NCBI RefSeq assembly: GCF_026167665.1
Contig: NZ_CP098740.1
Coordinates: 3,348,001-3,412,000, forward strand
Direction of reading: 5' to 3'
Source: Streptomyces drozdowiczii
GTDB lineage: Bacteria > Actinomycetota > Actinomycetes > Streptomycetales > Streptomycetaceae
Length of the DNA stretch: 64,000 nucleotides
The position numbers and the translations under genes are program-made. Positions 1 to 64,000 of this stretch are shown piece by piece; positions within the stretch are counted from its first letter, which is position 1; each line of letters opens with the position of its first letter. Below the pieces are notes generated by a model that was not told the origin of the DNA, did not search any database, and saw only the letters and a program-made list of their open reading frames with translations.

Positions 1-1111
1 GCTTGTCGGTGCGTACCCCGACCGAGGCGAGCCAGGACCGCAGCGGCCCGGCGTCGCCGTCCTCGATCAGGCTGAGGACGGGGCTGCCCAGGTCCGCGCG
101 GCGCTCGCCGTCGACCAGCAGCGTGGGCCCGTCGAGCCAGTCCAGGCCGGGCGCCGCGCCCGCCGTGTCCACGGCGGCGCAGCAGACCATGGCCGCGACG
201 TGGTCGGCGAGCAGTTCGGTGCCGGTACGGGGCGGCTGGAGCGGGAAGAGGGGGAGCGGGTCGGGGCCCCAGAGCGCGAGGAGGTCGTCGCCGGGGGCGG
301 GGCTCGGTGCGGGGCCCGGGCTGAGGGCCTCCGCGCCAGGGCCGCCCGGGCCCGCGTCGCCCGGGCCCGCTGAGGCACCGGGGCCGCTCGCGCCGCCCAC
401 GCCCACGTCCTGGCCGGACGGATTGACCCGCTCCTGCGCCGCGGCCTCCTCGCGGGCCACGGCCGCGAGGATCCCGGCCGCCAGCTCCTCGCCTCCGGCC
501 TCCCCCGCCTCCAGGTGCTCGACCACACGGGCCAGCGTGGGCACCCCGCCGACGGCGGCGGCGGGCGGAACGCCCATGGCGTCCAGGACGCGGTGCAGCC
601 GGGCCGCCTCCGAGCGCCACTTCCGGTCGACCACCTCGTCCGGATACTGCTGCCAGTCCACCGGGGACCAGTCGGGGCCGGTCCCGGCGGGCCCGCCGTG
701 GAAGAGCCGGGCCGCCAGCAGGGACGCCGCCTCGTCGGCCGCTCCCGGCTCCTCCAGGAGGTCGCAGGCGGGCCGCTCGCCGAGCCGGGAGGCGTACCCC
801 TCGGCCAGCCGGTCGCGGCGGGACAGCTCGGTGAGCGCGGCGACGACGCCCGCGTCCAGCTGCGAGGGCCAGCGGCCCATCCGCCAGGCGGGCAGCGCGA
901 CCCGGGTCAGCAGCCGGTCCCAGCCGGCGTAGGCGAGGCCCACCTGCTCCTGCGCGACGATCCGCAGCCCGTAGTCCACTTCCCGGGCGCGCGAGGACGC
1001 GGCGGCGGCGACCCCCCGCTCCATCTCCGCGGCATGACCCCGACAGCTGCGCAGCAGTATCCGGGCGATCCGCCCGACGAAGACGCGCGGCAGCCGCAGG
1101 GCCCGGCTCAC
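1..1111 (-). CDS. C-terminal part of a degenerate M48-like membrane protein, runs off the window
   Basis: This reading frame is open from a GTG at 1111 (overlapping the stop of the upstream part as GTGA) to the left edge, so about 370 residues are visible and the true end lies outside. It starts VSRALRLPRVFVGRIARILL and holds an ERGVAAAASSRAREVDYGL segment placed where M48 peptidases carry the post-HExxH helix with Glu and Asp. A Gly-Pro-Ala-rich linker covers roughly 310-430 and an ordered C-terminal part follows. No zinc motif is visible. It is either a separate translationally coupled gene or, more likely, the second half of the gene at 1108-1821 after a one-base frame change. Function unknown; a pseudopeptidase role is an inference. 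Confidence 0.5.
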   Translation of the reverse strand, partial: MSRALRLPRVFVGRIARILLRSCRGHAAEMERGVAAAASSRAREVDYGLRIVAQEQVGLAYAGWDRLLTRVALPAWRMGRWPSQLDAGVVAALTELSRRDRLAEGYASRLGERPACDLLEEPGAADEAASLLAARLFHGGPAGTGPDWSPVDWQQYPDEVVDRKWRSEAARLHRVLDAMGVPPAAAVGGVPTLARVVEHLEAGEAGGEELAAGILAAVAREEAAAQERVNPSGQDVGVGGASGPGASAGPGDAGPGGPGAEALSPGPAPSPAPGDDLLALWGPDPLPLFPLQPPRTGTELLADHVAAMVCCAAVDTAGAAPGLDWLDGPTLLVDGERRADLGSPVLSLIEDGDAGPLRSWLASVGVRTDK

Positions 1112-1821
1112 CGCCCCCGGGCGGGCGCGGCGCCATCGGCGACCGCCCCGTCCAGGCCCCGGACGAAGCGCCGGGCGGCGGCTATGTCGGGCTGGGCGGA
1201 GGCGCTGGTGCCCGCCACGACCGGGGCGAGCAGGGCGCGCAGCTCGGCGACCCGCATCCACCACAGGAACGGTGAGCCGATGACCAGCACGGGGGCCGCC
1301 GCCACCCGCCGGGCCGGGCCGCCGGCCGCCGGGTGGGAGCGGTCCTCGAGCCAGCTGTCGCAGTCGGGTGTGAGGGCTATGGCCGAGGGCGCCGGCACGT
1401 CGAGCCGCTCCGCCAGCTCGCGGACCAGGCGGTAGAGGTCGGGCGCCGCCGACTCGCTCAGCGGGACGGTCGGGCTGACCGCGGGCTTCGCCCGTATGAC
1501 CGCGAGCGCGACGGCTCCCGCGACCAGCAGGACCACGACCGCGCAGACGGCCACGGCCCAGCGCGCCGCGTCCCAGCCGTCGCCGTCCGCGAACCCTCGC
1601 GCGCCCGCGGCGAACAGCACCACGGCCAGCGCGGCAGGGCAGCAGCGCGACCGCCGCCGCCCTGCCGCGGATGCGCAGCAGGACGAGCGCCCGGGCCCGC
1701 GCTGCCCGCGCACCCGGCTCCTCACCCGTACCGGTACCGGACACGGCTGGACCTCACCCCCTCTGCCCCCACGGCGGTGTTGCTCACTCCCCCACTGTGG
1801 CACCCGCCACTGACATCGCAA
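1108..1821 (-). CDS. N-terminal part of an M48-like membrane protein (frame change at its end)
   Basis: The frame encodes one clear membrane helix (AVAVCAVVVLLVAGAVALAV) and then a peptidase-M48-like segment, YRLVRELAERLDVPAPSAIAL followed by PVLVIGSPFLWWM and VAELRALLAPVVAG. The last stretch occupies the place of the HExxH zinc helix, but both His and the Glu are absent, so it is probably catalytically dead. The N-terminus is doubtful: the frame before about 1640 is Arg/Cys-rich, whereas the neighbouring frame gives a hydrophobic VLLRIRGRAAAVALLP that would extend a first membrane helix, which suggests a second one-base error. It lies 165 bases downstream of purD on the same strand. Confidence 0.45.
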   Translation of the reverse strand: MRCQWRVPQWGSEQHRRGGRGGEVQPCPVPVRVRSRVRGQRGPGRSSCCASAAGRRRSRCCPAALAVVLFAAGARGFADGDGWDAARWAVAVCAVVVLLVAGAVALAVIRAKPAVSPTVPLSESAAPDLYRLVRELAERLDVPAPSAIALTPDCDSWLEDRSHPAAGGPARRVAAAPVLVIGSPFLWWMRVAELRALLAPVVAGTSASAQPDIAAARRFVRGLDGAVADGAAPARGR

Positions 1822-1985
1822 TGCCGGTGGGCCAAGTGCCGGAACGCTTGCGCCGCACCCTAGTTGGGGGTGCGGCGGGCGTCATCCGGATGGCTCAGCC
1901 GTCACTCGATGGAATGGCTTTGGTCAAAGGTGTTGAGGTGTGAGGGGTCAGCGGGGTACGGGCCTGAGCCCGCCGCGCGCCCGGC

Positions 1986-3254
1986 TCAGGCTCCGGCGGC
2001 CGCCGCGTCCTCCGCGGCCTTCTTCGCGATGTCCGAGCGGAGCTGGGAACCGTCGAGCCGGATCCGCGCCGCCGCCGCGTATGCGCGCTCACGGGCGCCC
2101 GCGAGGTCGTCGGCGGTCGCCGTCACGGACAGCACCCGGCCGCCCGCGCTGACGATCGTGTCGCCGTCGCGCTTGGTGCCGGCGTGCAGCACATACGCGT
2201 GCGGGGCGTCCTGCGCCGCGACCTCGTCCAGCCCCTCGATCGGGTCGCCCGTGCGCGGGGTGTCCGGGTAGTTGTGCGAGGCGATGACCACGGTGACGGC
2301 GGCCTCGTCGCGCCATGCCAGGGGCGGCAGCTCGTCCAGGGTGCCGTTGGCGGAACCGAGCAGCACACCGGCGAGCGGCGTGCGCAGGCGCGCCAGGACG
2401 ACCTGGGTCTCCGGGTCGCCGAACCGGGCGTTGAACTCGATGACCCGCACCCCGCGCGAGGTGATCGCGAGGCCCGCGTACAGCAGCCCCGAGAACGGCG
2501 TACCGCGCCTGCGCAGCTCGTCCACGGTCGGCTGGAGCACCGATTCCATGACCTCGTCGACCAGCTTGGGGTCGGCCCACGGCAGAGGGGAGTACGCGCC
2601 CATGCCGCCGGTGTTCGGGCCCTCGTCGCCGTCGAGCGCGCGCTTGAAGTCCTGGGCGGGCTGGAGAGGCAGCACGGTGGTGCCGTCGGTGATGGCGAAG
2701 AGGCTCACCTCGGGGCCGTCGAGGAACTCCTCGATGACCACCCGGTCGCAGGCCAGCGCGTGGGCGCGGGCCACCTCGACGTCCTCGGTCACGACGACGC
2801 CCTTGCCCGCGGCCAGACCGTCGTCCTTGACCACGTAGGGGGCGCCGAACGCGTCGAGGGCGCTGTCGATCTCGGCGGGCGTGGTGCACACGTAGCTGCG
2901 GGCGGTGGGCACGCCCGCCCCGGCCATGACGTCCTTGGCGAACGCCTTCGAGCCCTCCAGCTGCGCGGCGGCGGCGGACGGGCCGAAGCACGGGATGCCC
3001 GCGGCGCGCACCGAGTCGGCGACACCGGCGACGAGCGGCGCCTCCGGGCCGACGACCACCAGCCCGACGCCCAGCTCGGCGGCGAGGCGCGCGACGGCGA
3101 CGCCGTTGAGGGCGTCGACCGGGTGCAGTTCGGCCACCTCTGCGATGCCGGCGTTGCCGGGGGCGCAGTACAGATCGGTGACGTCGGGGTCGAGGGACAG
3201 AGAGCGGCACAGGGCGTGTTCGCGGGCGCCGCCGCCGATGACGAGGACCTTCAC
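1986..3254 (-). CDS. purD: Phosphoribosylamine-glycine ligase
   Basis: PurD is the ATP-grasp ligase that joins 5-phosphoribosylamine and glycine to make GAR in de novo purine synthesis (cytosol). The 422-aa product opens with [15 protein letters not shown] (GGGAREHA fold signature), carries the ATP-grasp segment [15 protein letters not shown], and has the family signature [13 protein letters not shown] and RFGDPETQ. I chose the GTG at 3254 because it precedes the conserved N-terminus directly; the open frame continues upstream only as low-complexity sequence antisense to dnaX. Length is typical. It lies 71 bases downstream of dnaX on the same strand. Confidence 0.96.
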
Positions 3255-3325
3255 GGGGTGCAGCCTAGCCGCCGGGGCGCGGCACCCTTGACGGCCGCCG
3301 GTCCGTGGACAGGGCGGCGGCCCGT

Positions 3326-5509
3326 CTACTCGTTGTTGTACTCCTCGACCACCGTGGCACCCAGCTCGCGGACGATCAGCTCGTGTCCGGAGAGGGCGGA
3401 GTCGACCAGGTCGGGGTCGTCGGCCTCCGGGATGTCGTCCTCGGGGGCGACCGGCTGGGGCGCCTCGGGGGCCGCGTAGGAGGCGGGCGGCGGCCCGGCC
3501 GGGGAGCCGGAGCCGGGGCCCGGCTGCTGCGGGGCGGACGCGGGCGACGGGGCCGGGGCGGGCGCGGGGGCTGCGGGCCGCTCGTATGGCTGCGGCGCGG
3601 GGACGGCGGGGCGCTGCGGCGCGGCGGGCGGTGGGCTGTAGGGGCGCTGGCCGCCGCCGGACGGGGGCTGTGCGGGCTGCCCGGCGCCGCCCGACGGGTC
3701 GACGATCGCCTCGATCTTCCACTGGGCGTTGAACTGCTCCGCCAGCGCCTGCCGCAGCACGTCCTCGCTGCCGCTGCTCGTGAAGTTGTCCCGCGCACCG
3801 GCGTTGAGGAAGCCGATCTGCAGGGTGCTGCCGTCGAACCCGGTCACCTGGGCGTTCTGGCTGAGGAGGATCCATGTGAAACGTCGGCGGTTCTTCACCG
3901 CCTCCAGGATGTCGGGCCACATGGTGCGCACCTGGCCGGCGCCCTGCGCCATGCCGGGAGCGGTCTCGGGCACCGCGGCGGGGGGCCCGGCGGGGCGGGG
4001 GCCCGGCGGGGGCGCTCTGCGGGGCCGGTGCGGGGGTGCGGCCGGGCGCGGCCGCGGTGGGCCAGCCACCGGGTCGGCGCCCCTGGTCCGGGGCGGACGG
4101 GGCGGACGCCGCAGCGGGCCAGGCACCTGGCCGCTGCCCGGCGGCGGGCGCCTCGGCGGGCGGCGGTGTCGGCACGGGGGCGGGGGGCGGGGCCTGGGGC
4201 GCGACCGGGGCCGGGGCGGGAGGCTGCGCGTCGCCCCGGGCGGCGGCGGGCCCGGTGTCCGGCTGGGGGCGGGCGGGACCGGTGCGTGGGCGAGGGCCTC
4301 GGGGCCGGGCACGTACCCCATGGCGGGGCCGGGGCCGGTGGTGGCGAAGGAGGCGCCCCGCTCCAGCCGGTCCAGCCGGGCCTGCAGGGAGCGCTCGTCG
4401 TCGAAGGCGGCGGGCAGCAGGACCCGGGCGCAGATGAGCTCGACCTGGAGGCGCGGCGAGGTGGCGCCGCGCATCTCCGTAAGCCCCTCGTTGACCAGGT
4501 CGGCGGCGCGGCTCAACTCGGCGGCCCCGAACACGGACGCCTGGGCCTGCATCCGCTCCACGACGTCGGCGGGCGCGTCGATCAGCCCCTTCTCGCCGGC
4601 GTCCGGGACGGCGGCCAGGATCACCAGGTCGCGCAGCCGCTCCAGCAGGTCGGCGACGAACCGGCGCGGGTCGTTGCCCCCCTCGATGACCCGGTCCACG
4701 ACCTCGAAGGCGGCGGCCCCGTCGCCCGCCGCGAAGGCGTCCACGATCGAGTCGAGCAGGGAGCCGTCCGTATAGCCGAGGAGTGCCGTCGCCATGGCGT
4801 ACGTCACGCCCTCGTCGCCCGCGCCGGCGAGCAGCTGGTCCATGACGGACATCGAGTCACGCACGGACCCGGCCCCGGCGCGCACGACGAGCGGCAGGAC
4901 GCCGTCGTCCACATGGCTGTTCTCCCGGCCGCAGACCTCGGCGAGGTAGTCGCGCAGGGTCCCGGGGGGCACGAGGCGGAACGGATAGTGGTGCGTACGC
5001 GACCGGATGGTCCCGATGACCTTCTCGGGCTCCGTGGTCGCGAAGATGAACTTCAGGTGCTCCGGCGGCTCCTCCACCACCTTCAGCAGGGCGTTGAACC
5101 CCGCCGACGTCACCATGTGCGCCTCGTCGATGATGTAGATCTTGTAACGACTCGACGCGGGCCCGAAGAACGCCTTCTCCCGCAGATCACGGGCGTCGTC
5201 CACGCCACCGTGCGAAGCGGCGTCGATCTCGATCACGTCGATGGACCCCGGCCCGTTGCGCGCCAGGTCCTGGCAGGACTGGCACTCCCCGCAGGGCGTG
5301 GGCGTGGGCCCCTGCTCGCAGTTCAGACAGCGGGCCAGGATGCGCGCACTGGTCGTCTTGCCGCAGCCTCGCGGGCCGCTGAACAGGTACGCGTGATTGA
5401 CCCGGTTGTTCCGCAGGGCCTGCTGGAGCGGGTCAGTGACATGCTCCTGACCGATGACCTCGGCGAACGACTCGGGGCGGTAGCGGCGGTACAGCGCAAG
5501 GGACGACAC
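3326..5509 (-). CDS. dnaX: DNA polymerase III subunit gamma/tau
   Basis: This is the clamp-loader ATPase of the replicative polymerase. From the GTG at 5509 it reads VSSLALYRRYRPESFAEVIG, then Walker A GPRGCGKTT, a four-Cys zinc module (CLNCEQG...CGECQSC), Walker B IIDEAH and the sensor/lid helices up to about residue 370. A Pro/Ala linker and a tau-like C-terminal domain (TMWPDILEAVKNRRRFTWILL) follow. Between about 4,270 and 4,000 the frame turns into an Arg/Pro-rich string, while the adjacent frame gives a natural Ala-Pro-Gln linker. One missing C near 4,275 (C5 to C6) moves into that frame, and further small errors near 4,000 must return it. The net length stays in frame, so the ATPase and C-terminal domains are intact. 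Confidence 0.95.
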   Translation of the reverse strand: MSSLALYRRYRPESFAEVIGQEHVTDPLQQALRNNRVNHAYLFSGPRGCGKTTSARILARCLNCEQGPTPTPCGECQSCQDLARNGPGSIDVIEIDAASHGGVDDARDLREKAFFGPASSRYKIYIIDEAHMVTSAGFNALLKVVEEPPEHLKFIFATTEPEKVIGTIRSRTHHYPFRLVPPGTLRDYLAEVCGRENSHVDDGVLPLVVRAGAGSVRDSMSVMDQLLAGAGDEGVTYAMATALLGYTDGSLLDSIVDAFAAGDGAAAFEVVDRVIEGGNDPRRFVADLLERLRDLVILAAVPDAGEKGLIDAPADVVERMQAQASVFGAAELSRAADLVNEGLTEMRGATSPRLQVELICARVLLPAAFDDERSLQARLDRLERGASFATTGPGPAMGYVPGPEALAHAPVPPAPSRTPGPPPPGATRSLPPRPRSRPRPRPPPPCRHRRPPRRPPPGSGQVPGPLRRPPRPPRTRGADPVAGPPRPRPAAPPHRPRRAPPPGPRPAGPPAAVPETAPGMAQGAGQVRTMWPDILEAVKNRRRFTWILLSQNAQVTGFDGSTLQIGFLNAGARDNFTSSGSEDVLRQALAEQFNAQWKIEAIVDPSGGAGQPAQPPSGGGQRPYSPPPAAPQRPAVPAPQPYERPAAPAPAPAPSPASAPQQPGPGSGSPAGPPPASYAAPEAPQPVAPEDDIPEADDPDLVDSALSGHELIVRELGATVVEEYNNE

Positions 5510-5579
5510 ACCTACGAGGTTATCGGGGCGCACTGACAACCGGCTCCGACCGTGACGGGCACCACCCGCACACGCAAGG

Positions 5580-5667
5580 GCCCCCCACGCACCCGCCAGA
5601 GCCAACCTACCCTTGCTGCCTTCCGGCCCTGGGGGAGTTCAGTCAGATAGCGCCACGTGAGGGGCTG
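5580..5667 (-). ncRNA. ffs: Small bacterial signal recognition particle RNA (4.5S type)
   Basis: Read on the minus strand, the segment contains GGGCCGGAAGGCAGCAAGGG, the conserved helix-8 apex of SRP RNA: a GGAA tetraloop with the asymmetric GCAGCA internal loop that binds Ffh. The flanks (5' CCCCTCACGTGGCGC, 3' GCGGGTGCGTGGGG) pair into the long basal stem. A short SRP RNA gene immediately upstream of dnaX is the known arrangement in Streptomyces. The ends are estimated from the limits of pairing. Confidence 0.88.
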
Positions 5668-5779
5668 ACGCCCACCTTAGCCGATCCCCACCCCCACAAG
5701 TCCACCTCGACCACCACCCCGACCCCTCCCCGGGGAACGGGTTCGCGAGCACTCCTCAACGTCTTGTATTGTTTGCGGC

Positions 5780-5864
5780 GGAGGATTCGCCTAGTGGCCT
5801 AGGGCGCACGCTTGGAAAGCGTGTTGGGGGCAACCCCTCACGAGTTCGAATCTCGTATCCTCCG
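5780..5864 (+). tRNA. tRNA-Ser(GGA)
   Basis: The acceptor stem GGAGGAT pairs with ATCCTCC, followed by discriminator G and a genome-encoded CCA at 5865-5867. The anticodon loop TTGGAAA gives GGA. A long variable arm (GTTGGGGGCAACCCCTC region) and a standard GTTCGAATC T-loop confirm a serine tRNA. It marks the boundary between the conserved arm and the CRISPR-containing island, although no integrase is seen. Confidence 0.97.
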
Positions 5865-5887
5865 CCAGTGCCTCACCGGGCACGATG

Positions 5888-5923
5888 TCGAAGGGCCCCA
5901 CCGCTCGCGGTGGGGCCCTTCGA
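5888..5923 (+). terminator. Hairpin terminator after tRNA-Ser(GGA)
   Basis: A perfect 16-bp stem (CGAAGGGCCCCACCGC type arms) with a tiny loop follows the tRNA by about 20 bases. It lacks a clear T-run, as is usual in Streptomyces. It also faces the end of the cas operon coming from the right, so it may stop both transcripts. Confidence 0.75.
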
Positions 5924-5967
5924 CGTGTGTGGTTGCAGTTGCCCTTCGGGCGCCACCGACCTCGGGT

Positions 5968-9508
<3,541 letters not shown>

Positions 9509-9516
<8 letters not shown>

Positions 9517-11121
9517 GGGCGGTCTCCCCTCGGAGTTCGGCGGGCGCTTTCCGTGCGGTGACGAGGTTTTCGAAGAGCTGTACGGCACGGGCCCGGGCGA
9601 GGTTGTTGTCGGCGCTGAGGAGGTGGAGTGCGTCCAGGCGTTGCAGCAGGTGGGCCCGGGCGGTCTTCAGGAGGAGTGCCGCGTACGCGATGCACGGCTC
9701 GGAGACCGGGTCGTCCTCCTCCGGCCCCCGGTCGATCACCTCGTCCAGCAAGGCGTAGAAGGGCTCCTCGGCGGCGGGCCAGAACATCTGCCGGGCGTCG
9801 AGCCTCGCCACCTGGCCCGCCTCGTCCGCCGTGCGCATCGCCGGAAACGCCGTCTCGGCCGCGATGACGGCCGCCTTCCTCAGGGACCACGCCAGGTACT
9901 CGGCGAGGACGGAGCCCCGGTAGGACGCCTGGTAGAGGTGCCGTTCCATGTGCGGGGCGTACGGGTAGGAGCCGTACGTCCAGATGACCGGCAGCGTCTT
10001 GTTCGCCAGCAGCCCCACGGCCCACAGCTGGTAGGGGGCTCCGGCGTCGTCGCTCCGGAGCCGGAGCGAACGGAGCCGCGCGTACAGCCCCGTACGGTCG
10101 TCGCGGACCGCCCCGTAGAGAGCGTGGGCGTCCTGCCAGAGCGCTCTGGTGGGCGAGGGCCACAGCGGCTTGCGTACACCGCCCGCGGTGGTGGCGAACA
10201 CGGCGTCCTGGGAGTGGCGTTCCTGGTCGATGGCAAGGACTTCACCGGCGCCGATCAGCACTCGGTCCACCATGGTCTGCCCGCCCGGACCGGCTGCGGG
10301 GTGCAGCAGCACCGAACGCCCCAGCGCGCTGTGCAGATCGGCCGGGCCCTCTGGCGTGCGGGGCTCGGACGGGCCCTCGAAGCGCCGACGCCGGAATCCG
10401 TCCGGAGTCGTCCAGGAAGTGTTGAGCGTGCCGGTCGGCCCGTCGGACGGGTAAAGGTTGAGACGCAGCGTCTCACCGAGCGTCCGGCCCAGGGCGACGA
10501 CCCGGATACGGCCGTTGAGCCGGCCGGCGGCGAGGTTGGTCACCTTCGCGCCGAGCCGCTTCCCGGAGATCCTTGCCCGCCCGTAGAGGCCGTACGCATG
10601 CTGGGTGAGCATCGCCCGAAATGCTTCGGCGGCCGGAAGAGGGTGGGCCCGTTCGAGATGGTGGTGGTCGAAATGCTGGTTGTAGTCCCCGGCATGCTCG
10701 ATGACCAACTGGGCTGTCCCTGTACTGGATTCGCCGAAGTCACCGGCCAGCTCGCTGCTCTGGCCCAAGGGGCACTCGGGTGGAACAGGTCCCAGTCGTC
10801 ATCGGGACGCCTGTCCAGCCAGTCGGCGGCCGGCGAGAGATCCCGGCCGCTCTCGATCCAGTCCCGCCACTCCTCGTCCGAGCCCGGGCAGACTCCGGCA
10901 GCGAAGCAGATCGCCAGCAGGTACTCGATAACCGACACCGCCTCGCCCGGCGACGAGCACTCGACCGTGAACAGCTCGTCGGCGTGCCGGAGCAGGGCGC
11001 AGAGCGAGTGATGCGCGGAGTGACCGTCGAGCGTGACGGTGGGAACGCAGGGGGAGTACCGGGGGTCCCAGGCGAAGGGACGGAACGCGGAAGCGGGAAG
11101 GGGGAACGGGTCATCGGACAT
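9509..11121 (-). CDS. cse1: Type I-E Cascade large subunit Cas8e/Cse1, interrupted by a frameshift
   Basis: Cse1 (CasA) recognises the PAM and recruits Cas3. The first about 117 codons from the ATG at 11121 (MSDDPFPLPASAFRP through WDLFHPSAP) are in one frame. The remaining about 420 codons (LGQSSELAGDFGESSTGTAQLVIEH to the end) are in another. The junction is the GGGG at 10769-10772: adding one C on the coding strand gives the continuous reading HPSAPLGQSSEL, which fits the family. The second part has the Cse1 FDHHH segment, QASYRGSVLAEYLAWSLRKAA and a helical-bundle C-terminus. Either the gene is broken or, given the same error in other genes here, a base is missing from the sequence. It is the first gene of the operon; no cas3 precedes it. 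Confidence 0.88.
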
Positions 11122-11175
11122 GCTTCTCCACCACCGTCCTTGGTGCGTGAGCGGCGAACCCGGGAACGCATGAGG

Positions 11176-11409
11176 TCATTCCGGGAGGTGACGTCCCCGC
11201 ACGCGCGGGGAGGAAGGGGCTTCCAGAAAAGTCCGACCGAGTCGCGGGGACACTCCCGCACACGCGGGATGAGGCGTTGTGCCGCTCCTGGAGTCAAGAA
11301 CAGCCACCTGGAAGACGCGGTCGGCAACTCCCCCGACCACTGCGGCGATCACGATGAGTACCAGATCGCCTCCACGCCGTCGCAGCCATCCCCACATGAA
11401 CCTGCCCAT
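11176..11409 (-). CDS. Small membrane protein upstream of the cas operon
   Basis: A 77-aa frame starts at ATG 11409 with a good GGAAGG ribosome site seven bases upstream. It has a Trp/Arg-rich N-terminus (MGRFMWGWLRRRGG) and a membrane helix, DLVLIVIAAVVGGVADRVF, at about residues 15-33. From residue 45 on it reads through the two degenerate CRISPR repeats, giving the HPACAGVSP and SSPRVRGRH strings typical of translated I-E repeats. The ancestral protein probably ended near residue 45-52 and the tail is accidental. Same orientation as the 58-aa gene 187 bases upstream. Function unknown. Confidence 0.5.
   Translation of the reverse strand: MGRFMWGWLRRRGGDLVLIVIAAVVGGVADRVFQVAVLDSRSGTTPHPACAGVSPRLGRTFLEAPSSPRVRGRHLPE
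11188..11277 (-). CRISPR. Vestigial type I-E CRISPR: two degenerate repeats
   Basis: Two hairpin units resemble Streptomyces I-E repeats. One has the core TCCCCGCACGCGCGGGGA (11194-11211) and the other TCCCGCACACGCGGGA (11254-11269), each a stem of 5-6 GC pairs around a four-base loop. Their centres are 59 bases apart, close to the 60-61 bases of one repeat plus one spacer. They have diverged from each other at several positions, so the array looks decayed and may hold a single old spacer. They sit just upstream of cse1. Confidence 0.6.
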
Positions 11410-11595
11410 GAATCAACCTTCCGTATCGACGCCTCGCGCCCCCACCCGTCAGAGCAGGGGGCGTCAACACGGCCGATGAAGCGGGCCGTTCGAGAACCAG
11501 TGAAACCGACGGCGGCGCCCTGCCGCAGCCGTTTCGGGAATTCGGCCCCATCTCTAACCATGACCGTGTCGCGTTACGGACCCGGCACACGCCCC

Positions 11596-11772
11596 TCACC
11601 GCCTTCGCAGTCGAACCAGGATGCCGAGCGTCTTGTGGGCGTCCGCGCGTCGTTCCCGGCTGGGCGCGAGGACTGAGACGAGGACGACGACGAAGAGGGC
11701 ACCCATGTAGATCAGGACGGCGTAACCACTCAACAGCGTGGTGCTGGAAAGCATTTGGGAGATCGGGAACAT
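11596..11772 (-). CDS. 58-aa single-span membrane protein
   Basis: The frame from ATG 11772 (ribosome site GAAGGA seven bases upstream) reads MFPISQMLSSTTLLSGYAVL and continues through IYMGALFVVVLVSVLA, one strong membrane helix at about residues 17-37. It ends in a basic tail (SRERRADAHKTLGILVRLRRR). It lies 172 bases from the divergent start of the large NTPase at 11945 and heads towards the second small membrane gene. Not recognised as a known family. A membrane partner for the neighbouring NTPase is possible but unproven. Confidence 0.6.
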   Translation of the reverse strand: MFPISQMLSSTTLLSGYAVLIYMGALFVVVLVSVLAPSRERRADAHKTLGILVRLRRR

Positions 11773-11944
11773 GTGCCATCCTTCGGTTGGGAGCCGGCCA
11801 CCGGCTGCTGCGGTCAGGGGCTCAGCTTCGGGAAAACAGCGGGTGGCCCACCACCAGCAGCGAGCCCGAATCAGCGATTTCCGCAGCTCAGCGAGTCACA
11901 AGAGAACGGTTCGGCCTTCGGACGGCGCAGGTGGGGGCGATGCG

Positions 11945-14900
11945 GTGACCGAGGTGGAGACGGCACGCGGCAGGCTGGGCTCGATGTTGAGCGGTCTGCT
12001 CAACCCTGACCTTGCCCTCAGGGAACTGTCGAAGAGGACCGGCGTCGCCCGCAGCACTCTCCAAGGTTGGATGAACGGAAGGTCAGCACCGGTCACCGGC
12101 GACGAGGATGCCTTCTGGTCCGTCGTGGAGCTACTGAGGGAGACCGCAGACCAGGAGGGCCCCACCGACGCCCAGTGGGCGGAAGCTCTGCGCGCCGCTC
12201 AAGGGGAGAGCGCGGCCGGTCAGGCACAACAGCGTTACGTCGGTGTGCATCGCCCGGCTCACGAGGCGCCCACCACACCGCCACGGGACCGCACCGCCGA
12301 GCGCGCGGTCATGAACGCCTTCGCGCGGGAGACCCGTGCCGGAGCAGCGGCCTATCTGTGCTGGTGCGCGGACGCCCCTACGGGGAAGACCTCGCTGCTC
12401 GCCGACTACGTGCTGCGCCACCGGCCGGACAAGGTCGACATCCTGAGCTACTTCGTCTCTTCGGCGCACCACACCGACACCCTGGCCGCGTTCGAGTCCG
12501 AAATGGCCCGCCAAGTGGGTACGTTCCTCGGTGAGCATCCGGTGCAGCCGCCGCACGGGGCGGCCGAGTGGCACAGGCTCTTCGCCCGGGCCGCGGCGAA
12601 GAGCCGTCGGGAGAAGCGGAACCTTCTGCTCGTGGTCGATGGGCTGGACGATGACGCGGCCTGGCCCGGCGCCGCCGCCGACAGCATCGCCGGGCTGCTG
12701 CCGCCCGCCCCGCCCCGGGGTATGCGCGTCCTCGTCTCGCTGCGCAGTTGCGTACGCCCTCCGGACGACCTGCCGTCCGCGCATCCACTGCGCGACATCG
12801 CGTACCGGCACGTTCTCGGGCACGTCGAGGGCGCTGCCCATGACCGGCAACCGCGCCCGGACCCCACCGCATTGGGCAGATCGGTGGCCGGGATGCTGGC
12901 TGTATCGGGCGGTGGCCTGCGTACGGAGGACCTGGCGGACCTGGTCGGAGTGGCGCGCGATCGGCTGGACCGGCTGTTCCAAGGTCCTGCCGGACGTTCC
13001 CTGGTCCTGGACGACCGGGTCGCCGGGGCGTACCGCCTGGCCGGTCCACAGCTCGAACGCGAAGTGTGGGAGGAGCTGGGGGACGCGGGGGTCGCCCAGT
13101 GCACCCACCAGCTTGTTGCCTGGATACAGAATTGGCAGGCTGCGGACTGGCCGACTGCCACACCGCCGTTTGCGCTCGCGGCGCCGCCGGTCCTCTTCTC
13201 CGCCCTCTCCGCGCGTACGGCGTACGTCCTTGATCCCGCCCGGCTGCACCGCCTTTCCGAAGCGGCCGGCGTGGGAGCCGCACTGGACCAACTCAGCTTC
13301 TTCGAGGCGACCTTCACCGGCACCTCCGACGATCTGGCGGCGCTGGTCCCACTGGCGGCCGCACGGGACATGGTGCGACGGGGAGCCCGCGAGGTGCCCG
13401 AAGGAGCTCCCCCGCTCCTGGCCCGCCTGGGGGAGGTCGCGCGGGCACGCGGACACGCCTTGAGCGCATCCGACCCGATTGTCCGAGCGGTCCATCTCGC
13501 GGACCTGGCCGTGGAGTTGGCGCTCGCCAAGCGGCCCTGTGCGGACGCCGTGGTCCGGGAGGCAGCCGAATGCCTGCCGCGGAACCGGGGCGCCCAAACC
13601 TCCTCCGGGGGCCACCCACCGATCGACGTCTGGGCCCGGCTCCTGGCCTCCGCGGTCGAAGTTCACAGAGCCGCCGGTTCCCGTGCGGCCAAACCGCTGC
13701 TCCTTGCCGTGGTCGACGGCCACGGTGCGGGGGTCGGTGAAATCGCCGACGCGGGCCGGCTGCTGGCCGAGTTCGGCGACCTCGATCTCGTACCGGCGCT
13801 GATCGCACGCGCCGAGACGCTGAGCGCCGGACCTCCGCGGGCTCAGGCGGCCTCGGTGGACATCTGGGCGGCGCTGGCGCGGGCGAAGGGCGTGGACAGC
13901 AGCCTGGCGGGAGACCGGATCGAGGAGATCTGCGCCGAGGTGGAACGTGACGACGCCCTCGGAGCGGTGGAGGTGCTGGCGGCGTCGGCATCGGCGCTCG
14001 TACGGTTTCCCGCCCCAAGGCCGCGTAAGGCGGCCGTCCTGGTGAGAGAAGCCCAGGCACTCTCCTCCGGATTTCTGTCCGTCGCGCGTACCGGGCTACC
14101 GGATGAGGAACAGGCCCGCATGCGACCTGTACTGAAGGGAGCGCTGGCCCGCCTCGCGCACGCCCTGGCGGACACCAAGGCGACGCCGGGGGACCTGCGC
14201 CGCCTCGATCAGCAACTGGACTCCCTGCCGGAGCCCCTGAGCACCGGCGTACTCGGGGAACTCATGGCGGAACGCGGCAAGTGGGTCATCCACAGGGCCG
14301 AAGAGCGCCTGGCCCATCAGGAACGTGAGCTGGCCGATAAGGAGGCGGAGCGGGAGGGACAACGGCGCGCGCTGAAGCAGGAGCGACGGCGGCGGCAAGA
14401 CCGGAAGAACGATCGGCACAAGCGGGCCATGGACGAGTGGAAGGCCGGCGGCCGGGAAGGTCCCGTGCCGGTCCCCGACCCCGCTCCGAAGCCGCATGTA
14501 CCGCTTCCTCCGGCCCCTCGCCGTACACCCCCGCACCGCAGAACCTGGGGCCTCCCCACACCTACCGGTGATCCGCGGGACATGCCCCCGCACCGCCTCC
14601 TGCTCCAGGAGGCGGAGGACCTCCTCCGCGCGGGGAACCATGAGGCGAGCCGCGACCTTCTGGACACAGCGCTACGGGCGGCACCCCTTCTCCAGACTCC
14701 GACCGCCCCCAACGCCCCCGGCAATCAGAATCCCTGGACTGCGGATCTCTGCCAGGCCCTCGGCACGATCGGCGCATTCGACGACGCAACGGCTCTGGTG
14801 ACCCGGTTTGCCGAACCGGTAGACCGGGCAAGGCACCTGGCAGCCCTCTCCGTGGGCTCCTGCCTCAGTGGGCACGACGCCGCCGGGGCCGAATACGCCC

Positions 14901-15778
14901 ATGCGGCGCGCAAACTGCTCCCGGACGACGCTGATCCCGTCCTGGCCGCCCGGGTGAATCAAGCCCTCGCCTACGCCGGCGCCGACAGCGCCGCCCTGGC
15001 TCCGATCAAGGGTGGTACCAGTACGCAGAGGCGGCAGGCAGGCGGGGCAGTCGCCGTCGGCCTCGCCCGGCACCGCCCCGAGGAGGCGGCGCGTCTCGCC
15101 GAAAGCCTCGCCGCGCAACTGGCCCGACGGATCGCGGCGCCGAACCGGACCGGCCCGTTCCGGGTCCTCCCGGAGCTGGCGGCCCTGCTGCTCGCAGCCC
15201 CGGACGTGCTGGCGCCCGACTCGCCTCTGAGGAATTCCCTGCACCAGGCCGTGCGGGAGGTGACTGGCTCACCCGCGCCGCAGCATGCGCCGACGATGAC
15301 GGTCCTCGCTCTCCTCGGGCGACTCGGCGTCCTCTCCGAGGAAACCGCCGAAACCGCCGAAACCACCGTCAGCCGATGGCGTCGTTCGCTCCGGCCGGGG
15401 CCCGGTTCCGCACCCGAGATCGCCCTGCTCGCCGCCGTGGACGGCGACACCGAGCTGGCATGGCGTCACGCCGAATCACTCTCCACCCCGGCGGAACAGT
15501 CACTGGCTCTCGGCGCCGTCGCGGCTCACCTGGCGGGGGTTGAGATTCCGCCGACCACCGACCCACAGGCAGACGACCGCACTGTCCGGCTCTGCCTCGC
15601 CCTCGCCCGAGCCGCCTCCAGGGATACCCCGTCGAGGCCGGAGACGGCCCGGCACACGGTGCACCGACTGCTCGGGACAGGCGGCTGGACGCGCGCGTTC
15701 CCCGCACTGCCCAGCACCGCGCCGGAAGCACTGCCACACCTGACCGCGATCGCGCTGCATACGGCGCCAGGCCGCTAA
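11945..15778 (+). CDS. Large helix-turn-helix STAND-type NTPase
   Basis: The 1,277-aa product starts at GTG 11945 after a GGTGGGGG ribosome site; the frame is open upstream but without coding character. Residues 25-48 form a helix-turn-helix (LRELSKRTGVARSTLQGWMNG). A P-loop follows at 142-150 (ADAPTGKTS, with Ala in place of the first Gly), and Walker B LLLVVDGLDDD at 227-237. Then come an RxLVSLRS sensor strand, a winged-helix-like segment (GGGLRTEDLADLVGVARDRLDRLFQ), and long alpha-helical, TPR-like repeats. About residues 780-835 are a highly charged coiled coil (HQERELADKEAERE). The architecture fits signal-transducing STAND/NACHT-like ATPases, often used in defence or regulation. The ligand and any effector are unknown. 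Confidence 0.72.
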   Translation: MTEVETARGRLGSMLSGLLNPDLALRELSKRTGVARSTLQGWMNGRSAPVTGDEDAFWSVVELLRETADQEGPTDAQWAEALRAAQGESAAGQAQQRYVGVHRPAHEAPTTPPRDRTAERAVMNAFARETRAGAAAYLCWCADAPTGKTSLLADYVLRHRPDKVDILSYFVSSAHHTDTLAAFESEMARQVGTFLGEHPVQPPHGAAEWHRLFARAAAKSRREKRNLLLVVDGLDDDAAWPGAAADSIAGLLPPAPPRGMRVLVSLRSCVRPPDDLPSAHPLRDIAYRHVLGHVEGAAHDRQPRPDPTALGRSVAGMLAVSGGGLRTEDLADLVGVARDRLDRLFQGPAGRSLVLDDRVAGAYRLAGPQLEREVWEELGDAGVAQCTHQLVAWIQNWQAADWPTATPPFALAAPPVLFSALSARTAYVLDPARLHRLSEAAGVGAALDQLSFFEATFTGTSDDLAALVPLAAARDMVRRGAREVPEGAPPLLARLGEVARARGHALSASDPIVRAVHLADLAVELALAKRPCADAVVREAAECLPRNRGAQTSSGGHPPIDVWARLLASAVEVHRAAGSRAAKPLLLAVVDGHGAGVGEIADAGRLLAEFGDLDLVPALIARAETLSAGPPRAQAASVDIWAALARAKGVDSSLAGDRIEEICAEVERDDALGAVEVLAASASALVRFPAPRPRKAAVLVREAQALSSGFLSVARTGLPDEEQARMRPVLKGALARLAHALADTKATPGDLRRLDQQLDSLPEPLSTGVLGELMAERGKWVIHRAEERLAHQERELADKEAEREGQRRALKQERRRRQDRKNDRHKRAMDEWKAGGREGPVPVPDPAPKPHVPLPPAPRRTPPHRRTWGLPTPTGDPRDMPPHRLLLQEAEDLLRAGNHEASRDLLDTALRAAPLLQTPTAPNAPGNQNPWTADLCQALGTIGAFDDATALVTRFAEPVDRARHLAALSVGSCLSGHDAAGAEYAHAARKLLPDDADPVLAARVNQALAYAGADSAALAPIKGGTSTQRRQAGGAVAVGLARHRPEEAARLAESLAAQLARRIAAPNRTGPFRVLPELAALLLAAPDVLAPDSPLRNSLHQAVREVTGSPAPQHAPTMTVLALLGRLGVLSEETAETAETTVSRWRRSLRPGPGSAPEIALLAAVDGDTELAWRHAESLSTPAEQSLALGAVAAHLAGVEIPPTTDPQADDRTVRLCLALARAASRDTPSRPETARHTVHRLLGTGGWTRAFPALPSTAPEALPHLTAIALHTAPGR

Positions 15779-15856
15779 GGCACTGTCCGGCGATCCTGGT
15801 CATGTCGCCGACGCAGTTGCGTACAGGTCAACGCGCCCGAGCCATATAGTCACCTG

Positions 15857-16606
15857 ATGCGAACGACTGACATCTCCATGCCTACTGGCATTGCAGCCCG
15901 CCCCCTGGACAGCCGCGGGTACCCCGTTCCGGCGATCACGCCGTGGGAGAACGGAACTCCGCAGTTCGCCAGCACCAGCATGCGTCGGGTATTTCTGTGC
16001 GTGGAGGAACGGCGATGCACAGTCTGCGGTAAGAAGATGCAGCCGGGCCCCGTTTGGCGGGTCGTCAACGGAGACGAAGCCGAGATCATAAACGCGCTCC
16101 TGGGCATCGAGAAGGAGTACCTCAACGCGGCACCGACAGCCGAGGCCCCGGGTCATCGGACCTGCATGATCTACGCAGCGATGGTCTGCCCCTTCTTGAG
16201 CAGTCCTGAAGGCCGCCGCGGCGAAGCCTCGGACATGTACGGGGCCGGACTGCCCAAGGGGGATGCCCGTGGCAGCGGAGGGGCGATCGTCGCCTACAAC
16301 GACTTCTCGTTCGAGCAGACCGCGGTGGGCCCGGGAGTCGTCTACGGCGCACCCATCGACATCATCAATTACAACCGGGCCGCTGATTTGCAAGAGGCGC
16401 TTACCGCCGCACTTGCCGTCGACGAGACAACGGCCGGGAAGGCTCCTGAGTGGCTTGGAGAGAATGAGCAACTGGTGGAGTCGGCCTTTCGCCGAGCCAT
16501 GCTCTCCCCAGCAGAGCGCCGGGTTCTGGCAGCTCAGAAACAGGCCGGGCAAGCGCGGAAGCGGCAGCAAAAGCAGGCGAAGGCATCACGCCGGAAGAAC
16601 CGCTAG
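15857..16606 (+). CDS. Unknown protein with a Cys/His metal-type motif
   Basis: The 249-aa product is not recognised. It carries CTVCGKKM at about residues 54-61 and HRTCMIYAAMVCPFL at about 99-113, which together could bind zinc (CxxC...HxxC). The middle is Gly/Ser-rich, with a predicted folded segment VAYNDFSFEQTAVGPGVVYG. The last 40 residues are strongly basic (KQAGQARKRQQKQAKASRRKNR type), suggesting nucleic-acid contact. It begins 78 bases after the NTPase stop on the same strand, so co-transcription is possible. Confidence 0.55.
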   Translation: MRTTDISMPTGIAARPLDSRGYPVPAITPWENGTPQFASTSMRRVFLCVEERRCTVCGKKMQPGPVWRVVNGDEAEIINALLGIEKEYLNAAPTAEAPGHRTCMIYAAMVCPFLSSPEGRRGEASDMYGAGLPKGDARGSGGAIVAYNDFSFEQTAVGPGVVYGAPIDIINYNRAADLQEALTAALAVDETTAGKAPEWLGENEQLVESAFRRAMLSPAERRVLAAQKQAGQARKRQQKQAKASRRKNR

Positions 16607-16665
16607 CCAGATTCTCTTGAATGCCCGGAGGCCGGGACCGCATGTGCGATCTGGGCCTCCGGCGA

Positions 16666-17352
16666 TCAGTTCCGTCGCGCGGTGATCACGAGGGCGGTAG
16701 GCCTGTCCCTACCGGGATGACCCAGCTCCGTAGCGGCGGTGATGCGCATATCGGCCTGGGCCAGGGCTCTACGCCAGCCGGCGGCGTCCAACTCCCAGCG
16801 AGCGACCAGGCGTCGACTGCCGTCGGGCAGGTGGAGGGGACTGTGGCGTGGTTGGGCACCACTGGCTGCCGCGGTGCCTGCGCGCTGCGGGTGGGGAATC
16901 GAGAAGGCCAGGATGCCGTGCGGCCGGAGGCGAAGGGCGATCGCGGTGAGCAGAAGCCGGGGATCGACCAGCCCGACCGCGCCGAAGATCGAATAGACGA
17001 TGTCGAAGACCGTCGAGGTCTGTCGCAGGTACCGCATCGCGTCGCATGTGAGGAAGGTCAGCCCGGGCAGAAGACCGTACTGCTCGAGGGCGTGTTGGGT
17101 CTGCAGGTCGATGAGGTCGATCGCGGTCACCTGGGCATGGTGACGACCCGCGAGGTGGGCGGCGTTCCGTCCGTCGCCGCAACCGAGTTCCAGAATCCGA
17201 CGGCCCCGGAGCGCGCGACCCAGCAGCTCGGCACCCGGTCCGATTCCCGGATACGTACCCCACTCAAGGCGAGCGGGCGGGGGTGACGGCTCGCCGGCGA
17301 TCGGCCGGGCCTGCACGGCGTAGTCGTACCAAGGGGAGCACTTGCTGATCAC
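16666..17352 (-). CDS. Class I SAM-dependent methyltransferase
   Basis: The 228-aa product shows the Rossmann-fold SAM site ILELGCGDGRNAAHLAGR (motif I, about residues 53-70), the acidic VTAIDLIDLQ loop after strand 2, and FLTCDAMRYL then FDIVYSIFGAVGLVDPRLLL at motifs III-IV. The C-terminus is a beta-hairpin cap. Substrate unknown; the small size and DUF-free layout suggest a small-molecule or peptide substrate. It follows the gene at 17443-18201 on the same strand, but a strong hairpin lies between them. Confidence 0.85.
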   Translation of the reverse strand: MISKCSPWYDYAVQARPIAGEPSPPPARLEWGTYPGIGPGAELLGRALRGRRILELGCGDGRNAAHLAGRHHAQVTAIDLIDLQTQHALEQYGLLPGLTFLTCDAMRYLRQTSTVFDIVYSIFGAVGLVDPRLLLTAIALRLRPHGILAFSIPHPQRAGTAAASGAQPRHSPLHLPDGSRRLVARWELDAAGWRRALAQADMRITAATELGHPGRDRPTALVITARRN

Positions 17353-17403
17353 GCTGATCTCCGATGCGCTGGGTCGGGGCCTACAGCTACGCCGAAACGG
17401 GTA

Positions 17404-17437
17404 CCGCCGCCGGGGCGCGGGAGCGCCCCGGCGGCGG
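17404..17437 (-). terminator. Strong GC hairpin between the unknown protein and the methyltransferase
   Basis: Perfect 15-bp arms (CCGCCGCCGGGGCGC and its complement) around a four-base loop lie just after the stop of the gene at 17443. It should end or attenuate transcription before the methyltransferase. Confidence 0.75.
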
Positions 17438-17442
17438 GGTGG

Positions 17443-18201
17443 TCAGCCAGAGAACTCGACCGAGTGTGCGTATACGCGAGCGATCCACTCCGCCTTGAAC
17501 GTCTCCAGGTCCTGACGGAAAGTGGACATGGTGGTGCCGTACGGCGCCACTACACCGCCGGACTGGTCCGCCGCTGCCTGGCAACCGTGCACAAGACGCC
17601 CGCCCAGGGCCGCATGGGCCTTCACGGACTCGATGCGGCGATGCTCGTTGAACCAGCCGCCGTGGTACAGCTCATCGAGCATCCGGCCCTCTTCCTCGTC
17701 CAGTCCGAAGACCACCGAGGTCGCCGCAGGGAAGAACCAGCACGGACCGATGTTCGAAATGTGGCCGTCCAGCTCGACCTTGTTGAGCGCCATCAGAGTG
17801 GCCGCCTCGCACAGCATCCGCAGGTGGTCCGCCGTGACGTTCGGCAGACCGGCGGACTCGAGCAGTTCACTCCGGAAGAGATAGGCGTAGACCTCGTAGG
17901 CGGTGCGCAGCACAAGTGCCGGGTCGGCGGTCGGCTTCGCGTGCTCCTTGATGAAGTCCAGGGCCAGCTGCTCGACCGCGCTGCCGGTCGTTTCGTGAAT
18001 GGGCAGAAGCCCCGTCCGGACCTTCTCCCAGTCAGCCACCAGCCAGCTGTGCGACTCGAGCCGGAAGAAGTACTCGGCCGGGTCGATGGTGAGGGTCCGC
18101 CCCACGACCTGGATACCCGGAAGGCGGTTCCAACCGGGGTGGAACTCGGTGGGAAGGGTCACTTCGATGACGTCGGCCACCGCGAGATTCGTTTCACACA
18201 T
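17443..18201 (-). CDS. Unknown 252-aa protein
   Basis: I chose ATG 18201 (MCETNLAVADVIEV) because it has an AAGGAAA ribosome site at the right distance; the in-frame ATG 33 bases earlier lacks one. The product is acidic and mostly helical, with a Trp-rich centre (LESHSWLVADWEKVRTGL, GPCWFFPAATSVVFGLDEEEG, ELYHGGWFNEHRRIESVKAH). There is no signal peptide, membrane helix or recognised motif. The expression context suggests a dedicated promoter in the 400-base region upstream, which carries two palindromes. Confidence 0.6.
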   Translation of the reverse strand: MCETNLAVADVIEVTLPTEFHPGWNRLPGIQVVGRTLTIDPAEYFFRLESHSWLVADWEKVRTGLLPIHETTGSAVEQLALDFIKEHAKPTADPALVLRTAYEVYAYLFRSELLESAGLPNVTADHLRMLCEAATLMALNKVELDGHISNIGPCWFFPAATSVVFGLDEEEGRMLDELYHGGWFNEHRRIESVKAHAALGGRLVHGCQAAADQSGGVVAPYGTTMSTFRQDLETFKAEWIARVYAHSVEFSG

Positions 18202-18403
18202 TGCTTTATTTCCTTTCCAACCGGATGCGGGCAAAGGAATGCCCGGGCGTCACGAGGCAAGTCGGCCTCGAACACCTGCTCGTAAAGATTCGATCAACCA
18301 TTCTCCTGGGCCCCGGAGTGGAGATCGGGATGAACTGTAGGCGAACCCGACATTCCGCACAGCGACTCCGGAAGCTCAGCGAAATAAATTTTCTGGGTGC
18401 CGG

Positions 18404-18420
18404 TCTCATGCCCCATGAGA
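18404..18420. promoter_or_regulatory. Palindrome TCTCATG-CCC-CATGAGA
   Basis: A perfect inverted repeat with 7-bp arms and a 3-base centre lies in the AT-richer intergenic region between the divergent genes at 18201 and 18609. It shares the core CTCATGCCC(C/T)ATGAG with the palindrome at 18503-18527, so both probably bind the same regulator. Confidence 0.55.
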
Positions 18421-18502
18421 GCCCGATATACAAATATCTTCCCGGCCCGCAGCCGGCCCGCGGACGCCCCGCTCACCCGAAAGCCGTTCGGAACGCGCAT
18501 AC

Positions 18503-18527
18503 TGGCCTCATGCCCTATGAGGCCAGC
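18503..18527. promoter_or_regulatory. Palindrome with 10-bp arms CTGGCCTCAT
   Basis: A perfect 10-bp inverted repeat around GCCCT sits about 80 bases before the ATG at 18609, overlapping where a promoter would be expected. It is the second copy of the CTCATGCCCYATGAG core, 103 bases centre to centre from the first. An operator for the divergent genes is inferred. The rest of 18202-18608 shows no convincing gene. Confidence 0.6.
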
Positions 18528-18608
18528 GAAGACCTCGAAAAGGAATCAAATGAGCCGTCCCGATAATGCGATTAGCTGTTCGAGTGTGCAAAAGGGGGGC
18601 ACTGCCCG

Positions 18609-19891
18609 ATGAGTGTGGGAGGCGCCGGGATCCCGCGGCTGCAAGAACTGACGTACATCGAATCCGCCGCCCTGGCAGTCGCCCGGGGCGAAACCTTCGA
18701 ACGGATTCGCCTGGCCATCCTCGACCGCGCCGAAGCGCTGGCGCGCAGCACCGACCACGACGGCTCCTTCGACTCGGCGAAGTGGCACCGCCGACGCATC
18801 GATTCGACCACCTATGTGCACAACACCGTGGACGTCCTCAAGGAACTGATGCGGCTGGGCTGGGTGGAGCGTCATGTGCTGCCCTCGACCCCGCGATCCG
18901 CCTACGCCCATGCCGACGTGACGTACGAGGTGACCCCCTCCGGACTCGCCTGGACGGACCTGATCCAGCGCAACAGGCTGGACGGCTACAACGCCCTGGT
19001 CGGCGCGCTGCTGCGGGCACACCCGCAGTTCGACGGATACCTGCGCCTGGTCGGCGCACGACCGGACAGCACGACCGATCACCTCACTGTGCCGCTGCTG
19101 CGCAATGACGGGAGCTCAGCCGGCGACTACGAGCGCTACCTCACCGCATTCGTGGCTCATGTGACAGACGCATGCCGAGCCGGCGACCTGGGTTGGACGG
19201 CACCTCCGAAGGTCATTGAAGAGAGCCTTCGCGACTACGTGACCCGCGCTGTCCACCGGGCCGATGCCCGGGCCAGACAGCGGCCGACCGACAACACGAG
19301 CCCAGCCGATCCTCCGGTCACTCGGAAGCGGTTCATGCTGTTGTGCGAGGAGGCAGCAGTCCGGCTCGCGTTCACGTCGGCCGGTTGCACGATGGACTAC
19401 ATCAGCCACGAACTGCTGCGGCGCTGGACCAGGTTCCTCGGCCTCGCGAACTTCAGCTATTACGCCCCGGGCCCTCCGCCCTGCGGCTCTGGGGCACGGG
19501 CCGGGTCGTGGGCACGGGTGAACAGGTGGACTTCCACCGCTCGGTCGGCCCGGATGTCCGGCTCTCAGTCCTCCAGACCCTCCCGCAGATCTGGAGCACC
19601 CCGGACGGACATCTGGACGACGCCTCGTACCACCCGGTGTGGCGCATTCGAGCAGCGGTCTGCTGGAAGCTACGGATCAGCGACGAGGAGTTCGACGCTG
19701 CCATCGGCGCGGCCTACCGCGGCGAGCTGCCCGACCTCGAGTTCCGGGTCCACCTGGACGAGGCAACCCAGCTGAGGACACCCGGCTCCGTCCGCCCGCT
19801 CGTGCTGGGCCAGGGAAGCGGCAGAAACCGCGTGTTCCATGTGATGACTCTCTTCCGTCCGCGCCGTAGCGAGGAGGTGCCCGTCGGATGA
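18609..19891 (+). CDS. Winged-helix-like protein, partner of the P-loop ATPase (frameshifted)
   Basis: From ATG 18609 about 288 codons are in one frame (MSVGGAGIPRLQELTYIESA through FLGLANFSYYAPGP). The rest (SALRLWGTGRVVGTGEQVDF to RRSEEVPVG) is in another and ends four bases into the next gene's ATG. Adding one C at the CCC of 19472-19474 joins them, so a sequence error or recent inactivation is likely. Residues about 55-105 look like a winged helix (STTYVHNTVDVLKELMRLGWVERHVL...TYEVTPSGLAW). The middle and end are not recognised. The ATGA overlap with the ATPase gene implies a functional pair. Confidence 0.65.
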
Positions 19892-21201
19892 GTACCCCTG
19901 CCCGCGTTCCCGGCGTCGTCTGGGTCAAGCGTGAATGGAAATTCCGTACCAATCCCTTTCCAGCCACGGGCATGGCCCGGATCGGCGGGACGGACGACCG
20001 CGAGAACGGCCTGCTCTACGAACCGGACGTACACGCAGAAGAACTCCGGGAAGCCATTGAGAAGTTCGTCCTGGGCATGGCGTTCTCGGGACTCAAGTTC
20101 GGCTACCTGTGGTCGGCCGGCGTCAGCCGGAACGACTCCGACGCCCGAGGGTTCGGAAAGTCCGTATTCATGCAGCATCTGGTGGGGCGGATCAACGCGG
20201 ACTTCGGCGTCGACGTCTACCGGGAGGCGGGGCTGGACTCCGCCGACGCTGCCGAGGTCCCCATCTGCTCGCTCTTCACGAGCTTTGACACCGCCCATGT
20301 CAGATCACTGGGTGCCGCTCTCTTCGCTGCCGTCGAGTACGCGGTGAAGTTCCGGTCGGACGGCACGGCACCCTTGGCCAAACGTCTGCGAGACCGGCTG
20401 GCCGAGCAGATCGGCGACCCCGACGTGAAGGCTCTGACCAAAGCAGTCGCCGATACCCATCGCGCGTTGCGGGGCCGCACCCTGGGCCCGCCCGACGACA
20501 AGCTGATCGTCGCACTGTGCGACGAGGACTCCGGTGCTGCCGCTGACTATCTGACGAAGATCTCTCCTATCTCGCGCTCCCGCAACGGGGCGGTGCACAT
20601 GGCCACGTTTCTGATCTTCGCCGCAGCGGCCGGCATGAAGCACGTTCTCCTCTGTTGCGACCAGTTGGAGGACCTGGCGAGCAGCACAACCGCGAAGGCG
20701 AAGCGCGAACTGGAGGTGGAGCGGTTCCGCGACGTCATCGTGGAGACGCTTCCGATGGCGGACATGCTGACTCTCATCGCCACCATGCACCCCAGGGCTT
20801 CCTTGACAATGAAGCACGCCTGGGCCCTCGCCGATCTGCCCAGCTTCGATCTCACACCCAGCAACCGGTTCAGCACCCTGGAACTTCCGCCACTGCGCGA
20901 CGCGACCCAAGCGGCCCAACTACTCAAGCCCTATCTCGCCGCGGCCACCAAGGAGGGCGCGCAACGGGAGGACGATCTGCTTCCGTTTACCGCCGAGGCG
21001 GTCGACAGCCTCTTCGAGCGGTCCACCCGGAAGCCACGCGATGTCCTGCGCAAGGCGCACATCGTCCTGGTCGCGGCCTCGGGGCTGAACCTCAAAAGCA
21101 TCACCAGCTCCGATGTGGAGAACATCCTCGGCATGCCAGGCCAGCGCATGGCGTCGGACCAGGACGAGATTCCCGGGACCCTTGATTGGAGCCGTGGCTG
21201 A
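19888..21201 (+). CDS. P-loop ATPase of ORC/AAA type
   Basis: The 437-aa product has a phosphate-binding loop DARGFGKSVFMQ (about 85-96), a Walker B strand HVLLCCDQLEDL (252-262) followed by a sensor region (MLTLIATMHPR), and a C-terminal helical domain ending in a winged-helix-like DVENILGMPG. The conserved N-terminus (KREWKFRTNPFP) places an NPF motif before the ATPase core, as in several defence and transposition ATPases. It is translationally coupled to the upstream winged-helix gene. Target unknown; DNA-associated remodelling is the most likely role by family. Confidence 0.68.
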   Translation: MSTPARVPGVVWVKREWKFRTNPFPATGMARIGGTDDRENGLLYEPDVHAEELREAIEKFVLGMAFSGLKFGYLWSAGVSRNDSDARGFGKSVFMQHLVGRINADFGVDVYREAGLDSADAAEVPICSLFTSFDTAHVRSLGAALFAAVEYAVKFRSDGTAPLAKRLRDRLAEQIGDPDVKALTKAVADTHRALRGRTLGPPDDKLIVALCDEDSGAAADYLTKISPISRSRNGAVHMATFLIFAAAAGMKHVLLCCDQLEDLASSTTAKAKRELEVERFRDVIVETLPMADMLTLIATMHPRASLTMKHAWALADLPSFDLTPSNRFSTLELPPLRDATQAAQLLKPYLAAATKEGAQREDDLLPFTAEAVDSLFERSTRKPRDVLRKAHIVLVAASGLNLKSITSSDVENILGMPGQRMASDQDEIPGTLDWSRG

Positions 21202-21213
21202 CTGCTTCGGGTA

Positions 21214-22332
21214 TCAGAGACCGTCGGTCAGTTCGGTCCACAGAGACAACACCGGGGCAGTTTCGCTGTAGGTACCTTTCTTGTTCGAAGCCGGAACAAG
21301 TTCCTCGTAGCGTCGAATCAGCTCGCTCACAGCGACCTGGGTCCTTTTCCTGATCTCCTGTTGCAGGGTTTCGTGCCAGTCGAACGGGAACGATTCATCA
21401 TGCAATCGATCCAGCGGGAGGAAGCGACAGCTAGCCCAATGCAGCAGATCGGGAGCGTACTTGATGAGAAGGCCGTGGCCCTTTTGCCGACTCTTCGGGA
21501 TCTCCTCCAAAGCGCCTTGCGCAGCCCTCTTCACCGCGACTGCCCGCATGACGCCCAGTGGGCTCATTCGAGAGTGGAAAAGCGTCCGGTAGGAGAATGA
21601 GTTCCTGTCGTCCCACAGGCCCATCAGACCGTCAGCACTCACGACCCGGTGGACGTGCCCCGGCCCCGGTCCGGACACGCAGGCGAGCGCTCGGGTCACC
21701 TCGGCCATGGAATAGGCGACCTGGCTCGGCCTCGTCGTAACCCCCCGCCGGACATCGAAGGACCACCTTTCCCAATCGGCCTCCGTCAATCGCCGGATAT
21801 TGGGACACAGACTCAGTCTGTCCTGGGCGTCCCGAAAACTCTGATAGGTGTCCGCGTACCCATGCAGTCTGCGTGCCCGCTCACGTTCCGCACCGCAGTA
21901 CACCTCGACCTTCAGCAACATATCCGCCAGGTGCGCGGGCCCTATTTCATCGAGTACGACGGCAATTGCCTTGAGTCGCTGGTAGCCGTCAATGAGATCG
22001 ATGCCATGGATCCAGAGCCGATCGGCGAACGGTTCGCTGGATCGCTCGGGATAGATCACGTCCGCGCCCAGAGTGATCGACCCGATCAGACCGAAGTCCT
22101 CCGGAGCCTTGCGGGCCAGTTCCTCCAACGCGAGGGTTTCGGGAGCGTCGTCCAAGTACCAGCGTGCGACCTTCAGACGGCGGGCCGCACCGGCTCCGAC
22201 CACCAGTTGCACCAGCTCCACGGCCGGCACCTCAAACGCGACGGAACGTGCCCATCGGACCGCGGCCAGAGGCCGCAGGAGCAGGTTCGGACCACCGCTC
22301 GTCGCATACCTGCGGGAAAGCATCTCATTCAC
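21214..22332 (-). CDS. DGQ-type (ParB/DndB-like) protein
   Basis: The 372-aa product starts at GTG 22332 (or ATG 22323). Residues 108-121 read WIHGIDLIDGYQRLKAI, a variant of the xxDGQHR/xDGQQRL motif found in DndB, GmrSD N-domains and other ParB/Srx-like proteins of restriction and defence systems. Upstream is a long ordered region ([24 protein letters not shown]), downstream a helical C-terminus. It is convergent with the ATPase gene (12 bases apart) and divergent from the HNH enzyme (78 bases). DNA-binding or nicking activity is inferred only. Confidence 0.6.
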   Translation of the reverse strand: MNEMLSRRYATSGGPNLLLRPLAAVRWARSVAFEVPAVELVQLVVGAGAARRLKVARWYLDDAPETLALEELARKAPEDFGLIGSITLGADVIYPERSSEPFADRLWIHGIDLIDGYQRLKAIAVVLDEIGPAHLADMLLKVEVYCGAERERARRLHGYADTYQSFRDAQDRLSLCPNIRRLTEADWERWSFDVRRGVTTRPSQVAYSMAEVTRALACVSGPGPGHVHRVVSADGLMGLWDDRNSFSYRTLFHSRMSPLGVMRAVAVKRAAQGALEEIPKSRQKGHGLLIKYAPDLLHWASCRFLPLDRLHDESFPFDWHETLQQEIRKRTQVAVSELIRRYEELVPASNKKGTYSETAPVLSLWTELTDGL

Positions 22333-22410
22333 GCTCTACCCAACGCACCCAACGGAAAAGCGTGACGTCCGGAAGGTCAGCAGTCCGGACGCGTACTGCA
22401 AACTGGCGGC

Positions 22411-23304
22411 ATGGACTGGCTGGAACGGACCGCGACCCTGCGGCAGTGGAGTCGGAATGGGGCTCGGGCGCCGCACAAGCCGTTGTTGGTGTTGTACGCG
22501 CTTGCGCGGTTTCAGCGGGATGGCTCGGGGGAACTCCGGTACAGCTCCGTGGAGGCGGAGCTCAAGCGGCTGCTCGACGAGTACGGGCCGGGGCGCCCGA
22601 CGACGCCCGCGTACCCGTTCCACCACCTCGTGAGTGACGGGGTGTGGGAGGTGCGCACCGATCGCGGGGCGGGGAGTCCCGGCACCGGCGTACGGGAGTT
22701 GCGGGCGACGGGGGCGACCGGGCGGCTGGTGCCGGAGTTGCGGGACGCGTTGCGGCGGGAGCCGTCCTTGCTCGGGCGGATGGCGCGGGTGCTGCTCGAC
22801 CTCAACTTCCCGCCCTCCCTGCACGAGGAGTTGTGCGAGGCGGTCGGGCTGGAGCTCCAACCGGCCGAGATCGCGGAGGCGGGGACGGCCGTGCGTCGCG
22901 GGCGGGATCCGCGGATGCGGGAGCGGGTGCTGACGGCGTACGAGTACCGGTGCGCGTTCTGCGGGTACGACGGGCGCATCGGCGCGGTCCCCGTAGGACT
23001 CGAGGCCGCGCATGTGCGGTGGTGGGCGTTCGACGGGCCGGACGAGGTGGAGAACGGGCTCTGCCTCTGCTCCCTGCACCACAAGCTGCTCGACAAGGGC
23101 GTCCTCGGCCTCGGTGCCGACGACCGCATCCTCGTGTCGCAGAGCTTCGTCGGCCACAGCGCGGCGGCCGGCGCGCACGTCATAGCGCTCGCCGGCCGCC
23201 CGCTCATCGGGCCGCAGCCCTCCGCCGCCCCGGTCGCCCCGGACCACCGCGCCTGGCACGCGCGCGAGGTGTTCCACGGCGTGCCGCGCGCGGCGGCCGG
23301 CTGA
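22411..23304 (+). CDS. HNH restriction endonuclease with a putative DNA-sulfur-binding domain (McrA type)
   Basis: The 297-aa product opens MDWLERTATLRQWSRNGARA, then PHKPLLVLYALARF. This resembles the sulfur-binding domain of Streptomyces McrA homologues (ScoMcrA/SprMcrA), which bind phosphorothioated DNA. The C-terminal half is an HNH domain: CAFC at 181-184, LEAAHVRWW with His201, NGLCLC with Asn215 and LHHKLL with His223-His224. Such type IV enzymes cut modified incoming DNA. Whether this one needs phosphorothioate or methylcytosine cannot be read from sequence. ATG 22411 is the only sensible start. Confidence 0.8.
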   Translation: MDWLERTATLRQWSRNGARAPHKPLLVLYALARFQRDGSGELRYSSVEAELKRLLDEYGPGRPTTPAYPFHHLVSDGVWEVRTDRGAGSPGTGVRELRATGATGRLVPELRDALRREPSLLGRMARVLLDLNFPPSLHEELCEAVGLELQPAEIAEAGTAVRRGRDPRMRERVLTAYEYRCAFCGYDGRIGAVPVGLEAAHVRWWAFDGPDEVENGLCLCSLHHKLLDKGVLGLGADDRILVSQSFVGHSAAAGAHVIALAGRPLIGPQPSAAPVAPDHRAWHAREVFHGVPRAAAG

Positions 23305-23311
23305 GGCGCCT

Positions 23312-24604
23312 CTACGCCTCCGGCGTCCCGTCCGCCGCGATCCGGCGGAAGCCGAGGTACGGGGTCAGGGCCTCGGGCAGGACGAGGGAGCCGTCCTCCT
23401 GCTGGCACTGTTCGAGGAGGGCCGCCAGGGTGCGGCCGATGGGGAGGCCGGAGCCGTTGAGGGTGGCGACGAGCTTGGGCTTGCCGTTCTCGTCGCGGGT
23501 GCGGATGTGGGCGCGACGGGCCTGGAACGTACCGAAGTTGGAGACCGAGGAGATCTCGCGGTACGTGTTCTGGCTCGGGATCCAGACCTCGATGTCGTAC
23601 GTGAGCTGCGCCGAGAAGCCCGTGTCGCCGGCGGCGAGCATGACCACGCGGTAGGCGAGGCCGAGCTCCTTCAGGCACGCCTCGGCATGGCCGACCATCT
23701 GCTCCAGCTCCGCGTCGGCCTCCGCCGGGTCGACGATGCGGACCATCTCCACCTTGGAGAACTGGTGCTGGCGGATCAGGCCCCGGGTGTCCCGGCCGTA
23801 CGAACCCGCCTCGGACCGGAAGCACGGGGTTTGCGCGGTCAGGGCGAGGGGAAGCTCGGCGGGCGGGATGATCTCGTCCGCGTACAGGTTGGTCAGCGGG
23901 ACCTCGGCCGTCGGGATGAGGAACAGCTCGCGGTCGGCCACACCCGTCTTGAACAGGTCCTCCTCGAACTTCGGGAGCTGTCCGGTGCCGGTCATCGTCT
24001 TACGGGTGACCAGGTACGGGACCGCGTGCTCCACGTAGCCGTGGCGGCGGGTGTGCAGGTCGAGGAAGAGGGTCGCCAGGGCGCGTTCCAGGGCCGCGCC
24101 CGCGCCGCGCGTGACCGCGAAGCGGGGGCCCGAGAGCTTGGTCGCCCGGGCGAAGTCGAGGATGCCCGTCGCCTCGCCGAGGTCGACGTGGTCCTTCGGC
24201 TCGAAGGAGAACACCGGCGGCGTGCCCACGCGCCTGACCTCGACCGCGTCGGCGTCGCTGTCGCCCTCCGGGGCCTCGTCGGACGGGAGGTTGGGGATGC
24301 CGAGGAGGAGGTCGTTCAGCTGCTCCTGGACCTGCTCCTGGTCCGCGTCGATGTTCCGGATCTCGTCCTTCAGCTCGCGGGCCCGCTCCTTCAGCTTGGT
24401 GATGTCACCGCCCTGACGTGCCGTCTGCTGGACCTCGCTCGCCACCCGCTTGGACTCCGCACGCAGCTCGTCGGCCGAGCGGATGTTCTGGTTGCGCCGG
24501 GACTGGAGGTCCTCCAGTGCGGACAGGTCCAGCGTGTAACCGCGACGAGCGAGCCGGCGTACCGCTTCGGCACCCATGTCGATCAGGGCGCGGGCATCAT
24601 GCAT
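23312..24604 (-). CDS. serS: Second-type seryl-tRNA synthetase
   Basis: Class II SerRS charging tRNA-Ser with serine. The 430-aa product has the N-terminal coiled-coil arm (RRNQNIRSADELRAESKRVA...ELKDEIRNIDADQEQ), motif 2 region FRSEAGSYGRDTRGLIRQHQFSKVE and motif 3 LNGSGLPIGRTLAALLE. It lacks the MIDLRLLREDP opening and the LNGTLATTRW motif-3 version known from housekeeping Streptomyces SerRS. It instead looks like the proteobacterial/firmicute form, so it is probably a duplicate gained by transfer. ATG 24604 was chosen as the first conserved Met. It lies next to restriction genes and is divergent from the TerD gene. Confidence 0.88.
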   Translation of the reverse strand: MHDARALIDMGAEAVRRLARRGYTLDLSALEDLQSRRNQNIRSADELRAESKRVASEVQQTARQGGDITKLKERARELKDEIRNIDADQEQVQEQLNDLLLGIPNLPSDEAPEGDSDADAVEVRRVGTPPVFSFEPKDHVDLGEATGILDFARATKLSGPRFAVTRGAGAALERALATLFLDLHTRRHGYVEHAVPYLVTRKTMTGTGQLPKFEEDLFKTGVADRELFLIPTAEVPLTNLYADEIIPPAELPLALTAQTPCFRSEAGSYGRDTRGLIRQHQFSKVEMVRIVDPAEADAELEQMVGHAEACLKELGLAYRVVMLAAGDTGFSAQLTYDIEVWIPSQNTYREISSVSNFGTFQARRAHIRTRDENGKPKLVATLNGSGLPIGRTLAALLEQCQQEDGSLVLPEALTPYLGFRRIAADGTPEA

Positions 24605-24866
24605 GAGGGGTCCTTCTGGTCCGGCGGGTGGGTCGGTGCGTTGCGGCACCGACGGTAGCAATCAGCGGACCTCGCGGGTTCCGCTTTATCGGCGGTGCGG
24701 TCCCGGCGGTTCGGCGTCGGCCGCATACGGAGTTCACGATTCCTTCACGGGTAGTCCATCCGGGGGATACGGTTCTCCCGTGTGCGGCGAGTTGCGCTGT
24801 GTCACGGAACAACCTGCTGCCGTCGCCGGGGCGCCGCCCGACGCGGCCGCGTGTCTGGGGGACTGC

Positions 24867-26947
24867 ATGCGTGAGATGACCAAGGGTGCCAACGTCGGGC
24901 TGGCGGACCTCAGCGACGATGCCGGCACGGTCATCGCGAGCCTGAGCTGGAGCAGCACCGCCGGGGACGGTGACGCGGACGTGTCCGTGCTCCTGCTGGA
25001 CGCGGGCGGCAAGGTCCGCGGCGACGCGGACTTCTTCTACTACAACAACCCCGCCGCGGTCGACGGCAGCGTGCAGCTGCTGGGCAAGACGCCGACGGAC
25101 GGCGGCAGCGAGGACCGCATCAGCCTCGACCTGACCGCCGTCCCCGAGGACGTCGAGCGCCTGGTCGTCGCCGCGAGCCGGTACGGCGGCTCCCGCTTCG
25201 GCGATCTGGACGACCTGCGGATGACCGTCGCCGACCGGTCCGGCGAGGTGCTGCTCGGCTTCTCGATCGGCGACGCCTCCGTGGAGAGCGCCTTCATCTT
25301 CGGCGAGCTGTACCGGCGCGGCACGGAGTGGAAGTACCGGGCCGTCGGCCAGGGTTACGAGACCGGGCTCGCCGGCCTCGCCACGGACTTCGGCATCGAT
25401 GTGGACGACGAGGGCGAGAACGAGGCCGCGGACGCGGTTGCGGACCCGGGTGGCGGGGAAGGCGCCGCGACCGCCGTCGAGTCCCCCGGTGCCGCCGAGC
25501 CGCTCCCCGCCGTTCCCGCGCAGCCAGGCCCGAAAACCTCGGCGGCAGAGGAGCAGCCGGCCGTCCCCGCCCCCGCGCCCAAGAGGCCCCGCGCCCGTAC
25601 GGCGAAGAAGAAGGTGACCCTGCCCGCCCTCGCCACGAAGTCGCTCGCCGAGAACGACTCCTGGCGAGCCGCCCGGCTCTTCCCCGCCTCGAACCTCAAG
25701 AGCGACAAGGAGCGCGAGGTCCGGGCGACCTCGGTGCTGCTGTCCGTGATGGCGCAGGTGCCGGAGTTCGGCCGTCGACTCACCGCCGCCTTCGGCGCCC
25801 CCGCCGGGCGCATGCAGACCTTCACCGAGGTCTCCCTCCCGCACGGCGAGACCCGAAGCGCCCCGACGGGGTGATCCGGGTCGAGCGCGCCGGGAAGCTG
25901 TGGACCGCGCTCGTGGAGACGAAGACCAACGGGAACGCGCTGAAGTCGGAGCAGGTCCAGAACTACATGGACATCGCCGCCCGCCGCGGCTACGAGGCGG
26001 TGATCACCCTCTCCAACGACGTGGCGCTGGAGGGCAGCCCGCTGGTCGAGGTCAAGACCGACGGGCGGCGCAAGCACAAGGTGGCCCTGTGGCACCTGTC
26101 GTGGGCGGAGGTGGCGCACCAGGCCCAGATGCTCATCCGGCACGAGGGCGTGGGCAACGCCGCCCACGCCTGGCTCCTCCAGGAGCTGCTGCACTACCTC
26201 CAGCACGAGAACTCCGGCTGCCACGGCTTCCAGAACATGGGCCCCTCCTGGGTGCCCGTGCGCAACGGCATCGACGAGGAGACGCTCAGCCAGGGCGACC
26301 CGCGCGCCGTGGAGGTCGTGGAGAGCTGGGAACGGCTCATCCGCCAGGTCTGCCTGCGGCTCGGCGGCGAACTCGGGCAGAAGGCCCTGCCCGTCCAGCG
26401 CACCCAGCGCGGCACCACCGCCCTCTCCCGGCGCGCGGCGCACGCGGACCGGCTCTGCGAGGAGGGCCGGCTCGCCGCCGAACTGCGGGTGGACGGCTCG
26501 CCCGGCACCATCACGATCGTCGCCGACCTGCGGACCGGGAAGCTGCGCACCTCGGTGGAGATCCCGGTGCCCGAGGGGGCCTATCCGCTGACGTCGGCCA
26601 AGCGCCTCATGCGGCAGCTCGCCGAGGCACCCGCCGATCTGCACGTCGAGACGCTGGTCGAGGGCCAGAGCGGGCCGCGCGGCACCCTGGAGCGCCTGCG
26701 CCCGGAGCCGGGCGACGTGCTTCCCCGCGACGGCAGCCGGATCACCGGATTCCGGCTCTCCCTCTTCAAGAGCATGGGCGCCACACGGGGCAATGCGGAG
26801 ACCGGGTTCATCCGCAGCGTCGACAACGCCGTGGACCGCTTTCACTCGCATGTGATCGCCCACCTCGCGCAGGCCGAGCGCCGCACCCGCCGCACGTCGG
26901 CCCCGGAGCCGGGAAGTGCCCCGGTCCCGGCGCCCGCGGGGGCCTGA
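24867..26947 (+). CDS. TerD-domain protein fused to a PD-(D/E)XK-like domain (frameshifted)
   Basis: Residues 1-190 are a TerD/CABP stress domain (MTKGANVGLADLS, WSSTAGDGDADVSVLLLDA, DFFYYNNP, FIFGELYRRGTEWKYRAVGQGYETGLAGLA). An Ala/Pro/Lys linker follows. The frame then stops at 25874, but adding one C at 25852-25854 continues smoothly (HGETPKRPDGVIRVERAGK) into a domain with WTALVETKTNGN and VQNYMDIAARRGYEAVITLSN. The E-x-K strand followed by a Q-containing helix is typical of PD-(D/E)XK nucleases. An all-alpha C-terminus follows. ATG 24867 has a GGGGGA ribosome site. The corrected product would be about 693 aa. A calcium-sensing effector nuclease is an inference. Confidence 0.75.
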
Positions 26948-27039
26948 ACCGGCCCCGGAGACCGGCAAACGGCTGCAAACCGCACGGTCGGCGGTGGTTG
27001 TGCTGGCCGTCGCCCCCGGCGCTCGCCATGATGCCGCCC

Positions 27040-27660
27040 ATGACCAAGAGCGACGAAGGCCGAGACATCACCCTCCGGATCGCCCAGGAGCCGGCGGCGG
27101 ACGAGCTTCTCGCACGCAGTCCGCTCGCCGCCCTGGTGGGCATGCTGCTCGACCAGCAGGTGCCCATGGAGTGGGCCTTCGCGGGCCCGCACGCCCTGGC
27201 GCAGCGCATGGGCAAGGACGATCTGGACGCCCATGAGATCGCCGCGTACGACCCGGAGGCGTTCACCGCACTGTTCACCGCCAAACCCGCGCTGCACCGC
27301 TATCCGGGCTCGATGGCCAAGCGGGTGCAGCAGCTGTGCCAGTTCCTGGTGGCGCAGTACGACGGCGAGGCGGCCGCCGTGTGGAACGACGCCGCGACCG
27401 GGGCGGAGCTGCGCCGGCGGCTCAACGCCCTGCCCGGGTTCGGTACGCAGAAGGCGCAGATCTTCCTCGCGCTCCTCGGCAAGCAGTTCGGGGTCCGCCC
27501 GCCGGGCTGGCGGGAGGCGGCGGGGCCGTACGGGGAGGAGGGCTCGCACCGGTCCGTGGCGGACATCACCGGCCCCGAGTCACTGGCGGAGGTGCGCGCG
27601 TACAAGCAGGAGGCCAAGCAGGCGGCGAAGGCCGCGAAAGCCGCGGCGAAGGGCAAGTGA
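27040..27660 (+). CDS. HhH-GPD family base-excision repair-like protein
   Basis: The 206-aa product resembles the small actinobacterial HhH-GPD family: LLARSPLAALVGMLLDQQVPMEWAF at the N-terminus, then the helix-hairpin-helix LNALPGFGTQKAQIFLALLGKQFG and a basic Ala/Lys tail. A DNA glycosylase-type role is inferred; the substrate base is unknown. ATG 27040 (MTKSDEG) is preferred over an ATG four codons earlier. Confidence 0.8.
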   Translation: MTKSDEGRDITLRIAQEPAADELLARSPLAALVGMLLDQQVPMEWAFAGPHALAQRMGKDDLDAHEIAAYDPEAFTALFTAKPALHRYPGSMAKRVQQLCQFLVAQYDGEAAAVWNDAATGAELRRRLNALPGFGTQKAQIFLALLGKQFGVRPPGWREAAGPYGEEGSHRSVADITGPESLAEVRAYKQEAKQAAKAAKAAAKGK

Positions 27661-27729
27661 GCCTTCTCGTACGCGGCGTGGTGGCAATCATGGCTGCGCC
27701 CGGTGGCTCTTGACCGGTAGGCTTTCCGT

Positions 27730-28026
27730 GTGATCTTCAAGCGCATCGGAAATGGGCGGCCTTATCCCGACCACGGCCGGGAAAGCACCCGGCAGTGGGC
27801 GGACGTCGCGCCGCGCCCGGTCCGCCTCGACCAGCTCGTCACCACCAAGGGCCAGCTGGACCTCGAAACCCTGCTCGCCGAGGACTCCACGTTCTACGGC
27901 GACCTCTTCGCGCACGTCGTGAAGTGGCAGGGCGACCTCTATCTGGAGGACGGGCTGCACCGCGCGGTCCGTGCCGCGCTCCAGCAGCGCCAGGTGCTGC
28001 ACGCCCGCGTGCTCGAACTCGGCTGA
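27730..28026 (+). CDS. Conserved small actinobacterial protein
   Basis: The 98-aa product starts at GTG 27730 (MIFKRIGNGRPYPDHGREST). It shows DQLVTTKGQLDLETLLAEDSTFYGDLFAHVVKWQG and YLEDGLHRAVRAALQQRQVLHARVLEL. The DGLHRAVRA string resembles a ParB/Srx-like motif. Related proteins are often labelled VapB-family antitoxins, but no toxin gene adjoins it. Function unproven. It precedes the LytR_C-domain gene on the same strand. Confidence 0.65.
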   Translation: MIFKRIGNGRPYPDHGRESTRQWADVAPRPVRLDQLVTTKGQLDLETLLAEDSTFYGDLFAHVVKWQGDLYLEDGLHRAVRAALQQRQVLHARVLELG

Positions 28027-28133
28027 CGCCTCGGAGCCCGTACGGGGTTCGTTCGGGTGTTTTCCCACCCGGACGGGTGCGATCCATTGATCATTTAGTA
28101 GGCATCATCACCGGGTCGCACTACGCTGCGCCC

Positions 28134-28754
28134 ATGAGCATGCTCACTCCCCCCGGCATGGGCGGAAAGTATCGCATCACGGGTGACAAGTACCCCCGCA
28201 TGCGCCGCCCCCGCCGCCGTAGCAAAGTGGTCCTCGCGGCCATCGCCTCCGTGGTCGCCCTCGGGCTGGCCGGATGGGGCACGCTCCAGCTCATCGATGT
28301 CTTCACGGGCGGCGACAAGACGGCCAGCGCCGCCGACCGGAACGAGCGCTGCCCGTCCCCCAAGGCGTCGAAACCCGCCAAGGTGCTGCCGCAGCCCGCG
28401 AAGATCACGGTCAACGTCTACAACGCGACCACGCGCGGCGGTCTCGCCAAGGCGGCCGCCGACGAGCTGAAGAAGCGCGGGTTCAAGATCGGCGAGGTGG
28501 GGAACGCCACCGCCGCGTACGACAAGAAGGTGCCGGGTACGGGCATTCTGCTCGGCGCCCCGGCCGCCGCCGATGGCACGTTCCCGGTGCTGGGCGCCCA
28601 GCTCCCCGGGGCCGCGACCAAGACCGACGCCCGCAAGAACGGGGAGGTCGATCTGATCATCGGCAAGAAGTTCACCGCGTTCAGCAAGCCGCAGGCGGCA
28701 GCGGCCGCGCTGTCCGCGCTGACGAAGCCCGCGCCGGCGCCCTCCTCCTGTTGA
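28134..28754 (+). CDS. Membrane-anchored LytR C-terminal domain protein
   Basis: The 206-aa product has a Pro/Arg-rich cytosolic N-terminus and one membrane helix (VVLAAIASVVALGLAGWGTLQLI, about 29-51). The outside part, ITVNVYNATTRGGLAKAAADELKKRGFKIGEVGN, is the LytR_C fold (VNVxNAT...GLA...L...GF). These proteins are found in the cell envelope of actinobacteria; the ligand is unknown. ATG 28134 is followed by Met3; either could serve. Confidence 0.8.
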   Translation: MSMLTPPGMGGKYRITGDKYPRMRRPRRRSKVVLAAIASVVALGLAGWGTLQLIDVFTGGDKTASAADRNERCPSPKASKPAKVLPQPAKITVNVYNATTRGGLAKAAADELKKRGFKIGEVGNATAAYDKKVPGTGILLGAPAAADGTFPVLGAQLPGAATKTDARKNGEVDLIIGKKFTAFSKPQAAAAALSALTKPAPAPSSC

Positions 28755-28791
28755 GGACGGCGCCGAGCGGGGGCGTTCGCGCGGTGGATGC

Positions 28792-29427
28792 CTAGTCGGC
28801 GGTGCCGTACATGCGGTCGCCCGCGTCGCCGAGGCCCGGCACGATGTAGCCGTTCTCGTTGAGCCGCTCGTCGACCGAGGCGGTGACCACGGTGACCGGC
28901 GTCCCGGCGAGCTCGCGCTCCATGACCTCGACGCCCTCGGGGGCGGCGAGGAGCACGACCGCGGTGACGTCGTCGGCGCCGCGCCTGATCAGCTCCTGGA
29001 TGGCCGCGACGAGCGTGCCTCCGGTGGCCAGCATCGGGTCGAGCACATAGACCTGGCGGCCCGAGAGGTCGTCGGGCATCCGGCTCGCGTACGTGGACGC
29101 CTTGAGCGTCTCCTCGTCGCGGATCATGCCCAGGAAGCCCACCTCGGCGGTCGGCAGCAGCCGGACCATGCCGTCGAGCATGCCGAGACCGGCCCGCAGG
29201 ATCGGGACGACCAGGGGGCGGGGGTGCGACAGCTTCACGCCGGTGGTGGGTGTCACCGGGGTCTCGATGTCGACCTGTTCGGTGCGCACATCGCGGGTGG
29301 CCTCGTACGCGAGCAGGGTCACCAGCTCGTCGGCGAGGCGCCGGAAGGTCGGGGAGTCGGTGCGCTTGTCGCGCAGGGTGGTGAGTTTGTGCGCGACCAG
29401 CGGGTGGTCGACGACGTGGATCCGCAT
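28792..29427 (-). CDS. upp: Uracil phosphoribosyltransferase
   Basis: UPRT salvages uracil to UMP with PRPP. The 211-aa product contains the family segments [48 protein letters not shown], the PRPP loop [18 protein letters not shown] (129-146) and the C-terminal [19 protein letters not shown], all intact. Length is typical. Convergent with the LytR_C gene. Confidence 0.97.
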
Positions 29428-29542
29428 GACTCCCAGCGTAGCCGCGCCTCCCGCACCCGTGCGCTGGCATCATCCACACGTTCGGGGGAAGGTGGTGGCA
29501 TACGGACCCAGCGACGTAGCCAGCCTTGGGGGTGAAGAGCCG

Positions 29543-29788
29543 ATGGCCGACGGGGCACAGAGCGCCGAGAACCCCGGGAACGCGCGGAACCCCCGGAGCA
29601 CACCGGACACCCCCGACGCACCGGCCTCACCCGACACGCCTGAGACCGACGCACAGCGCCGTCGGCGGCGCGCCCAGTTCCTCCGCGAGCTCCACGAGGC
29701 GAAGGCGCTGCGCGACCGGGTCCAGCCGCGGCGGGTCAAAGCCGCCCGAATGCGCCAGGCCATGCGGATGCGTACGTTCCGCTGGTAG
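29543..29788 (+). CDS. Small basic-tailed conserved protein
   Basis: The 81-aa product has a disordered Asn/Pro/Thr/Asp-rich N-terminus. Its conserved basic C-terminus (RRRAQFLRELHEAKALRDRVQPRR, ending RMRTFRW) is seen in many streptomycetes at this locus. Function unknown; nucleic-acid binding is possible from the charge. Between upp (divergent) and the tadA partner. Confidence 0.6.
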   Translation: MADGAQSAENPGNARNPRSTPDTPDAPASPDTPETDAQRRRRRAQFLRELHEAKALRDRVQPRRVKAARMRQAMRMRTFRW

Positions 29789-29980
29789 CCCCTCCGGCCT
29801 GCGAAGAAGCCGCTGGTGACGGTGGTGGAGAGAACTGATGGCCGACTCAACCGTCGAACTGCTCTCGCGAAGCGCCGGTTTCTGTCACGATGCCGAATGG
29901 GCGGGACGCAGGGCAGCCGGACCACCGACTGCTCCCCGCCCGGACCGGCCCTTGGCCCCGAGACCAGTGGGAGAGTCACG

Positions 29981-30535
29981 GTGTACTTCGCCGCACTGCT
30001 CGCGCGCACCGAAGACGGGTGGGAAGCGAGCGACACGGAGCTCGACGATGTGGAGACCCTGTCCGACCTGACGGATCTGGCCCGTGACGCCTCGGTTGAC
30101 GAGGACACGGTGCTCGTATTCATCGAACAGGAGGACGCCTGGTTCGGCGTCGTCCGGGTGGACGGTGAGGAGGACCCCCGGATCTACGTCTCGGACGCCT
30201 CCGCCGCCGCCCGCTCCTCGTACGGGGAGATCCTGCTCACCGACGAACTGCTCGGCCGCGAACCAGGGGCCGAGGACACGATCGCCGCCCTGGAGGAGCT
30301 CGTCGGCCTCGACGGCACAGAGGACGGCGAGCCCGAGACCACCGCCGACAACAACGACGACGAGGACGACGACGGGCCCTCCGCGGGCGTCGTCCCGGCC
30401 GGCCCGATCGGCGACTCCGGGGTCCTGTCCGACCTCGGGCTCCCCGAGGCCGAGCTGCTGATGCTGCGGACGGACGCCCTGGCCGAGATCGCGGACGCGC
30501 TGGGAGCGGCCGAGGTGCTGGAGACCGTCCGCTAG
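29981..30535 (+). CDS. tRNA adenosine deaminase-associated protein
   Basis: The 184-aa acidic product (VYFAALLARTEDGWEASDTELDDVETL, then FIEQEDAWFGVVRVDGEEDPRIYVSDA) is the conserved actinobacterial partner found directly before tadA. A strongly acidic Asn/Asp linker lies near residue 120. GTG 29981 matches the conserved N-terminus; the frame is open for 55 codons upstream without similarity. It ends nine bases before tadA. Confidence 0.82.
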   Translation: MYFAALLARTEDGWEASDTELDDVETLSDLTDLARDASVDEDTVLVFIEQEDAWFGVVRVDGEEDPRIYVSDASAAARSSYGEILLTDELLGREPGAEDTIAALEELVGLDGTEDGEPETTADNNDDEDDDGPSAGVVPAGPIGDSGVLSDLGLPEAELLMLRTDALAEIADALGAAEVLETVR

Positions 30536-30544
30536 GGTCCGCGG

Positions 30545-31042
30545 GTGACTGAAGCATTCCGTCCGTACGCCTCGGACCTGCCCGATCCCGTACGGGACCC
30601 CTGGCGGGCGGTGATGCGTCGGGCCCTGGCCGAGGCCGACCGGGCGGCGGCGACCGGTGACGTGCCGGTCGGCGCCGTCGTCCTCGGCCCGAACGGCACG
30701 CTGCTCGCCACCGGGCACAACGAACGCGAGGCGACCGGCGACCCGACCGCGCACGCCGAGGTCCTGGCGCTGCGCCGGGCCGCCGCCGCGCTCGGTGAGT
30801 GGCGCCTGTCCGGCTGCACCCTGGTGGTCACCCTGGAGCCCTGCACGATGTGCGCGGGCGCCCTGGTGCAGGCCCGGGTGGACCGGGTGGTCTACGGCGC
30901 CCGGGACGAGAAGGCCGGTGCCGCCGGTTCGCTCTGGGACGTCGTACGCGACCGCCGCCTCAACCACCGCCCCGAGGTGGTCGCCGGGGTCCTGGAGGCC
31001 GAGTGCGCGGCCCCGCTGACGGCCTTCTTCCGGGACCGCTGA
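30545..31042 (+). CDS. tadA: tRNA-specific adenosine deaminase
   Basis: TadA converts A34 to inosine in tRNA-Arg(ACG), whose gene is also in this window at 56491. The 165-aa product has the cytidine/adenosine deaminase zinc site: DPTAHAEVLALR (His and catalytic Glu, about 61-72) and TLEPCTMCAGAL (two Cys, about 97-108), plus VYGARDEKAGAAGS. GTG start; tightly coupled to the preceding gene. Confidence 0.95.
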   Translation: MTEAFRPYASDLPDPVRDPWRAVMRRALAEADRAAATGDVPVGAVVLGPNGTLLATGHNEREATGDPTAHAEVLALRRAAAALGEWRLSGCTLVVTLEPCTMCAGALVQARVDRVVYGARDEKAGAAGSLWDVVRDRRLNHRPEVVAGVLEAECAAPLTAFFRDR

Positions 31043-31119
31043 CCTGGCACGGGCGGGGCACCGGGCGCCGTCCCGTAACGGATTTCGGCGTACGGCCAAC
31101 ATGGTCTAAGCTCTCTCTC

Positions 31120-31204
31120 GGTAGCGTGTCCGAGCGGCCGAAGGAGCTCGCCTCGAAAGCGAGTGTGGGGAAACTCACCGAGGGTTCAAATCCCTCCGCT
31201 ACCG
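31120..31204 (+). tRNA. tRNA-Ser(CGA)
   Basis: Acceptor arms GGTAGCG and CGCTACC pair, with discriminator G and CCA encoded at 31205-31207. The anticodon stem-loop CTCGC-CTCGAAA-GCGAG gives CGA. A long variable arm and GTTCAAATC T-loop confirm serine. Confidence 0.97.
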
Positions 31205-31212
31205 CCAGCGAG

Positions 31213-31252
31213 AACCGCCCCCGAACCGTGCGAACGGATCGGGGGCGGTTTT
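31213..31252 (+). terminator. Terminator after tRNA-Ser(CGA)
   Basis: An 11-bp stem AACCGCCCCCG with its complement and a 16-base loop is followed by TTTTA, an intrinsic terminator six bases after the encoded CCA. Confidence 0.85.
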
Positions 31253-31382
31253 ACGTGTGCCCGCGCCCGGTGCCGGTTGGTCATCGCGCCCCGCGCTGGG
31301 GGATCATGCCGGGGGCGGCGGGACGCCCGCCGGGGCCGGCCACCGCCGGTCGGGCAGCCGAGAGAAGAAAGCACTGGCCGTT

Positions 31383-32045
31383 ATGCAGATCGTGCGGGGC
31401 AAGAAGCTCGAAAAGGCCGCCGAGGGTGAATTCGAGCGGCTGGTCGAGGAGAGTTCCCGGGTCGTCGTCGATGTCGGTACGGGGGACGCCCGGGCGTCCT
31501 ACCGCATCGCCAAGGAGAATCCGGACTGGCTGGTCGTGGGCGTGGACCCGGCCTGGCAGCGGATGACGCAGACGAGCATTCGCAGCCGTCGCAAACCCGC
31601 CAAGGGCGGCGTACCCAATCTGCTGCTCGTGAACGCGTCGATCGAGAATGCCCCGGAGGAGCTGCGGGGGGCCGCCGATGAATTGCTGGTCCTGATGCCG
31701 TGGGGGAAATTGCTGCACGGTCTGGTGCGCGGCGACGAGGACATCTGGAGCGGCCTTCGTACCGTCGCCAAGCCGAATGCGCCGCTCACGGCGACGGTCG
31801 GCACCAGCATTTGGCGGGAGCCCGTACCGCGGGACATCCAGGGGCTTCCGGAGCTGACCCCTTCGTACGTCGATGAGGTGCTCACCGGAAAGGCGCTCGC
31901 CGCCGGCTGGAAGGTCACCGGTTTCCAGCTCACGAAGGCCGAGGAGGCCGCCGCCGTCTCCTCCTCGTGGGCGCGCAGGCTGGACTCGGACAGCACCGAG
32001 GTCATCGCGACCCTGACGGCGGTCACCGCCGGGCCGGAGGAGTGA
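31383..32045 (+). CDS. KamB-family 16S rRNA (adenine-1408-N1) methyltransferase homologue
   Basis: The 220-aa product aligns by eye with KamB, the aminoglycoside-resistance m1A1408 methyltransferase: VVVDVGTGDARASYRIAKEN (SAM motif I), WLVVGVDPAWQRM, KPAKGGVPNLLLVNASIE, DELLVLMPWGKLLHGLVRG and a C-terminal SSSWARRLDSDS. The PWGxLL and W-RRL signatures are those of the Kmr family. If active, it methylates the 30S A-site and blocks kanamycin/apramycin-type drugs. Homologues also occur in strains that make no aminoglycoside, so the phenotype is not certain. ATG 31383. Confidence 0.82.
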   Translation: MQIVRGKKLEKAAEGEFERLVEESSRVVVDVGTGDARASYRIAKENPDWLVVGVDPAWQRMTQTSIRSRRKPAKGGVPNLLLVNASIENAPEELRGAADELLVLMPWGKLLHGLVRGDEDIWSGLRTVAKPNAPLTATVGTSIWREPVPRDIQGLPELTPSYVDEVLTGKALAAGWKVTGFQLTKAEEAAAVSSSWARRLDSDSTEVIATLTAVTAGPEE

Positions 32046-32055
32046 GCCCGGCCGG

Positions 32056-32550
32056 TCAGCCCGTCGGGAACTGCCTGCAGTACTCGTACATGGCCATGGC
32101 GCCTGCGGTGGCGACGTTGTAGCTGTGCGGGGAGCCCCAGACCGGGATCTCCACGCACTCGTCCACGCACGCGAGCTCGTCCTCCTTGAGGCCGGTCCGC
32201 TCGTTTCCGAGGACGATGACCGACTTCCGGGGGAAGCTGATCTCGTGCAGGCTCTTCGAATTGGTGGCCTGTTCGAGCGCGATGATGGTGTAACCGTCCT
32301 CGCGCATCTTCTTCAGCACCGGCGGAAGGCTCCGGCGCATTTCGATCTCGACGTTGTCGGCACCGTCGCGCGCGATCTTCGGGTCGAGTTTCACATTGCC
32401 GCAGGCGATGATCCGCTCGACTCCGCAGCACCCCGCCGTCCGCACCACGCTGGAAAGATTCACGCGGCTGCGGAACGCCGAGCACGCGATGACCAGCTCG
32501 CGGTTACGGAGCAGAGGGGTGCCCGGCTTATGGCGGAGGTGTTCGAACAT
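32056..32550 (-). CDS. SpoU/TrmH-family RNA 2'-O-methyltransferase
   Basis: The 164-aa product has the SPOUT knot motifs in order: N-NLSSVVRTAGCCGVERII (motif 1), VIVLGNERTGLKEDEL (motif 2) and EIPVWGSPHSYNVATAGAMAMYEY (motif 3). Size matches minimal SpoU enzymes without a separate RNA-binding domain. Target nucleotide unknown. ATG 32550. Convergent with the KamB-like gene. Confidence 0.9.
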   Translation of the reverse strand: MFEHLRHKPGTPLLRNRELVIACSAFRSRVNLSSVVRTAGCCGVERIIACGNVKLDPKIARDGADNVEIEMRRSLPPVLKKMREDGYTIIALEQATNSKSLHEISFPRKSVIVLGNERTGLKEDELACVDECVEIPVWGSPHSYNVATAGAMAMYEYCRQFPTG

Positions 32551-32649
32551 GCCGGGAAGTCTACTGGGCCCCGGCCGACCGGCTCCGCGCATGCGGGCGC
32601 GGACTACCATGACCGGTCCGGACAACGCACCTAGGGCCTGGAGAAGGCA

Positions 32650-33840
32650 ATGAAGATCCACGCCAAGGGGCACGCACACGTCCGCGCGACCCACGCCAAG
32701 ACCCTTGAGTTCACCGGCGAGCGGGAGATCACGCCCCGGGCGACCTGTGTCGTAGGGGTGGCCGCCGCCTTCGACGAGGAGGGGCTGGCCCTCCTGCGCG
32801 GCCCGGTCGCCGTCCGCCTCGCGGCCGGGCCCCATGTCGCCACCGGCACCGCCGTCGTCAACCCACACCACGAGGTGACCGACCGCCTGGTGCTCCGGCG
32901 CAGCGACCACGCCTCACCGGACACCTTCGCCTTCCGCAGCACCCTGGTGGCGAGCGACCTCGACCCGGACTTCGTGGCCGCGCTGGGCGACCCGGAGACC
33001 GAGGTGACCCTGACGCTCACCGAGACCGGGCCGCGCCGGCCGCTGGTCCTCGTCCACCGCCGCGGCCTGCCGGAGCCGGAGGGGCGCCCGGGACTGCTGT
33101 GGCGCGCGGCCGACGCCTCGGTGGACCTGGACGCGGCGCGCGTCCCGGACGAGGCGCGCGCGGCCCTCGCGGACGGCGGGGTGATCGCCGCGTCCGTCTC
33201 CGGCGCACTGGAGGGCGTCTCGCAGACGGCCGGGGCGTGGCTGGCCGACGCGGCGGCTCAGGGGGCCCGGTTCGACGTGACGGGCGACGCGACCGGGACC
33301 GTGTCTGCGCTGCTCGCCGCGGGCCTGCCGGTCGCGCCGGCGGTCCACCTCGGCCGGACCGACCGCCGGGCGCTCGCGGCCCCGGCCCAGGCGGAGCTGG
33401 CGCGGACCGCACCGGCGCCCGTGGTGTTCCGGGCGTCCGCCGCCGATCTCGGCGTGCTCGCGGAGGTGCTGGCCGGGTCCGCCGAGGACCGCCGTATCGC
33501 GGTGCCGGACGGGCATCCCGACCTCGGGCACGGGGTTGCGTGGCTGCCGCTCTCCGAGGCGGTCGGGGCCGTGGGGGGCGAGGAGGACGAGCGCGTGTTC
33601 GTCCTGGCGCCCCCGGAGCGCGCGGCCTGGAACGTGGACCTGCGGCCGCTGCTCCCGCTGCTGGTGGAGCAGGGGGTCACCGCGCGCACCCTCAGTACGG
33701 TGCTCCGGCCGTTCGGGATCAGCCGGCGGGAGCTGTACGACGCGTTGGGGGATGCGCCGGCTGATCGGAGCGCGTCGGCTTCCCAGGGCGCGGGCCCGCG
33801 AAACAAGGGCTCGCGCGACAAGGGGCGCGAGAAGAAGTAG
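32650..33840 (+). CDS. DUF371-domain protein with a C-terminal RsmI-like segment
   Basis: The 396-aa product begins with a DUF371 domain (MKIHAKGHAHVRATHAKTLE, then TPRATCVVGVAA), about residues 1-135. The rest (GGVIAASVSGALEGVSQTAGAWLADAA, LLAAGLPVAPAVHLGRTDRR) resembles the layout of tetrapyrrole-methylase/RsmI proteins without a clear SAM site. It ends in a basic Lys/Arg/Ser tail. DUF371 is best known in archaea, so the pairing is a notable actinobacterial form. Function unknown. Confidence 0.65.
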   Translation: MKIHAKGHAHVRATHAKTLEFTGEREITPRATCVVGVAAAFDEEGLALLRGPVAVRLAAGPHVATGTAVVNPHHEVTDRLVLRRSDHASPDTFAFRSTLVASDLDPDFVAALGDPETEVTLTLTETGPRRPLVLVHRRGLPEPEGRPGLLWRAADASVDLDAARVPDEARAALADGGVIAASVSGALEGVSQTAGAWLADAAAQGARFDVTGDATGTVSALLAAGLPVAPAVHLGRTDRRALAAPAQAELARTAPAPVVFRASAADLGVLAEVLAGSAEDRRIAVPDGHPDLGHGVAWLPLSEAVGAVGGEEDERVFVLAPPERAAWNVDLRPLLPLLVEQGVTARTLSTVLRPFGISRRELYDALGDAPADRSASASQGAGPRNKGSRDKGREKK

Positions 33841-33845
33841 GAGGA

Positions 33846-33881
33846 GGGGGAAGCGGCATCGGGGGATGTGCCGCTTCCCCC
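33846..33881 (+). terminator. Terminator hairpin after the DUF371 gene
   Basis: A 13-bp perfect stem (GGGGGAAGCGGCA arms) with a 10-base loop starts five bases after the stop codon. The gap 33841-34181 holds this and a second, smaller inverted repeat near 33958-33979 (CCCCTCGGA arms), and no convincing gene. Confidence 0.75.
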
Positions 33882-34181
33882 GGTCACGGGGCCTGCCGCT
33901 CCTTGCCGCGGTCGGGGGAGGCCACGGCATGGGTCCCCGGCAGGGGTCCCGTTCCCGGCCCCTCGGAGTCCGAGGGGCTCACCTTCCATCCTGCCTCGCC
34001 GGGGCACCCTCGCGGGCGGACCAAGGGCCCCGATGCGCGGGACGTTGGTCCCTGGCCCCCGGGTGCCGCGGTCACGGTCTGCGACGGAAACGACCGGCGG
34101 ATCCGAGCATGCGTGTGGATAGACTCGCCCGACCGCACAGGGGATCGAAACCTCAGGGGATCGAAGGGGAGTCAGGGGCTG

Positions 34182-34346
34182 ATGGTGCAAGCGAAGAAGA
34201 TAGCTCTCTACGTGATTGTCGTCTTCGTGCTCTACACGATCATCAACTCCCCCGCCCGGGCCGCGGACCTGGTGCAAGTAGGGTTCGAGGGCATTGCGGA
34301 CGCCGCGCAGGGCGTCGGCGACTTCATGTCCGAGCTCGTCAACTAG
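34182..34346 (+). CDS. Small secreted or membrane-anchored peptide, 54 aa
   Basis: MVQAKKIALYVIVVFVLYTI followed by INSPARAADLVQVGFEGIADAAQG. One hydrophobic helix (about 7-21) is followed by SPARAAD, so it could be a signal peptide with cleavage after ARA or a tail-in membrane peptide. It ends nine bases before the Dabb gene and is probably co-transcribed. Conserved at this place in streptomycetes as far as I recall; function unknown. Confidence 0.65.
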   Translation: MVQAKKIALYVIVVFVLYTIINSPARAADLVQVGFEGIADAAQGVGDFMSELVN

Positions 34347-34355
34347 GGGTACCGC

Positions 34356-34649
34356 GTGATCCGCCATCTGGTCCTGTTCAAGCTGAACGACGGCGTCGAG
34401 CGGGACGACCCGAGGGTCGTCGCGGGTGCGGAGGCGTTCCGGGCGCTGGAGGGGACCATCCCTGAGCTGGAGTTCTGGGAGTGCGCCTGGAACATCACCG
34501 ACCGGCCGATCGCGTACGACTTCGCCATCAACTCGGCGGTCGCGGACGAGGCCGCGCTGAAGCGTTACATCGAGCACCCGGACCATCAGGCGGCCGCCGG
34601 TCAGTGGCGTGAATTCGCCACCTGGGTGATCGCCGACTACCCGTTCTGA
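34356..34649 (+). CDS. Dabb (stress-responsive A/B barrel) domain protein
   Basis: The 97-aa product reads IRHLVLFKLNDGVERDD, FWECAWNITDRPIAYDFAINSAVADEAALKRYIEHPDHQA and YPF, the usual dimeric alpha+beta barrel fold of the Dabb family with its HLVLFK opening and YxxHPxH segment. GTG start. Ligand unknown. Confidence 0.88.
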   Translation: MIRHLVLFKLNDGVERDDPRVVAGAEAFRALEGTIPELEFWECAWNITDRPIAYDFAINSAVADEAALKRYIEHPDHQAAAGQWREFATWVIADYPF

Positions 34650-34666
34650 CGCCATCGGCCCTGCGA

Positions 34667-34699
34667 GCCCCTCACCGCGACGGTGAGGGGCTTTTCTTT
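34667..34699 (+). terminator. Intrinsic terminator before sigF
   Basis: An 11-bp stem (GCCCCTCACCG arms) with a three-base loop is followed by TTTTCTTT, 17 bases after the Dabb stop codon. Confidence 0.9.
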
Positions 34700-34809
34700 G
34701 TCCCAGACCCGATGGACGCCCGGCGCAGGTTTTAAACCCGGGGGAGGTCAACACGGCGCTATGGGGTGCTTGCACATAGTGGTCATGTCTTGTGATGCTA
34801 TGACCGCTT

Positions 34810-34858
34810 TTGACGGACGGATTGACCGAAGTTGACCGCAAACCGTAGTTGTTGACCG
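34810..34858 (+). promoter_or_regulatory. Phased TTGACSG repeats upstream of sigF
   Basis: TTGACGG at 34810 and TTGACCG at 34822, 34832 and 34852 lie on one strand with spacings of 12, 10 and 20 bases, roughly one or two helical turns. A related TGACCG occurs at 34801. They end 19 bases before the sigF GTG. They may be an activator array, or one copy may act as a -35 box; which is not decidable from sequence. Confidence 0.5.
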
Positions 34859-34876
34859 CGAAGGGGTGGCGTCATC

Positions 34877-35779
34877 GTGCCGGCCAGTACAGCGCCTCAA
34901 GTGCCGCCCCAGGTCCACCAGGCGGCACCCGCCGCCCCGCCCGCCCCGCCGCCGCCGGGCCAGGTGCAGACGACCGTCCACGAGACCCCGGACGAGACGG
35001 CCGCCCCCGCCCGGTCGCGGACCGCCGACACCAGGGCGCTCACCCAGGTGCTCTTCGGACAGCTCAAGAACCTGGAGCCGGGCACCGCGGAGCACGACCG
35101 GGTGCGCACCGCGCTGATCGAAGCCAACCTCCCGCTCGTGCGGTACGCCGCCGCGCGGTTCCGCAGCCGGAACGAGCCGATGGAGGACGTCGTCCAGGTC
35201 GGCACCATCGGGCTGATCAACGCGATCGACCGCTTCGACCCCGAACGCGGCGTCCAGTTCCCGACGTTCGCGATGCCCACCGTGGTCGGCGAGATCAAGC
35301 GGTACTTCCGGGACAACGTGCGCACCGTCCACGTCCCGCGCCGGCTGCACGAGCTCTGGGTGCAGGTCACCGGCGCCACCGAGGACCTGACGACCGCGCA
35401 CGGCCGGTCGCCCACCACCGCGGAGATCGCCGAGCGGCTGAAGATCTCCGAGGACGAGGTGCTGGCCTGCATCGAGGCCGGGCGCTCGTACCACGCGACC
35501 TCGCTGGAGGCCGCCCAGGAGGGCGACGGGCTCCCCGGCCTCCTCGACCGGCTCGGCTACGAGGACCCGGCGCTCGCCGGCGTCGAGCACCGGGACCTGG
35601 TCCGGCACCTCCTCGTACAACTGCCCGAGCGGGAACAGCGGATCCTGCTGCTGCGGTACTACAGCAATCTGACGCAGTCCCAGATCAGTGCCGAACTGGG
35701 GGTCTCCCAGATGCATGTGTCAAGGCTCCTGGCCCGGAGTTTCGCCAGACTCCGATCCGCAAACAGGATCGAGGCGTAA
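34877..35779 (+). CDS. sigF: RNA polymerase sigma factor SigF (sporulation type)
   Basis: SigF directs late spore-maturation genes in Streptomyces. The 300-aa product has a Pro/Ala/Gln-rich N-terminus matching SigF, then sigma region 2 ([58 protein letters not shown]), region 3 ([20 protein letters not shown]) and region 4 ([40 protein letters not shown]). GTG 34877. No anti-sigma gene is adjacent. The next gene is its paralogue. Confidence 0.93.
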
Positions 35780-35861
35780 CCGAAACGGGTAGACCGTTCC
35801 CGGGGCGTTTCCCCGGGGCCAAAAGCCTCACACCCCTTGTTAACTGCGCAGACTCCCCCTG

Positions 35862-35877
35862 GACTTGTCGACAAGTC
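35862..35877. promoter_or_regulatory. 16-bp palindrome between sigF and sigN
   Basis: GACTTGTCGACAAGTC is a perfect 16-bp palindrome 82 bases after the sigF stop and about 137 bases before sigN. It could bind a dimeric regulator of sigN. Confidence 0.45.
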
Positions 35878-35926
35878 ACTACAGCGTGTTGCCGACATGT
35901 GACATTCTGCGGGAAGTGAGTTTGCC

Positions 35927-35960
35927 GCAGCCCCACCTCCGGTATTCAGGTGGAGGCTGC
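35927..35960 (+). promoter_or_regulatory. Hairpin in the sigN upstream region
   Basis: GCAGCC(C)CACCT pairs with AGGTGGAGGCTGC across a nine-base loop, leaving a small bulge. It could terminate sigF read-through or form a structured sigN leader; no T-run is present. Confidence 0.45.
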
Positions 35961-36013
35961 GTTCCTCCGATGGTCGTGGCCACCGCGACCGTCCGCGACC
36001 TCAAGGGGGTGGC

Positions 36014-36880
36014 ATGTCCGAAGAACAGGGCAGCTCGAAGGTGCTCACGCTCGAGAAGAGCGAGCCCGCACCCGTTGCGCTCACCAGCTCGCCGGAAGCC
36101 ATCGACACCCGCACGCTCTCCCGCTCCCTGTTCCTGCGGCTCGCCGCGCTGGGCCCCGCCCCGGGGCCCGGCGGGACCGACAGCCCGGAGCGTGCCTATG
36201 TGCGGGACACACTCATCGAGCTCAACCTGCCCCTCGTGCGGTACGCGGCGGCCCGGTTCCGGAGCCGCAACGAACCGATGGAGGACATCGTCCAGGTCGG
36301 CACCATCGGCCTGATCAAGGCGATCGACCGCTTCGACTGCGAGCGGGGCGTCGAGTTCCCGACGTTCGCGATGCCCACCGTCGTGGGCGAGATCAAGCGG
36401 TTCTTCCGGGACACCTCGTGGTCGGTGCGGGTGCCGCGCCGGCTCCAGGAGCTGCGGCTCGCCCTCACCCGGACCAGCGACGAGCTCGCGCAGAAGCTGG
36501 ACCGCTCGCCGACCGTCCCGGAGCTGGCCCGGGCGCTCGGGGTCACCGAGGAGGAGGTGGTCGACGGTCTGGCCGTGGGCAACGCCTACACCGCCTCGTC
36601 GCTGGACTCCCCCGCTCCCGAGGACGACGGCGGCGAGGGCTCGCTGGCCGACCGGCTGGGTTACGAGGACACGGCGCTGGAAGGCGTCGAGTACCGCGAA
36701 TCGCTCAAGCCGCTGCTGGCCAAGCTCCCGCCGCGCGAGCGCCAGATCATCATGCTGCGGTTCTTCGCCAACATGACCCAGTCGCAGATCGGCGAGGAGG
36801 TCGGCATCTCGCAGATGCACGTCTCCCGACTGCTGACGCGTACGCTCGCCCAGCTCAGGGAAGGGCTCATCGCGGACTGA
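36014..36880 (+). CDS. sigN: RNA polymerase sigma factor SigN (SigF-like paralogue)
   Basis: The 288-aa product repeats the SigF layout: [56 protein letters not shown] (region 2), [20 protein letters not shown] (region 3), and [20 protein letters not shown] with [15 protein letters not shown] (region 4). In S. coelicolor the sigF neighbour is sigN, which acts in aerial development, so I use that symbol by position and similarity. The start ATG is at 36014, 13 bases after a GGGGG ribosome site region. Confidence 0.9.
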
Positions 36881-36963
36881 GTCCGCACCCGCCTCACCGC
36901 CGGCCGCCGGGGCCCCCTCGGCGGCCGGTGCGCGTTCCCGTACGGCGGCGGCCGCAAACCGAA

Positions 36964-37005
36964 GCGCCGCCCCTCGCGGATCAGCGGATCGGCGAGGGGC
37001 GGCGC
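36964..37005. terminator. Bidirectional terminator between sigN and a small membrane gene
   Basis: A perfect 14-bp stem GCGCCGCCCCTCGC with its complement and a 14-base loop lies between two convergent genes. Confidence 0.8.
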
Positions 37006-37041
37006 GAAGACGGATGCGGGACGGGACGCGTGACGGGCTCG

Positions 37042-37254
37042 TCAGCCGAGTGCGAGCCAGGCGACCGCGCCCAGCACGATGACCACCGCGACGATTCCGA
37101 CGATCAGTCCGGTCCTCGGGCCGGAGGAGGCGGCGGCGGGCTGCTGTGCGCGCTGCGGCTCGCCCTCGTCGACGAAGGCGCGGAACATCTGGGTGCTGCC
37201 GGCCGGGTCGTGGGAGCCCTCGGGACCCTGCGGTGCGTGGGGATTGTGTGCCAT
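37042..37254 (-). CDS. Small C-tail-anchored membrane protein, 70 aa
   Basis: A His/Pro/Gln-rich cytosolic part (MAHNPHAPQGPEGSHDPAGS) ends in one membrane helix, TGLIVGIVAVVIVLGAVAWL, at the C-terminus. Conserved next to sigN in several streptomycetes. Function unknown. Confidence 0.65.
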   Translation of the reverse strand: MAHNPHAPQGPEGSHDPAGSTQMFRAFVDEGEPQRAQQPAAASSGPRTGLIVGIVAVVIVLGAVAWLALG

Positions 37255-37428
37255 GTCGCAGGACCCTAGCGAACTCGGGCCAACGGCCCAACCCCGGACG
37301 CTGCCCGCCGATCCACGGCCGATGTGGCACGTACCACACCGCGCCCTCCACTACCGCAGACACTGCGGGTTTGACCAGGACCCGGCGCAGCCTTTTGCGT
37401 TCCTTTACTCCCCCAAGCCCCTTTTCGT

Positions 37429-37471
37429 TTGCCTGCAGCAACCAACGGCTTCTATGGTTGCCCTAAGCAAC
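37429..37471. promoter_or_regulatory. Two TTGC-N5-GCAA operator-like palindromes upstream of the MarR gene
   Basis: TTGC-CTGCA-GCAA (37429-37441) and GTTGC-CCTAA-GCAAC (37457-37471) share the same symmetric core, with centres 29 bases apart and the second ending 31 bases before the regulator's GTG. This is the usual position and shape of autoregulatory MarR sites. Binding is inferred. Confidence 0.65.
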
Positions 37472-37502
37472 AAGATGACCGGTGAGATTGTCTGGGGGTC
37501 CC

Positions 37503-38024
37503 GTGGCCGCACGGAGTCAGTACGAAGAACTGGCCCGGCAGCTGAGCGCCATCGGGGCCGTCAAACGGGGTCTCGCCCGCATCCTGCCCGCCGAGTGCCC
37601 CGGTGGCTCCGCCGCCGTGCTGACTCTGCTGAGCCGGCACGGGGAGATGCGGATCAGCCGGCTGGCCGAGCTCCTCGCGGTCGACATGTCGGTGACCAGC
37701 CGGCACGTCGCCCATGTGGCGGAACGGGGCTGGATCGAACGGTTCCCGGACCCGGCGGACAAGCGCTCCCGCATCCTGCGGCTGACCCCCGCGGGAGAAG
37801 GGGTGCTGGAGGACCTCTACCGCCGGTCGACCGAGATGTTCGCCTGCCATCTTCAGGATTGGTCCGACGACGAGGTCGGACAGCTCAACACGTTGCTGGC
37901 CCGGCTGCGCGACAGCTTCTCGTCTCGCGGCACCGGAGGGTGCGCCTCCGGGAAGCACAGCGGCGAGTGCCACTCCCGCCGGGCCGACAGCCAAGACGGC
38001 TCGTACACCCGTACACCCGCGTAA
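37503..38024 (+). CDS. MarR-family transcriptional regulator
   Basis: The 173-aa product has the winged helix typical of MarR: GEMRISRLAELLAVDMSVTSRHVAHVAERGWIERFPDPADKRSRILRLTPAG, with the DxRxxxLxLT wing. GTG 37503 (VAARSQYEELARQ) is preferred over an ATG seven codons earlier. It precedes a drug-exporter gene by 23 bases, the standard regulator-pump arrangement, and two matching palindromes lie upstream. Confidence 0.92.
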   Translation: MAARSQYEELARQLSAIGAVKRGLARILPAECPGGSAAVLTLLSRHGEMRISRLAELLAVDMSVTSRHVAHVAERGWIERFPDPADKRSRILRLTPAGEGVLEDLYRRSTEMFACHLQDWSDDEVGQLNTLLARLRDSFSSRGTGGCASGKHSGECHSRRADSQDGSYTRTPA

Positions 38025-38047
38025 CAGAAGCAAAGACAAGGACTTAC

Positions 38048-40537
38048 ATGGCTACGACCACACCAACCGGTGTGCGGGGCGGCCACGCCAAGCACGGAGG
38101 CCACGACGCCTCCGACGGCACGCCGATGACACACCGGCAGATCATGGAGGCACTTGCCGGGCTGCTGCTCGGCATGTTCGTCGCGATACTGTCGTCCACC
38201 GTCGTCTCCAACGCCCTTCCGGAGATCATCTCGGACCTGGGCGGCGGACAGAGCGCCTACACCTGGGTCGTCACCGCCTCGCTGCTGGCGATGACCGCGA
38301 CCACCCCCCTGTGGGGCAAGCTCTCCGACCTGTTCAGCAAGAAGCTGCTGGTCCAGATAGCCCTGGTCATCTACGTCGCCGGATCGGTCGTCGCCGGTCT
38401 CTCGACCAGCTCGGGCATGCTGATCGCCTGCCGTGTGGTGCAGGGCATCGGCGTCGGCGGCCTCTCCGCCCTCGCCCAGATCGTCATGGCCGCCATGATC
38501 GCCCCGCGCGAGCGCGGCCGTTACAGCGGCTACATCGGCGCGGTCTTCGCCGTCGCCACCGTCGGCGGCCCGCTGCTCGGCGGCGTCATCACCGACACCA
38601 GCTGGATGGGCTGGCGCTGGTGCTTCTACGTGGGTGTGCCGTTCGCGGTCATCGCCCTGATCGTGCTCCAGAAGACCCTGAAGCTCCCGGTCGTGAAGCG
38701 CGAGGTCAAGGTCGACTGGACCGGCGCCTTCTTCATCAGCGCCGCCGTCTCGCTGCTCCTCCTGTGGGTGACGTTCGCGGGCGACAAGTACGACTGGATG
38801 TCCTGGCAGACCGGTGTGATGCTCGCGGGCTCCCTGGTCCTCGCGCTGCTCTTCGTCTTCACCGAGTCCCGCGCCAGCGAGCCGATCATCCCGCTGCGGC
38901 TCTTCCGCAACCGGACCATCACGCTCGCCTCGCTCGCCTCGCTGTTCGTCGGTGTCGCGATGTTCGCCGGCACCGTCTTCTTCAGCCAGTACTTCCAGCT
39001 GGCGCGCGGCAAGTCGCCGACGATGTCCGGTGTCATGACGATCCCGATGATCGGCGGGCTGTTCCTCTCCTCGACGATCTCCGGCCAGGTCATCACCCGC
39101 ACCGGCCGCTGGAAGGCATGGCTCGTCACCGGTGGCTTCCTGGTGACCGCGGGCCTCGGCCTGCTCGGCACGATCCGCTACGACACGACGTACTGGCACA
39201 TCGCGGTCTTCATGTTCCTGATGGGTCTCGGCATCGGCATGATGATGCAGAACCTGGTGCTCGCCACGCAGAACCAGGTGGACCCGAAGGACCTCGGTTC
39301 GGCCAGCTCCGTCGTCACCTTCTTCCGTTCCCTCGGTGGTGCGATCGGCGTCTCGGCGCTGGGCGCCGTCATGGCGAACCGCGTCACCCACTACGTGAAG
39401 GACGGCCTCGCGGACCTCGGCCCGCAGGGCGCGGCCCTGGGCCACGGCGGCACCGGCGGCGGGGGCATCCCCGACCTGGACAAGCTGCCCGCCCCGTTCC
39501 GCACGGTCATGGAGGCCGCCTACGGGCACGGCGTCGGTGACGTCTTCCTGTACGCCGCTCCGGCCGCGCTGCTCGCCTTCCTGATCACGCTGTTCATCAA
39601 GGAGGTCGCGCTCAAGACCCGGGCCGGCAACGACGCCCCGGCGCAGGGCGACGCGCCCGCCGAGGCCCCCGCCGACACCGTCACCGAGCTGGTCGCCGAG
39701 GGCGCCGCCGGAGTCACCGCCGTCGCCACGGTGGAGGCTCCCGCCGAGGCCCCCGTGGACTTCACCGAGGACGGCACCCCCGTGCGCGGTGTGGTCCGGG
39801 GCGCCGAGGGCGCGCCCGTGGCCCGGGCGGCCGTCACGCTGATCTCGCTCGGCGGCCGGCAGCTGGGCATCGCCGCCGCGCAGGCCGACGGGAGTTACGC
39901 GCTGGCCGCTCCGGGCGCCGGTTCGTACGTCCTGATCGCGTCCGCCGACGGCTTCCAGCCGCAGGCATCCACCGTGGTCGTCGGCGACGAGCCGCTGGCG
40001 TACGACATCCTGCTCTCCGGTACGAGCGGCCTGGCCGGCACCGTGCGCGCCGCCGAGACCGGCACGCCGGTCGCGGACGCCATGGTCATCGTGACCGATG
40101 TGCGCGGCGACGTCCTGGCCACCGGCAAGTCCGCCGAGACCGGCGACTTCGCCTTCGGCGAGCTGGTCCCCGGCGCGGTGACCGTCGCGGTCAACGCGGC
40201 CGGCTTCCGCCCGCTGGCCCTGCCCGTCGAGATCGGCGGCCAGGGGGTCACCCGGGTCGACGCCGCCCTCCAGGCCGGTGCGCTGGTCCAGGGCGTCGTG
40301 CGGGCCGGTGCGAGCCGCCGCCCGCTGCCCGACGCCCGGGTCACGCTGGTCGACGCGGCCGGCAACGTGATCGCCAACTCGACGACCGGGGAGGACGGGG
40401 CGTACGCCTTCGCCGACCTGGACGCGGGCGAGTACACGGTCATCGCGACCGGCTACCCGCCGGTGGCCGGTGCCCTGACGGTGGCCGGTCACGGGGTCGA
40501 CGGCCACGACATCGAGCTCGTCCACCCGGGCGAGTAA
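38048..40537 (+). CDS. 14-TM MFS drug exporter fused to three carboxypeptidase-regulatory-like domains
   Basis: Residues about 30-530 are a DHA2 (EmrB/QacA) type proton antiporter with 14 predicted membrane helices, loop motif GKLSDLFSKK and motif C-like GGPLLGGVI. After an Ala/Pro-rich linker (about 535-580), residues about 580-829 hold three tandem beta-sandwich repeats, each with GxVR(G/A)AxxGxPVADAxV...G...TGDFAFGELVPG-type strands (CarbopepD_reg). This tail would lie in the cytosol or outside depending on topology; it is unusual for an MFS pump. The true start is ATG 38048; the longer open frame upstream overlaps the MarR gene. Likely repressed by MarR. Confidence 0.9.
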   Translation: MATTTPTGVRGGHAKHGGHDASDGTPMTHRQIMEALAGLLLGMFVAILSSTVVSNALPEIISDLGGGQSAYTWVVTASLLAMTATTPLWGKLSDLFSKKLLVQIALVIYVAGSVVAGLSTSSGMLIACRVVQGIGVGGLSALAQIVMAAMIAPRERGRYSGYIGAVFAVATVGGPLLGGVITDTSWMGWRWCFYVGVPFAVIALIVLQKTLKLPVVKREVKVDWTGAFFISAAVSLLLLWVTFAGDKYDWMSWQTGVMLAGSLVLALLFVFTESRASEPIIPLRLFRNRTITLASLASLFVGVAMFAGTVFFSQYFQLARGKSPTMSGVMTIPMIGGLFLSSTISGQVITRTGRWKAWLVTGGFLVTAGLGLLGTIRYDTTYWHIAVFMFLMGLGIGMMMQNLVLATQNQVDPKDLGSASSVVTFFRSLGGAIGVSALGAVMANRVTHYVKDGLADLGPQGAALGHGGTGGGGIPDLDKLPAPFRTVMEAAYGHGVGDVFLYAAPAALLAFLITLFIKEVALKTRAGNDAPAQGDAPAEAPADTVTELVAEGAAGVTAVATVEAPAEAPVDFTEDGTPVRGVVRGAEGAPVARAAVTLISLGGRQLGIAAAQADGSYALAAPGAGSYVLIASADGFQPQASTVVVGDEPLAYDILLSGTSGLAGTVRAAETGTPVADAMVIVTDVRGDVLATGKSAETGDFAFGELVPGAVTVAVNAAGFRPLALPVEIGGQGVTRVDAALQAGALVQGVVRAGASRRPLPDARVTLVDAAGNVIANSTTGEDGAYAFADLDAGEYTVIATGYPPVAGALTVAGHGVDGHDIELVHPGE

Positions 40538-40640
40538 CCCACGCGGTCCGGGGTGGATCCCGGGCCCGTACAAGACCCCTGGCGGGGGCGGCGTTTTTCG
40601 AGCGGATGCGCGGCACCGGCCGGTGGAAATGGGCCCCGGC

Positions 40641-40680
40641 GGCGGGGACGGCAGGCAGGGGACGGCCTGCCGTCCCCGCC
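40641..40680. terminator. Strong hairpin downstream of the MFS gene
   Basis: A perfect 15-bp stem (GGCGGGGACGGCAGG and complement) with a 10-base loop lies about 100 bases after the MFS stop and 70 before the next gene. A terminator is likely although there is no T-run. Confidence 0.65.
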
Positions 40681-40749
40681 CCGGGGCCCGACTCATTGAA
40701 TGACCCGGTCCGGTGGACGGGCGGGTCATGAGCAAGGAGAGAGAACGGG

Positions 40750-41568
40750 ATGGGACTTCGCGCACAGGTACGGACGCGGGACGGCTGGGCCGTGCAGCAC
40801 GCGGTCGTGACGGTCACCGACATGACCGGCACCCAGGTGCTGCGCGCCGCCGCCGACGAGTCCGGGGCGGTACGGGCCGACACCCCGCTGTCCGCGGGCG
40901 CGTACACGGTGATCGTGACGGCGGTCGGGTACGCCCCCGCCGCCTCCACCGCCCTCGTCACGGCGAGCGGCACGGTCGAGGCGGGCACGGTGGTGCTCAA
41001 CCGCCAGGGCGGCGTGGAGCTGCCGCCGCCCGGTGCCTGGTCGCTGGACCCGGCGCACTCCTCGGTGGGCGCGGTCGCGCAGCACCTGGGGATCTCCAGC
41101 GTGCACGGCCGGTTCACCGAGTTCGGCGGGCGCATCGAGATCTCCGAGGACCTCCAGGGCTCCCGGGTCGAGGCGGTCATCGACGCGGCGAGCATCGACA
41201 CCGGCAACGGCATGCGGGACAAGCACCTGCGCTCCCCCGACTTCCTGGACACCGACCGGTTCCCCGAGATCACCTACCGCTCCAGCGGACTGACCCCGGC
41301 CGGGCCCGACCGCTGGACCGTGCACGGCGAGCTGACGATGCGCGGCGTGCGGCGGCCCGTCGACCTCGACCTGAGCTACCTCGGCACCGGCCCGGACCCG
41401 TGGGGCGGGGTGCGCGCGGCGTTCAACGCGACGGCCGAACTGCGCCGCGAGGACTTCGCCATGAACTACAACCAGGTCGTCCAGGCGGGCATCGCGGCGA
41501 TCGGCACCACGCTCCGCGTCGAGCTGGACATCCAGGCCGTGCAGGGCGATTCCCTGCCCACCGTCTGA
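40750..41568 (+). CDS. YceI-domain protein with an N-terminal carboxypeptidase-regulatory-like domain
   Basis: Residues 1-85 form a beta-sandwich (VRTRDGWAVQHAVVTVTDMTGTQVLRAAADESG...SAGAYTVIVTAVGYAPAA) like the repeats at the end of the preceding MFS protein. Residues about 95-270 are a YceI lipocalin-like domain: WSLDPAHSSVGAVAQHLG, VHGRFTEFGGRIEI, HLRSPDFLDTDRFPEITYRS, GELTMRGVRRPVDLDL. YceI proteins bind isoprenoid-like lipids. No signal peptide, so cytosolic. Shared domain and location suggest a common task with the exporter. Confidence 0.88.
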   Translation: MGLRAQVRTRDGWAVQHAVVTVTDMTGTQVLRAAADESGAVRADTPLSAGAYTVIVTAVGYAPAASTALVTASGTVEAGTVVLNRQGGVELPPPGAWSLDPAHSSVGAVAQHLGISSVHGRFTEFGGRIEISEDLQGSRVEAVIDAASIDTGNGMRDKHLRSPDFLDTDRFPEITYRSSGLTPAGPDRWTVHGELTMRGVRRPVDLDLSYLGTGPDPWGGVRAAFNATAELRREDFAMNYNQVVQAGIAAIGTTLRVELDIQAVQGDSLPTV

Positions 41569-41594
41569 CGGTCCGCCGCCGTAGGGTCGGTTCC

Positions 41595-42059
41595 ATGGCA
41601 CCCAACATCGCAACGAACACCGCCGTGGAACTCGACGCCCTGCTGGACTTCGTACGGCCCCGGCACCGGGCGATCCTGCTGACCACCCGGGCCGACGGCC
41701 GCCCGCAGGGCTCCCCGCTCACCTGTGGCGTGGACGACGCGGGCCGGATCGTCGTCTCCACGTACCCCGAGCGCGCCAAGACCCGTAACGCCAAGCGCGA
41801 CGCACGGGTCAGCGTGATCGTGCTCTCCGACGACTGGAACGGGCCCTGGGTCCAGATCGACGGGTCCGCCGAGGTCATCGACGCGCCGGACTCGGTCGAG
41901 CCGCTCGTCGAGTACTTCCGGAACATCTCCGGCGAGCACCCCGACTGGGACGAGTACCGGGCGGCGATGGTGAAGCAGGGGAAGTCGATCATCCGGATCA
42001 CCCCGGAGCGCTGGGGCCCCGTCGCCACCGGCGGCTTCCCGGCCCACCTCGCCCCGTGA
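41595..42059 (+). CDS. PPOX-class F420-dependent oxidoreductase
   Basis: The 154-aa split-barrel protein shows PRHRAILLTTRADGRPQGSPL, VVSTYPERAKTRNAKRDARVSVIVL and WVQIDGSAEVID, the cofactor-binding pattern of actinobacterial F420-dependent PPOX proteins. Substrate unknown. ATG 41595. Its stop overlaps the next gene's GTG (GTGA). Confidence 0.88.
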   Translation: MAPNIATNTAVELDALLDFVRPRHRAILLTTRADGRPQGSPLTCGVDDAGRIVVSTYPERAKTRNAKRDARVSVIVLSDDWNGPWVQIDGSAEVIDAPDSVEPLVEYFRNISGEHPDWDEYRAAMVKQGKSIIRITPERWGPVATGGFPAHLAP

Positions 42060-42970
42060 TCGCCCCTGCCCTGCTCGACCGGGCCCGGATCGTCGCCGGG
42101 CCCGAGGTCGGCGAGGCCGCCGTGCGCGGCCTCGCGGCGGCCACCGGTCGCCCCGTCGAACGCGGCCCCGTCGAGGGCCCCTTCGTGTACGTGGGTGCCT
42201 CGCTGCCAGACGCGGTGCGCGGGGCGGACCTGGTCTGGTTCCACAGCGTCAACGCGGGCACGGACGCCCTGCTGCGCTCCGGGACCTGGCCGGACGGCGT
42301 GCCGCTGACCCGGACCGTGGGGCGGATGGGCGAGCGGATCGCGCAGTACGTGCTGGGCTGGGTGCTCGCGGAGTGCCAGTCGGTCCCGGAGTTCGCCGCG
42401 CAGCACGCCCGCGCCGAGTGGCGCCGCATCGACTCCGAACTCGTCGCCGGACAGACCGCCGTGGTGCACGGCATCGGCCGCATCGGCTCCGCCGTCGCCA
42501 CGCTGCTCGGAGCCTGCGGCATCCGGACCGTGGCCGCCGCCCGCACCCCGCGCCCGGTGCCGCCCGGCTTCGACGCGGTGGTCCCGGCGGACGAACCGGT
42601 GGCCGCCCGCTGGGTGGTCGCCGCGCTGCCGCTGACCGGGGCGACCACCGGCTATTTCGGGGCGGACCGGTTCGCGGCGATGGGTGGGGCGACCTTCCTC
42701 AACGTGGGGCGCGGCGCGACGGTGGATCTGGGGGCGCTGGAAGGCGCGCTGCGCTCCGGGGCGGTGGGGCGGGCGGTGCTCGATGTGCTGGCCGATGAGC
42801 CGGCGGTGCCCGGGGACGCGTGCTGGCGGCTGCCGCGTACGGTCGTCACCTCGCACTCCGCGGGGATCACCGCGGACGAGGACATCGTCACGGACTTCGC
42901 GGCGTGCCTGCGGGAGCTGTCGGCGGGGCGGGTCCCGGCGCTCACGGTGGACACGGGGCGGGGTTACTGA
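42056..42970 (+). CDS. D-2-hydroxyacid dehydrogenase family protein
   Basis: The 304-aa product has the NAD-binding domain of the family: AVVHGIGRIGSAVATLLGACGIRTVAAART (Gly-rich loop), VVAALPLTGATTGYFG, FLNVGRGATVDLGALEGAL with the catalytic-type Arg region, VLDVLADEP (Glu) and VTSHSAG, where the catalytic His is. The N-terminal substrate domain is shorter than usual. Coupled to the F420 enzyme by a four-base overlap; GTG start. Confidence 0.88.
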   Translation: MIAPALLDRARIVAGPEVGEAAVRGLAAATGRPVERGPVEGPFVYVGASLPDAVRGADLVWFHSVNAGTDALLRSGTWPDGVPLTRTVGRMGERIAQYVLGWVLAECQSVPEFAAQHARAEWRRIDSELVAGQTAVVHGIGRIGSAVATLLGACGIRTVAAARTPRPVPPGFDAVVPADEPVAARWVVAALPLTGATTGYFGADRFAAMGGATFLNVGRGATVDLGALEGALRSGAVGRAVLDVLADEPAVPGDACWRLPRTVVTSHSAGITADEDIVTDFAACLRELSAGRVPALTVDTGRGY

Positions 42971-43022
42971 GGCGTGTCCGGCCGCGAGGCGCTACCCGGC
43001 GGGCAGCCCCTCGAAACGCGCC

Positions 43023-43793
43023 CTACGCGCCCTGGGCGCGCTCCCGCATCGCCTCGATCCCCGCGATCAGCAGGTCCAGCGCGAAGGTGAATTCGCGCTC
43101 GCGAGTCTCCTCCACGGTGGCCCCGTCGCGTGCCGCCGGCAGGCCCGGAGAGTCGTCCGCGAGGCCGTCGAGCCGGGGCTGCTCCTGGATCGCCGCCCTC
43201 GCCTGCCTTACGTACTCGTCCTGGCTGAGCCCCGCCTCCGCGCTGCGCCGCGCGAACCGGCCCTCGGCCGTGCCGAATCCGTACACGAACTGGAAGACCG
43301 CGGACAGCGCCCCGCCCCGGCTCTCCGGCGGCAGCCCGGTCGCCCGGATGACGTCCCGCACGGTGCCGGTCACCAGGAGCGCGTGCGGGCCGAGGTTGAG
43401 GAAGCGGCCCGCGAGCGGTGAGACCCAGACGTGCCGCACGAGCAGCACCCGGTACGCGGCCGCGACCGCCCGCAGCCGGTCCTGCCAGGGGGCCTCGTCG
43501 GGCGGAGGCGCGATCTCGCTGTAGACCGCGTCGAGGGCCAGTTCCAGCAGGTCGTCCTTGGTGTCCACGTACCAGTACAGGGACATCGCCGTCACGTTCA
43601 GCTCGGCGGCCAGTCGGCGCATGGAGAACTTCGCCAGGCCCTCGGCGTCCAGCAGCCGGACCGAGGCCGCGGTGATCCGTTCCCGGTCGAGCCCGGCCGG
43701 CTGGTCCGTGCGGCGGGAGCGCGAGGGCTGCCGGGTCTTCAGCCACACGCTGGACCGGACGGGGTCCTTCACGCGGTCGGCCGCGGACACCAT
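43023..43793 (-). CDS. TetR-family regulator (TetR C-terminal type)
   Basis: The 256-aa product has a basic N-terminal extension, then a TetR helix-turn-helix (RERITAASVRLLDAEGLAKFSMRRLAAELNVTAMSLYWYVDTKDDLLELALDAVY) and a tetracyclin-repressor-like C-terminal ligand domain. ATG 43793. Divergent from the secreted phosphoesterase 196 bases away, which it may control. Confidence 0.92.
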   Translation of the reverse strand: MVSAADRVKDPVRSSVWLKTRQPSRSRRTDQPAGLDRERITAASVRLLDAEGLAKFSMRRLAAELNVTAMSLYWYVDTKDDLLELALDAVYSEIAPPPDEAPWQDRLRAVAAAYRVLLVRHVWVSPLAGRFLNLGPHALLVTGTVRDVIRATGLPPESRGGALSAVFQFVYGFGTAEGRFARRSAEAGLSQDEYVRQARAAIQEQPRLDGLADDSPGLPAARDGATVEETREREFTFALDLLIAGIEAMRERAQGA

Positions 43794-43989
43794 GGCGCAC
43801 TCCCTCGTCTCGGCATACCGCGTACCCCGGAAACGGAGGCATACGGTCCGGCAGGTCCCGCCCGATGCTATGCCGCTGTCGCGGCCAGGTCGGCCGTGGA
43901 TCGGGGTGGTTGGGGCGTACAAGTGTCTTCGCGTGGGTACGGTGCCGGTCGCCGCATCGGATACGACCTGCCCCGGAAGCTGGAGTGAT

Positions 43990-44862
43990 ATGTCACTGCG
44001 TCGTCGTACGGTGGAAGTCCTGGTGGCCGCAGGGTTGTTGGGGGCCGCGCTCGCGCCTCCCGCGACGGCGGCGGGGCACGGGCGGGCGCCCGGGCAGTCG
44101 GTGCCGCTGCGCGTCGCCACGTACAACATCCATGCCGGGGCCGGCATGGACAACGTCTTTGATCTCGACCGGCAGGTCGCCGCGCTGCGCGCCCTGGACG
44201 CGGATGTCATCGGGCTCCAGGAGGTGGACGTCCGCTGGGGCGACCGCAGCCAGTGGCGGGACCTGGCGGCCGAGCTGGGCCGGCGGCTGCGGATGCACGT
44301 CTCCTTCGCGCCGATCTACAGTTTCGACCCGGTGGAGGAGGGCGGTCCCCGGCGGGAGTTCGGCGTCGCCGTGCTGTCCCGGTACAGGATCGTGAGCGCC
44401 GAGAACCACGATCTGACCCGGCTCTCCACGCAGGACCCGAACCCGGTCCCGGCGCCCGCGCCCGGCTTCGGCGAGGTGGTGCTGAAGGTGCGCGGGCTGC
44501 CCGTCCATGTGTACGCGACACATCTCGACTACCGGGGCGACCCGTCCGTCCGGATCGCCCAGGTCGCGGACACCCGGCGGATCATGGCGGAGGACCAGGC
44601 GCACGAGCGGCGGCCGGTGCGGCAGATCCTGCTCGGCGACTTCAACGCCCCGCCGACCGCGCCGGAGCTGGCGCCGCTGTGGAAGGAGCTGACCGACGTC
44701 GAGCCGGGCGGGCCGACGTACCCGGCGCAGAATCCGGTGCAGCGGATCGACTACGTGGCCGTTTCGAAGGACACCGTTCGGGTACGCCGCGCGGCGGTGG
44801 CCGAGGAGACGACTGCCTCGGACCACCGCCCTGTCGTGGCCGATCTGTTGCTGCGGCGCTGA
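43990..44862 (+). CDS. Secreted endonuclease/exonuclease/phosphatase family protein
   Basis: The 290-aa product has a signal peptide (SLRRRTVEVLVAAGLLGAAL, cleavage near ATAAG), then the EEP fold motifs: LRVATYNIHAG (Asn), DADVIGLQEVD (metal Glu), YATHLDYRG, QILLGDFNAPP (catalytic Asp-Asn) and ASDHRPVVADL (Asp-His). The intact catalytic set suggests an active phosphodiesterase; it could act on nucleic acid or lipid head groups. ATG 43990. Confidence 0.9.
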   Translation: MSLRRRTVEVLVAAGLLGAALAPPATAAGHGRAPGQSVPLRVATYNIHAGAGMDNVFDLDRQVAALRALDADVIGLQEVDVRWGDRSQWRDLAAELGRRLRMHVSFAPIYSFDPVEEGGPRREFGVAVLSRYRIVSAENHDLTRLSTQDPNPVPAPAPGFGEVVLKVRGLPVHVYATHLDYRGDPSVRIAQVADTRRIMAEDQAHERRPVRQILLGDFNAPPTAPELAPLWKELTDVEPGGPTYPAQNPVQRIDYVAVSKDTVRVRRAAVAEETTASDHRPVVADLLLRR

Positions 44863-44874
44863 CTTCTCCGGTCG

Positions 44875-47018
44875 TCAGCTGTCCGTCTTCGGCTGGGTGA
44901 GGTCGTAGAAGGTGGCGCTGCCCGCCGTCACCTCCGTGAAGTTCTCCTCCACCCAGGAGGAGATCTGCGAGGCGGTGCCGCTGCCGCCCATGCCGCCGCC
45001 TCCGCCCATGCCGCCGCCCGAGACGAAGTAGTGGATGCGACCGTCCTCGACGTACTTCTCGAACTGCGCGAGCGTCGGGGACGGGTCGCTTCCGTTGAAG
45101 CCGCCGATCGCCATGACGGGCTTCTCGGTGGCGAGTTGGTAACTGGCGGCGTTCTGCGAGCCGATGGCCGCGGCGGCCCAGGTGTAATCCTCGGCGTTCT
45201 TCTCCAGGAGCGCCTTGGCCTCGGAGCCGACGGACGCGCCGTTGAGGAGGCCGCCCATGCCACCGGCTCCGCGTTCGCCCATGGTGGGCGGGGTGCCGCG
45301 TCGGCCGTTCTGGGTGGGGGGTTGACCCTGGCTCCGACCTTGGTTGGGCGCGGTGCCGGTGGGGGTTGGCCCATGCCGGTGGGGGGTTGGCCCGTGCCGG
45401 TGCCCTGCTGGTTGGTGCCGCCCTGGCCCGGGGGCATGCCGCCGCCCGGTCCGCCACCCCGGCCGCCGCCGGGGCCGCCAGGCCCGCCGCCCATGCCGCC
45501 CGAGGACGGGCCGGCCGTGACGATGGAGCCCTGGTGGCCCGTGTTCAGCGTGCTCACGGTGTACGCGGCCGGACCGGCGAGCGACGCGGCGAAGCCCAGG
45601 GCCACCGCGACGAGGGCCAGTTGACGGCCCAGCCGGGCCACGAGCACCAGGCCCACAGCCGCCACGAGGCCGGTGACGAGCACGGCCGTCCGCAGCCACG
45701 GCTGGTAGTCCGGGGTGCGGCCGAGGAGGACGTACGCCCAGTACGCCGTCACCGCGACGGTCCCCGCGAGCGCGGCGCCCGCCCACCAGCGGGCCCGTTC
45801 CTCCCACAGGACCGTGGCGCCCATGCCGATCAGCGCGGCCAGATAGGGGGCCAGGGCGACCGTGTAGTACTGGTGGAAGATCCCGGCCATGAAGCTGAAC
45901 ACGGCGGCCGTCATCAGCAGCGAACTGCCCCACGCGAGGAACGCGGCCCGCGCGGTGTCCGTCCGCTTCGCTCGCCAGGTCAGCCAGAGTCCGGCGACGA
46001 GCAGGATCAGGGCGGCGGGCAGCAGCCACGAGATCTGGGCGCCCACCTCGGAGTTGAACATCCGGCCGATGCCGGTCTCGCCCCACTGACCGCCGCCCGG
46101 GCCGCCTCCGCCGCCGACGCTGCCGGTCTCCTCGCCGTTGATCCGGCCGAGCCCGTTGTAGCCGAAGGTCAGCTCGAGGAACGAGTTGTTCTGCGAACCG
46201 CCGATGTACGGGCGTGAGGAGGCGGGCCACAGTTCGACGGCCGCTACCCACCAGCCGCCCGCGACGACCATGGCGAGCGCGGACAGACCGAGCTGCCCGA
46301 ACCTCCTGCGTACGGGGACCGGCGCGCACACCGCGTACAGCACGGCCAGCGGCGGCAGGATCAGGAACGCCTGGAGGGTCTTCGACAGGAACGCGATTCC
46401 CACCGCGACGCCCGCCCACACCAGCCACTTCGTGCGGCCGTTCTCCATCGCGCGCAGTACGCAGTAGACGGTGACCGTCATCAGCAGCGCGAGCAGCGCG
46501 TCAGGGTTGTTGAAGCGGAACATCAGCGCAGCGACCGGCGTCAGCGCGAACACCGCCATGGTGAGGAGTCCGGCGGCGGCGCTGAACCGGCGGCGCACGG
46601 CCGCGTACAGCACCCCGGCCGTCGCGGCGGCCATCACCACCTGCGGCGCGAGGATCGCCCAGGAGCTGAGCCCGAAGACCCGCACCGAAAGGGCCATGGG
46701 CCACAGGGTGGCCGGCGGCTTGTCCACGGTGATCGCGTTGCCCGCGTCGAGCGAGCCGAAGAAGAACGCCTTCCAGCTGCGGCTGCCGGCCTGCACGGCG
46801 GCGGAGTAGAAGGAGTTGGCGTAGCCGGAGGCGCTGAGGTTCCAGAGGTACGCCAGCATGATGGCGAGCAGGAGGGCCAGGAAGGCGGGGCGTACCCAGG
46901 GGGCGTCCTCGGCCCGGCCCCGCCAGATGCGGCGGGGCAGGGAGGCACCGGCCCGTGCGTGCCCCGGGGGCGTGTCCGGCCGGGCGGCCGGAGCGTATGC
47001 GGGGTCGAGCGTGGTCAT
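44875..47018 (-). CDS. GT39 (ArnT/YkcB-like) membrane glycosyltransferase (frameshifted)
   Basis: The N-terminal about 500 residues carry about 12 membrane helices and the GT39 loop signatures (SLDAGNAITVDKPPATLWP with the Asp-Lys-Pro motif, RFNNPDALLALLMT, QNNSFLELTFGYNGLGRING). A Gly/Pro/Met/Gln-rich stretch follows. There the frame is lost at the G5 of 45361-45365; a tandem copy next to it has six Gs. Restoring one base joins it to a folded YkcB-type C-terminal domain (EDYTWAAAAIGSQNAASYQL, PVMAIGGFNGSDP, IHYFVSGGG). ATG 47018 overlaps the GT2 gene's stop (ATGA). It probably transfers sugars from polyprenyl-phosphate outside the membrane. Confidence 0.87.
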
Positions 47019-48487
47019 CGGGCGTTCCTCAGGTCGTGGGTGGTTTCGGTGGCATGCGGCGCGGGAACGGCGGGCTCGCGCACGGGGTTTGCGGGGTCGG
47101 CGGCCGGGAAGGGCACGGCCGGAGCGGGAGCCGGTGCGGGGTTTTCCGGGTCGGTGCCGGGGAACGTCGCAGCAGGCTCAGAAGCCGGCGCCGCGTTTCC
47201 CCGCTCCCGGTCCGGGAAGACCCACGCGCGGAACAGCAGGAAGCGCAGCACCGTCGCCGCGAGGTTCGCCGCGATGAGCACCGCGAGTTCGGTGCTGTGG
47301 GAGGGCGATCCGGAGGCCGCGCCCAGGGCCGCCAGCGAGCCGCTGGTCAGGGCGAGCCCGATGGCGAAGACCACGAGGCCCTGCGCCTGGTGACGGACCG
47401 CGCCGCCCCGGCCGCGTACCCCGAAGGTGAGCCTCCGGTTGGCGGCGGTGTTCGCGACGGCCGAGACCAGCAGCGCGGCCCCGTTGGCGAGCTGGGGCCC
47501 CGCGCCGAGCCGGAAGAGGGAGTACAGCGCCAGGTAGAACAGCGTGGACAGGGCGCCCACGACGCAGAACCCGACGAGCTGACGGGCCAGCCCGCCCGGC
47601 ACCCCGCCGATCGCCCGGTCGCGCGGATCGTCCCCGAAGGGCCGCGCCAGCCGGTCCAGCGGCAGCGCGCCTACGGCCAGCGCCCGCCCCACCCGCCACA
47701 CGCCCTTCAGGTCCTCGGTGGCGGTCCGGACGATGTGGACCGTGGAGTCGGGGTCGTCCACCCAGTCCACGGGCACCTCGTGGATGCGCAGCCCGGCCCG
47801 CTCGGCGAGCACCAGCATCTCGGTGTCGAAGAACCAGCCGGTGTCCTCCACCATCGGCAGCAGCCGCTGCGCGACCTCCCGCCGGATCGCCTTGAAACCG
47901 CACTGCGCGTCACTGAACCGGGCGGCGAGCGAGGAGCGCAGGATGATGTTGTAGGCCCGCGAGATGAACTCACGCTTCGTCCCCCGCACCACCCGCGAAC
48001 TCCGTGCCAGCCGCGAGCCGATGGCGAGGTCGGAGTGCCCGGAGATCAGCGGCGCCACCAGCGGGAGCAGCGCGTTGAGGTCGGTGGACAGGTCCACGTC
48101 CATGTACGCGAGCACCGGCGCGTCCGAGTGGGTCCAGACGGTACGCAGCGCACGCCCGCGCCCCTTCTCCTCCAGCCGGAAGGACCGCACCCCCGGCAGC
48201 GACCGCGCCAGCCGCTCCGCCACCTCGGGCGTCCGGTCGGTGCTGGCGTTGTCGGCGACGGTGATCCGGAAGGCGTACGGGAAGGTGCGGGCCAGGTGCT
48301 CGTGCAGCCGCAGCACGCACGGTTCGAGGTCCTTCTCCTCGTTGTAGACGGGTACCACCACGTCGAGGACGGGCGCACCCGCCGCACCGCCCGCTCCGGC
48401 GAGGAGGTGGTCCCGGGCCGGCAGGGTGCTCCAAGGAGTCTCTGTTCGCATGCCGTCGACAGTCGCCAACGCCGCTGTCACGGCCAT
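47015..48487 (-). CDS. GT2 polyprenyl-phosphate glycosyltransferase with GtrA-like domain (YkcC-like)
   Basis: Residues about 25-260 are a GT-A domain: VLDVVVPVYNEEKDLEPCV, VADNASTDRTPEVAE, VLAYMDVDLSTDLNALLPLV (DxD), GFKAIRREVAQRLLP and GWFFDTEMLVLAE. After it, four membrane helices (LVGFCVVGALSTLFYLALYS onward) form a GtrA-like domain. It likely makes the polyprenyl-phosphate sugar used by the coupled GT39 enzyme downstream. I used ATG 48487; ATG 48451, just before MRTETPWS, is an equally possible start. A Pro/Ala tail ends the protein. Confidence 0.88.
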   Translation of the reverse strand: MAVTAALATVDGMRTETPWSTLPARDHLLAGAGGAAGAPVLDVVVPVYNEEKDLEPCVLRLHEHLARTFPYAFRITVADNASTDRTPEVAERLARSLPGVRSFRLEEKGRGRALRTVWTHSDAPVLAYMDVDLSTDLNALLPLVAPLISGHSDLAIGSRLARSSRVVRGTKREFISRAYNIILRSSLAARFSDAQCGFKAIRREVAQRLLPMVEDTGWFFDTEMLVLAERAGLRIHEVPVDWVDDPDSTVHIVRTATEDLKGVWRVGRALAVGALPLDRLARPFGDDPRDRAIGGVPGGLARQLVGFCVVGALSTLFYLALYSLFRLGAGPQLANGAALLVSAVANTAANRRLTFGVRGRGGAVRHQAQGLVVFAIGLALTSGSLAALGAASGSPSHSTELAVLIAANLAATVLRFLLFRAWVFPDRERGNAAPASEPAATFPGTDPENPAPAPAPAVPFPAADPANPVREPAVPAPHATETTHDLRNAR

Positions 48488-48533
48488 GTGCTGAGGCTGT
48501 GGCCCAGATGTGAGTGACCCCGGGCGCCCGCTC

Positions 48534-49367
48534 TCAGAGCTCGGCTTCGCCCCACTCCGTGACGGCGACCTCGTCGCCGGCCGACAGCTTCCCCGGCGCG
48601 ACCACGGAGAACTTCGCGCCGAACACGACGCCCCCGCTCGCCGCCCTCCGATAGCCGGCGAGCGTGCGCAAGGGCTCAGGGCCCCGCCGGGCTCCGGCCT
48701 CCTGCGCGACCAGGGTGACGGCACAGCGCACCGCGAGCTTCGCGTAACCCAGCTCGGCGCCGCCGACGACGACGCGGCGTGCGCGGTCCTCGGCGTGCGG
48801 TTCGGCCGCCCAGCCGCCGTCGACGACGATGTTCGGGCGGAAGCGGTCCATCGGCAGGGGCGGGGCGCCCCGCTCCGCCATCCGCCGGTTGAGGAGGTCG
48901 AGGGAGGCGACGGAGAGCAGGTGCACGGCGCTGCTGTCGGCGTATCCGGACGGACCGGGGATCAAACCATCGGCGATCCGGTCGTGCTCCGGCGGCACCC
49001 GGACCAGACGGCTGGGGGCGCCGAGCACGTCCGAGAGCCAGGCGGCGGCCTCTTCCCCCTGGTCGATCCCCCGAAACGTGTCGCCGAACAGATCGACGTC
49101 ACGGCGCGGCGCGGACGTCGTCACATCGAGGCTCACCGTGCCGTGCCCGTCCGTGCCGAGGGCCAGGCGGGTCCCGTCGGCGCTGACAGTGGGCCGGATC
49201 AGGGCGAGACGGGGGTGCCGGCGCTGCGTGCGGAAGACCCCGTCCTCGCTGACGACCATGAAGCCGCGGTCGTGCGCGAGCCCCGCCGGTGTCAGGACCG
49301 CCTCGCTCACCGACGTACCCGCGCACCCCTTGACGGGGTAGCAGATCAGTTCCGTCACCCTTGCCAT
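48534..49367 (-). CDS. MOSC-domain protein
   Basis: The 277-aa product has a MOSC N-terminal beta-barrel (VTELICYPVKGCAGTSVSEAVL, DRGFMVVSEDGVFRTQRRHPRLALI) and a MOSC domain (FRPNIVVDG and a C-terminal barrel), typical of mARC-like molybdenum cofactor proteins. The conserved Cys of the MOSC domain is probably the one in KLAVRCAVTLVAQEAG. Substrate unknown. Confidence 0.88.
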   Translation of the reverse strand: MARVTELICYPVKGCAGTSVSEAVLTPAGLAHDRGFMVVSEDGVFRTQRRHPRLALIRPTVSADGTRLALGTDGHGTVSLDVTTSAPRRDVDLFGDTFRGIDQGEEAAAWLSDVLGAPSRLVRVPPEHDRIADGLIPGPSGYADSSAVHLLSVASLDLLNRRMAERGAPPLPMDRFRPNIVVDGGWAAEPHAEDRARRVVVGGAELGYAKLAVRCAVTLVAQEAGARRGPEPLRTLAGYRRAASGGVVFGAKFSVVAPGKLSAGDEVAVTEWGEAEL

Positions 49368-49467
49368 GCGCCGCTCCCTCCGGTCTGCGACCACTATGGG
49401 CGGCTGCCGGTCGCCACGCTCCACCGCCCCGACGGCCCGCGCCGGACAGGCATCTGCGAGCCGTGGC

Positions 49468-49845
49468 TCAGGACAGGCAGAACTCGTTGCCCTCGGGATC
49501 CGCCAGCACGACGTTGTCCGCGTGCCGGTCCCTGACGGTCGCCCCGAGCGCGGTCAGGCGCCGTATCTCCGCCTCCGGGTCCGTCGCCCGGAGATCCAGG
49601 TGCACGCGGTTCTTCACGCGCTTGCCCTCCGGCACGCGCTGGAACCACAGCCGGGGCCCCGCCCCCGCCGGCTCGACGAGCACCGTGGGATCGTCCTCGG
49701 CGCTGTGGATTCCGAGGGAGCGCAGGCGCGCCAGCTCCGCCTCGTCGTAGGGCGCGACGGCGTAGCCGTCCAGTGCCGCGGCCCAGAAGCGGGCTGCGGA
49801 CGCCGGGTGGGCACAGTCGAAGACGATGTCGTGGAGTCGCGCCAT
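49468..49845 (-). CDS. VOC (glyoxalase-like) family protein
   Basis: The 125-aa product has two beta-alpha-beta-beta-beta units: LHDIVFDCAHPASAARFWAAALDGYAV and NRVHLDLRATDPEAEIRRLTALGATV...VVLADPEGNEFCL. The PEGNEFCL end and single-domain length match the Glyoxalase_6 type. Ligand unknown. Confidence 0.88.
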   Translation of the reverse strand: MARLHDIVFDCAHPASAARFWAAALDGYAVAPYDEAELARLRSLGIHSAEDDPTVLVEPAGAGPRLWFQRVPEGKRVKNRVHLDLRATDPEAEIRRLTALGATVRDRHADNVVLADPEGNEFCLS

Positions 49846-49849
49846 CCGC

Positions 49850-51396
49850 TCATGATCGAGGCGCCCGACCGGCCGTGTCACGCGGCTTTCCGGTCTCCGC
49901 CCGTTCCGCGGGCAGCCGCACCGCGAACACCGTCTCGCCCGGCACCGACCGCACCTCCACCGTCCCGCCGTGGGCCGCCACCACCGCCTGGACGATCGCC
50001 AGGCCGAGGCCCGTGGAGCCGGCGTGGCGGGAGCGGGAGGCGTCGCCCCGGGCGAAGCGTTCGAAGACGTGGGGGAGGAGGTCCGGAGGGATGCCGGGGC
50101 CGTCGTCCCGGACCTCCACGGTGACCCAGGGGTCGCCGGGACCGGCCAGGACACGCGCGGTGACCGTGGTGCCGGGCGGGGTGTGAGTACGGGCGTTGGC
50201 CAGGAGGTTGACCAGGACCTGGTGGATGCGGGTCGGGTCGGCGCGGACCGCCGCCGGGGCGTCCGGCAGGTCCAGGCGCCACCGCCGGGCGGGCTCGGCC
50301 CGGTCCGCCGCGCGGGCATCGCTCACCGCGTCCACGACGAGCGGCGAGAGATCGGTGCTCTCGTACGAGAGCGGGCGGCCCGCGTCCAGGCGGGCGAGGA
50401 GGAGCAGGTCCTCGACCATCCCCGTCATCCGCTGCGCCTCGGACTCGATGCGGCCGAGCGCGTGCCGGGTGTCCGGGCCCGGCTCCTCCCGGCCGCGCCG
50501 GGTGAGTTCGGCGTAGCCGCGTATCGAGGCCAGCGGCGTCCGCAGCTCGTGGCTGGCGTCCGCGACGAACTGGCGCACCCGTGTCTCACTTCGCTGCCGC
50601 GCGTCCAGGGCCGAACCGACGTGCCCCAGCATCCGGTTGAGCGCCGCGCCGACCTGGCCGACCTCCGTGCGCGGGTCCGCCTCGGCGTCCGGGACCCGTT
50701 CGAGGAGGGCTACCTCGCCGCTGTGCAGCGGGAGTTCGGAGACCCGGGTCGCGGTCGCCGCCACCCGGCGCAACGGCCGCAGCGCCACACCGACCATCGC
50801 GGCGCCCGCGATCCCCGCCGCGACGAGCCCCGCACCGGTCACGCAGACCTCCACCAGGATCAGGGTGCCCAGCGCCCGGCTCACCTCGCTGGTGGGGATG
50901 CCGACGAGGACCGTGCCGCCGTCGCCCGCGGGCACGGCCCGCACCCGGTAGCCGCCCAGGCCGGGCAGCTCGACGTCGTGCGCGCGGTCGTCCGCCGTGA
51001 CACCGGCCGCCGTCACCGCGTCCCGCTGGGCGGTGGTCAGCGGTTCGGTGTTCTCGCCCGCGTCGAACCCGCCGTCCTTCACGACGGCCGAGTCCGTGAT
51101 CTCCCCCCGCTCGACCAGCGCGCCGAAGGTCTCCAGCGGCTGGCCGCCCATGCCGATGAAACCCAGCGGATCACGCTCCGGGGACGTTTTCGGCCCCCGG
51201 GCGCGGGAAGACCGGGGGCCCGCTGCGCCCGGACCGCTATGTCCCGCAGCTGGTCGTCGAGTTTCCCGTACATGTAGCTGTGGAAGGCGATCGCGGTCAC
51301 CGAACCGATCACGGCGGCGACCACGGCGATCAGCGCCACCGCCGAGACCACGAGGCGGGTGCGCAGGGTCCACGGCCGCCGCACCCCGCTACTCAC
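49850..51396 (-). CDS. Sensor histidine kinase (frameshifted in the sensor domain)
   Basis: From GTG 51396 the first frame encodes VSSGVRRPWTLRTRLVVSAV and a membrane helix, then a short extracellular start. A second frame carries the rest. One missing G in the CCCCC (plus strand) of 51194-51198 joins them: ...APGG-PKTSPERDPLGFIGMGG. The rest has a second membrane helix, a HAMP domain, the phosphoacceptor H-box VADASHELRTPLASIRG and ATPase boxes N (HQVLVNLLANARTHTPPG), G1 (DDGPGIPPDLLPHVFERF) and G2 (GSTGLGLAIV). Overlaps the response-regulator gene by eight bases. Confidence 0.92.
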
Positions 51397-52132
51397 CGGG
51401 CTTGATCAGATATCCCGCCCCGCGCCGGGTGTGGATCATGGGCGTACGGCCCGCGTCGATCTTCTTGCGCAGGTAGGAGATGTACAGCTCGACCACGTTG
51501 GCCTGGCCGCCGAAGTCGTAGTTCCAGACCCGGTCCAGGATCTGCGCCTTGCTGAGCACCCGGCGCGGATTGCGCATCAGGAACCGCAGCAGCTCGAACT
51601 CGGTCGCCGTCAGGTGGATGTTCTTCCCGCCCCGGCTCACCTCGTGGCTGTCCTCGTCCAGCATCAGGTCGCCCACGACGAGCTGCGACTCGCCGCGCGC
51701 CGCCGCCGCCGTCCCCGACCGCCGGATCAGGCCGCGCAGCCGGGCCACGACCTCCTCCAGGCTGAACGGCTTGGTGACGTAGTCGTCGCCGCCCGCCGTG
51801 AGCCCGGCGATCCGGTCCTCCACGGAGTCCCGCGCGGTCAGGAACAGCACCGGCACGTCGGACAGTTCGCGCCGCAGCCTGCCGAGGACGGCGAGCCCGT
51901 CCATGTCGGGCAGCATCACGTCGAGAATCACCACATCGGGCCGGAACGCGCGGGCCGTGCGCACGGCGGCCGCACCGTCCCCCGCGCTGCGCACCTCCCA
52001 GCCCTCGTAGCGAAGCGCCATCGACAGCAGCTCCGTGAGCGAAGCCTCGTCGTCCACGACCAGCACCCGCACGGGGGTGCGGTCCGGCCTGAGCAGTTCG
52101 GTACGCCCCTGGGGCGAGGTCGTCGTCGTCAT
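51389..52132 (-). CDS. OmpR-family response regulator
   Basis: The 247-aa product has a receiver (VRVLVVDDEASLTELLSMAL, VILDVMLPDMDG with the phospho-Asp, LTARDSVEDRI, DDYVTKPFSLEEVVARL with Thr and Lys) and a winged helix of OmpR type (LTATEFELLRFLMRNPRRVLSKAQIL, ANVVELYISYLRKKI, IHTRRGAGYLIKP). It forms an operon with the kinase that follows. Signal unknown. Confidence 0.94.
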   Translation of the reverse strand: MTTTTSPQGRTELLRPDRTPVRVLVVDDEASLTELLSMALRYEGWEVRSAGDGAAAVRTARAFRPDVVILDVMLPDMDGLAVLGRLRRELSDVPVLFLTARDSVEDRIAGLTAGGDDYVTKPFSLEEVVARLRGLIRRSGTAAAARGESQLVVGDLMLDEDSHEVSRGGKNIHLTATEFELLRFLMRNPRRVLSKAQILDRVWNYDFGGQANVVELYISYLRKKIDAGRTPMIHTRRGAGYLIKPGE

Positions 52133-52210
52133 GACGCCAGCCTCCGGGGCGGCTCTGAGAGAGTCCTTTTCCGTTTCTGTGAATTCCCTGAGAAAGCCGC
52201 GACGGGGATC

Positions 52211-53098
52211 TCAGACGCCGAACAGCGCCTTCGCGTTGTCGTGGCAGACCGCCCGCAGCCAGTCGTCGCCCAGGCCGAGCCTCTCCAGGGCGTGCAGTTG
52301 GTGGGCGTACGGGTACGGGATGTTCGGGAAGTCCGTGCCCAGCAGGACGCGGTCGCCGAGGTCCGCGAGGCGCCCGTGCTCCGCCGGAGGGAACGGGCTG
52401 AACTCCTCGACGAAGTCCGTGAACGCCATCGTCGTGTCGAGCCTGACCTCCGGATACGTCTCCGCGAGCGTCAGGAACTCCGCGTACTCCGGCATCCCCA
52501 TGTGCGCCACGATCAGCGGCAGCCGGGGATGGCGGGCGAGGACGCGCCCGATGGGACCGGGGCCGGTGTGCTCGCCGGGCGCCGGACCCGAGCCGCAGTG
52601 CGTCACGACCGGGATGCCCGCCTCCGCGAGCAGCCCCCACACCGGGTCGAGCAGGGGGTCGTTCGGGTCGTACGCGCCGACCTGGAGGTGCGCCTTGAAG
52701 ACCCGGGCCCCCGCCTCGACGGCCTCCCGCACATAGCGTCCGGCGTCCGGTTCCGGGAAGAACGTCGCGGTGTGCAGGCAGTCCGGCGTCCGGGCGGCGA
52801 AACCGGCCGCCCAGTCGTTCAGCCAGGCCGCCATCCCCGGCTTGTGCGGATACAGCATCGACGTGAAGCGGAGCACCCCGAACGAGCGGAGCACGGCGAG
52901 CCGTTCCGCCTCCTCGTGCCGGTAGGCGATCGGCCACTCCAGGCCGGTCAGCGGGCCCGCCGAGTCGAAGTACGCCCACACCTTGCGCAGCACCCGCTCC
53001 GGCATGAAATGCGTGTGTACGTCGATGAGCCCGGGCAGCCCGAGCCGCTGCCGGAACCGCACCACGTCGTCGTGATCGTCACCCATACGGGCGACCAT
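52211..53098 (-). CDS. Amidohydrolase family protein
   Basis: The 295-aa TIM-barrel product contains LIDVHTHFMPERVL (HxH metal site), VVTHCGSGPAPGEH, LIVAHMGMPEYAEFL and LLGTDFPNIPY (metal Asp), the set of amidohydrolase_2 enzymes such as decarboxylases. ATG 53098 follows the stop of the DUF2797 gene by one base; a second Met four codons later is possible. Confidence 0.88.
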   Translation of the reverse strand: MVARMGDDHDDVVRFRQRLGLPGLIDVHTHFMPERVLRKVWAYFDSAGPLTGLEWPIAYRHEEAERLAVLRSFGVLRFTSMLYPHKPGMAAWLNDWAAGFAARTPDCLHTATFFPEPDAGRYVREAVEAGARVFKAHLQVGAYDPNDPLLDPVWGLLAEAGIPVVTHCGSGPAPGEHTGPGPIGRVLARHPRLPLIVAHMGMPEYAEFLTLAETYPEVRLDTTMAFTDFVEEFSPFPPAEHGRLADLGDRVLLGTDFPNIPYPYAHQLHALERLGLGDDWLRAVCHDNAKALFGV

Positions 53099-53099
53099 C

Positions 53100-54038
53100 T
53101 CAGAACAGCCCGTCCTGCGCCGCCCCACCCCCCACCACGACGGTCGGCACGCTCACCCCGGCCGCGCCCGGCCCGGCCGCCGTCAGCGTCCAGCCGGTCA
53201 TCAGCCGGGTGTCCACGATGACGAGGCCCTGCGCGCCCGCGTCCAAGTGGAGATCGGGTCCGGCCGCCGCGACGAGCCTCCCCGCCACCGCGCCCCCGTC
53301 CACCAGACCGGCCACCGCGCGGACGGAACCGGAGCGAGGTAGCGCGTGGCCCGGCCCGGGCCGGGGTATCGCGCCCGCACCGGCCCCCGCCACCCCCAGC
53401 CGGAACACCTCCGCATGGTCCACCGCCGCGAACGGCAGCCGCTCCAGCGCCTCCGGCAGGCCGGCGCCCTCCAGGGCCGCCGCCCTGCCGTACAGCTCCG
53501 CGACCTCGGCGGCCCGCTCCGCCGGGTCCGGGAGGGCCGCCCGCACCTCCCGCTTGCGGGCGTACGGAATGCGGTCCGGGACCCCGAGGGCCGCCCGCAG
53601 CACCTCCTCCGCCCGGCGCGCCGCCATCAGCGGCCCCCGGCCCAGCCAGCTGAAGACCACCGCCCCCTGCTCCCGCAGCCGCGCCGCGCCCCGCTCCTCG
53701 GCGGTGATCCCGACCTTCACCATGCCTGGCCCGAACCACGCGAGATACACCCGGTACGTGCGCGGGTCGTCCGGGACCGTGTCGGCGGCCACCGAATGCG
53801 CCCGGTCGAGCCGCCCGCACTCAGGGCAGCGGCCGCCCGTGCTCGTCGCCGGCACCACGGCACCCAGCGGGCAGGCGTTGCCCCGGGCCCCGGAGCAGCG
53901 CCGCTCGCCGGACGCCCGGAAGCCGAACTCCGTTCCGTACGCCAGGACGCTCGCCCGCGTCCGCGCCCCCTTGCGCCAGCCCAGCGCGGGGCCGTCGGAG
54001 CCCTCGGGCCAACGGAGGCCGGTGCACTGCCAGTCCAT
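53100..54038 (-). CDS. DUF2797-domain protein
   Basis: The 312-aa product starts MDWQCTGLRWPEG and shows RRCSGA...ACPLG and GRCPECGRLDRAHSV, four cysteines likely binding zinc, then YRVYLAWFGPGMVKVGITAEERGAARLREQGA and WLGRGPLMAARRAEEVLRAAL, the GIY-YIG-like DUF2797 pattern. Nuclease-fold membership is suggested, activity unknown. Next gene downstream is the amidohydrolase, one base away. Confidence 0.82.
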   Translation of the reverse strand: MDWQCTGLRWPEGSDGPALGWRKGARTRASVLAYGTEFGFRASGERRCSGARGNACPLGAVVPATSTGGRCPECGRLDRAHSVAADTVPDDPRTYRVYLAWFGPGMVKVGITAEERGAARLREQGAVVFSWLGRGPLMAARRAEEVLRAALGVPDRIPYARKREVRAALPDPAERAAEVAELYGRAAALEGAGLPEALERLPFAAVDHAEVFRLGVAGAGAGAIPRPGPGHALPRSGSVRAVAGLVDGGAVAGRLVAAAGPDLHLDAGAQGLVIVDTRLMTGWTLTAAGPGAAGVSVPTVVVGGGAAQDGLF

Positions 54039-54092
54039 GACCGCAGCGTACGGGCGGGCACTGACAACGGGCCCGGGGCTACGATTCCGGGC

Positions 54093-55034
54093 ATGACGAC
54101 GGTGCAGGACGTGGACCGGTTCGAAGCGGCCAGGCCCCGGCTGGAGGCCATCGCCTATCGCCTCCTGGGCTCGGCGAGCGAGGCCGAGGACGCCGTGCAG
54201 GACACCTATCTGCGCTGGCAGGCCGCCGACACCGGGCGGATCGAGGTCCCCGAGGCGTGGCTGACGAAGGTCCTCACCAACCTCTGCCTCAACCAGCTCA
54301 CCTCAGCCCGCGCCCGCCGCGAGACGTACGTGGGCGCCTGGCTGCCCGAACCGCTGCTCGCCGGGGACCCCATGCTCGGCCCCGCCGACACGGTGGAGCA
54401 GCGCGAGTCGGTCTCGTACGCCGTGCTCACGCTCATGGAGCGGCTGACACCGGGCGAGCGGGCCGTGTACGTGCTGCGCGAAGCGTTCGGCTATCCGCAC
54501 CGGGAGATCGCGGAGATCCTGGAGCTGAGCGAATCCGCCGTGCAGCAGGTGTACCACCGGGCGAAGAAGCACATCGCCGACGGCCGGACGCGCACCGAAG
54601 TGGACGAGGCCGCCGCCCGCCGGGTCATCGAGGAGTTCCTGCTCGCCGCCGCCGGAGGCCGTACCGAACCGCTCGTGGAGCTGCTGACCTCCGACGCGAT
54701 CTCCATCGGGGACGGCGGCGGGAAGGTGCCCGCGCGCGCCAAGGCGTTCGAGGGTGCGAAGGCCGTGGCGACGTTCATGCGCGGCCTGCTCAAGCCGGGC
54801 AAGGCGAAGACCGCGGTCACCGGCGGTTCCGTCGAACTGCACATGACCCACGCGAACGGCTCCACCGCCGTTCTGGCGGTCGTCGGCGAACGGGTCATCG
54901 GCGTCATGTGCGTAGAAGTCACTCCGGAGGGAATCGCCTCGTTCCGCAACCAGGTCAACCCGGACAAGCTGGAACGCGCGACCCGGCGATGGGCGGCCAT
55001 GGAACACGGAAAGCCGCTGCTCACGGCCTTCTGA
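54093..55034 (+). CDS. sigJ: ECF41-type (SigJ) sigma factor
   Basis: The 313-aa product has ECF region 2 (RLEAIAYRLLGSASEAEDAVQDTYLRW), region 4 (LTPGERAVYVLREAFGYPHREIAEILELSESAVQQVYHRAKKHI) and a SnoaL-like C-terminal domain with DGGGKVPARAK and NQVNPDKLE, the extension that in ECF41 factors takes the place of an anti-sigma factor. It is followed by an FAD oxidoreductase, as ECF41 genes often are. The symbol is by family. Confidence 0.9.
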   Translation: MTTVQDVDRFEAARPRLEAIAYRLLGSASEAEDAVQDTYLRWQAADTGRIEVPEAWLTKVLTNLCLNQLTSARARRETYVGAWLPEPLLAGDPMLGPADTVEQRESVSYAVLTLMERLTPGERAVYVLREAFGYPHREIAEILELSESAVQQVYHRAKKHIADGRTRTEVDEAAARRVIEEFLLAAAGGRTEPLVELLTSDAISIGDGGGKVPARAKAFEGAKAVATFMRGLLKPGKAKTAVTGGSVELHMTHANGSTAVLAVVGERVIGVMCVEVTPEGIASFRNQVNPDKLERATRRWAAMEHGKPLLTAF

Positions 55035-55148
55035 GTGCTGAGTGACGCAGGTCACATCACTCTCCTGTCAGGAAAGCGTGGGCTACCCGGTTCAAGGGGC
55101 GAGAAACCACCCCGCAGGGGCGAACCCGCGCGAGACAGGAGCAGGCAC

Positions 55149-56351
55149 ATGCAGCAGCACCGCATCATCGTCCTCGGAGCCGGATACGCCGGAGCCATCG
55201 CGGCGGGCCGCGTCGCCAAGCGGCTGCGCCGCGAGGATGTCACCGTCACCCTCGTCAACGCGGAGCCCGACTTCGTGGAGCGCGTCCGCATGCACCAGCT
55301 CGCGGCCGGCCAGGACCTCAAGCCCCGCCCCTTCAGCGAGATGTTCGCCGGGACGGGCGTGGAGCTGAAGGTCGGCCGGGTCACCGCCGTGGACGTCGAC
55401 CGCAAGGCGGTCACCGTCGAGAGCGGGGACGGCACGGAGGAGCTGGCGTACGACTCCCTCGTCTACGCCCTCGGCAGCGCCTGGAACACCCAGGGCGTCC
55501 CCGGGACCGCCGAGCACGCCCACGAGATCGCGAGCCGCCCCGGAGCGCTCCGGCTGCGCGCACGGCTGGCCGCCCTCGCGCCCGGCCAGTCCGTCCTGAT
55601 CGTCGGCGGCGGCCTGACCGGCCTGGAGGCGGCGACCGAGTTCGCGGAGGCCCGCCCGGACCTCGACATCGCCCTCGCCGCGCGCGGCGGCCTAGGCGAC
55701 TGGCTCTCCCCCAGCGGCCGCGCGCACGTCCGCAAGGTCTTCGACCGGCTCGGGATCACCGTCCACGAGAACGCCGCCGTCGCGGAGGTCGGCGGTGGTT
55801 ACGTCACCACGGCCGAGGGCACCTCGTTCCAGGCGGCGGTCACCGTCTGGACGACCGGCTTCGCGGTCCACCCGCTCACGGCGGCCACCGCCCTGAAGAC
55901 CTCTACGAGCGGCCAGATCGTGGTCGACGCGACCATGCGCTCGGTCTCGCACCCCGATGTGTACGCGATCGGCGACGCGGCCCTCGTCGCGGGCCCCGGC
56001 GGCAAGCCGCTGCGGATGTCCTGCGCCTCGGGCGTCCCCACCGCCTGGCAGGCGGCCGACGCCCTCGCGGCCCGCCTCACCGGCACCAAGATCCCGTCCA
56101 CCCCGCTGCGCTACTTCAACCAGTGCGTCTCACTGGGCCGCAAGGACGGCCTCATCCAGTACGTCACCGCCGACGACCGCGCGGTCAAGGCAGCACTGAA
56201 GGGCCGCATCGCCGCGATCTACAAGGAACTGGTCTGCAAGGGCGCCGCCTGGGGCGTGGCCAACCCGACGGCCGGCCTGCCGTCCCGCCGCCGCCCGGTC
56301 ACGGCCACCCAGCAGCCCGAAACGACCCGGGTGGCCGCTGCGGAGCGGTGA
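55149..56351 (+). CDS. FAD/NAD-dependent oxidoreductase next to the ECF41 sigma factor
   Basis: The 400-aa product has the dinucleotide fold of type II NADH dehydrogenase-like enzymes: RIIVLGAGYAGAIAAGRVAK (FAD), QSVLIVGGGLTGLEAATEFAEAR (NAD), and DVYAIGDAALV. Electron acceptor unknown. ATG 55149 is preceded by a promoter-sized gap of 114 bases after sigJ; the target promoter of SigJ may be there. Confidence 0.9.
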   Translation: MQQHRIIVLGAGYAGAIAAGRVAKRLRREDVTVTLVNAEPDFVERVRMHQLAAGQDLKPRPFSEMFAGTGVELKVGRVTAVDVDRKAVTVESGDGTEELAYDSLVYALGSAWNTQGVPGTAEHAHEIASRPGALRLRARLAALAPGQSVLIVGGGLTGLEAATEFAEARPDLDIALAARGGLGDWLSPSGRAHVRKVFDRLGITVHENAAVAEVGGGYVTTAEGTSFQAAVTVWTTGFAVHPLTAATALKTSTSGQIVVDATMRSVSHPDVYAIGDAALVAGPGGKPLRMSCASGVPTAWQAADALAARLTGTKIPSTPLRYFNQCVSLGRKDGLIQYVTADDRAVKAALKGRIAAIYKELVCKGAAWGVANPTAGLPSRRRPVTATQQPETTRVAAAER

Positions 56352-56455
56352 GGGGTGCGTAGGGCCTGGGCGGGGGGCCGCACCAGGCCCTCGGCCAATG
56401 CGGCCCCGCGCAGGAGAAGTTCGGCGGCTTCGGACCACGCAGCGCGAAAGGCGAA

Positions 56456-56479
56456 AGGCCCCGGATCTCTCCGGGGCCT
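56456..56479 (-). terminator. Terminator of tRNA-Arg(ACG)
   Basis: A nine-bp stem AGGCCCCGG with its complement and a six-base loop lies 11 bases beyond the 3' end of the tRNA on the minus strand. Confidence 0.75.
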
Positions 56480-56490
56480 CTCATCTGCTG

Positions 56491-56563
56491 TGCACTCGGC
56501 AGGATTCGAACCTGCAACCTTCTGATCCGTAGTCAGATGCTCTATCCGTTAAGCTACGAGTGC
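56491..56563 (-). tRNA. tRNA-Arg(ACG)
   Basis: Minus-strand acceptor GCACTCG pairs with CGAGTGC, discriminator A. The anticodon arm TCTGA-CTACGGA-TCAGA gives ACG, read as ICG after TadA action. T-loop GTTCGAATC is standard. CCA is not encoded. Confidence 0.97.
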
Positions 56564-56683
56564 TTGTGCTTCCGGGGTTTTTTCTGCCCCGTCGGCGTTG
56601 CGAGAACAACATTACATGAACTGCGCCGGGACGCGAAATCCATTGGCCGCACCGGCCTGAGCTGGGCAGATGCCGGGAACGGA

Positions 56684-56714
56684 CGAAGCCCCGGTCCTGG
56701 GGACCGGGGCTTCG
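56684..56714 (-). terminator. Terminator of tRNA-Ser(GCT)
   Basis: A 14-bp perfect stem CGAAGCCCCGGTCC and complement around a three-base loop lies nine bases after the tRNA 3' end on the minus strand. Confidence 0.82.
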
Positions 56715-56722
56715 GGGTGGTG

Positions 56723-56813
56723 CGGAGGCGGAGGGATTTGAACCCTCGATGGGGGGTAAGCCCCAAACCGCATTAGCAGTGCGGCGCCATAGACCGGACT
56801 AGGCGACGCCTCC
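56723..56813 (-). tRNA. tRNA-Ser(GCT)
   Basis: Minus-strand GGAGGCG pairs with CGCCTCC, discriminator G. The anticodon arm CCGCA-CTGCTAA-TGCGG gives GCT. A long variable arm (TTTGGGGCTTACCCCCC) and GTTCAAATC T-loop mark a serine tRNA; third serine tRNA gene in the window. Confidence 0.97.
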
Positions 56814-57011
56814 ATCCGCAACGCCCGCGCGAGCGCGAGTGGTGCGTGCAGATGATGACACAGCTGCACGCTGCGCCACCAATCGCGGCCTACGGTACTA
56901 GGCGGTCGGCCGCGAGGGCAAAGCGGTTGCGGTGCGCAACGCCGGGGCGTGTGGCGCGTTAGGCAGGGCGGGGGCGCCGCCCCCGCAGGTTCTTCCGCCA
57001 CAGGAGTCCGC

Positions 57012-57470
57012 ATGATGCGCCGTCTCGCTCTCACCGCTGTCGCGTCCCTCGCCGCGCTGTCCGCCGCCGCGCCCGCCGCCACCGCCGCGTCCGGGCCCCT
57101 CCCGTTGCCACTGTCCCTGCCGCTCCTCCAGGACGACGGCGCGGGGACGCGGCTCACCGTGGTCGTCTCGGGATCGGGGAACCCGGAGGCGGACGGCAGG
57201 TACGAGCTGGAGTGCGGGCCGGCCGGAGGGAGCCACCCGGTCGCGGCGCAGGCGTGCGAGCGGCTGGACCAGCTGGAGGGGGAGGGGGTGGACCCCTTCG
57301 CGCCGGTTCCCCGGGACGCGATGTGTACGCAGCAGTACGGCGGGGAAGCCACCGCCCGCGTCACCGGCACCTGGCACGGCCGCCAGGTCGACGCGTCGTT
57401 CCGGCGGACCAACGGCTGCGAGATCGGCCGGTGGAACGGTCTGCGGCCGGTCCTGCCGAACGTGCGGTGA
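57012..57470 (+). CDS. Secreted SSI-family protease inhibitor
   Basis: The 152-aa product has a signal peptide (MMRRLALTAVASLAALSAAA, cleavage near TAAS) and the Streptomyces subtilisin inhibitor fold: TRLTVVVSGSGNPEADGRYELECGPAGGSHPVAAQACERLD, VPRDAMCTQQYGG (reactive-site loop region next to the second Cys pair) and TNGCEIGRWN. Four cysteines give two disulfides. The P1 residue is probably the Arg or Asp of PRDAMC and is not certain. ATG 57012 has a CAGGAG ribosome site. Confidence 0.88.
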   Translation: MMRRLALTAVASLAALSAAAPAATAASGPLPLPLSLPLLQDDGAGTRLTVVVSGSGNPEADGRYELECGPAGGSHPVAAQACERLDQLEGEGVDPFAPVPRDAMCTQQYGGEATARVTGTWHGRQVDASFRRTNGCEIGRWNGLRPVLPNVR

Positions 57471-57695
57471 CCGGCCCCGGTGACCGGTCCGGGGACCCCT
57501 CGGCGGGTCGCCGCGGTGCGCGATGCGACTCGGAGCCGTACAACGTACGCACGAAACCTTGGTGAGAGCTCCCCCTCATCCGCAGCCCCACGCCCCTCCC
57601 CTGCCTTTAGACTCCTTCAGTGACAGCCTGAGGCCCGAGGGGCAAGATGGGGCCCGCTGTCGGCAAGGTGCAGTAATCAGGGAGGAAGCGTCGTC

Positions 57696-60600
57696 GTGAG
57701 CAGCAGGCCATCCCGAGGCGCTGCTCGCCTCGCAGCCATACTCGATGCCCTTCCGGACGGGCTTCTGCTCGTCAACTGCAACGGTACGGTCGTCAACGCC
57801 AACACCATCGCCCTCGAAATGTTCGAGTCGCCGGGCACCGCGCTCGTCGGCCGCGGGCTGCTCGATCTGCTGCCGGAGTTCGACTCCAAGCTGATCCCAG
57901 GGTCGATGCGCCGGCCCGAGGCCGCGGACGAGCGGGGCCGTACGAAGCCCACGCGCATGATCGCGCGGCGTACCGACGGCAACGAGTACCCCGTCGAGGT
58001 GACCAGCGCCAGCCTGGAGGACGGGCAGGCGGCCTACAAGGACGTCCAGGGCTCGTACGGCGGCAGCTACACCGGTGACGAGCTGCTGATGCTCGTCGTG
58101 CGCGACCTCTCCGGCACCGTCGACACCGAGGCCGAGCTGGCCCGCTCGCAGCGCCAGACCGAGATGATCCTGCGCGCCGCCGCCGAGGGCGTCGTCGGTA
58201 CGGACACGGACGGCCGGGTCGTCCTGGTCAACCCCGCCGCCGCGCAGATCCTCGGCTTCCGGGCCAGCGATCTCGGCGGCCAGGAGCTGCATCCGCTGAT
58301 CCTGCACTCGCGCGCGGAGGGCGAGCCCTTCCCGTACGAGGAGTCCCCACTCGCCGACACGCTGAAGTCGGGACGCAAACACCGGGTGCGCGGGCAGGTT
58401 CTGTGGTCCAAGAGCGGGGAACAGGTGCCGGTCGACCTGACCACCGCCCCCGTCCGCGACGGCGACCAGCTCGTCGGCGCCGTGATGACGTTCACCGACC
58501 GCCGCCCCTACGAGGAGCTGGACAAGCGGCGCAAGGACGAGATCGCCGAGCTGACCGCGAGCCACACCGCGGCCGTCAGCCAGCTCACCGAGCGGCACAC
58601 CGCCGAACTTGCGGCTCTCGAGGAAGCGCACGCCGCCGAGCTGGCCGATCGCACCGAGCGTTACGCCTCCGAGCTGGAGGAGCAGTCCGAGCGGCTGACC
58701 GACCTCACCGCCCGGCACACCCAGCTGACCGCCGTGCTCGGCGAATCGCTGCGCGGCCCCCTGGAGGAACTGCGCGGCGAACTCTCCGCCCTCGCCGCCG
58801 ACCCGGCCGGCCAGCTGTGGCCCGAGGCGAACCAGATCCTGCACCACCTGGCCGCCGGCTACGCGCGCATGACGACGCTCATCGACAACGTGCTCGGCTA
58901 CCAGCGCCTCGACGCCGGGGCCGAGTCCCTGGTCAAGACGCGTGTGCTGCTCGACGGCGTCGTCACGGCCGGTATCGACGCCTCGGTCGAGCTGATCGGT
59001 CCCGGCCGCGCGCAGTTCGCCGTGCACGCCCCGCCGATCGAGGCGGAGGTCGACGCCGGACGCCTGGTGACCGCCCTCGCGCACCTCGTCGCGGACGTCG
59101 CCGGTGTCGACTCGACCGGCAAGGCGCGGGTCGTGCCCGGGGGCGGTTACGTCGACTCGACCGTCGTGGTCGCCGCCGCCCAGCGCGGTGACGTCGTACG
59201 CATCGAGGTGCGCGGACCGTTCGCCGGGGGAGACCCGGTGCATGTGCCGATCGTCAGCGGCATCGTCCGCGCGCACGGCGGAGTGCTCCAGACGCACGAG
59301 ATGCCGGGCATGAGCGGCAGTGCGTACGTGCTCGAGGTGCCGATCGGCGCGGGTGCGGGGACCGTGGCGCCCCCGGAGCCGCCCGCCGTGCCGCAGGTGG
59401 AGGCGGCGCCTCCGGTGGCGCCCGAGTCCGTTCCCCTCGGGGAGCCCGATCATGCCGGCCCTGCGCCGACTGACGCACCGGAGGCCGGCAGGGGCCGGCG
59501 CCGTGCGCGGCGCTCCTCCACCGACGCCTTCCTGGACAGCCCCATGGGCGGCTCCGACGGCAGCGGCGAGCTGGAAGCGGCCTCCGGGGACACCGGCGCG
59601 GCCGCTCCGACCGGGCGCCGGCGTGCGCGCCGTGCGGCCCCCGCGCCCGAAGCCCCGAACGAGCTGATCCCCGCCCAGCAGGTCACCGAGGGCTCCGGAC
59701 GCCGTCGCGGGCGGCCCAGCCCCGCCGAGACGGGCGCCCCGGGGCAGGCCCTCGCGCTGCCCGCGGCCGCCCCGTCGGAGGGGTCCGTGGTGACCGCCGC
59801 CGAGGGCGCGCAGGGTGGGCGGCCGCAGCTCGGGCAGACGGTGCCCCCGCAGGGCGTTCCGGCCGGGGCGCAGGTGCCGGTCGCGGCCGGCGGACACCGG
59901 GGGAACGCGGGTGACGAGGGCCGCCTCGCCCTGCCCCCCGTCGTGAACGCCGTCGAGTCCACGGCACCCGCCGCCTTCTCGAACCTCGATGACGCCGCCC
60001 GCCCGGCGCCCGCCCCGGGGGACCCGTCGGCGGAGCTGCCCGTCCCGGCACCGCAGCCGACCGGGCGACGCCGCCGCGCCCTGGCCGCCGCCCAGGAACG
60101 GGCCGCCGCCGCCGAGGCCGGCCCGCGCGTCCCCTTCGCCCTCCCGCCCGCCGACGCGGACCGGGCGGCTCCTGCTGCCGGGGGTCCGGACGCGTCCCTG
60201 GGTGCGGGGGTCGCGGGTGGGGGTGGCGTGCCGGGTTCCGCCGAGTCGGGTTCGTTTGACGTCGGCGCGGGTACGGACGAGGGCCACGCGTCCGGTTCGT
60301 ACGACGTCGGTGTGGGTACGCGGAAGGGCGCCGCGCCCGATGCGTACGGCTTCGGCGCGGGTACGGACACGGCCGGTTCGAACGGCTTCGGCGCGGGTAC
60401 GGACACGGCCGGTTCGAACGGCTTCGGCGCGGGTACGGACACGGCCGCCACGGCCGGTTCGCACGGCGTCGGCGCGGGTACGGACCCGACCGGTTCACAC
60501 AGCGTCGGCGCGGGTACGGACGCGGCCGGGTCCGCCGCGTACCAGCCCGGGGCCGGGCTGCCGGGCGCGCCGGACGCCGACCCCGGTGCCCCCGGCGCCA

Positions 60601-62247
60601 CCCCCTCCGACTCCCCGGCCGGCGCGCCGGAGCACGCCCCCGTGCCGCCGCAGGCCCCGCCCGCTCCCACCGGTCGGCGCCGCGCCCGCCACGGGGACAC
60701 GGGCCCGCAGGAGGCGCAGCCCGCACCGTTCGCGCTGCCCGCCCAGGCCGCACCGCCGGTGCGGACCGCACCGCCCGCCGAAACCGCGCCGCCCGCCCCC
60801 GACGGCCCCGTCGCCGACCCCAGGCTCGGCGCCCCCGGCGCACCCTCCGACGCCCCCTTCGCGCCCCCGACGTCCCCGGAGCAGCACCCCGGCGGCTGGG
60901 GCGACGACGACTCCTCCGGGCAGGGCCCCGCCGCCCCGCACCCGCCGCCGCGCCGGAGACGCAGAGCACCAGGCGTACGACCCACACCACCGGCACGGCC
61001 ACCCCCGCCGGCCCCCGGCCCGTCCCCGCACGCTGGCCCCCGCGCCCGACGCGCGGCGGCAGCCGCTGCCCGCCGAGGCGCCGATGCCGGGGGCGTCCGA
61101 CTCGACGCAGGGGCGCGCGTTCAGCGTGCGCACGCTGGGGCAGGGCGTGCCGTTCGCCCAGCACATCGCCCACCAGCAGAACCAGACGCTGGGCGGCGGC
61201 AGCAGCGTCGGCAGGCGCCGCAAGCTGGCCGCGCCGCCGGAGCCCGAGCCCGGCCAGGACGCACGCCCCGCACCGCCCGCCCCGGCTCCGGCCCCCGCCC
61301 CCGCGCCGCCCGCGCCCTCGGCATCCGCCGCCACGCCCCCCGCCCCCACCGTGCACGGGCAGGGATCGGGGCAGCTGCTCTCCGCGCCCGCGGCCGAGGG
61401 GCGCGCGTACGCCATCGGGGCGCCCGACGAGGGCGCGGCCGAGGGGCCGGAGCCGCTGGACGGCCCCGGCGGCGCGGTCGAGGTCGCCAACCGGCCGTCC
61501 CCGCAGCCGGTCGACGACGAGCTGCCTCCCGAGCCGCTGGACAACCCGCGCCGGCTGCTCGTCTGGCCCGCGCCCGACGTCTCCACGCAGCAGGCGCTGA
61601 GCGACCGCGGTTACCGGCCGGTGATCGTGCACTCGCGCGAGGAGGTGGACGCGCAGATCGCGGCGTTCCCCGCCGCGCTCTTCGTAGACCCGCTGACCGG
61701 GCCCATCACCCGAAAGGCGCTCCAGTCCCTTCGGCAGGCGGCGGTCGCCGCCGAGGTGCCCGTACTGGTGACCGCCGGCCTGGGACAGGCGTCGCGGGAG
61801 GCTGCGTACGGTGCCGACCCGGCCGTACTCCTGAAGGCGCTCGCACCGCGCGACAGCGAACAGCACCCGCCGCGCGTCCTGCTGATCGAGGAGCACCAGG
61901 ACATCGCGGCCGCGCTCACGGAGACGCTGGAACGGCGGGGCATGCAGGTCGCCTGCGCCGCGACGGACAGCGAGGCCGTGGCGCTGGCGACCCGGATGCG
62001 GCCGAATCTGGTGGTGATGGACCTGATGCAGGTACGCCGCCGCCGGGCCGGGATCGTGGACTGGCTGCGCGCCAACGGCCAGCTGAACCGCACGCCGCTG
62101 GTCGTGTACACCTCGGCCGACATCGACGAGGCGGAGCTGTCGCGCCTCGGCTCCGGCGAGACCGTGCTGTTCCTCGCGGAGCGCTCCACGAGCGACGAGG
62201 TGCAGTCCCGCATCGTCGACCTGCTCGCGAAGATCGGCACGAACTGA
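57696..62247 (+). CDS. Giant PAS / pseudo-histidine kinase / receiver protein with repeat region (frameshifted)
   Basis: From GTG 57696: a PAS domain (ILDALPDGLLLVNCNGTVVNANTIALEM), a second PAS (EMILRAAAEGVVGTDTDGRVVLVNPAAAQILGF) and a coiled coil (about 285-340). A HisKA-like helix follows in which the phospho-His is replaced (LGESLRGPLEELRG), then a degenerate ATPase-like domain. After about residue 555 come several hundred Pro/Ala/Gly residues with GRRRAR boxes and GAGTDTAGS repeats. Between 60,900 and 60,975 the frame changes. The new frame leads through GVPFAQHIAHQQNQTLGGGS to a C-terminal receiver (RVLLIEEHQDIAAALTE, LVVMDLMQVRRRRAG) ending at 62247. It looks like a scaffold or signalling pseudokinase; partners unknown. 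Confidence 0.75.
60340..60530 (+). repeat. In-frame tandem repeats of about 36-48 bases
   Basis: Copies of GGCGCGGGTACGGACACGGC recur about every 36 bases at 60354, 60390 and 60426, with more diverged copies at 60471 and 60507. They encode a repeating GFGAGTDTAGSN unit inside the disordered region of the PAS protein. Confidence 0.85.
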
Positions 62248-62283
62248 CCGGCGCACAACCAACCGGCGTACAGAGGCATACGA

Positions 62284-62319
62284 CGAGGGCGGTACGGGAA
62301 CGCACCCGTACCGCCCTCG
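62284..62319. terminator. Bidirectional terminator between the PAS gene and the acyl-CoA ligase
   Basis: A perfect 15-bp stem CGAGGGCGGTACGGG and complement with a six-base loop lies between two convergent genes, with CCTTTC after it. Confidence 0.85.
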
Positions 62320-62338
62320 CCCTTTCAGTACTAGGGAC

Positions 62339-63988
62339 TCAGAGCTGAGTGATGTCCAGCTCGCCCTGCGCGTACTGCTTGCGGATGACCTTCTTGTCGA
62401 ACTTGCCGACGCTCGTCTTCGGCACGGACGGGATGACCGACCACCGCTCCGGCAGCTGCCACTTCGCGATGCCGGACTCGGCGAGGAACGCCCGCAGCGC
62501 CTCGTAGTCGGCGGTGGCGCCCTCCTTGAGGACGACGGTGGCGAGCGGACGCTCACCCCATTTCTCGTCCGGGACGGCGACGACGGCGGCCTCCGCGACG
62601 TCCGGGTGGGCCATCAGCGCGTTCTCCAGCTCGACGCTGGAGATCCACTCGCCACCGGACTTGATGACGTCCTTCGCGCGGTCGGTGAGCGTGAGGAAGC
62701 CGTCCTCGCTGATCACACCGACGTCACCGGTCTTCAGCCAGCCGTCCTCGCTGAACTTGTCCGCGGGCCGCAGCGCCTCGCCGTCCGCGCCGCCATAGTA
62801 CGCACCGGCGATCCAGGCGCCGCGTACCTCCAGCTCACCGGCCGACTCGCCGTCCCACGGCAGGTGCTCGCCGGCCGGGCCGACCAGCCGCGCCTCGACG
62901 CCGGCCGGGAAGCGGCCCTGGGTGACGCGGTAGGGCCACTCCTCCTCGGGGCCCAGTCCGGCGGGCGGGTTGGCCATGGTGCCGAGCGGCGAGGTCTCCG
63001 TCATGCCCCAGGCGTGACAGAGGCGCACGCCCAGCTTGTCGTACGCCTCCATGAGGGAGGGCGGGCAGGCGGCGCCGCCGATCGTCACGTTGGCCATGGA
63101 GGTGAGGTCACGCGGGTTGGCGGTGACCTCGGCGAGCAGTCCCTGCCAGATGGTGGGCACCGCGGCCGCGTGCGTCGGGCGCTCGCGCTCGATCATGTCG
63201 GCGAGCGGGGCGGGCTGGAGGAAACGGTCCGGCATCAGCATGTTGACGCCGGACATGAACGTGGCGTGCGGCAGTCCCCAAGCGTTTACGTGAAACTGCG
63301 GAACTACGACGAGGGTGGTGTCCTTGTCCGTCAGGCCCATCGACTCGGACATGTTGACCTGCATGGAGTGCAGGTAGATCGAACGGTGCGAGTAGACGAC
63401 GCCCTTCGGGTCCCCCGTGGTGCCGGAGGTGTAGCACATCGCGGCGGCCTGGCGCTCGTCCAGCTCCGGCCAGTCGAAGCTGGTGGGACGGCCGGCGAGC
63501 AGCTCCTCGTAGTCGTGCACGCGCACCGTCGCGCCGTCCAGGACGGAACGGTCCCCGGGTCCCGAGACGATCAGGTGTTCCACCGACGTCAGCTGGGAAA
63601 GCAGCGGCGCGATGAGCGGCAGCAGGGAGCCGTTGACGATGACGACCTTGTCGTCGGCGTGCTTGACGACCCAGACCAGCTGCTCGGCGGGAAGACGGAG
63701 GTTCAGCGTGTGGAGGACGGCGCCCATGGAGGGGATGGCGAGGTACGCCTCCACATGCTCCGCGTTGTTCCACATGAGCGTCGCGACTCGCTGATCGGCG
63801 TCGATGCCGAGTTCGTCGCGCAGCGCGTTGGCGAGCTGGGTGGCGCGCCGGCCGATGTCCGCGAAGCTCCGCCGGTGCGGCTCCGGCTCTCCGGTCCAGG
63901 TCGTGACCTGCGACTTCCCATGAATCGTCATCCCATGCGTCAGGATGCGGGTGACAGTCAGCGGTACGTCCTGCATGGTGCTGAGCAC
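62339..63988 (-). CDS. Long-chain fatty-acid-CoA ligase family protein
   Basis: The 549-aa AMP-forming ligase has the AMP-binding motif [19 protein letters not shown] (motif I), [52 protein letters not shown] (A8 hinge) and [15 protein letters not shown] with the catalytic Lys near the end. It activates a medium- or long-chain fatty acid via acyl-AMP to acyl-CoA. GTG 63988 was used; ATG four codons later ([15 protein letters not shown]) is an alternative. Confidence 0.93.
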
Positions 63989-64000
63989 GGCGTCCTCCCG

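Follow-up and report, generated by a model that had tools for sequence, protein, structure and literature searches.

A mobile winged-helix-type protein and ORC-like ATPase unit in Streptomyces, and an independently distributed SBD-HNH enzyme beside it

Two adjacent genes, encoding a putative winged-helix (WH) protein and an ORC/Cdc6-like AAA+ ATPase, constitute a real, mobile and unnamed unit that recurs in a small number of bacterial genomes. We give a probability of about 0.5 to the reading that these two proteins form the core of a rare cassette, mobile and as yet without a name, for the control of invading DNA, with the nearby HNH enzyme gene as independent cargo. The window, that is, the whole 64,000-nucleotide stretch analysed, covers positions 3,348,001-3,412,000 of a chromosome assembled as one 7.39-Mb contig (genome G000), and the genes lie in an island between dnaX with the adjoining tRNA-Ser(GGA) gene and the seryl-tRNA synthetase gene (Table 1). 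A sequence-only reading of the window had combined a WH protein, the ATPase, a DGQ-type protein and an HNH nuclease into one candidate defence module, or possibly two abutting ones; all four genes exist and three of the open reading frames are placed as described, but the WH gene is split by a frameshift and the four do not form one system.

Table 1. Features of the window, followed by one locus elsewhere in the same genome and one repeat pair in a related locus
Feature	Position	Strand	Remarks
dnaX	4358-5509	-	NCBIfam NF005846, 841 bits
tRNA-Ser(GGA)	5780..5867	+	Adjoins dnaX; hotspot holding the island
STAND_TPR candidate-defence ATPase	11738..15778	+	PADLOC PDLC01173, E 1.2e-301
Small SAM-dependent methyltransferase	16666..17352	-	Methyltransf_25; paired with F4
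F4, uncharacterised protein	17443..18234	-	Divergent from WH
WH gene, first part	18609..19478	+	Codes for the N-terminal two-thirds of a protein of DNA-binding type (~430 aa)
WH gene, second part, other frame	19466..19891	+	TGA overlaps ATPase ATG (ATGA)
ORC/Cdc6-like AAA+ ATPase, 437 aa	19888..21201	+	
DGQ protein, 372 aa	21214..22332	-	Predicted ParB/Srx-type N-domain plus helical part, GmrS-like
SprMcrA-type SBD-HNH phosphorothioate-dependent restriction enzyme (predicted), 297 aa	22411..23304	+	NF045808, HNH_2
Seryl-tRNA synthetase gene	23312-24661		Other border of the island
SspABCD and DndB locus (L094)	G000:C1:1605000-1624900, 3637-14172		PADLOC; second SspD-like gene, 58 bits
tRNA-Thr-derived direct repeats in L005	7980-8181 and 12044-12238		Flank WH-ATPase-Zn-ribbon cassette, next to integrase gene

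Fifteen module loci, the window included, were retrieved by similarity to the ATPase (L065 coincides with L003; L012 and L064, with identical scores, may be one lineage). The homologue searches scored just those candidates sharing most words with the query, so that the counts obtained from them are lower bounds. The WH gene adjoins the ATPase gene in all 15 loci, and a distant ATPase-WH-REase trio is present in Azospirillum, which bears out the pairing proposed earlier. The ORC-like assignment of the ATPase likewise holds: the predicted structure combines an AAA+ fold and ORC-type arrangement with the motifs RGFGKS (residues 87-92), CDQLED (257-262), HPR (301-303) and KPRD (382-385), as in the ORC/Cdc6 clade, and it matches the ORC, TnsC and MuB folds, with BrxC also among the Foldseek matches (families missing from the match lists of the ATPase and the DGQ protein are not thereby excluded). 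Neither the ATPase nor the WH protein was given a family by Pfam, NCBIfam or PADLOC scans, and the winged-helix label comes from the sequence-only reading and from inspection of the sequence by eye. Searches of PDB sequences with profiles of the ATPase, DGQ, WH and Zn-ribbon-like proteins returned no significant relative; phage records contained no match to the ATPase and plasmid records one distant match.

Most loci add a Zn-ribbon-like protein as third partner, encoded after the ATPase or after an REase-like gene in 13 of the 15; because the window is one of the two without this gene, it was overlooked in the earlier reading. The other is L002, which lacks it although the WH and ATPase genes are intact. 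The protein carries CxxC/CxC cysteines and a motif, RFCWAGxGxYGLYRHG; its name reflects our reading of the cysteines, with a single member matching Zn_ribbon_NUD (E 0.059), and a HARE-HTH assignment was rejected, having no Pfam support in any of seven members. In three loci (L007, L010, L011) a PD-(D/E)XK-like protein with the character of an REase is encoded between the ATPase and the Zn-ribbon-like gene, and such a gene also lies beside the Azospirillum pair, so that this linkage spans Actinomycetota, Chloroflexi and Azospirillum; residues D68, E81 and K83 are invariant in all four proteins. The Zn-ribbon-like and PD-(D/E)XK-like members scanned fell into no significant Pfam family, nor into any PADLOC family where PADLOC was run. 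The WH-ATPase-Zn-ribbon cassette was not found described in the literature searched.

The DGQ protein accompanies WH-ATPase in 5/15 loci. It looks ParB/GmrS-like, as its predicted fold weakly matches folds of that kind, and neither a nuclease domain nor any Pfam domain was recognised in its 372 aa. The likeness to DndB and to GmrSD N-domains claimed from sequence may hold in its GmrS part but does not extend to the DndB family: PADLOC DndB models did not match the DGQ protein, though they matched the DndB encoded elsewhere in this genome, and similarity between these two proteins is local, around the motif (hhalign probability 18.5, E 0.0013). Among 295 Streptomyces genomes, five encode the ATPase and seven a full-length DGQ protein, and three encode both (Fisher p = 8e-5, genome kinship ignored), in agreement with the proposed link; the remaining 4/7 DGQ genomes lack the ATPase. 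The DGQ census listed ten genomes, from which G011, G143 and G253 were dropped as partial matches (E 1.8e-6 to 8.4e-5); in G261 the frame is open, an internal stop reported by one scan not being borne out. At one locus (L060, 9331-13241), a DGQ gene without WH-ATPase lies close to a gene for a fused N6-methylase/specificity protein.

Defence cargo is the likeliest, albeit unproven, reading of the WH-ATPase module, because 12 of the 15 loci are in the tRNA-Ser hotspot, on elements with an integrase and a relaxase, or close to genes of the Shedu, type I RM or DUF499 kind, a count that covers the module loci alone. Three loci occupy the tRNA-Ser/dnaX hotspot; in G044, G175 and G141, between 0.34 and 1.1 Mb separates the module from dnaX. 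L004 adjoins a Shedu-type gene (SduA_C), L010 a type I RM system, and L011 has a DUF499 gene about 3 kb away (above the Pfam cut-off, below that of NCBIfam); L007, L008 and L063 showed no hotspot, integrase/relaxase or listed defence neighbours. In six loci (L005, L006, L009, L012, L064, L074) the cassette has genes for an integrase, a DUF3631 protein and a relaxase beside it, the families being those that Pfam assigned in L009. In five of these, a tRNA-Thr gene lies on the other side of the cassette, the exception in the stretch read being L074, a contig from a viral collection. In four of these five (L005, L006, L012 and L064, not L009), att-like repeats bracket the cassette: the 3' part of tRNA-Thr together with the sequence that follows, a stretch of about 200 nt, recurs at 74-82% immediately past the cassette, at the integrase gene. 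We read the bracketed cassette as a segment that can be mobilised in cis.

The same surroundings would suit a housekeeping role within mobile elements, with an ORC/TnsC/MuB-like ATPase and its DNA-binding partner, with or without the Zn-ribbon-like protein, aiding replication, maintenance or the exclusion of competitors. The match of the ATPase to all three folds, the six loci beside integrase, DUF3631 and relaxase genes (one on the viral-collection contig), and the lack of a nuclease in 12/15 loci are all compatible with such a role. However, these elements already own an integrase and a relaxase, the other nine loci show no match to the integrase, DUF3631 and relaxase proteins, and the linkage to an REase recurs in Actinomycetota, Chloroflexi and Azospirillum, so that we consider housekeeping somewhat unlikely.

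The copy in the window is itself imperfect. The WH frame breaks near 19466-19478: the first part corresponds to positions 1-279 of an HMM built from 25 relatives and to residues 1-295 of the L002 protein, and the second part to HMM positions 275-412 and L002 residues 292-428. All other loci scored have a WH gene in a single frame, the remote Azospirillum protein matching the HMM partially. The ATGA coupling of the WH and ATPase genes that had been noted is present at the end of the second part, but the WH frame is broken upstream of it. Unless it is a sequencing error, the frameshift would silence the module in this assembly, and with the missing Zn-ribbon-like gene it could mark the copy as a dead remnant that has also lost its third gene. 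A nearly identical intact WH copy of 427 aa exists in the protein database (P0137, 99% identity to the window protein over the first part), and L002 also lacks the Zn-ribbon-like gene with WH and ATPase intact; both argue against decay, which we regard as unlikely. Elsewhere in the window, the overlapping frames 24576-25874 and 25328-26947 appear by eye to be one longer protein in two frames (24576-26947), possibly a second frameshift and a hint of assembly errors.

The earlier statement that Ssp, dnd and BREX genes are absent is true of the window for Ssp but not of the genome, which encodes DndB, SspA, SspB, SspC (1201 aa) and SspD at 1.61 Mb, about 1.75 Mb from the window, as identified by PADLOC. 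The dndC model TIGR03183 has no match in this genome at E<=0.01, and neither PglZ nor BrxX was found among nine window proteins scanned with PADLOC. Identification of the WH protein as SspB was rejected (hhalign probability 0.1 to the SspB of the same genome, a single-sequence comparison of limited power, and no PADLOC match), as was that of the ATPase as SspC (probability 0.8, again a weak single-sequence comparison, and negative by PADLOC). Fourteen PADLOC SspC/BrxC models match the true SspC, and none matches the ATPase or its L011 relative at E<=1. DUF4007 is indeed the SspB family, PADLOC having named the DUF4007 match of this genome SspB, and does not figure in the list of 14 families obtained for 25 WH members at E<=1. 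The DGQ protein might still serve the resident phosphorothioation system in the manner of SspE or DndB, its place by WH-ATPase being accidental, but we deem this very unlikely: SspB occurs in one (G000) of four DGQ genomes (G000, G044, G162, G184) in a 199-genome sample, the Ssp locus already contains DndB, and the DGQ gene tracks the ATPase.

The HNH gene encodes a SprMcrA-type SBD-HNH enzyme, a family already known, with predicted phosphorothioate (PT)-dependent cleavage; it exceeds the curated NF045808 cut-off (339 versus 180 bits) and matches Pfam HNH_2. Its N-domain weakly matches (E 0.04-0.05) the structures 7cc9, 7ccd and 7ccj, named 'HNHc domain-containing protein', which we take to be SBD_Spr. 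The earlier description of a McrA-like enzyme of the sulfur-binding type is further supported by residues HK 22-23 (taken from the open reading frame) and YP 68-69. HK or HR together with YP are sulfur-pocket residues of SBDs according to the portion of PMC7461809 consulted.

Matches to the enzyme occur in 140/295 Streptomyces genomes at E<=1e-3 (some partial) and in 96/295 at E<=1e-50, and at the stricter cut-off they are associated neither with the ATPase (3/5 genomes, p = 0.33) nor with the DGQ protein (3/7, p = 0.69). Both module loci with the enzyme, the window and S. lichenis L003 (G230), are at dnaX/tRNA-Ser, a hotspot where L002 holds the module without an HNH gene in the stretch read and G273 an HNH gene without the module; the same tRNA-Ser is present at L002, L003 and L072, the last with HNH and without the module. 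The context of HNH genes was read over about 16-20 kb at six other loci (L068-L073) and over 1.5-kb flanks at 29 (L030-L058) of the 140 genomes, three genomes being common to the two sets. A single modification-linked defence system of all four genes could draw on the proximity of the HNH and DGQ genes, which are adjacent in the window and some 0.6 kb apart in S. lichenis, but it is scarcely tenable and already largely refuted, given that the enzyme is present in just 2/15 module loci, both in a hotspot it occupies without the module, and in 96 (strong matches) to 140 of 295 genomes against five with the ATPase. The enzyme is independent cargo of the hotspot, separate from the module; co-occurrence across genomes, the check proposed along with the four-gene system, thus separates it from the other genes, and separates the DGQ protein in part.

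An Ssp locus and a PT-dependent SBD-HNH enzyme coexist in this genome. Strong HNH matches (E<=1e-50) are commoner in genomes with SspB (11/16 versus 57/183, p = 0.004, kinship ignored, and assuming that the 199 genomes scanned for SspB are the first 199 of the 295, as the listing suggests). This enrichment, rather than depletion, contrasts with the statement in the consulted portion of PMC7461809 that PT-dependent enzymes are rarely found beside dnd clusters. Because it holds both SspABCD and the PT-dependent enzyme, the genome is a natural setting in which to ask whether DNA can carry sulfur marks in the presence of a nuclease that depends on sulfur, provided that the two differ in sequence context.

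Other genes of the island belong outside the module. The STAND_TPR ATPase is an island neighbour. F4 is present in all five loci where the DGQ gene joins WH-ATPase and also occurs without them, in 49/295 genomes altogether (E<=1e-3, four weak partial matches), only three of which (G000, G044, G230) are among the five ATPase genomes. The methyltransferase beside it, not recognised as a DNA methylase, tracks F4, being within about 1.5 kb of it in 18/19 other F4 loci. Both were rejected as module parts and are a separate pair often travelling with the module. Among the F4 loci (L097-L122), NUDIX-like and regulator-like genes were seen by eye near F4 in L116 and L118, and a relaxase-like gene in L118.

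For the invader-control cassette, we envisage that the WH protein binds and selects DNA, on which the AAA+ ATPase, with its predicted ORC/TnsC-type fold, would assemble through WH and then switch on an exchangeable effector. In deep-branching members the effector would be the linked PD-(D/E)XK protein, a probable nuclease by its conserved motif; in the Streptomyces branch it may be the GmrS/ParB-like DGQ protein, binding or hydrolysing nucleotides. The Zn-ribbon-like protein linked to most members could be an adaptor or sensor. It is possible, if doubtful, that WH and the ATPase provide the constant sensor-motor core of a hitherto undescribed family of defence systems, carried at att sites in Actinomycetota and Chloroflexota and with distant relatives in Pseudomonadota, whose effectors are interchangeable: a PD-(D/E)XK nuclease, a Zn-ribbon-like protein, or a nuclease-less, nucleotide-binding DGQ protein of GmrS type. 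If so, the Streptomyces version with DGQ would act by nucleotide turnover or signalling, not by DNA cutting.

ORC-clade ATPases are part of Ssp, BREX and Tn7-like systems, according to the portions of PMC10853773 and PMC12839542 consulted. The module resembles SspBCD-SspE in combining a DNA-binding-type protein, an ORC-clade ATPase and a DGQ-type protein, but differs in the size of the ATPase (437 aa versus 1,201 aa for the SspC of this genome), in having no homology detected to the resident SspB and SspC (single-sequence templates of limited power), and in lacking SspD, SspA and a recognised nuclease domain in DGQ. With BREX it shares an ORC/Cdc6 ATPase, as in BrxC/BrxD, BrxC being among the Foldseek matches; however, BrxC has 1,200-1,300 aa according to the same portion of PMC12839542, and the nine scanned window proteins include no PglZ or BrxX. 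Unlike the type IV enzymes GmrSD/BrxU, the 372-aa DGQ protein has the GmrS-like part only, with no GmrD/HNH part, the adjacent HNH gene being that of the independently found SBD-HNH enzyme. That enzyme, with an SBD, an HNH domain and the HK and YP residues, does not differ fundamentally from SprMcrA as described in the consulted portion of PMC7461809. The closest printed description of the module, compared here by description only, is one sentence in the portion of PMC10853773 consulted, which gives no accessions in the text and puts Orc/Cdc6 genes together with a triple-wHTH protein and an REase-ASCH protein. In the module, the REase is outnumbered by the Zn-ribbon-like and by the DGQ protein, the REase-like protein has no ASCH domain recognised by Pfam, and no HerA/FtsK was found in the proteins scanned; shared with that description are the ORC-clade ATPase, a wHTH-type partner, an REase and a mobile, defence-like context. 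A 437-aa ATPase whose single partner is constant and whose effectors can be exchanged would offer a minimal case in which to test how such ATPases hand over the recognition of DNA to an effector.
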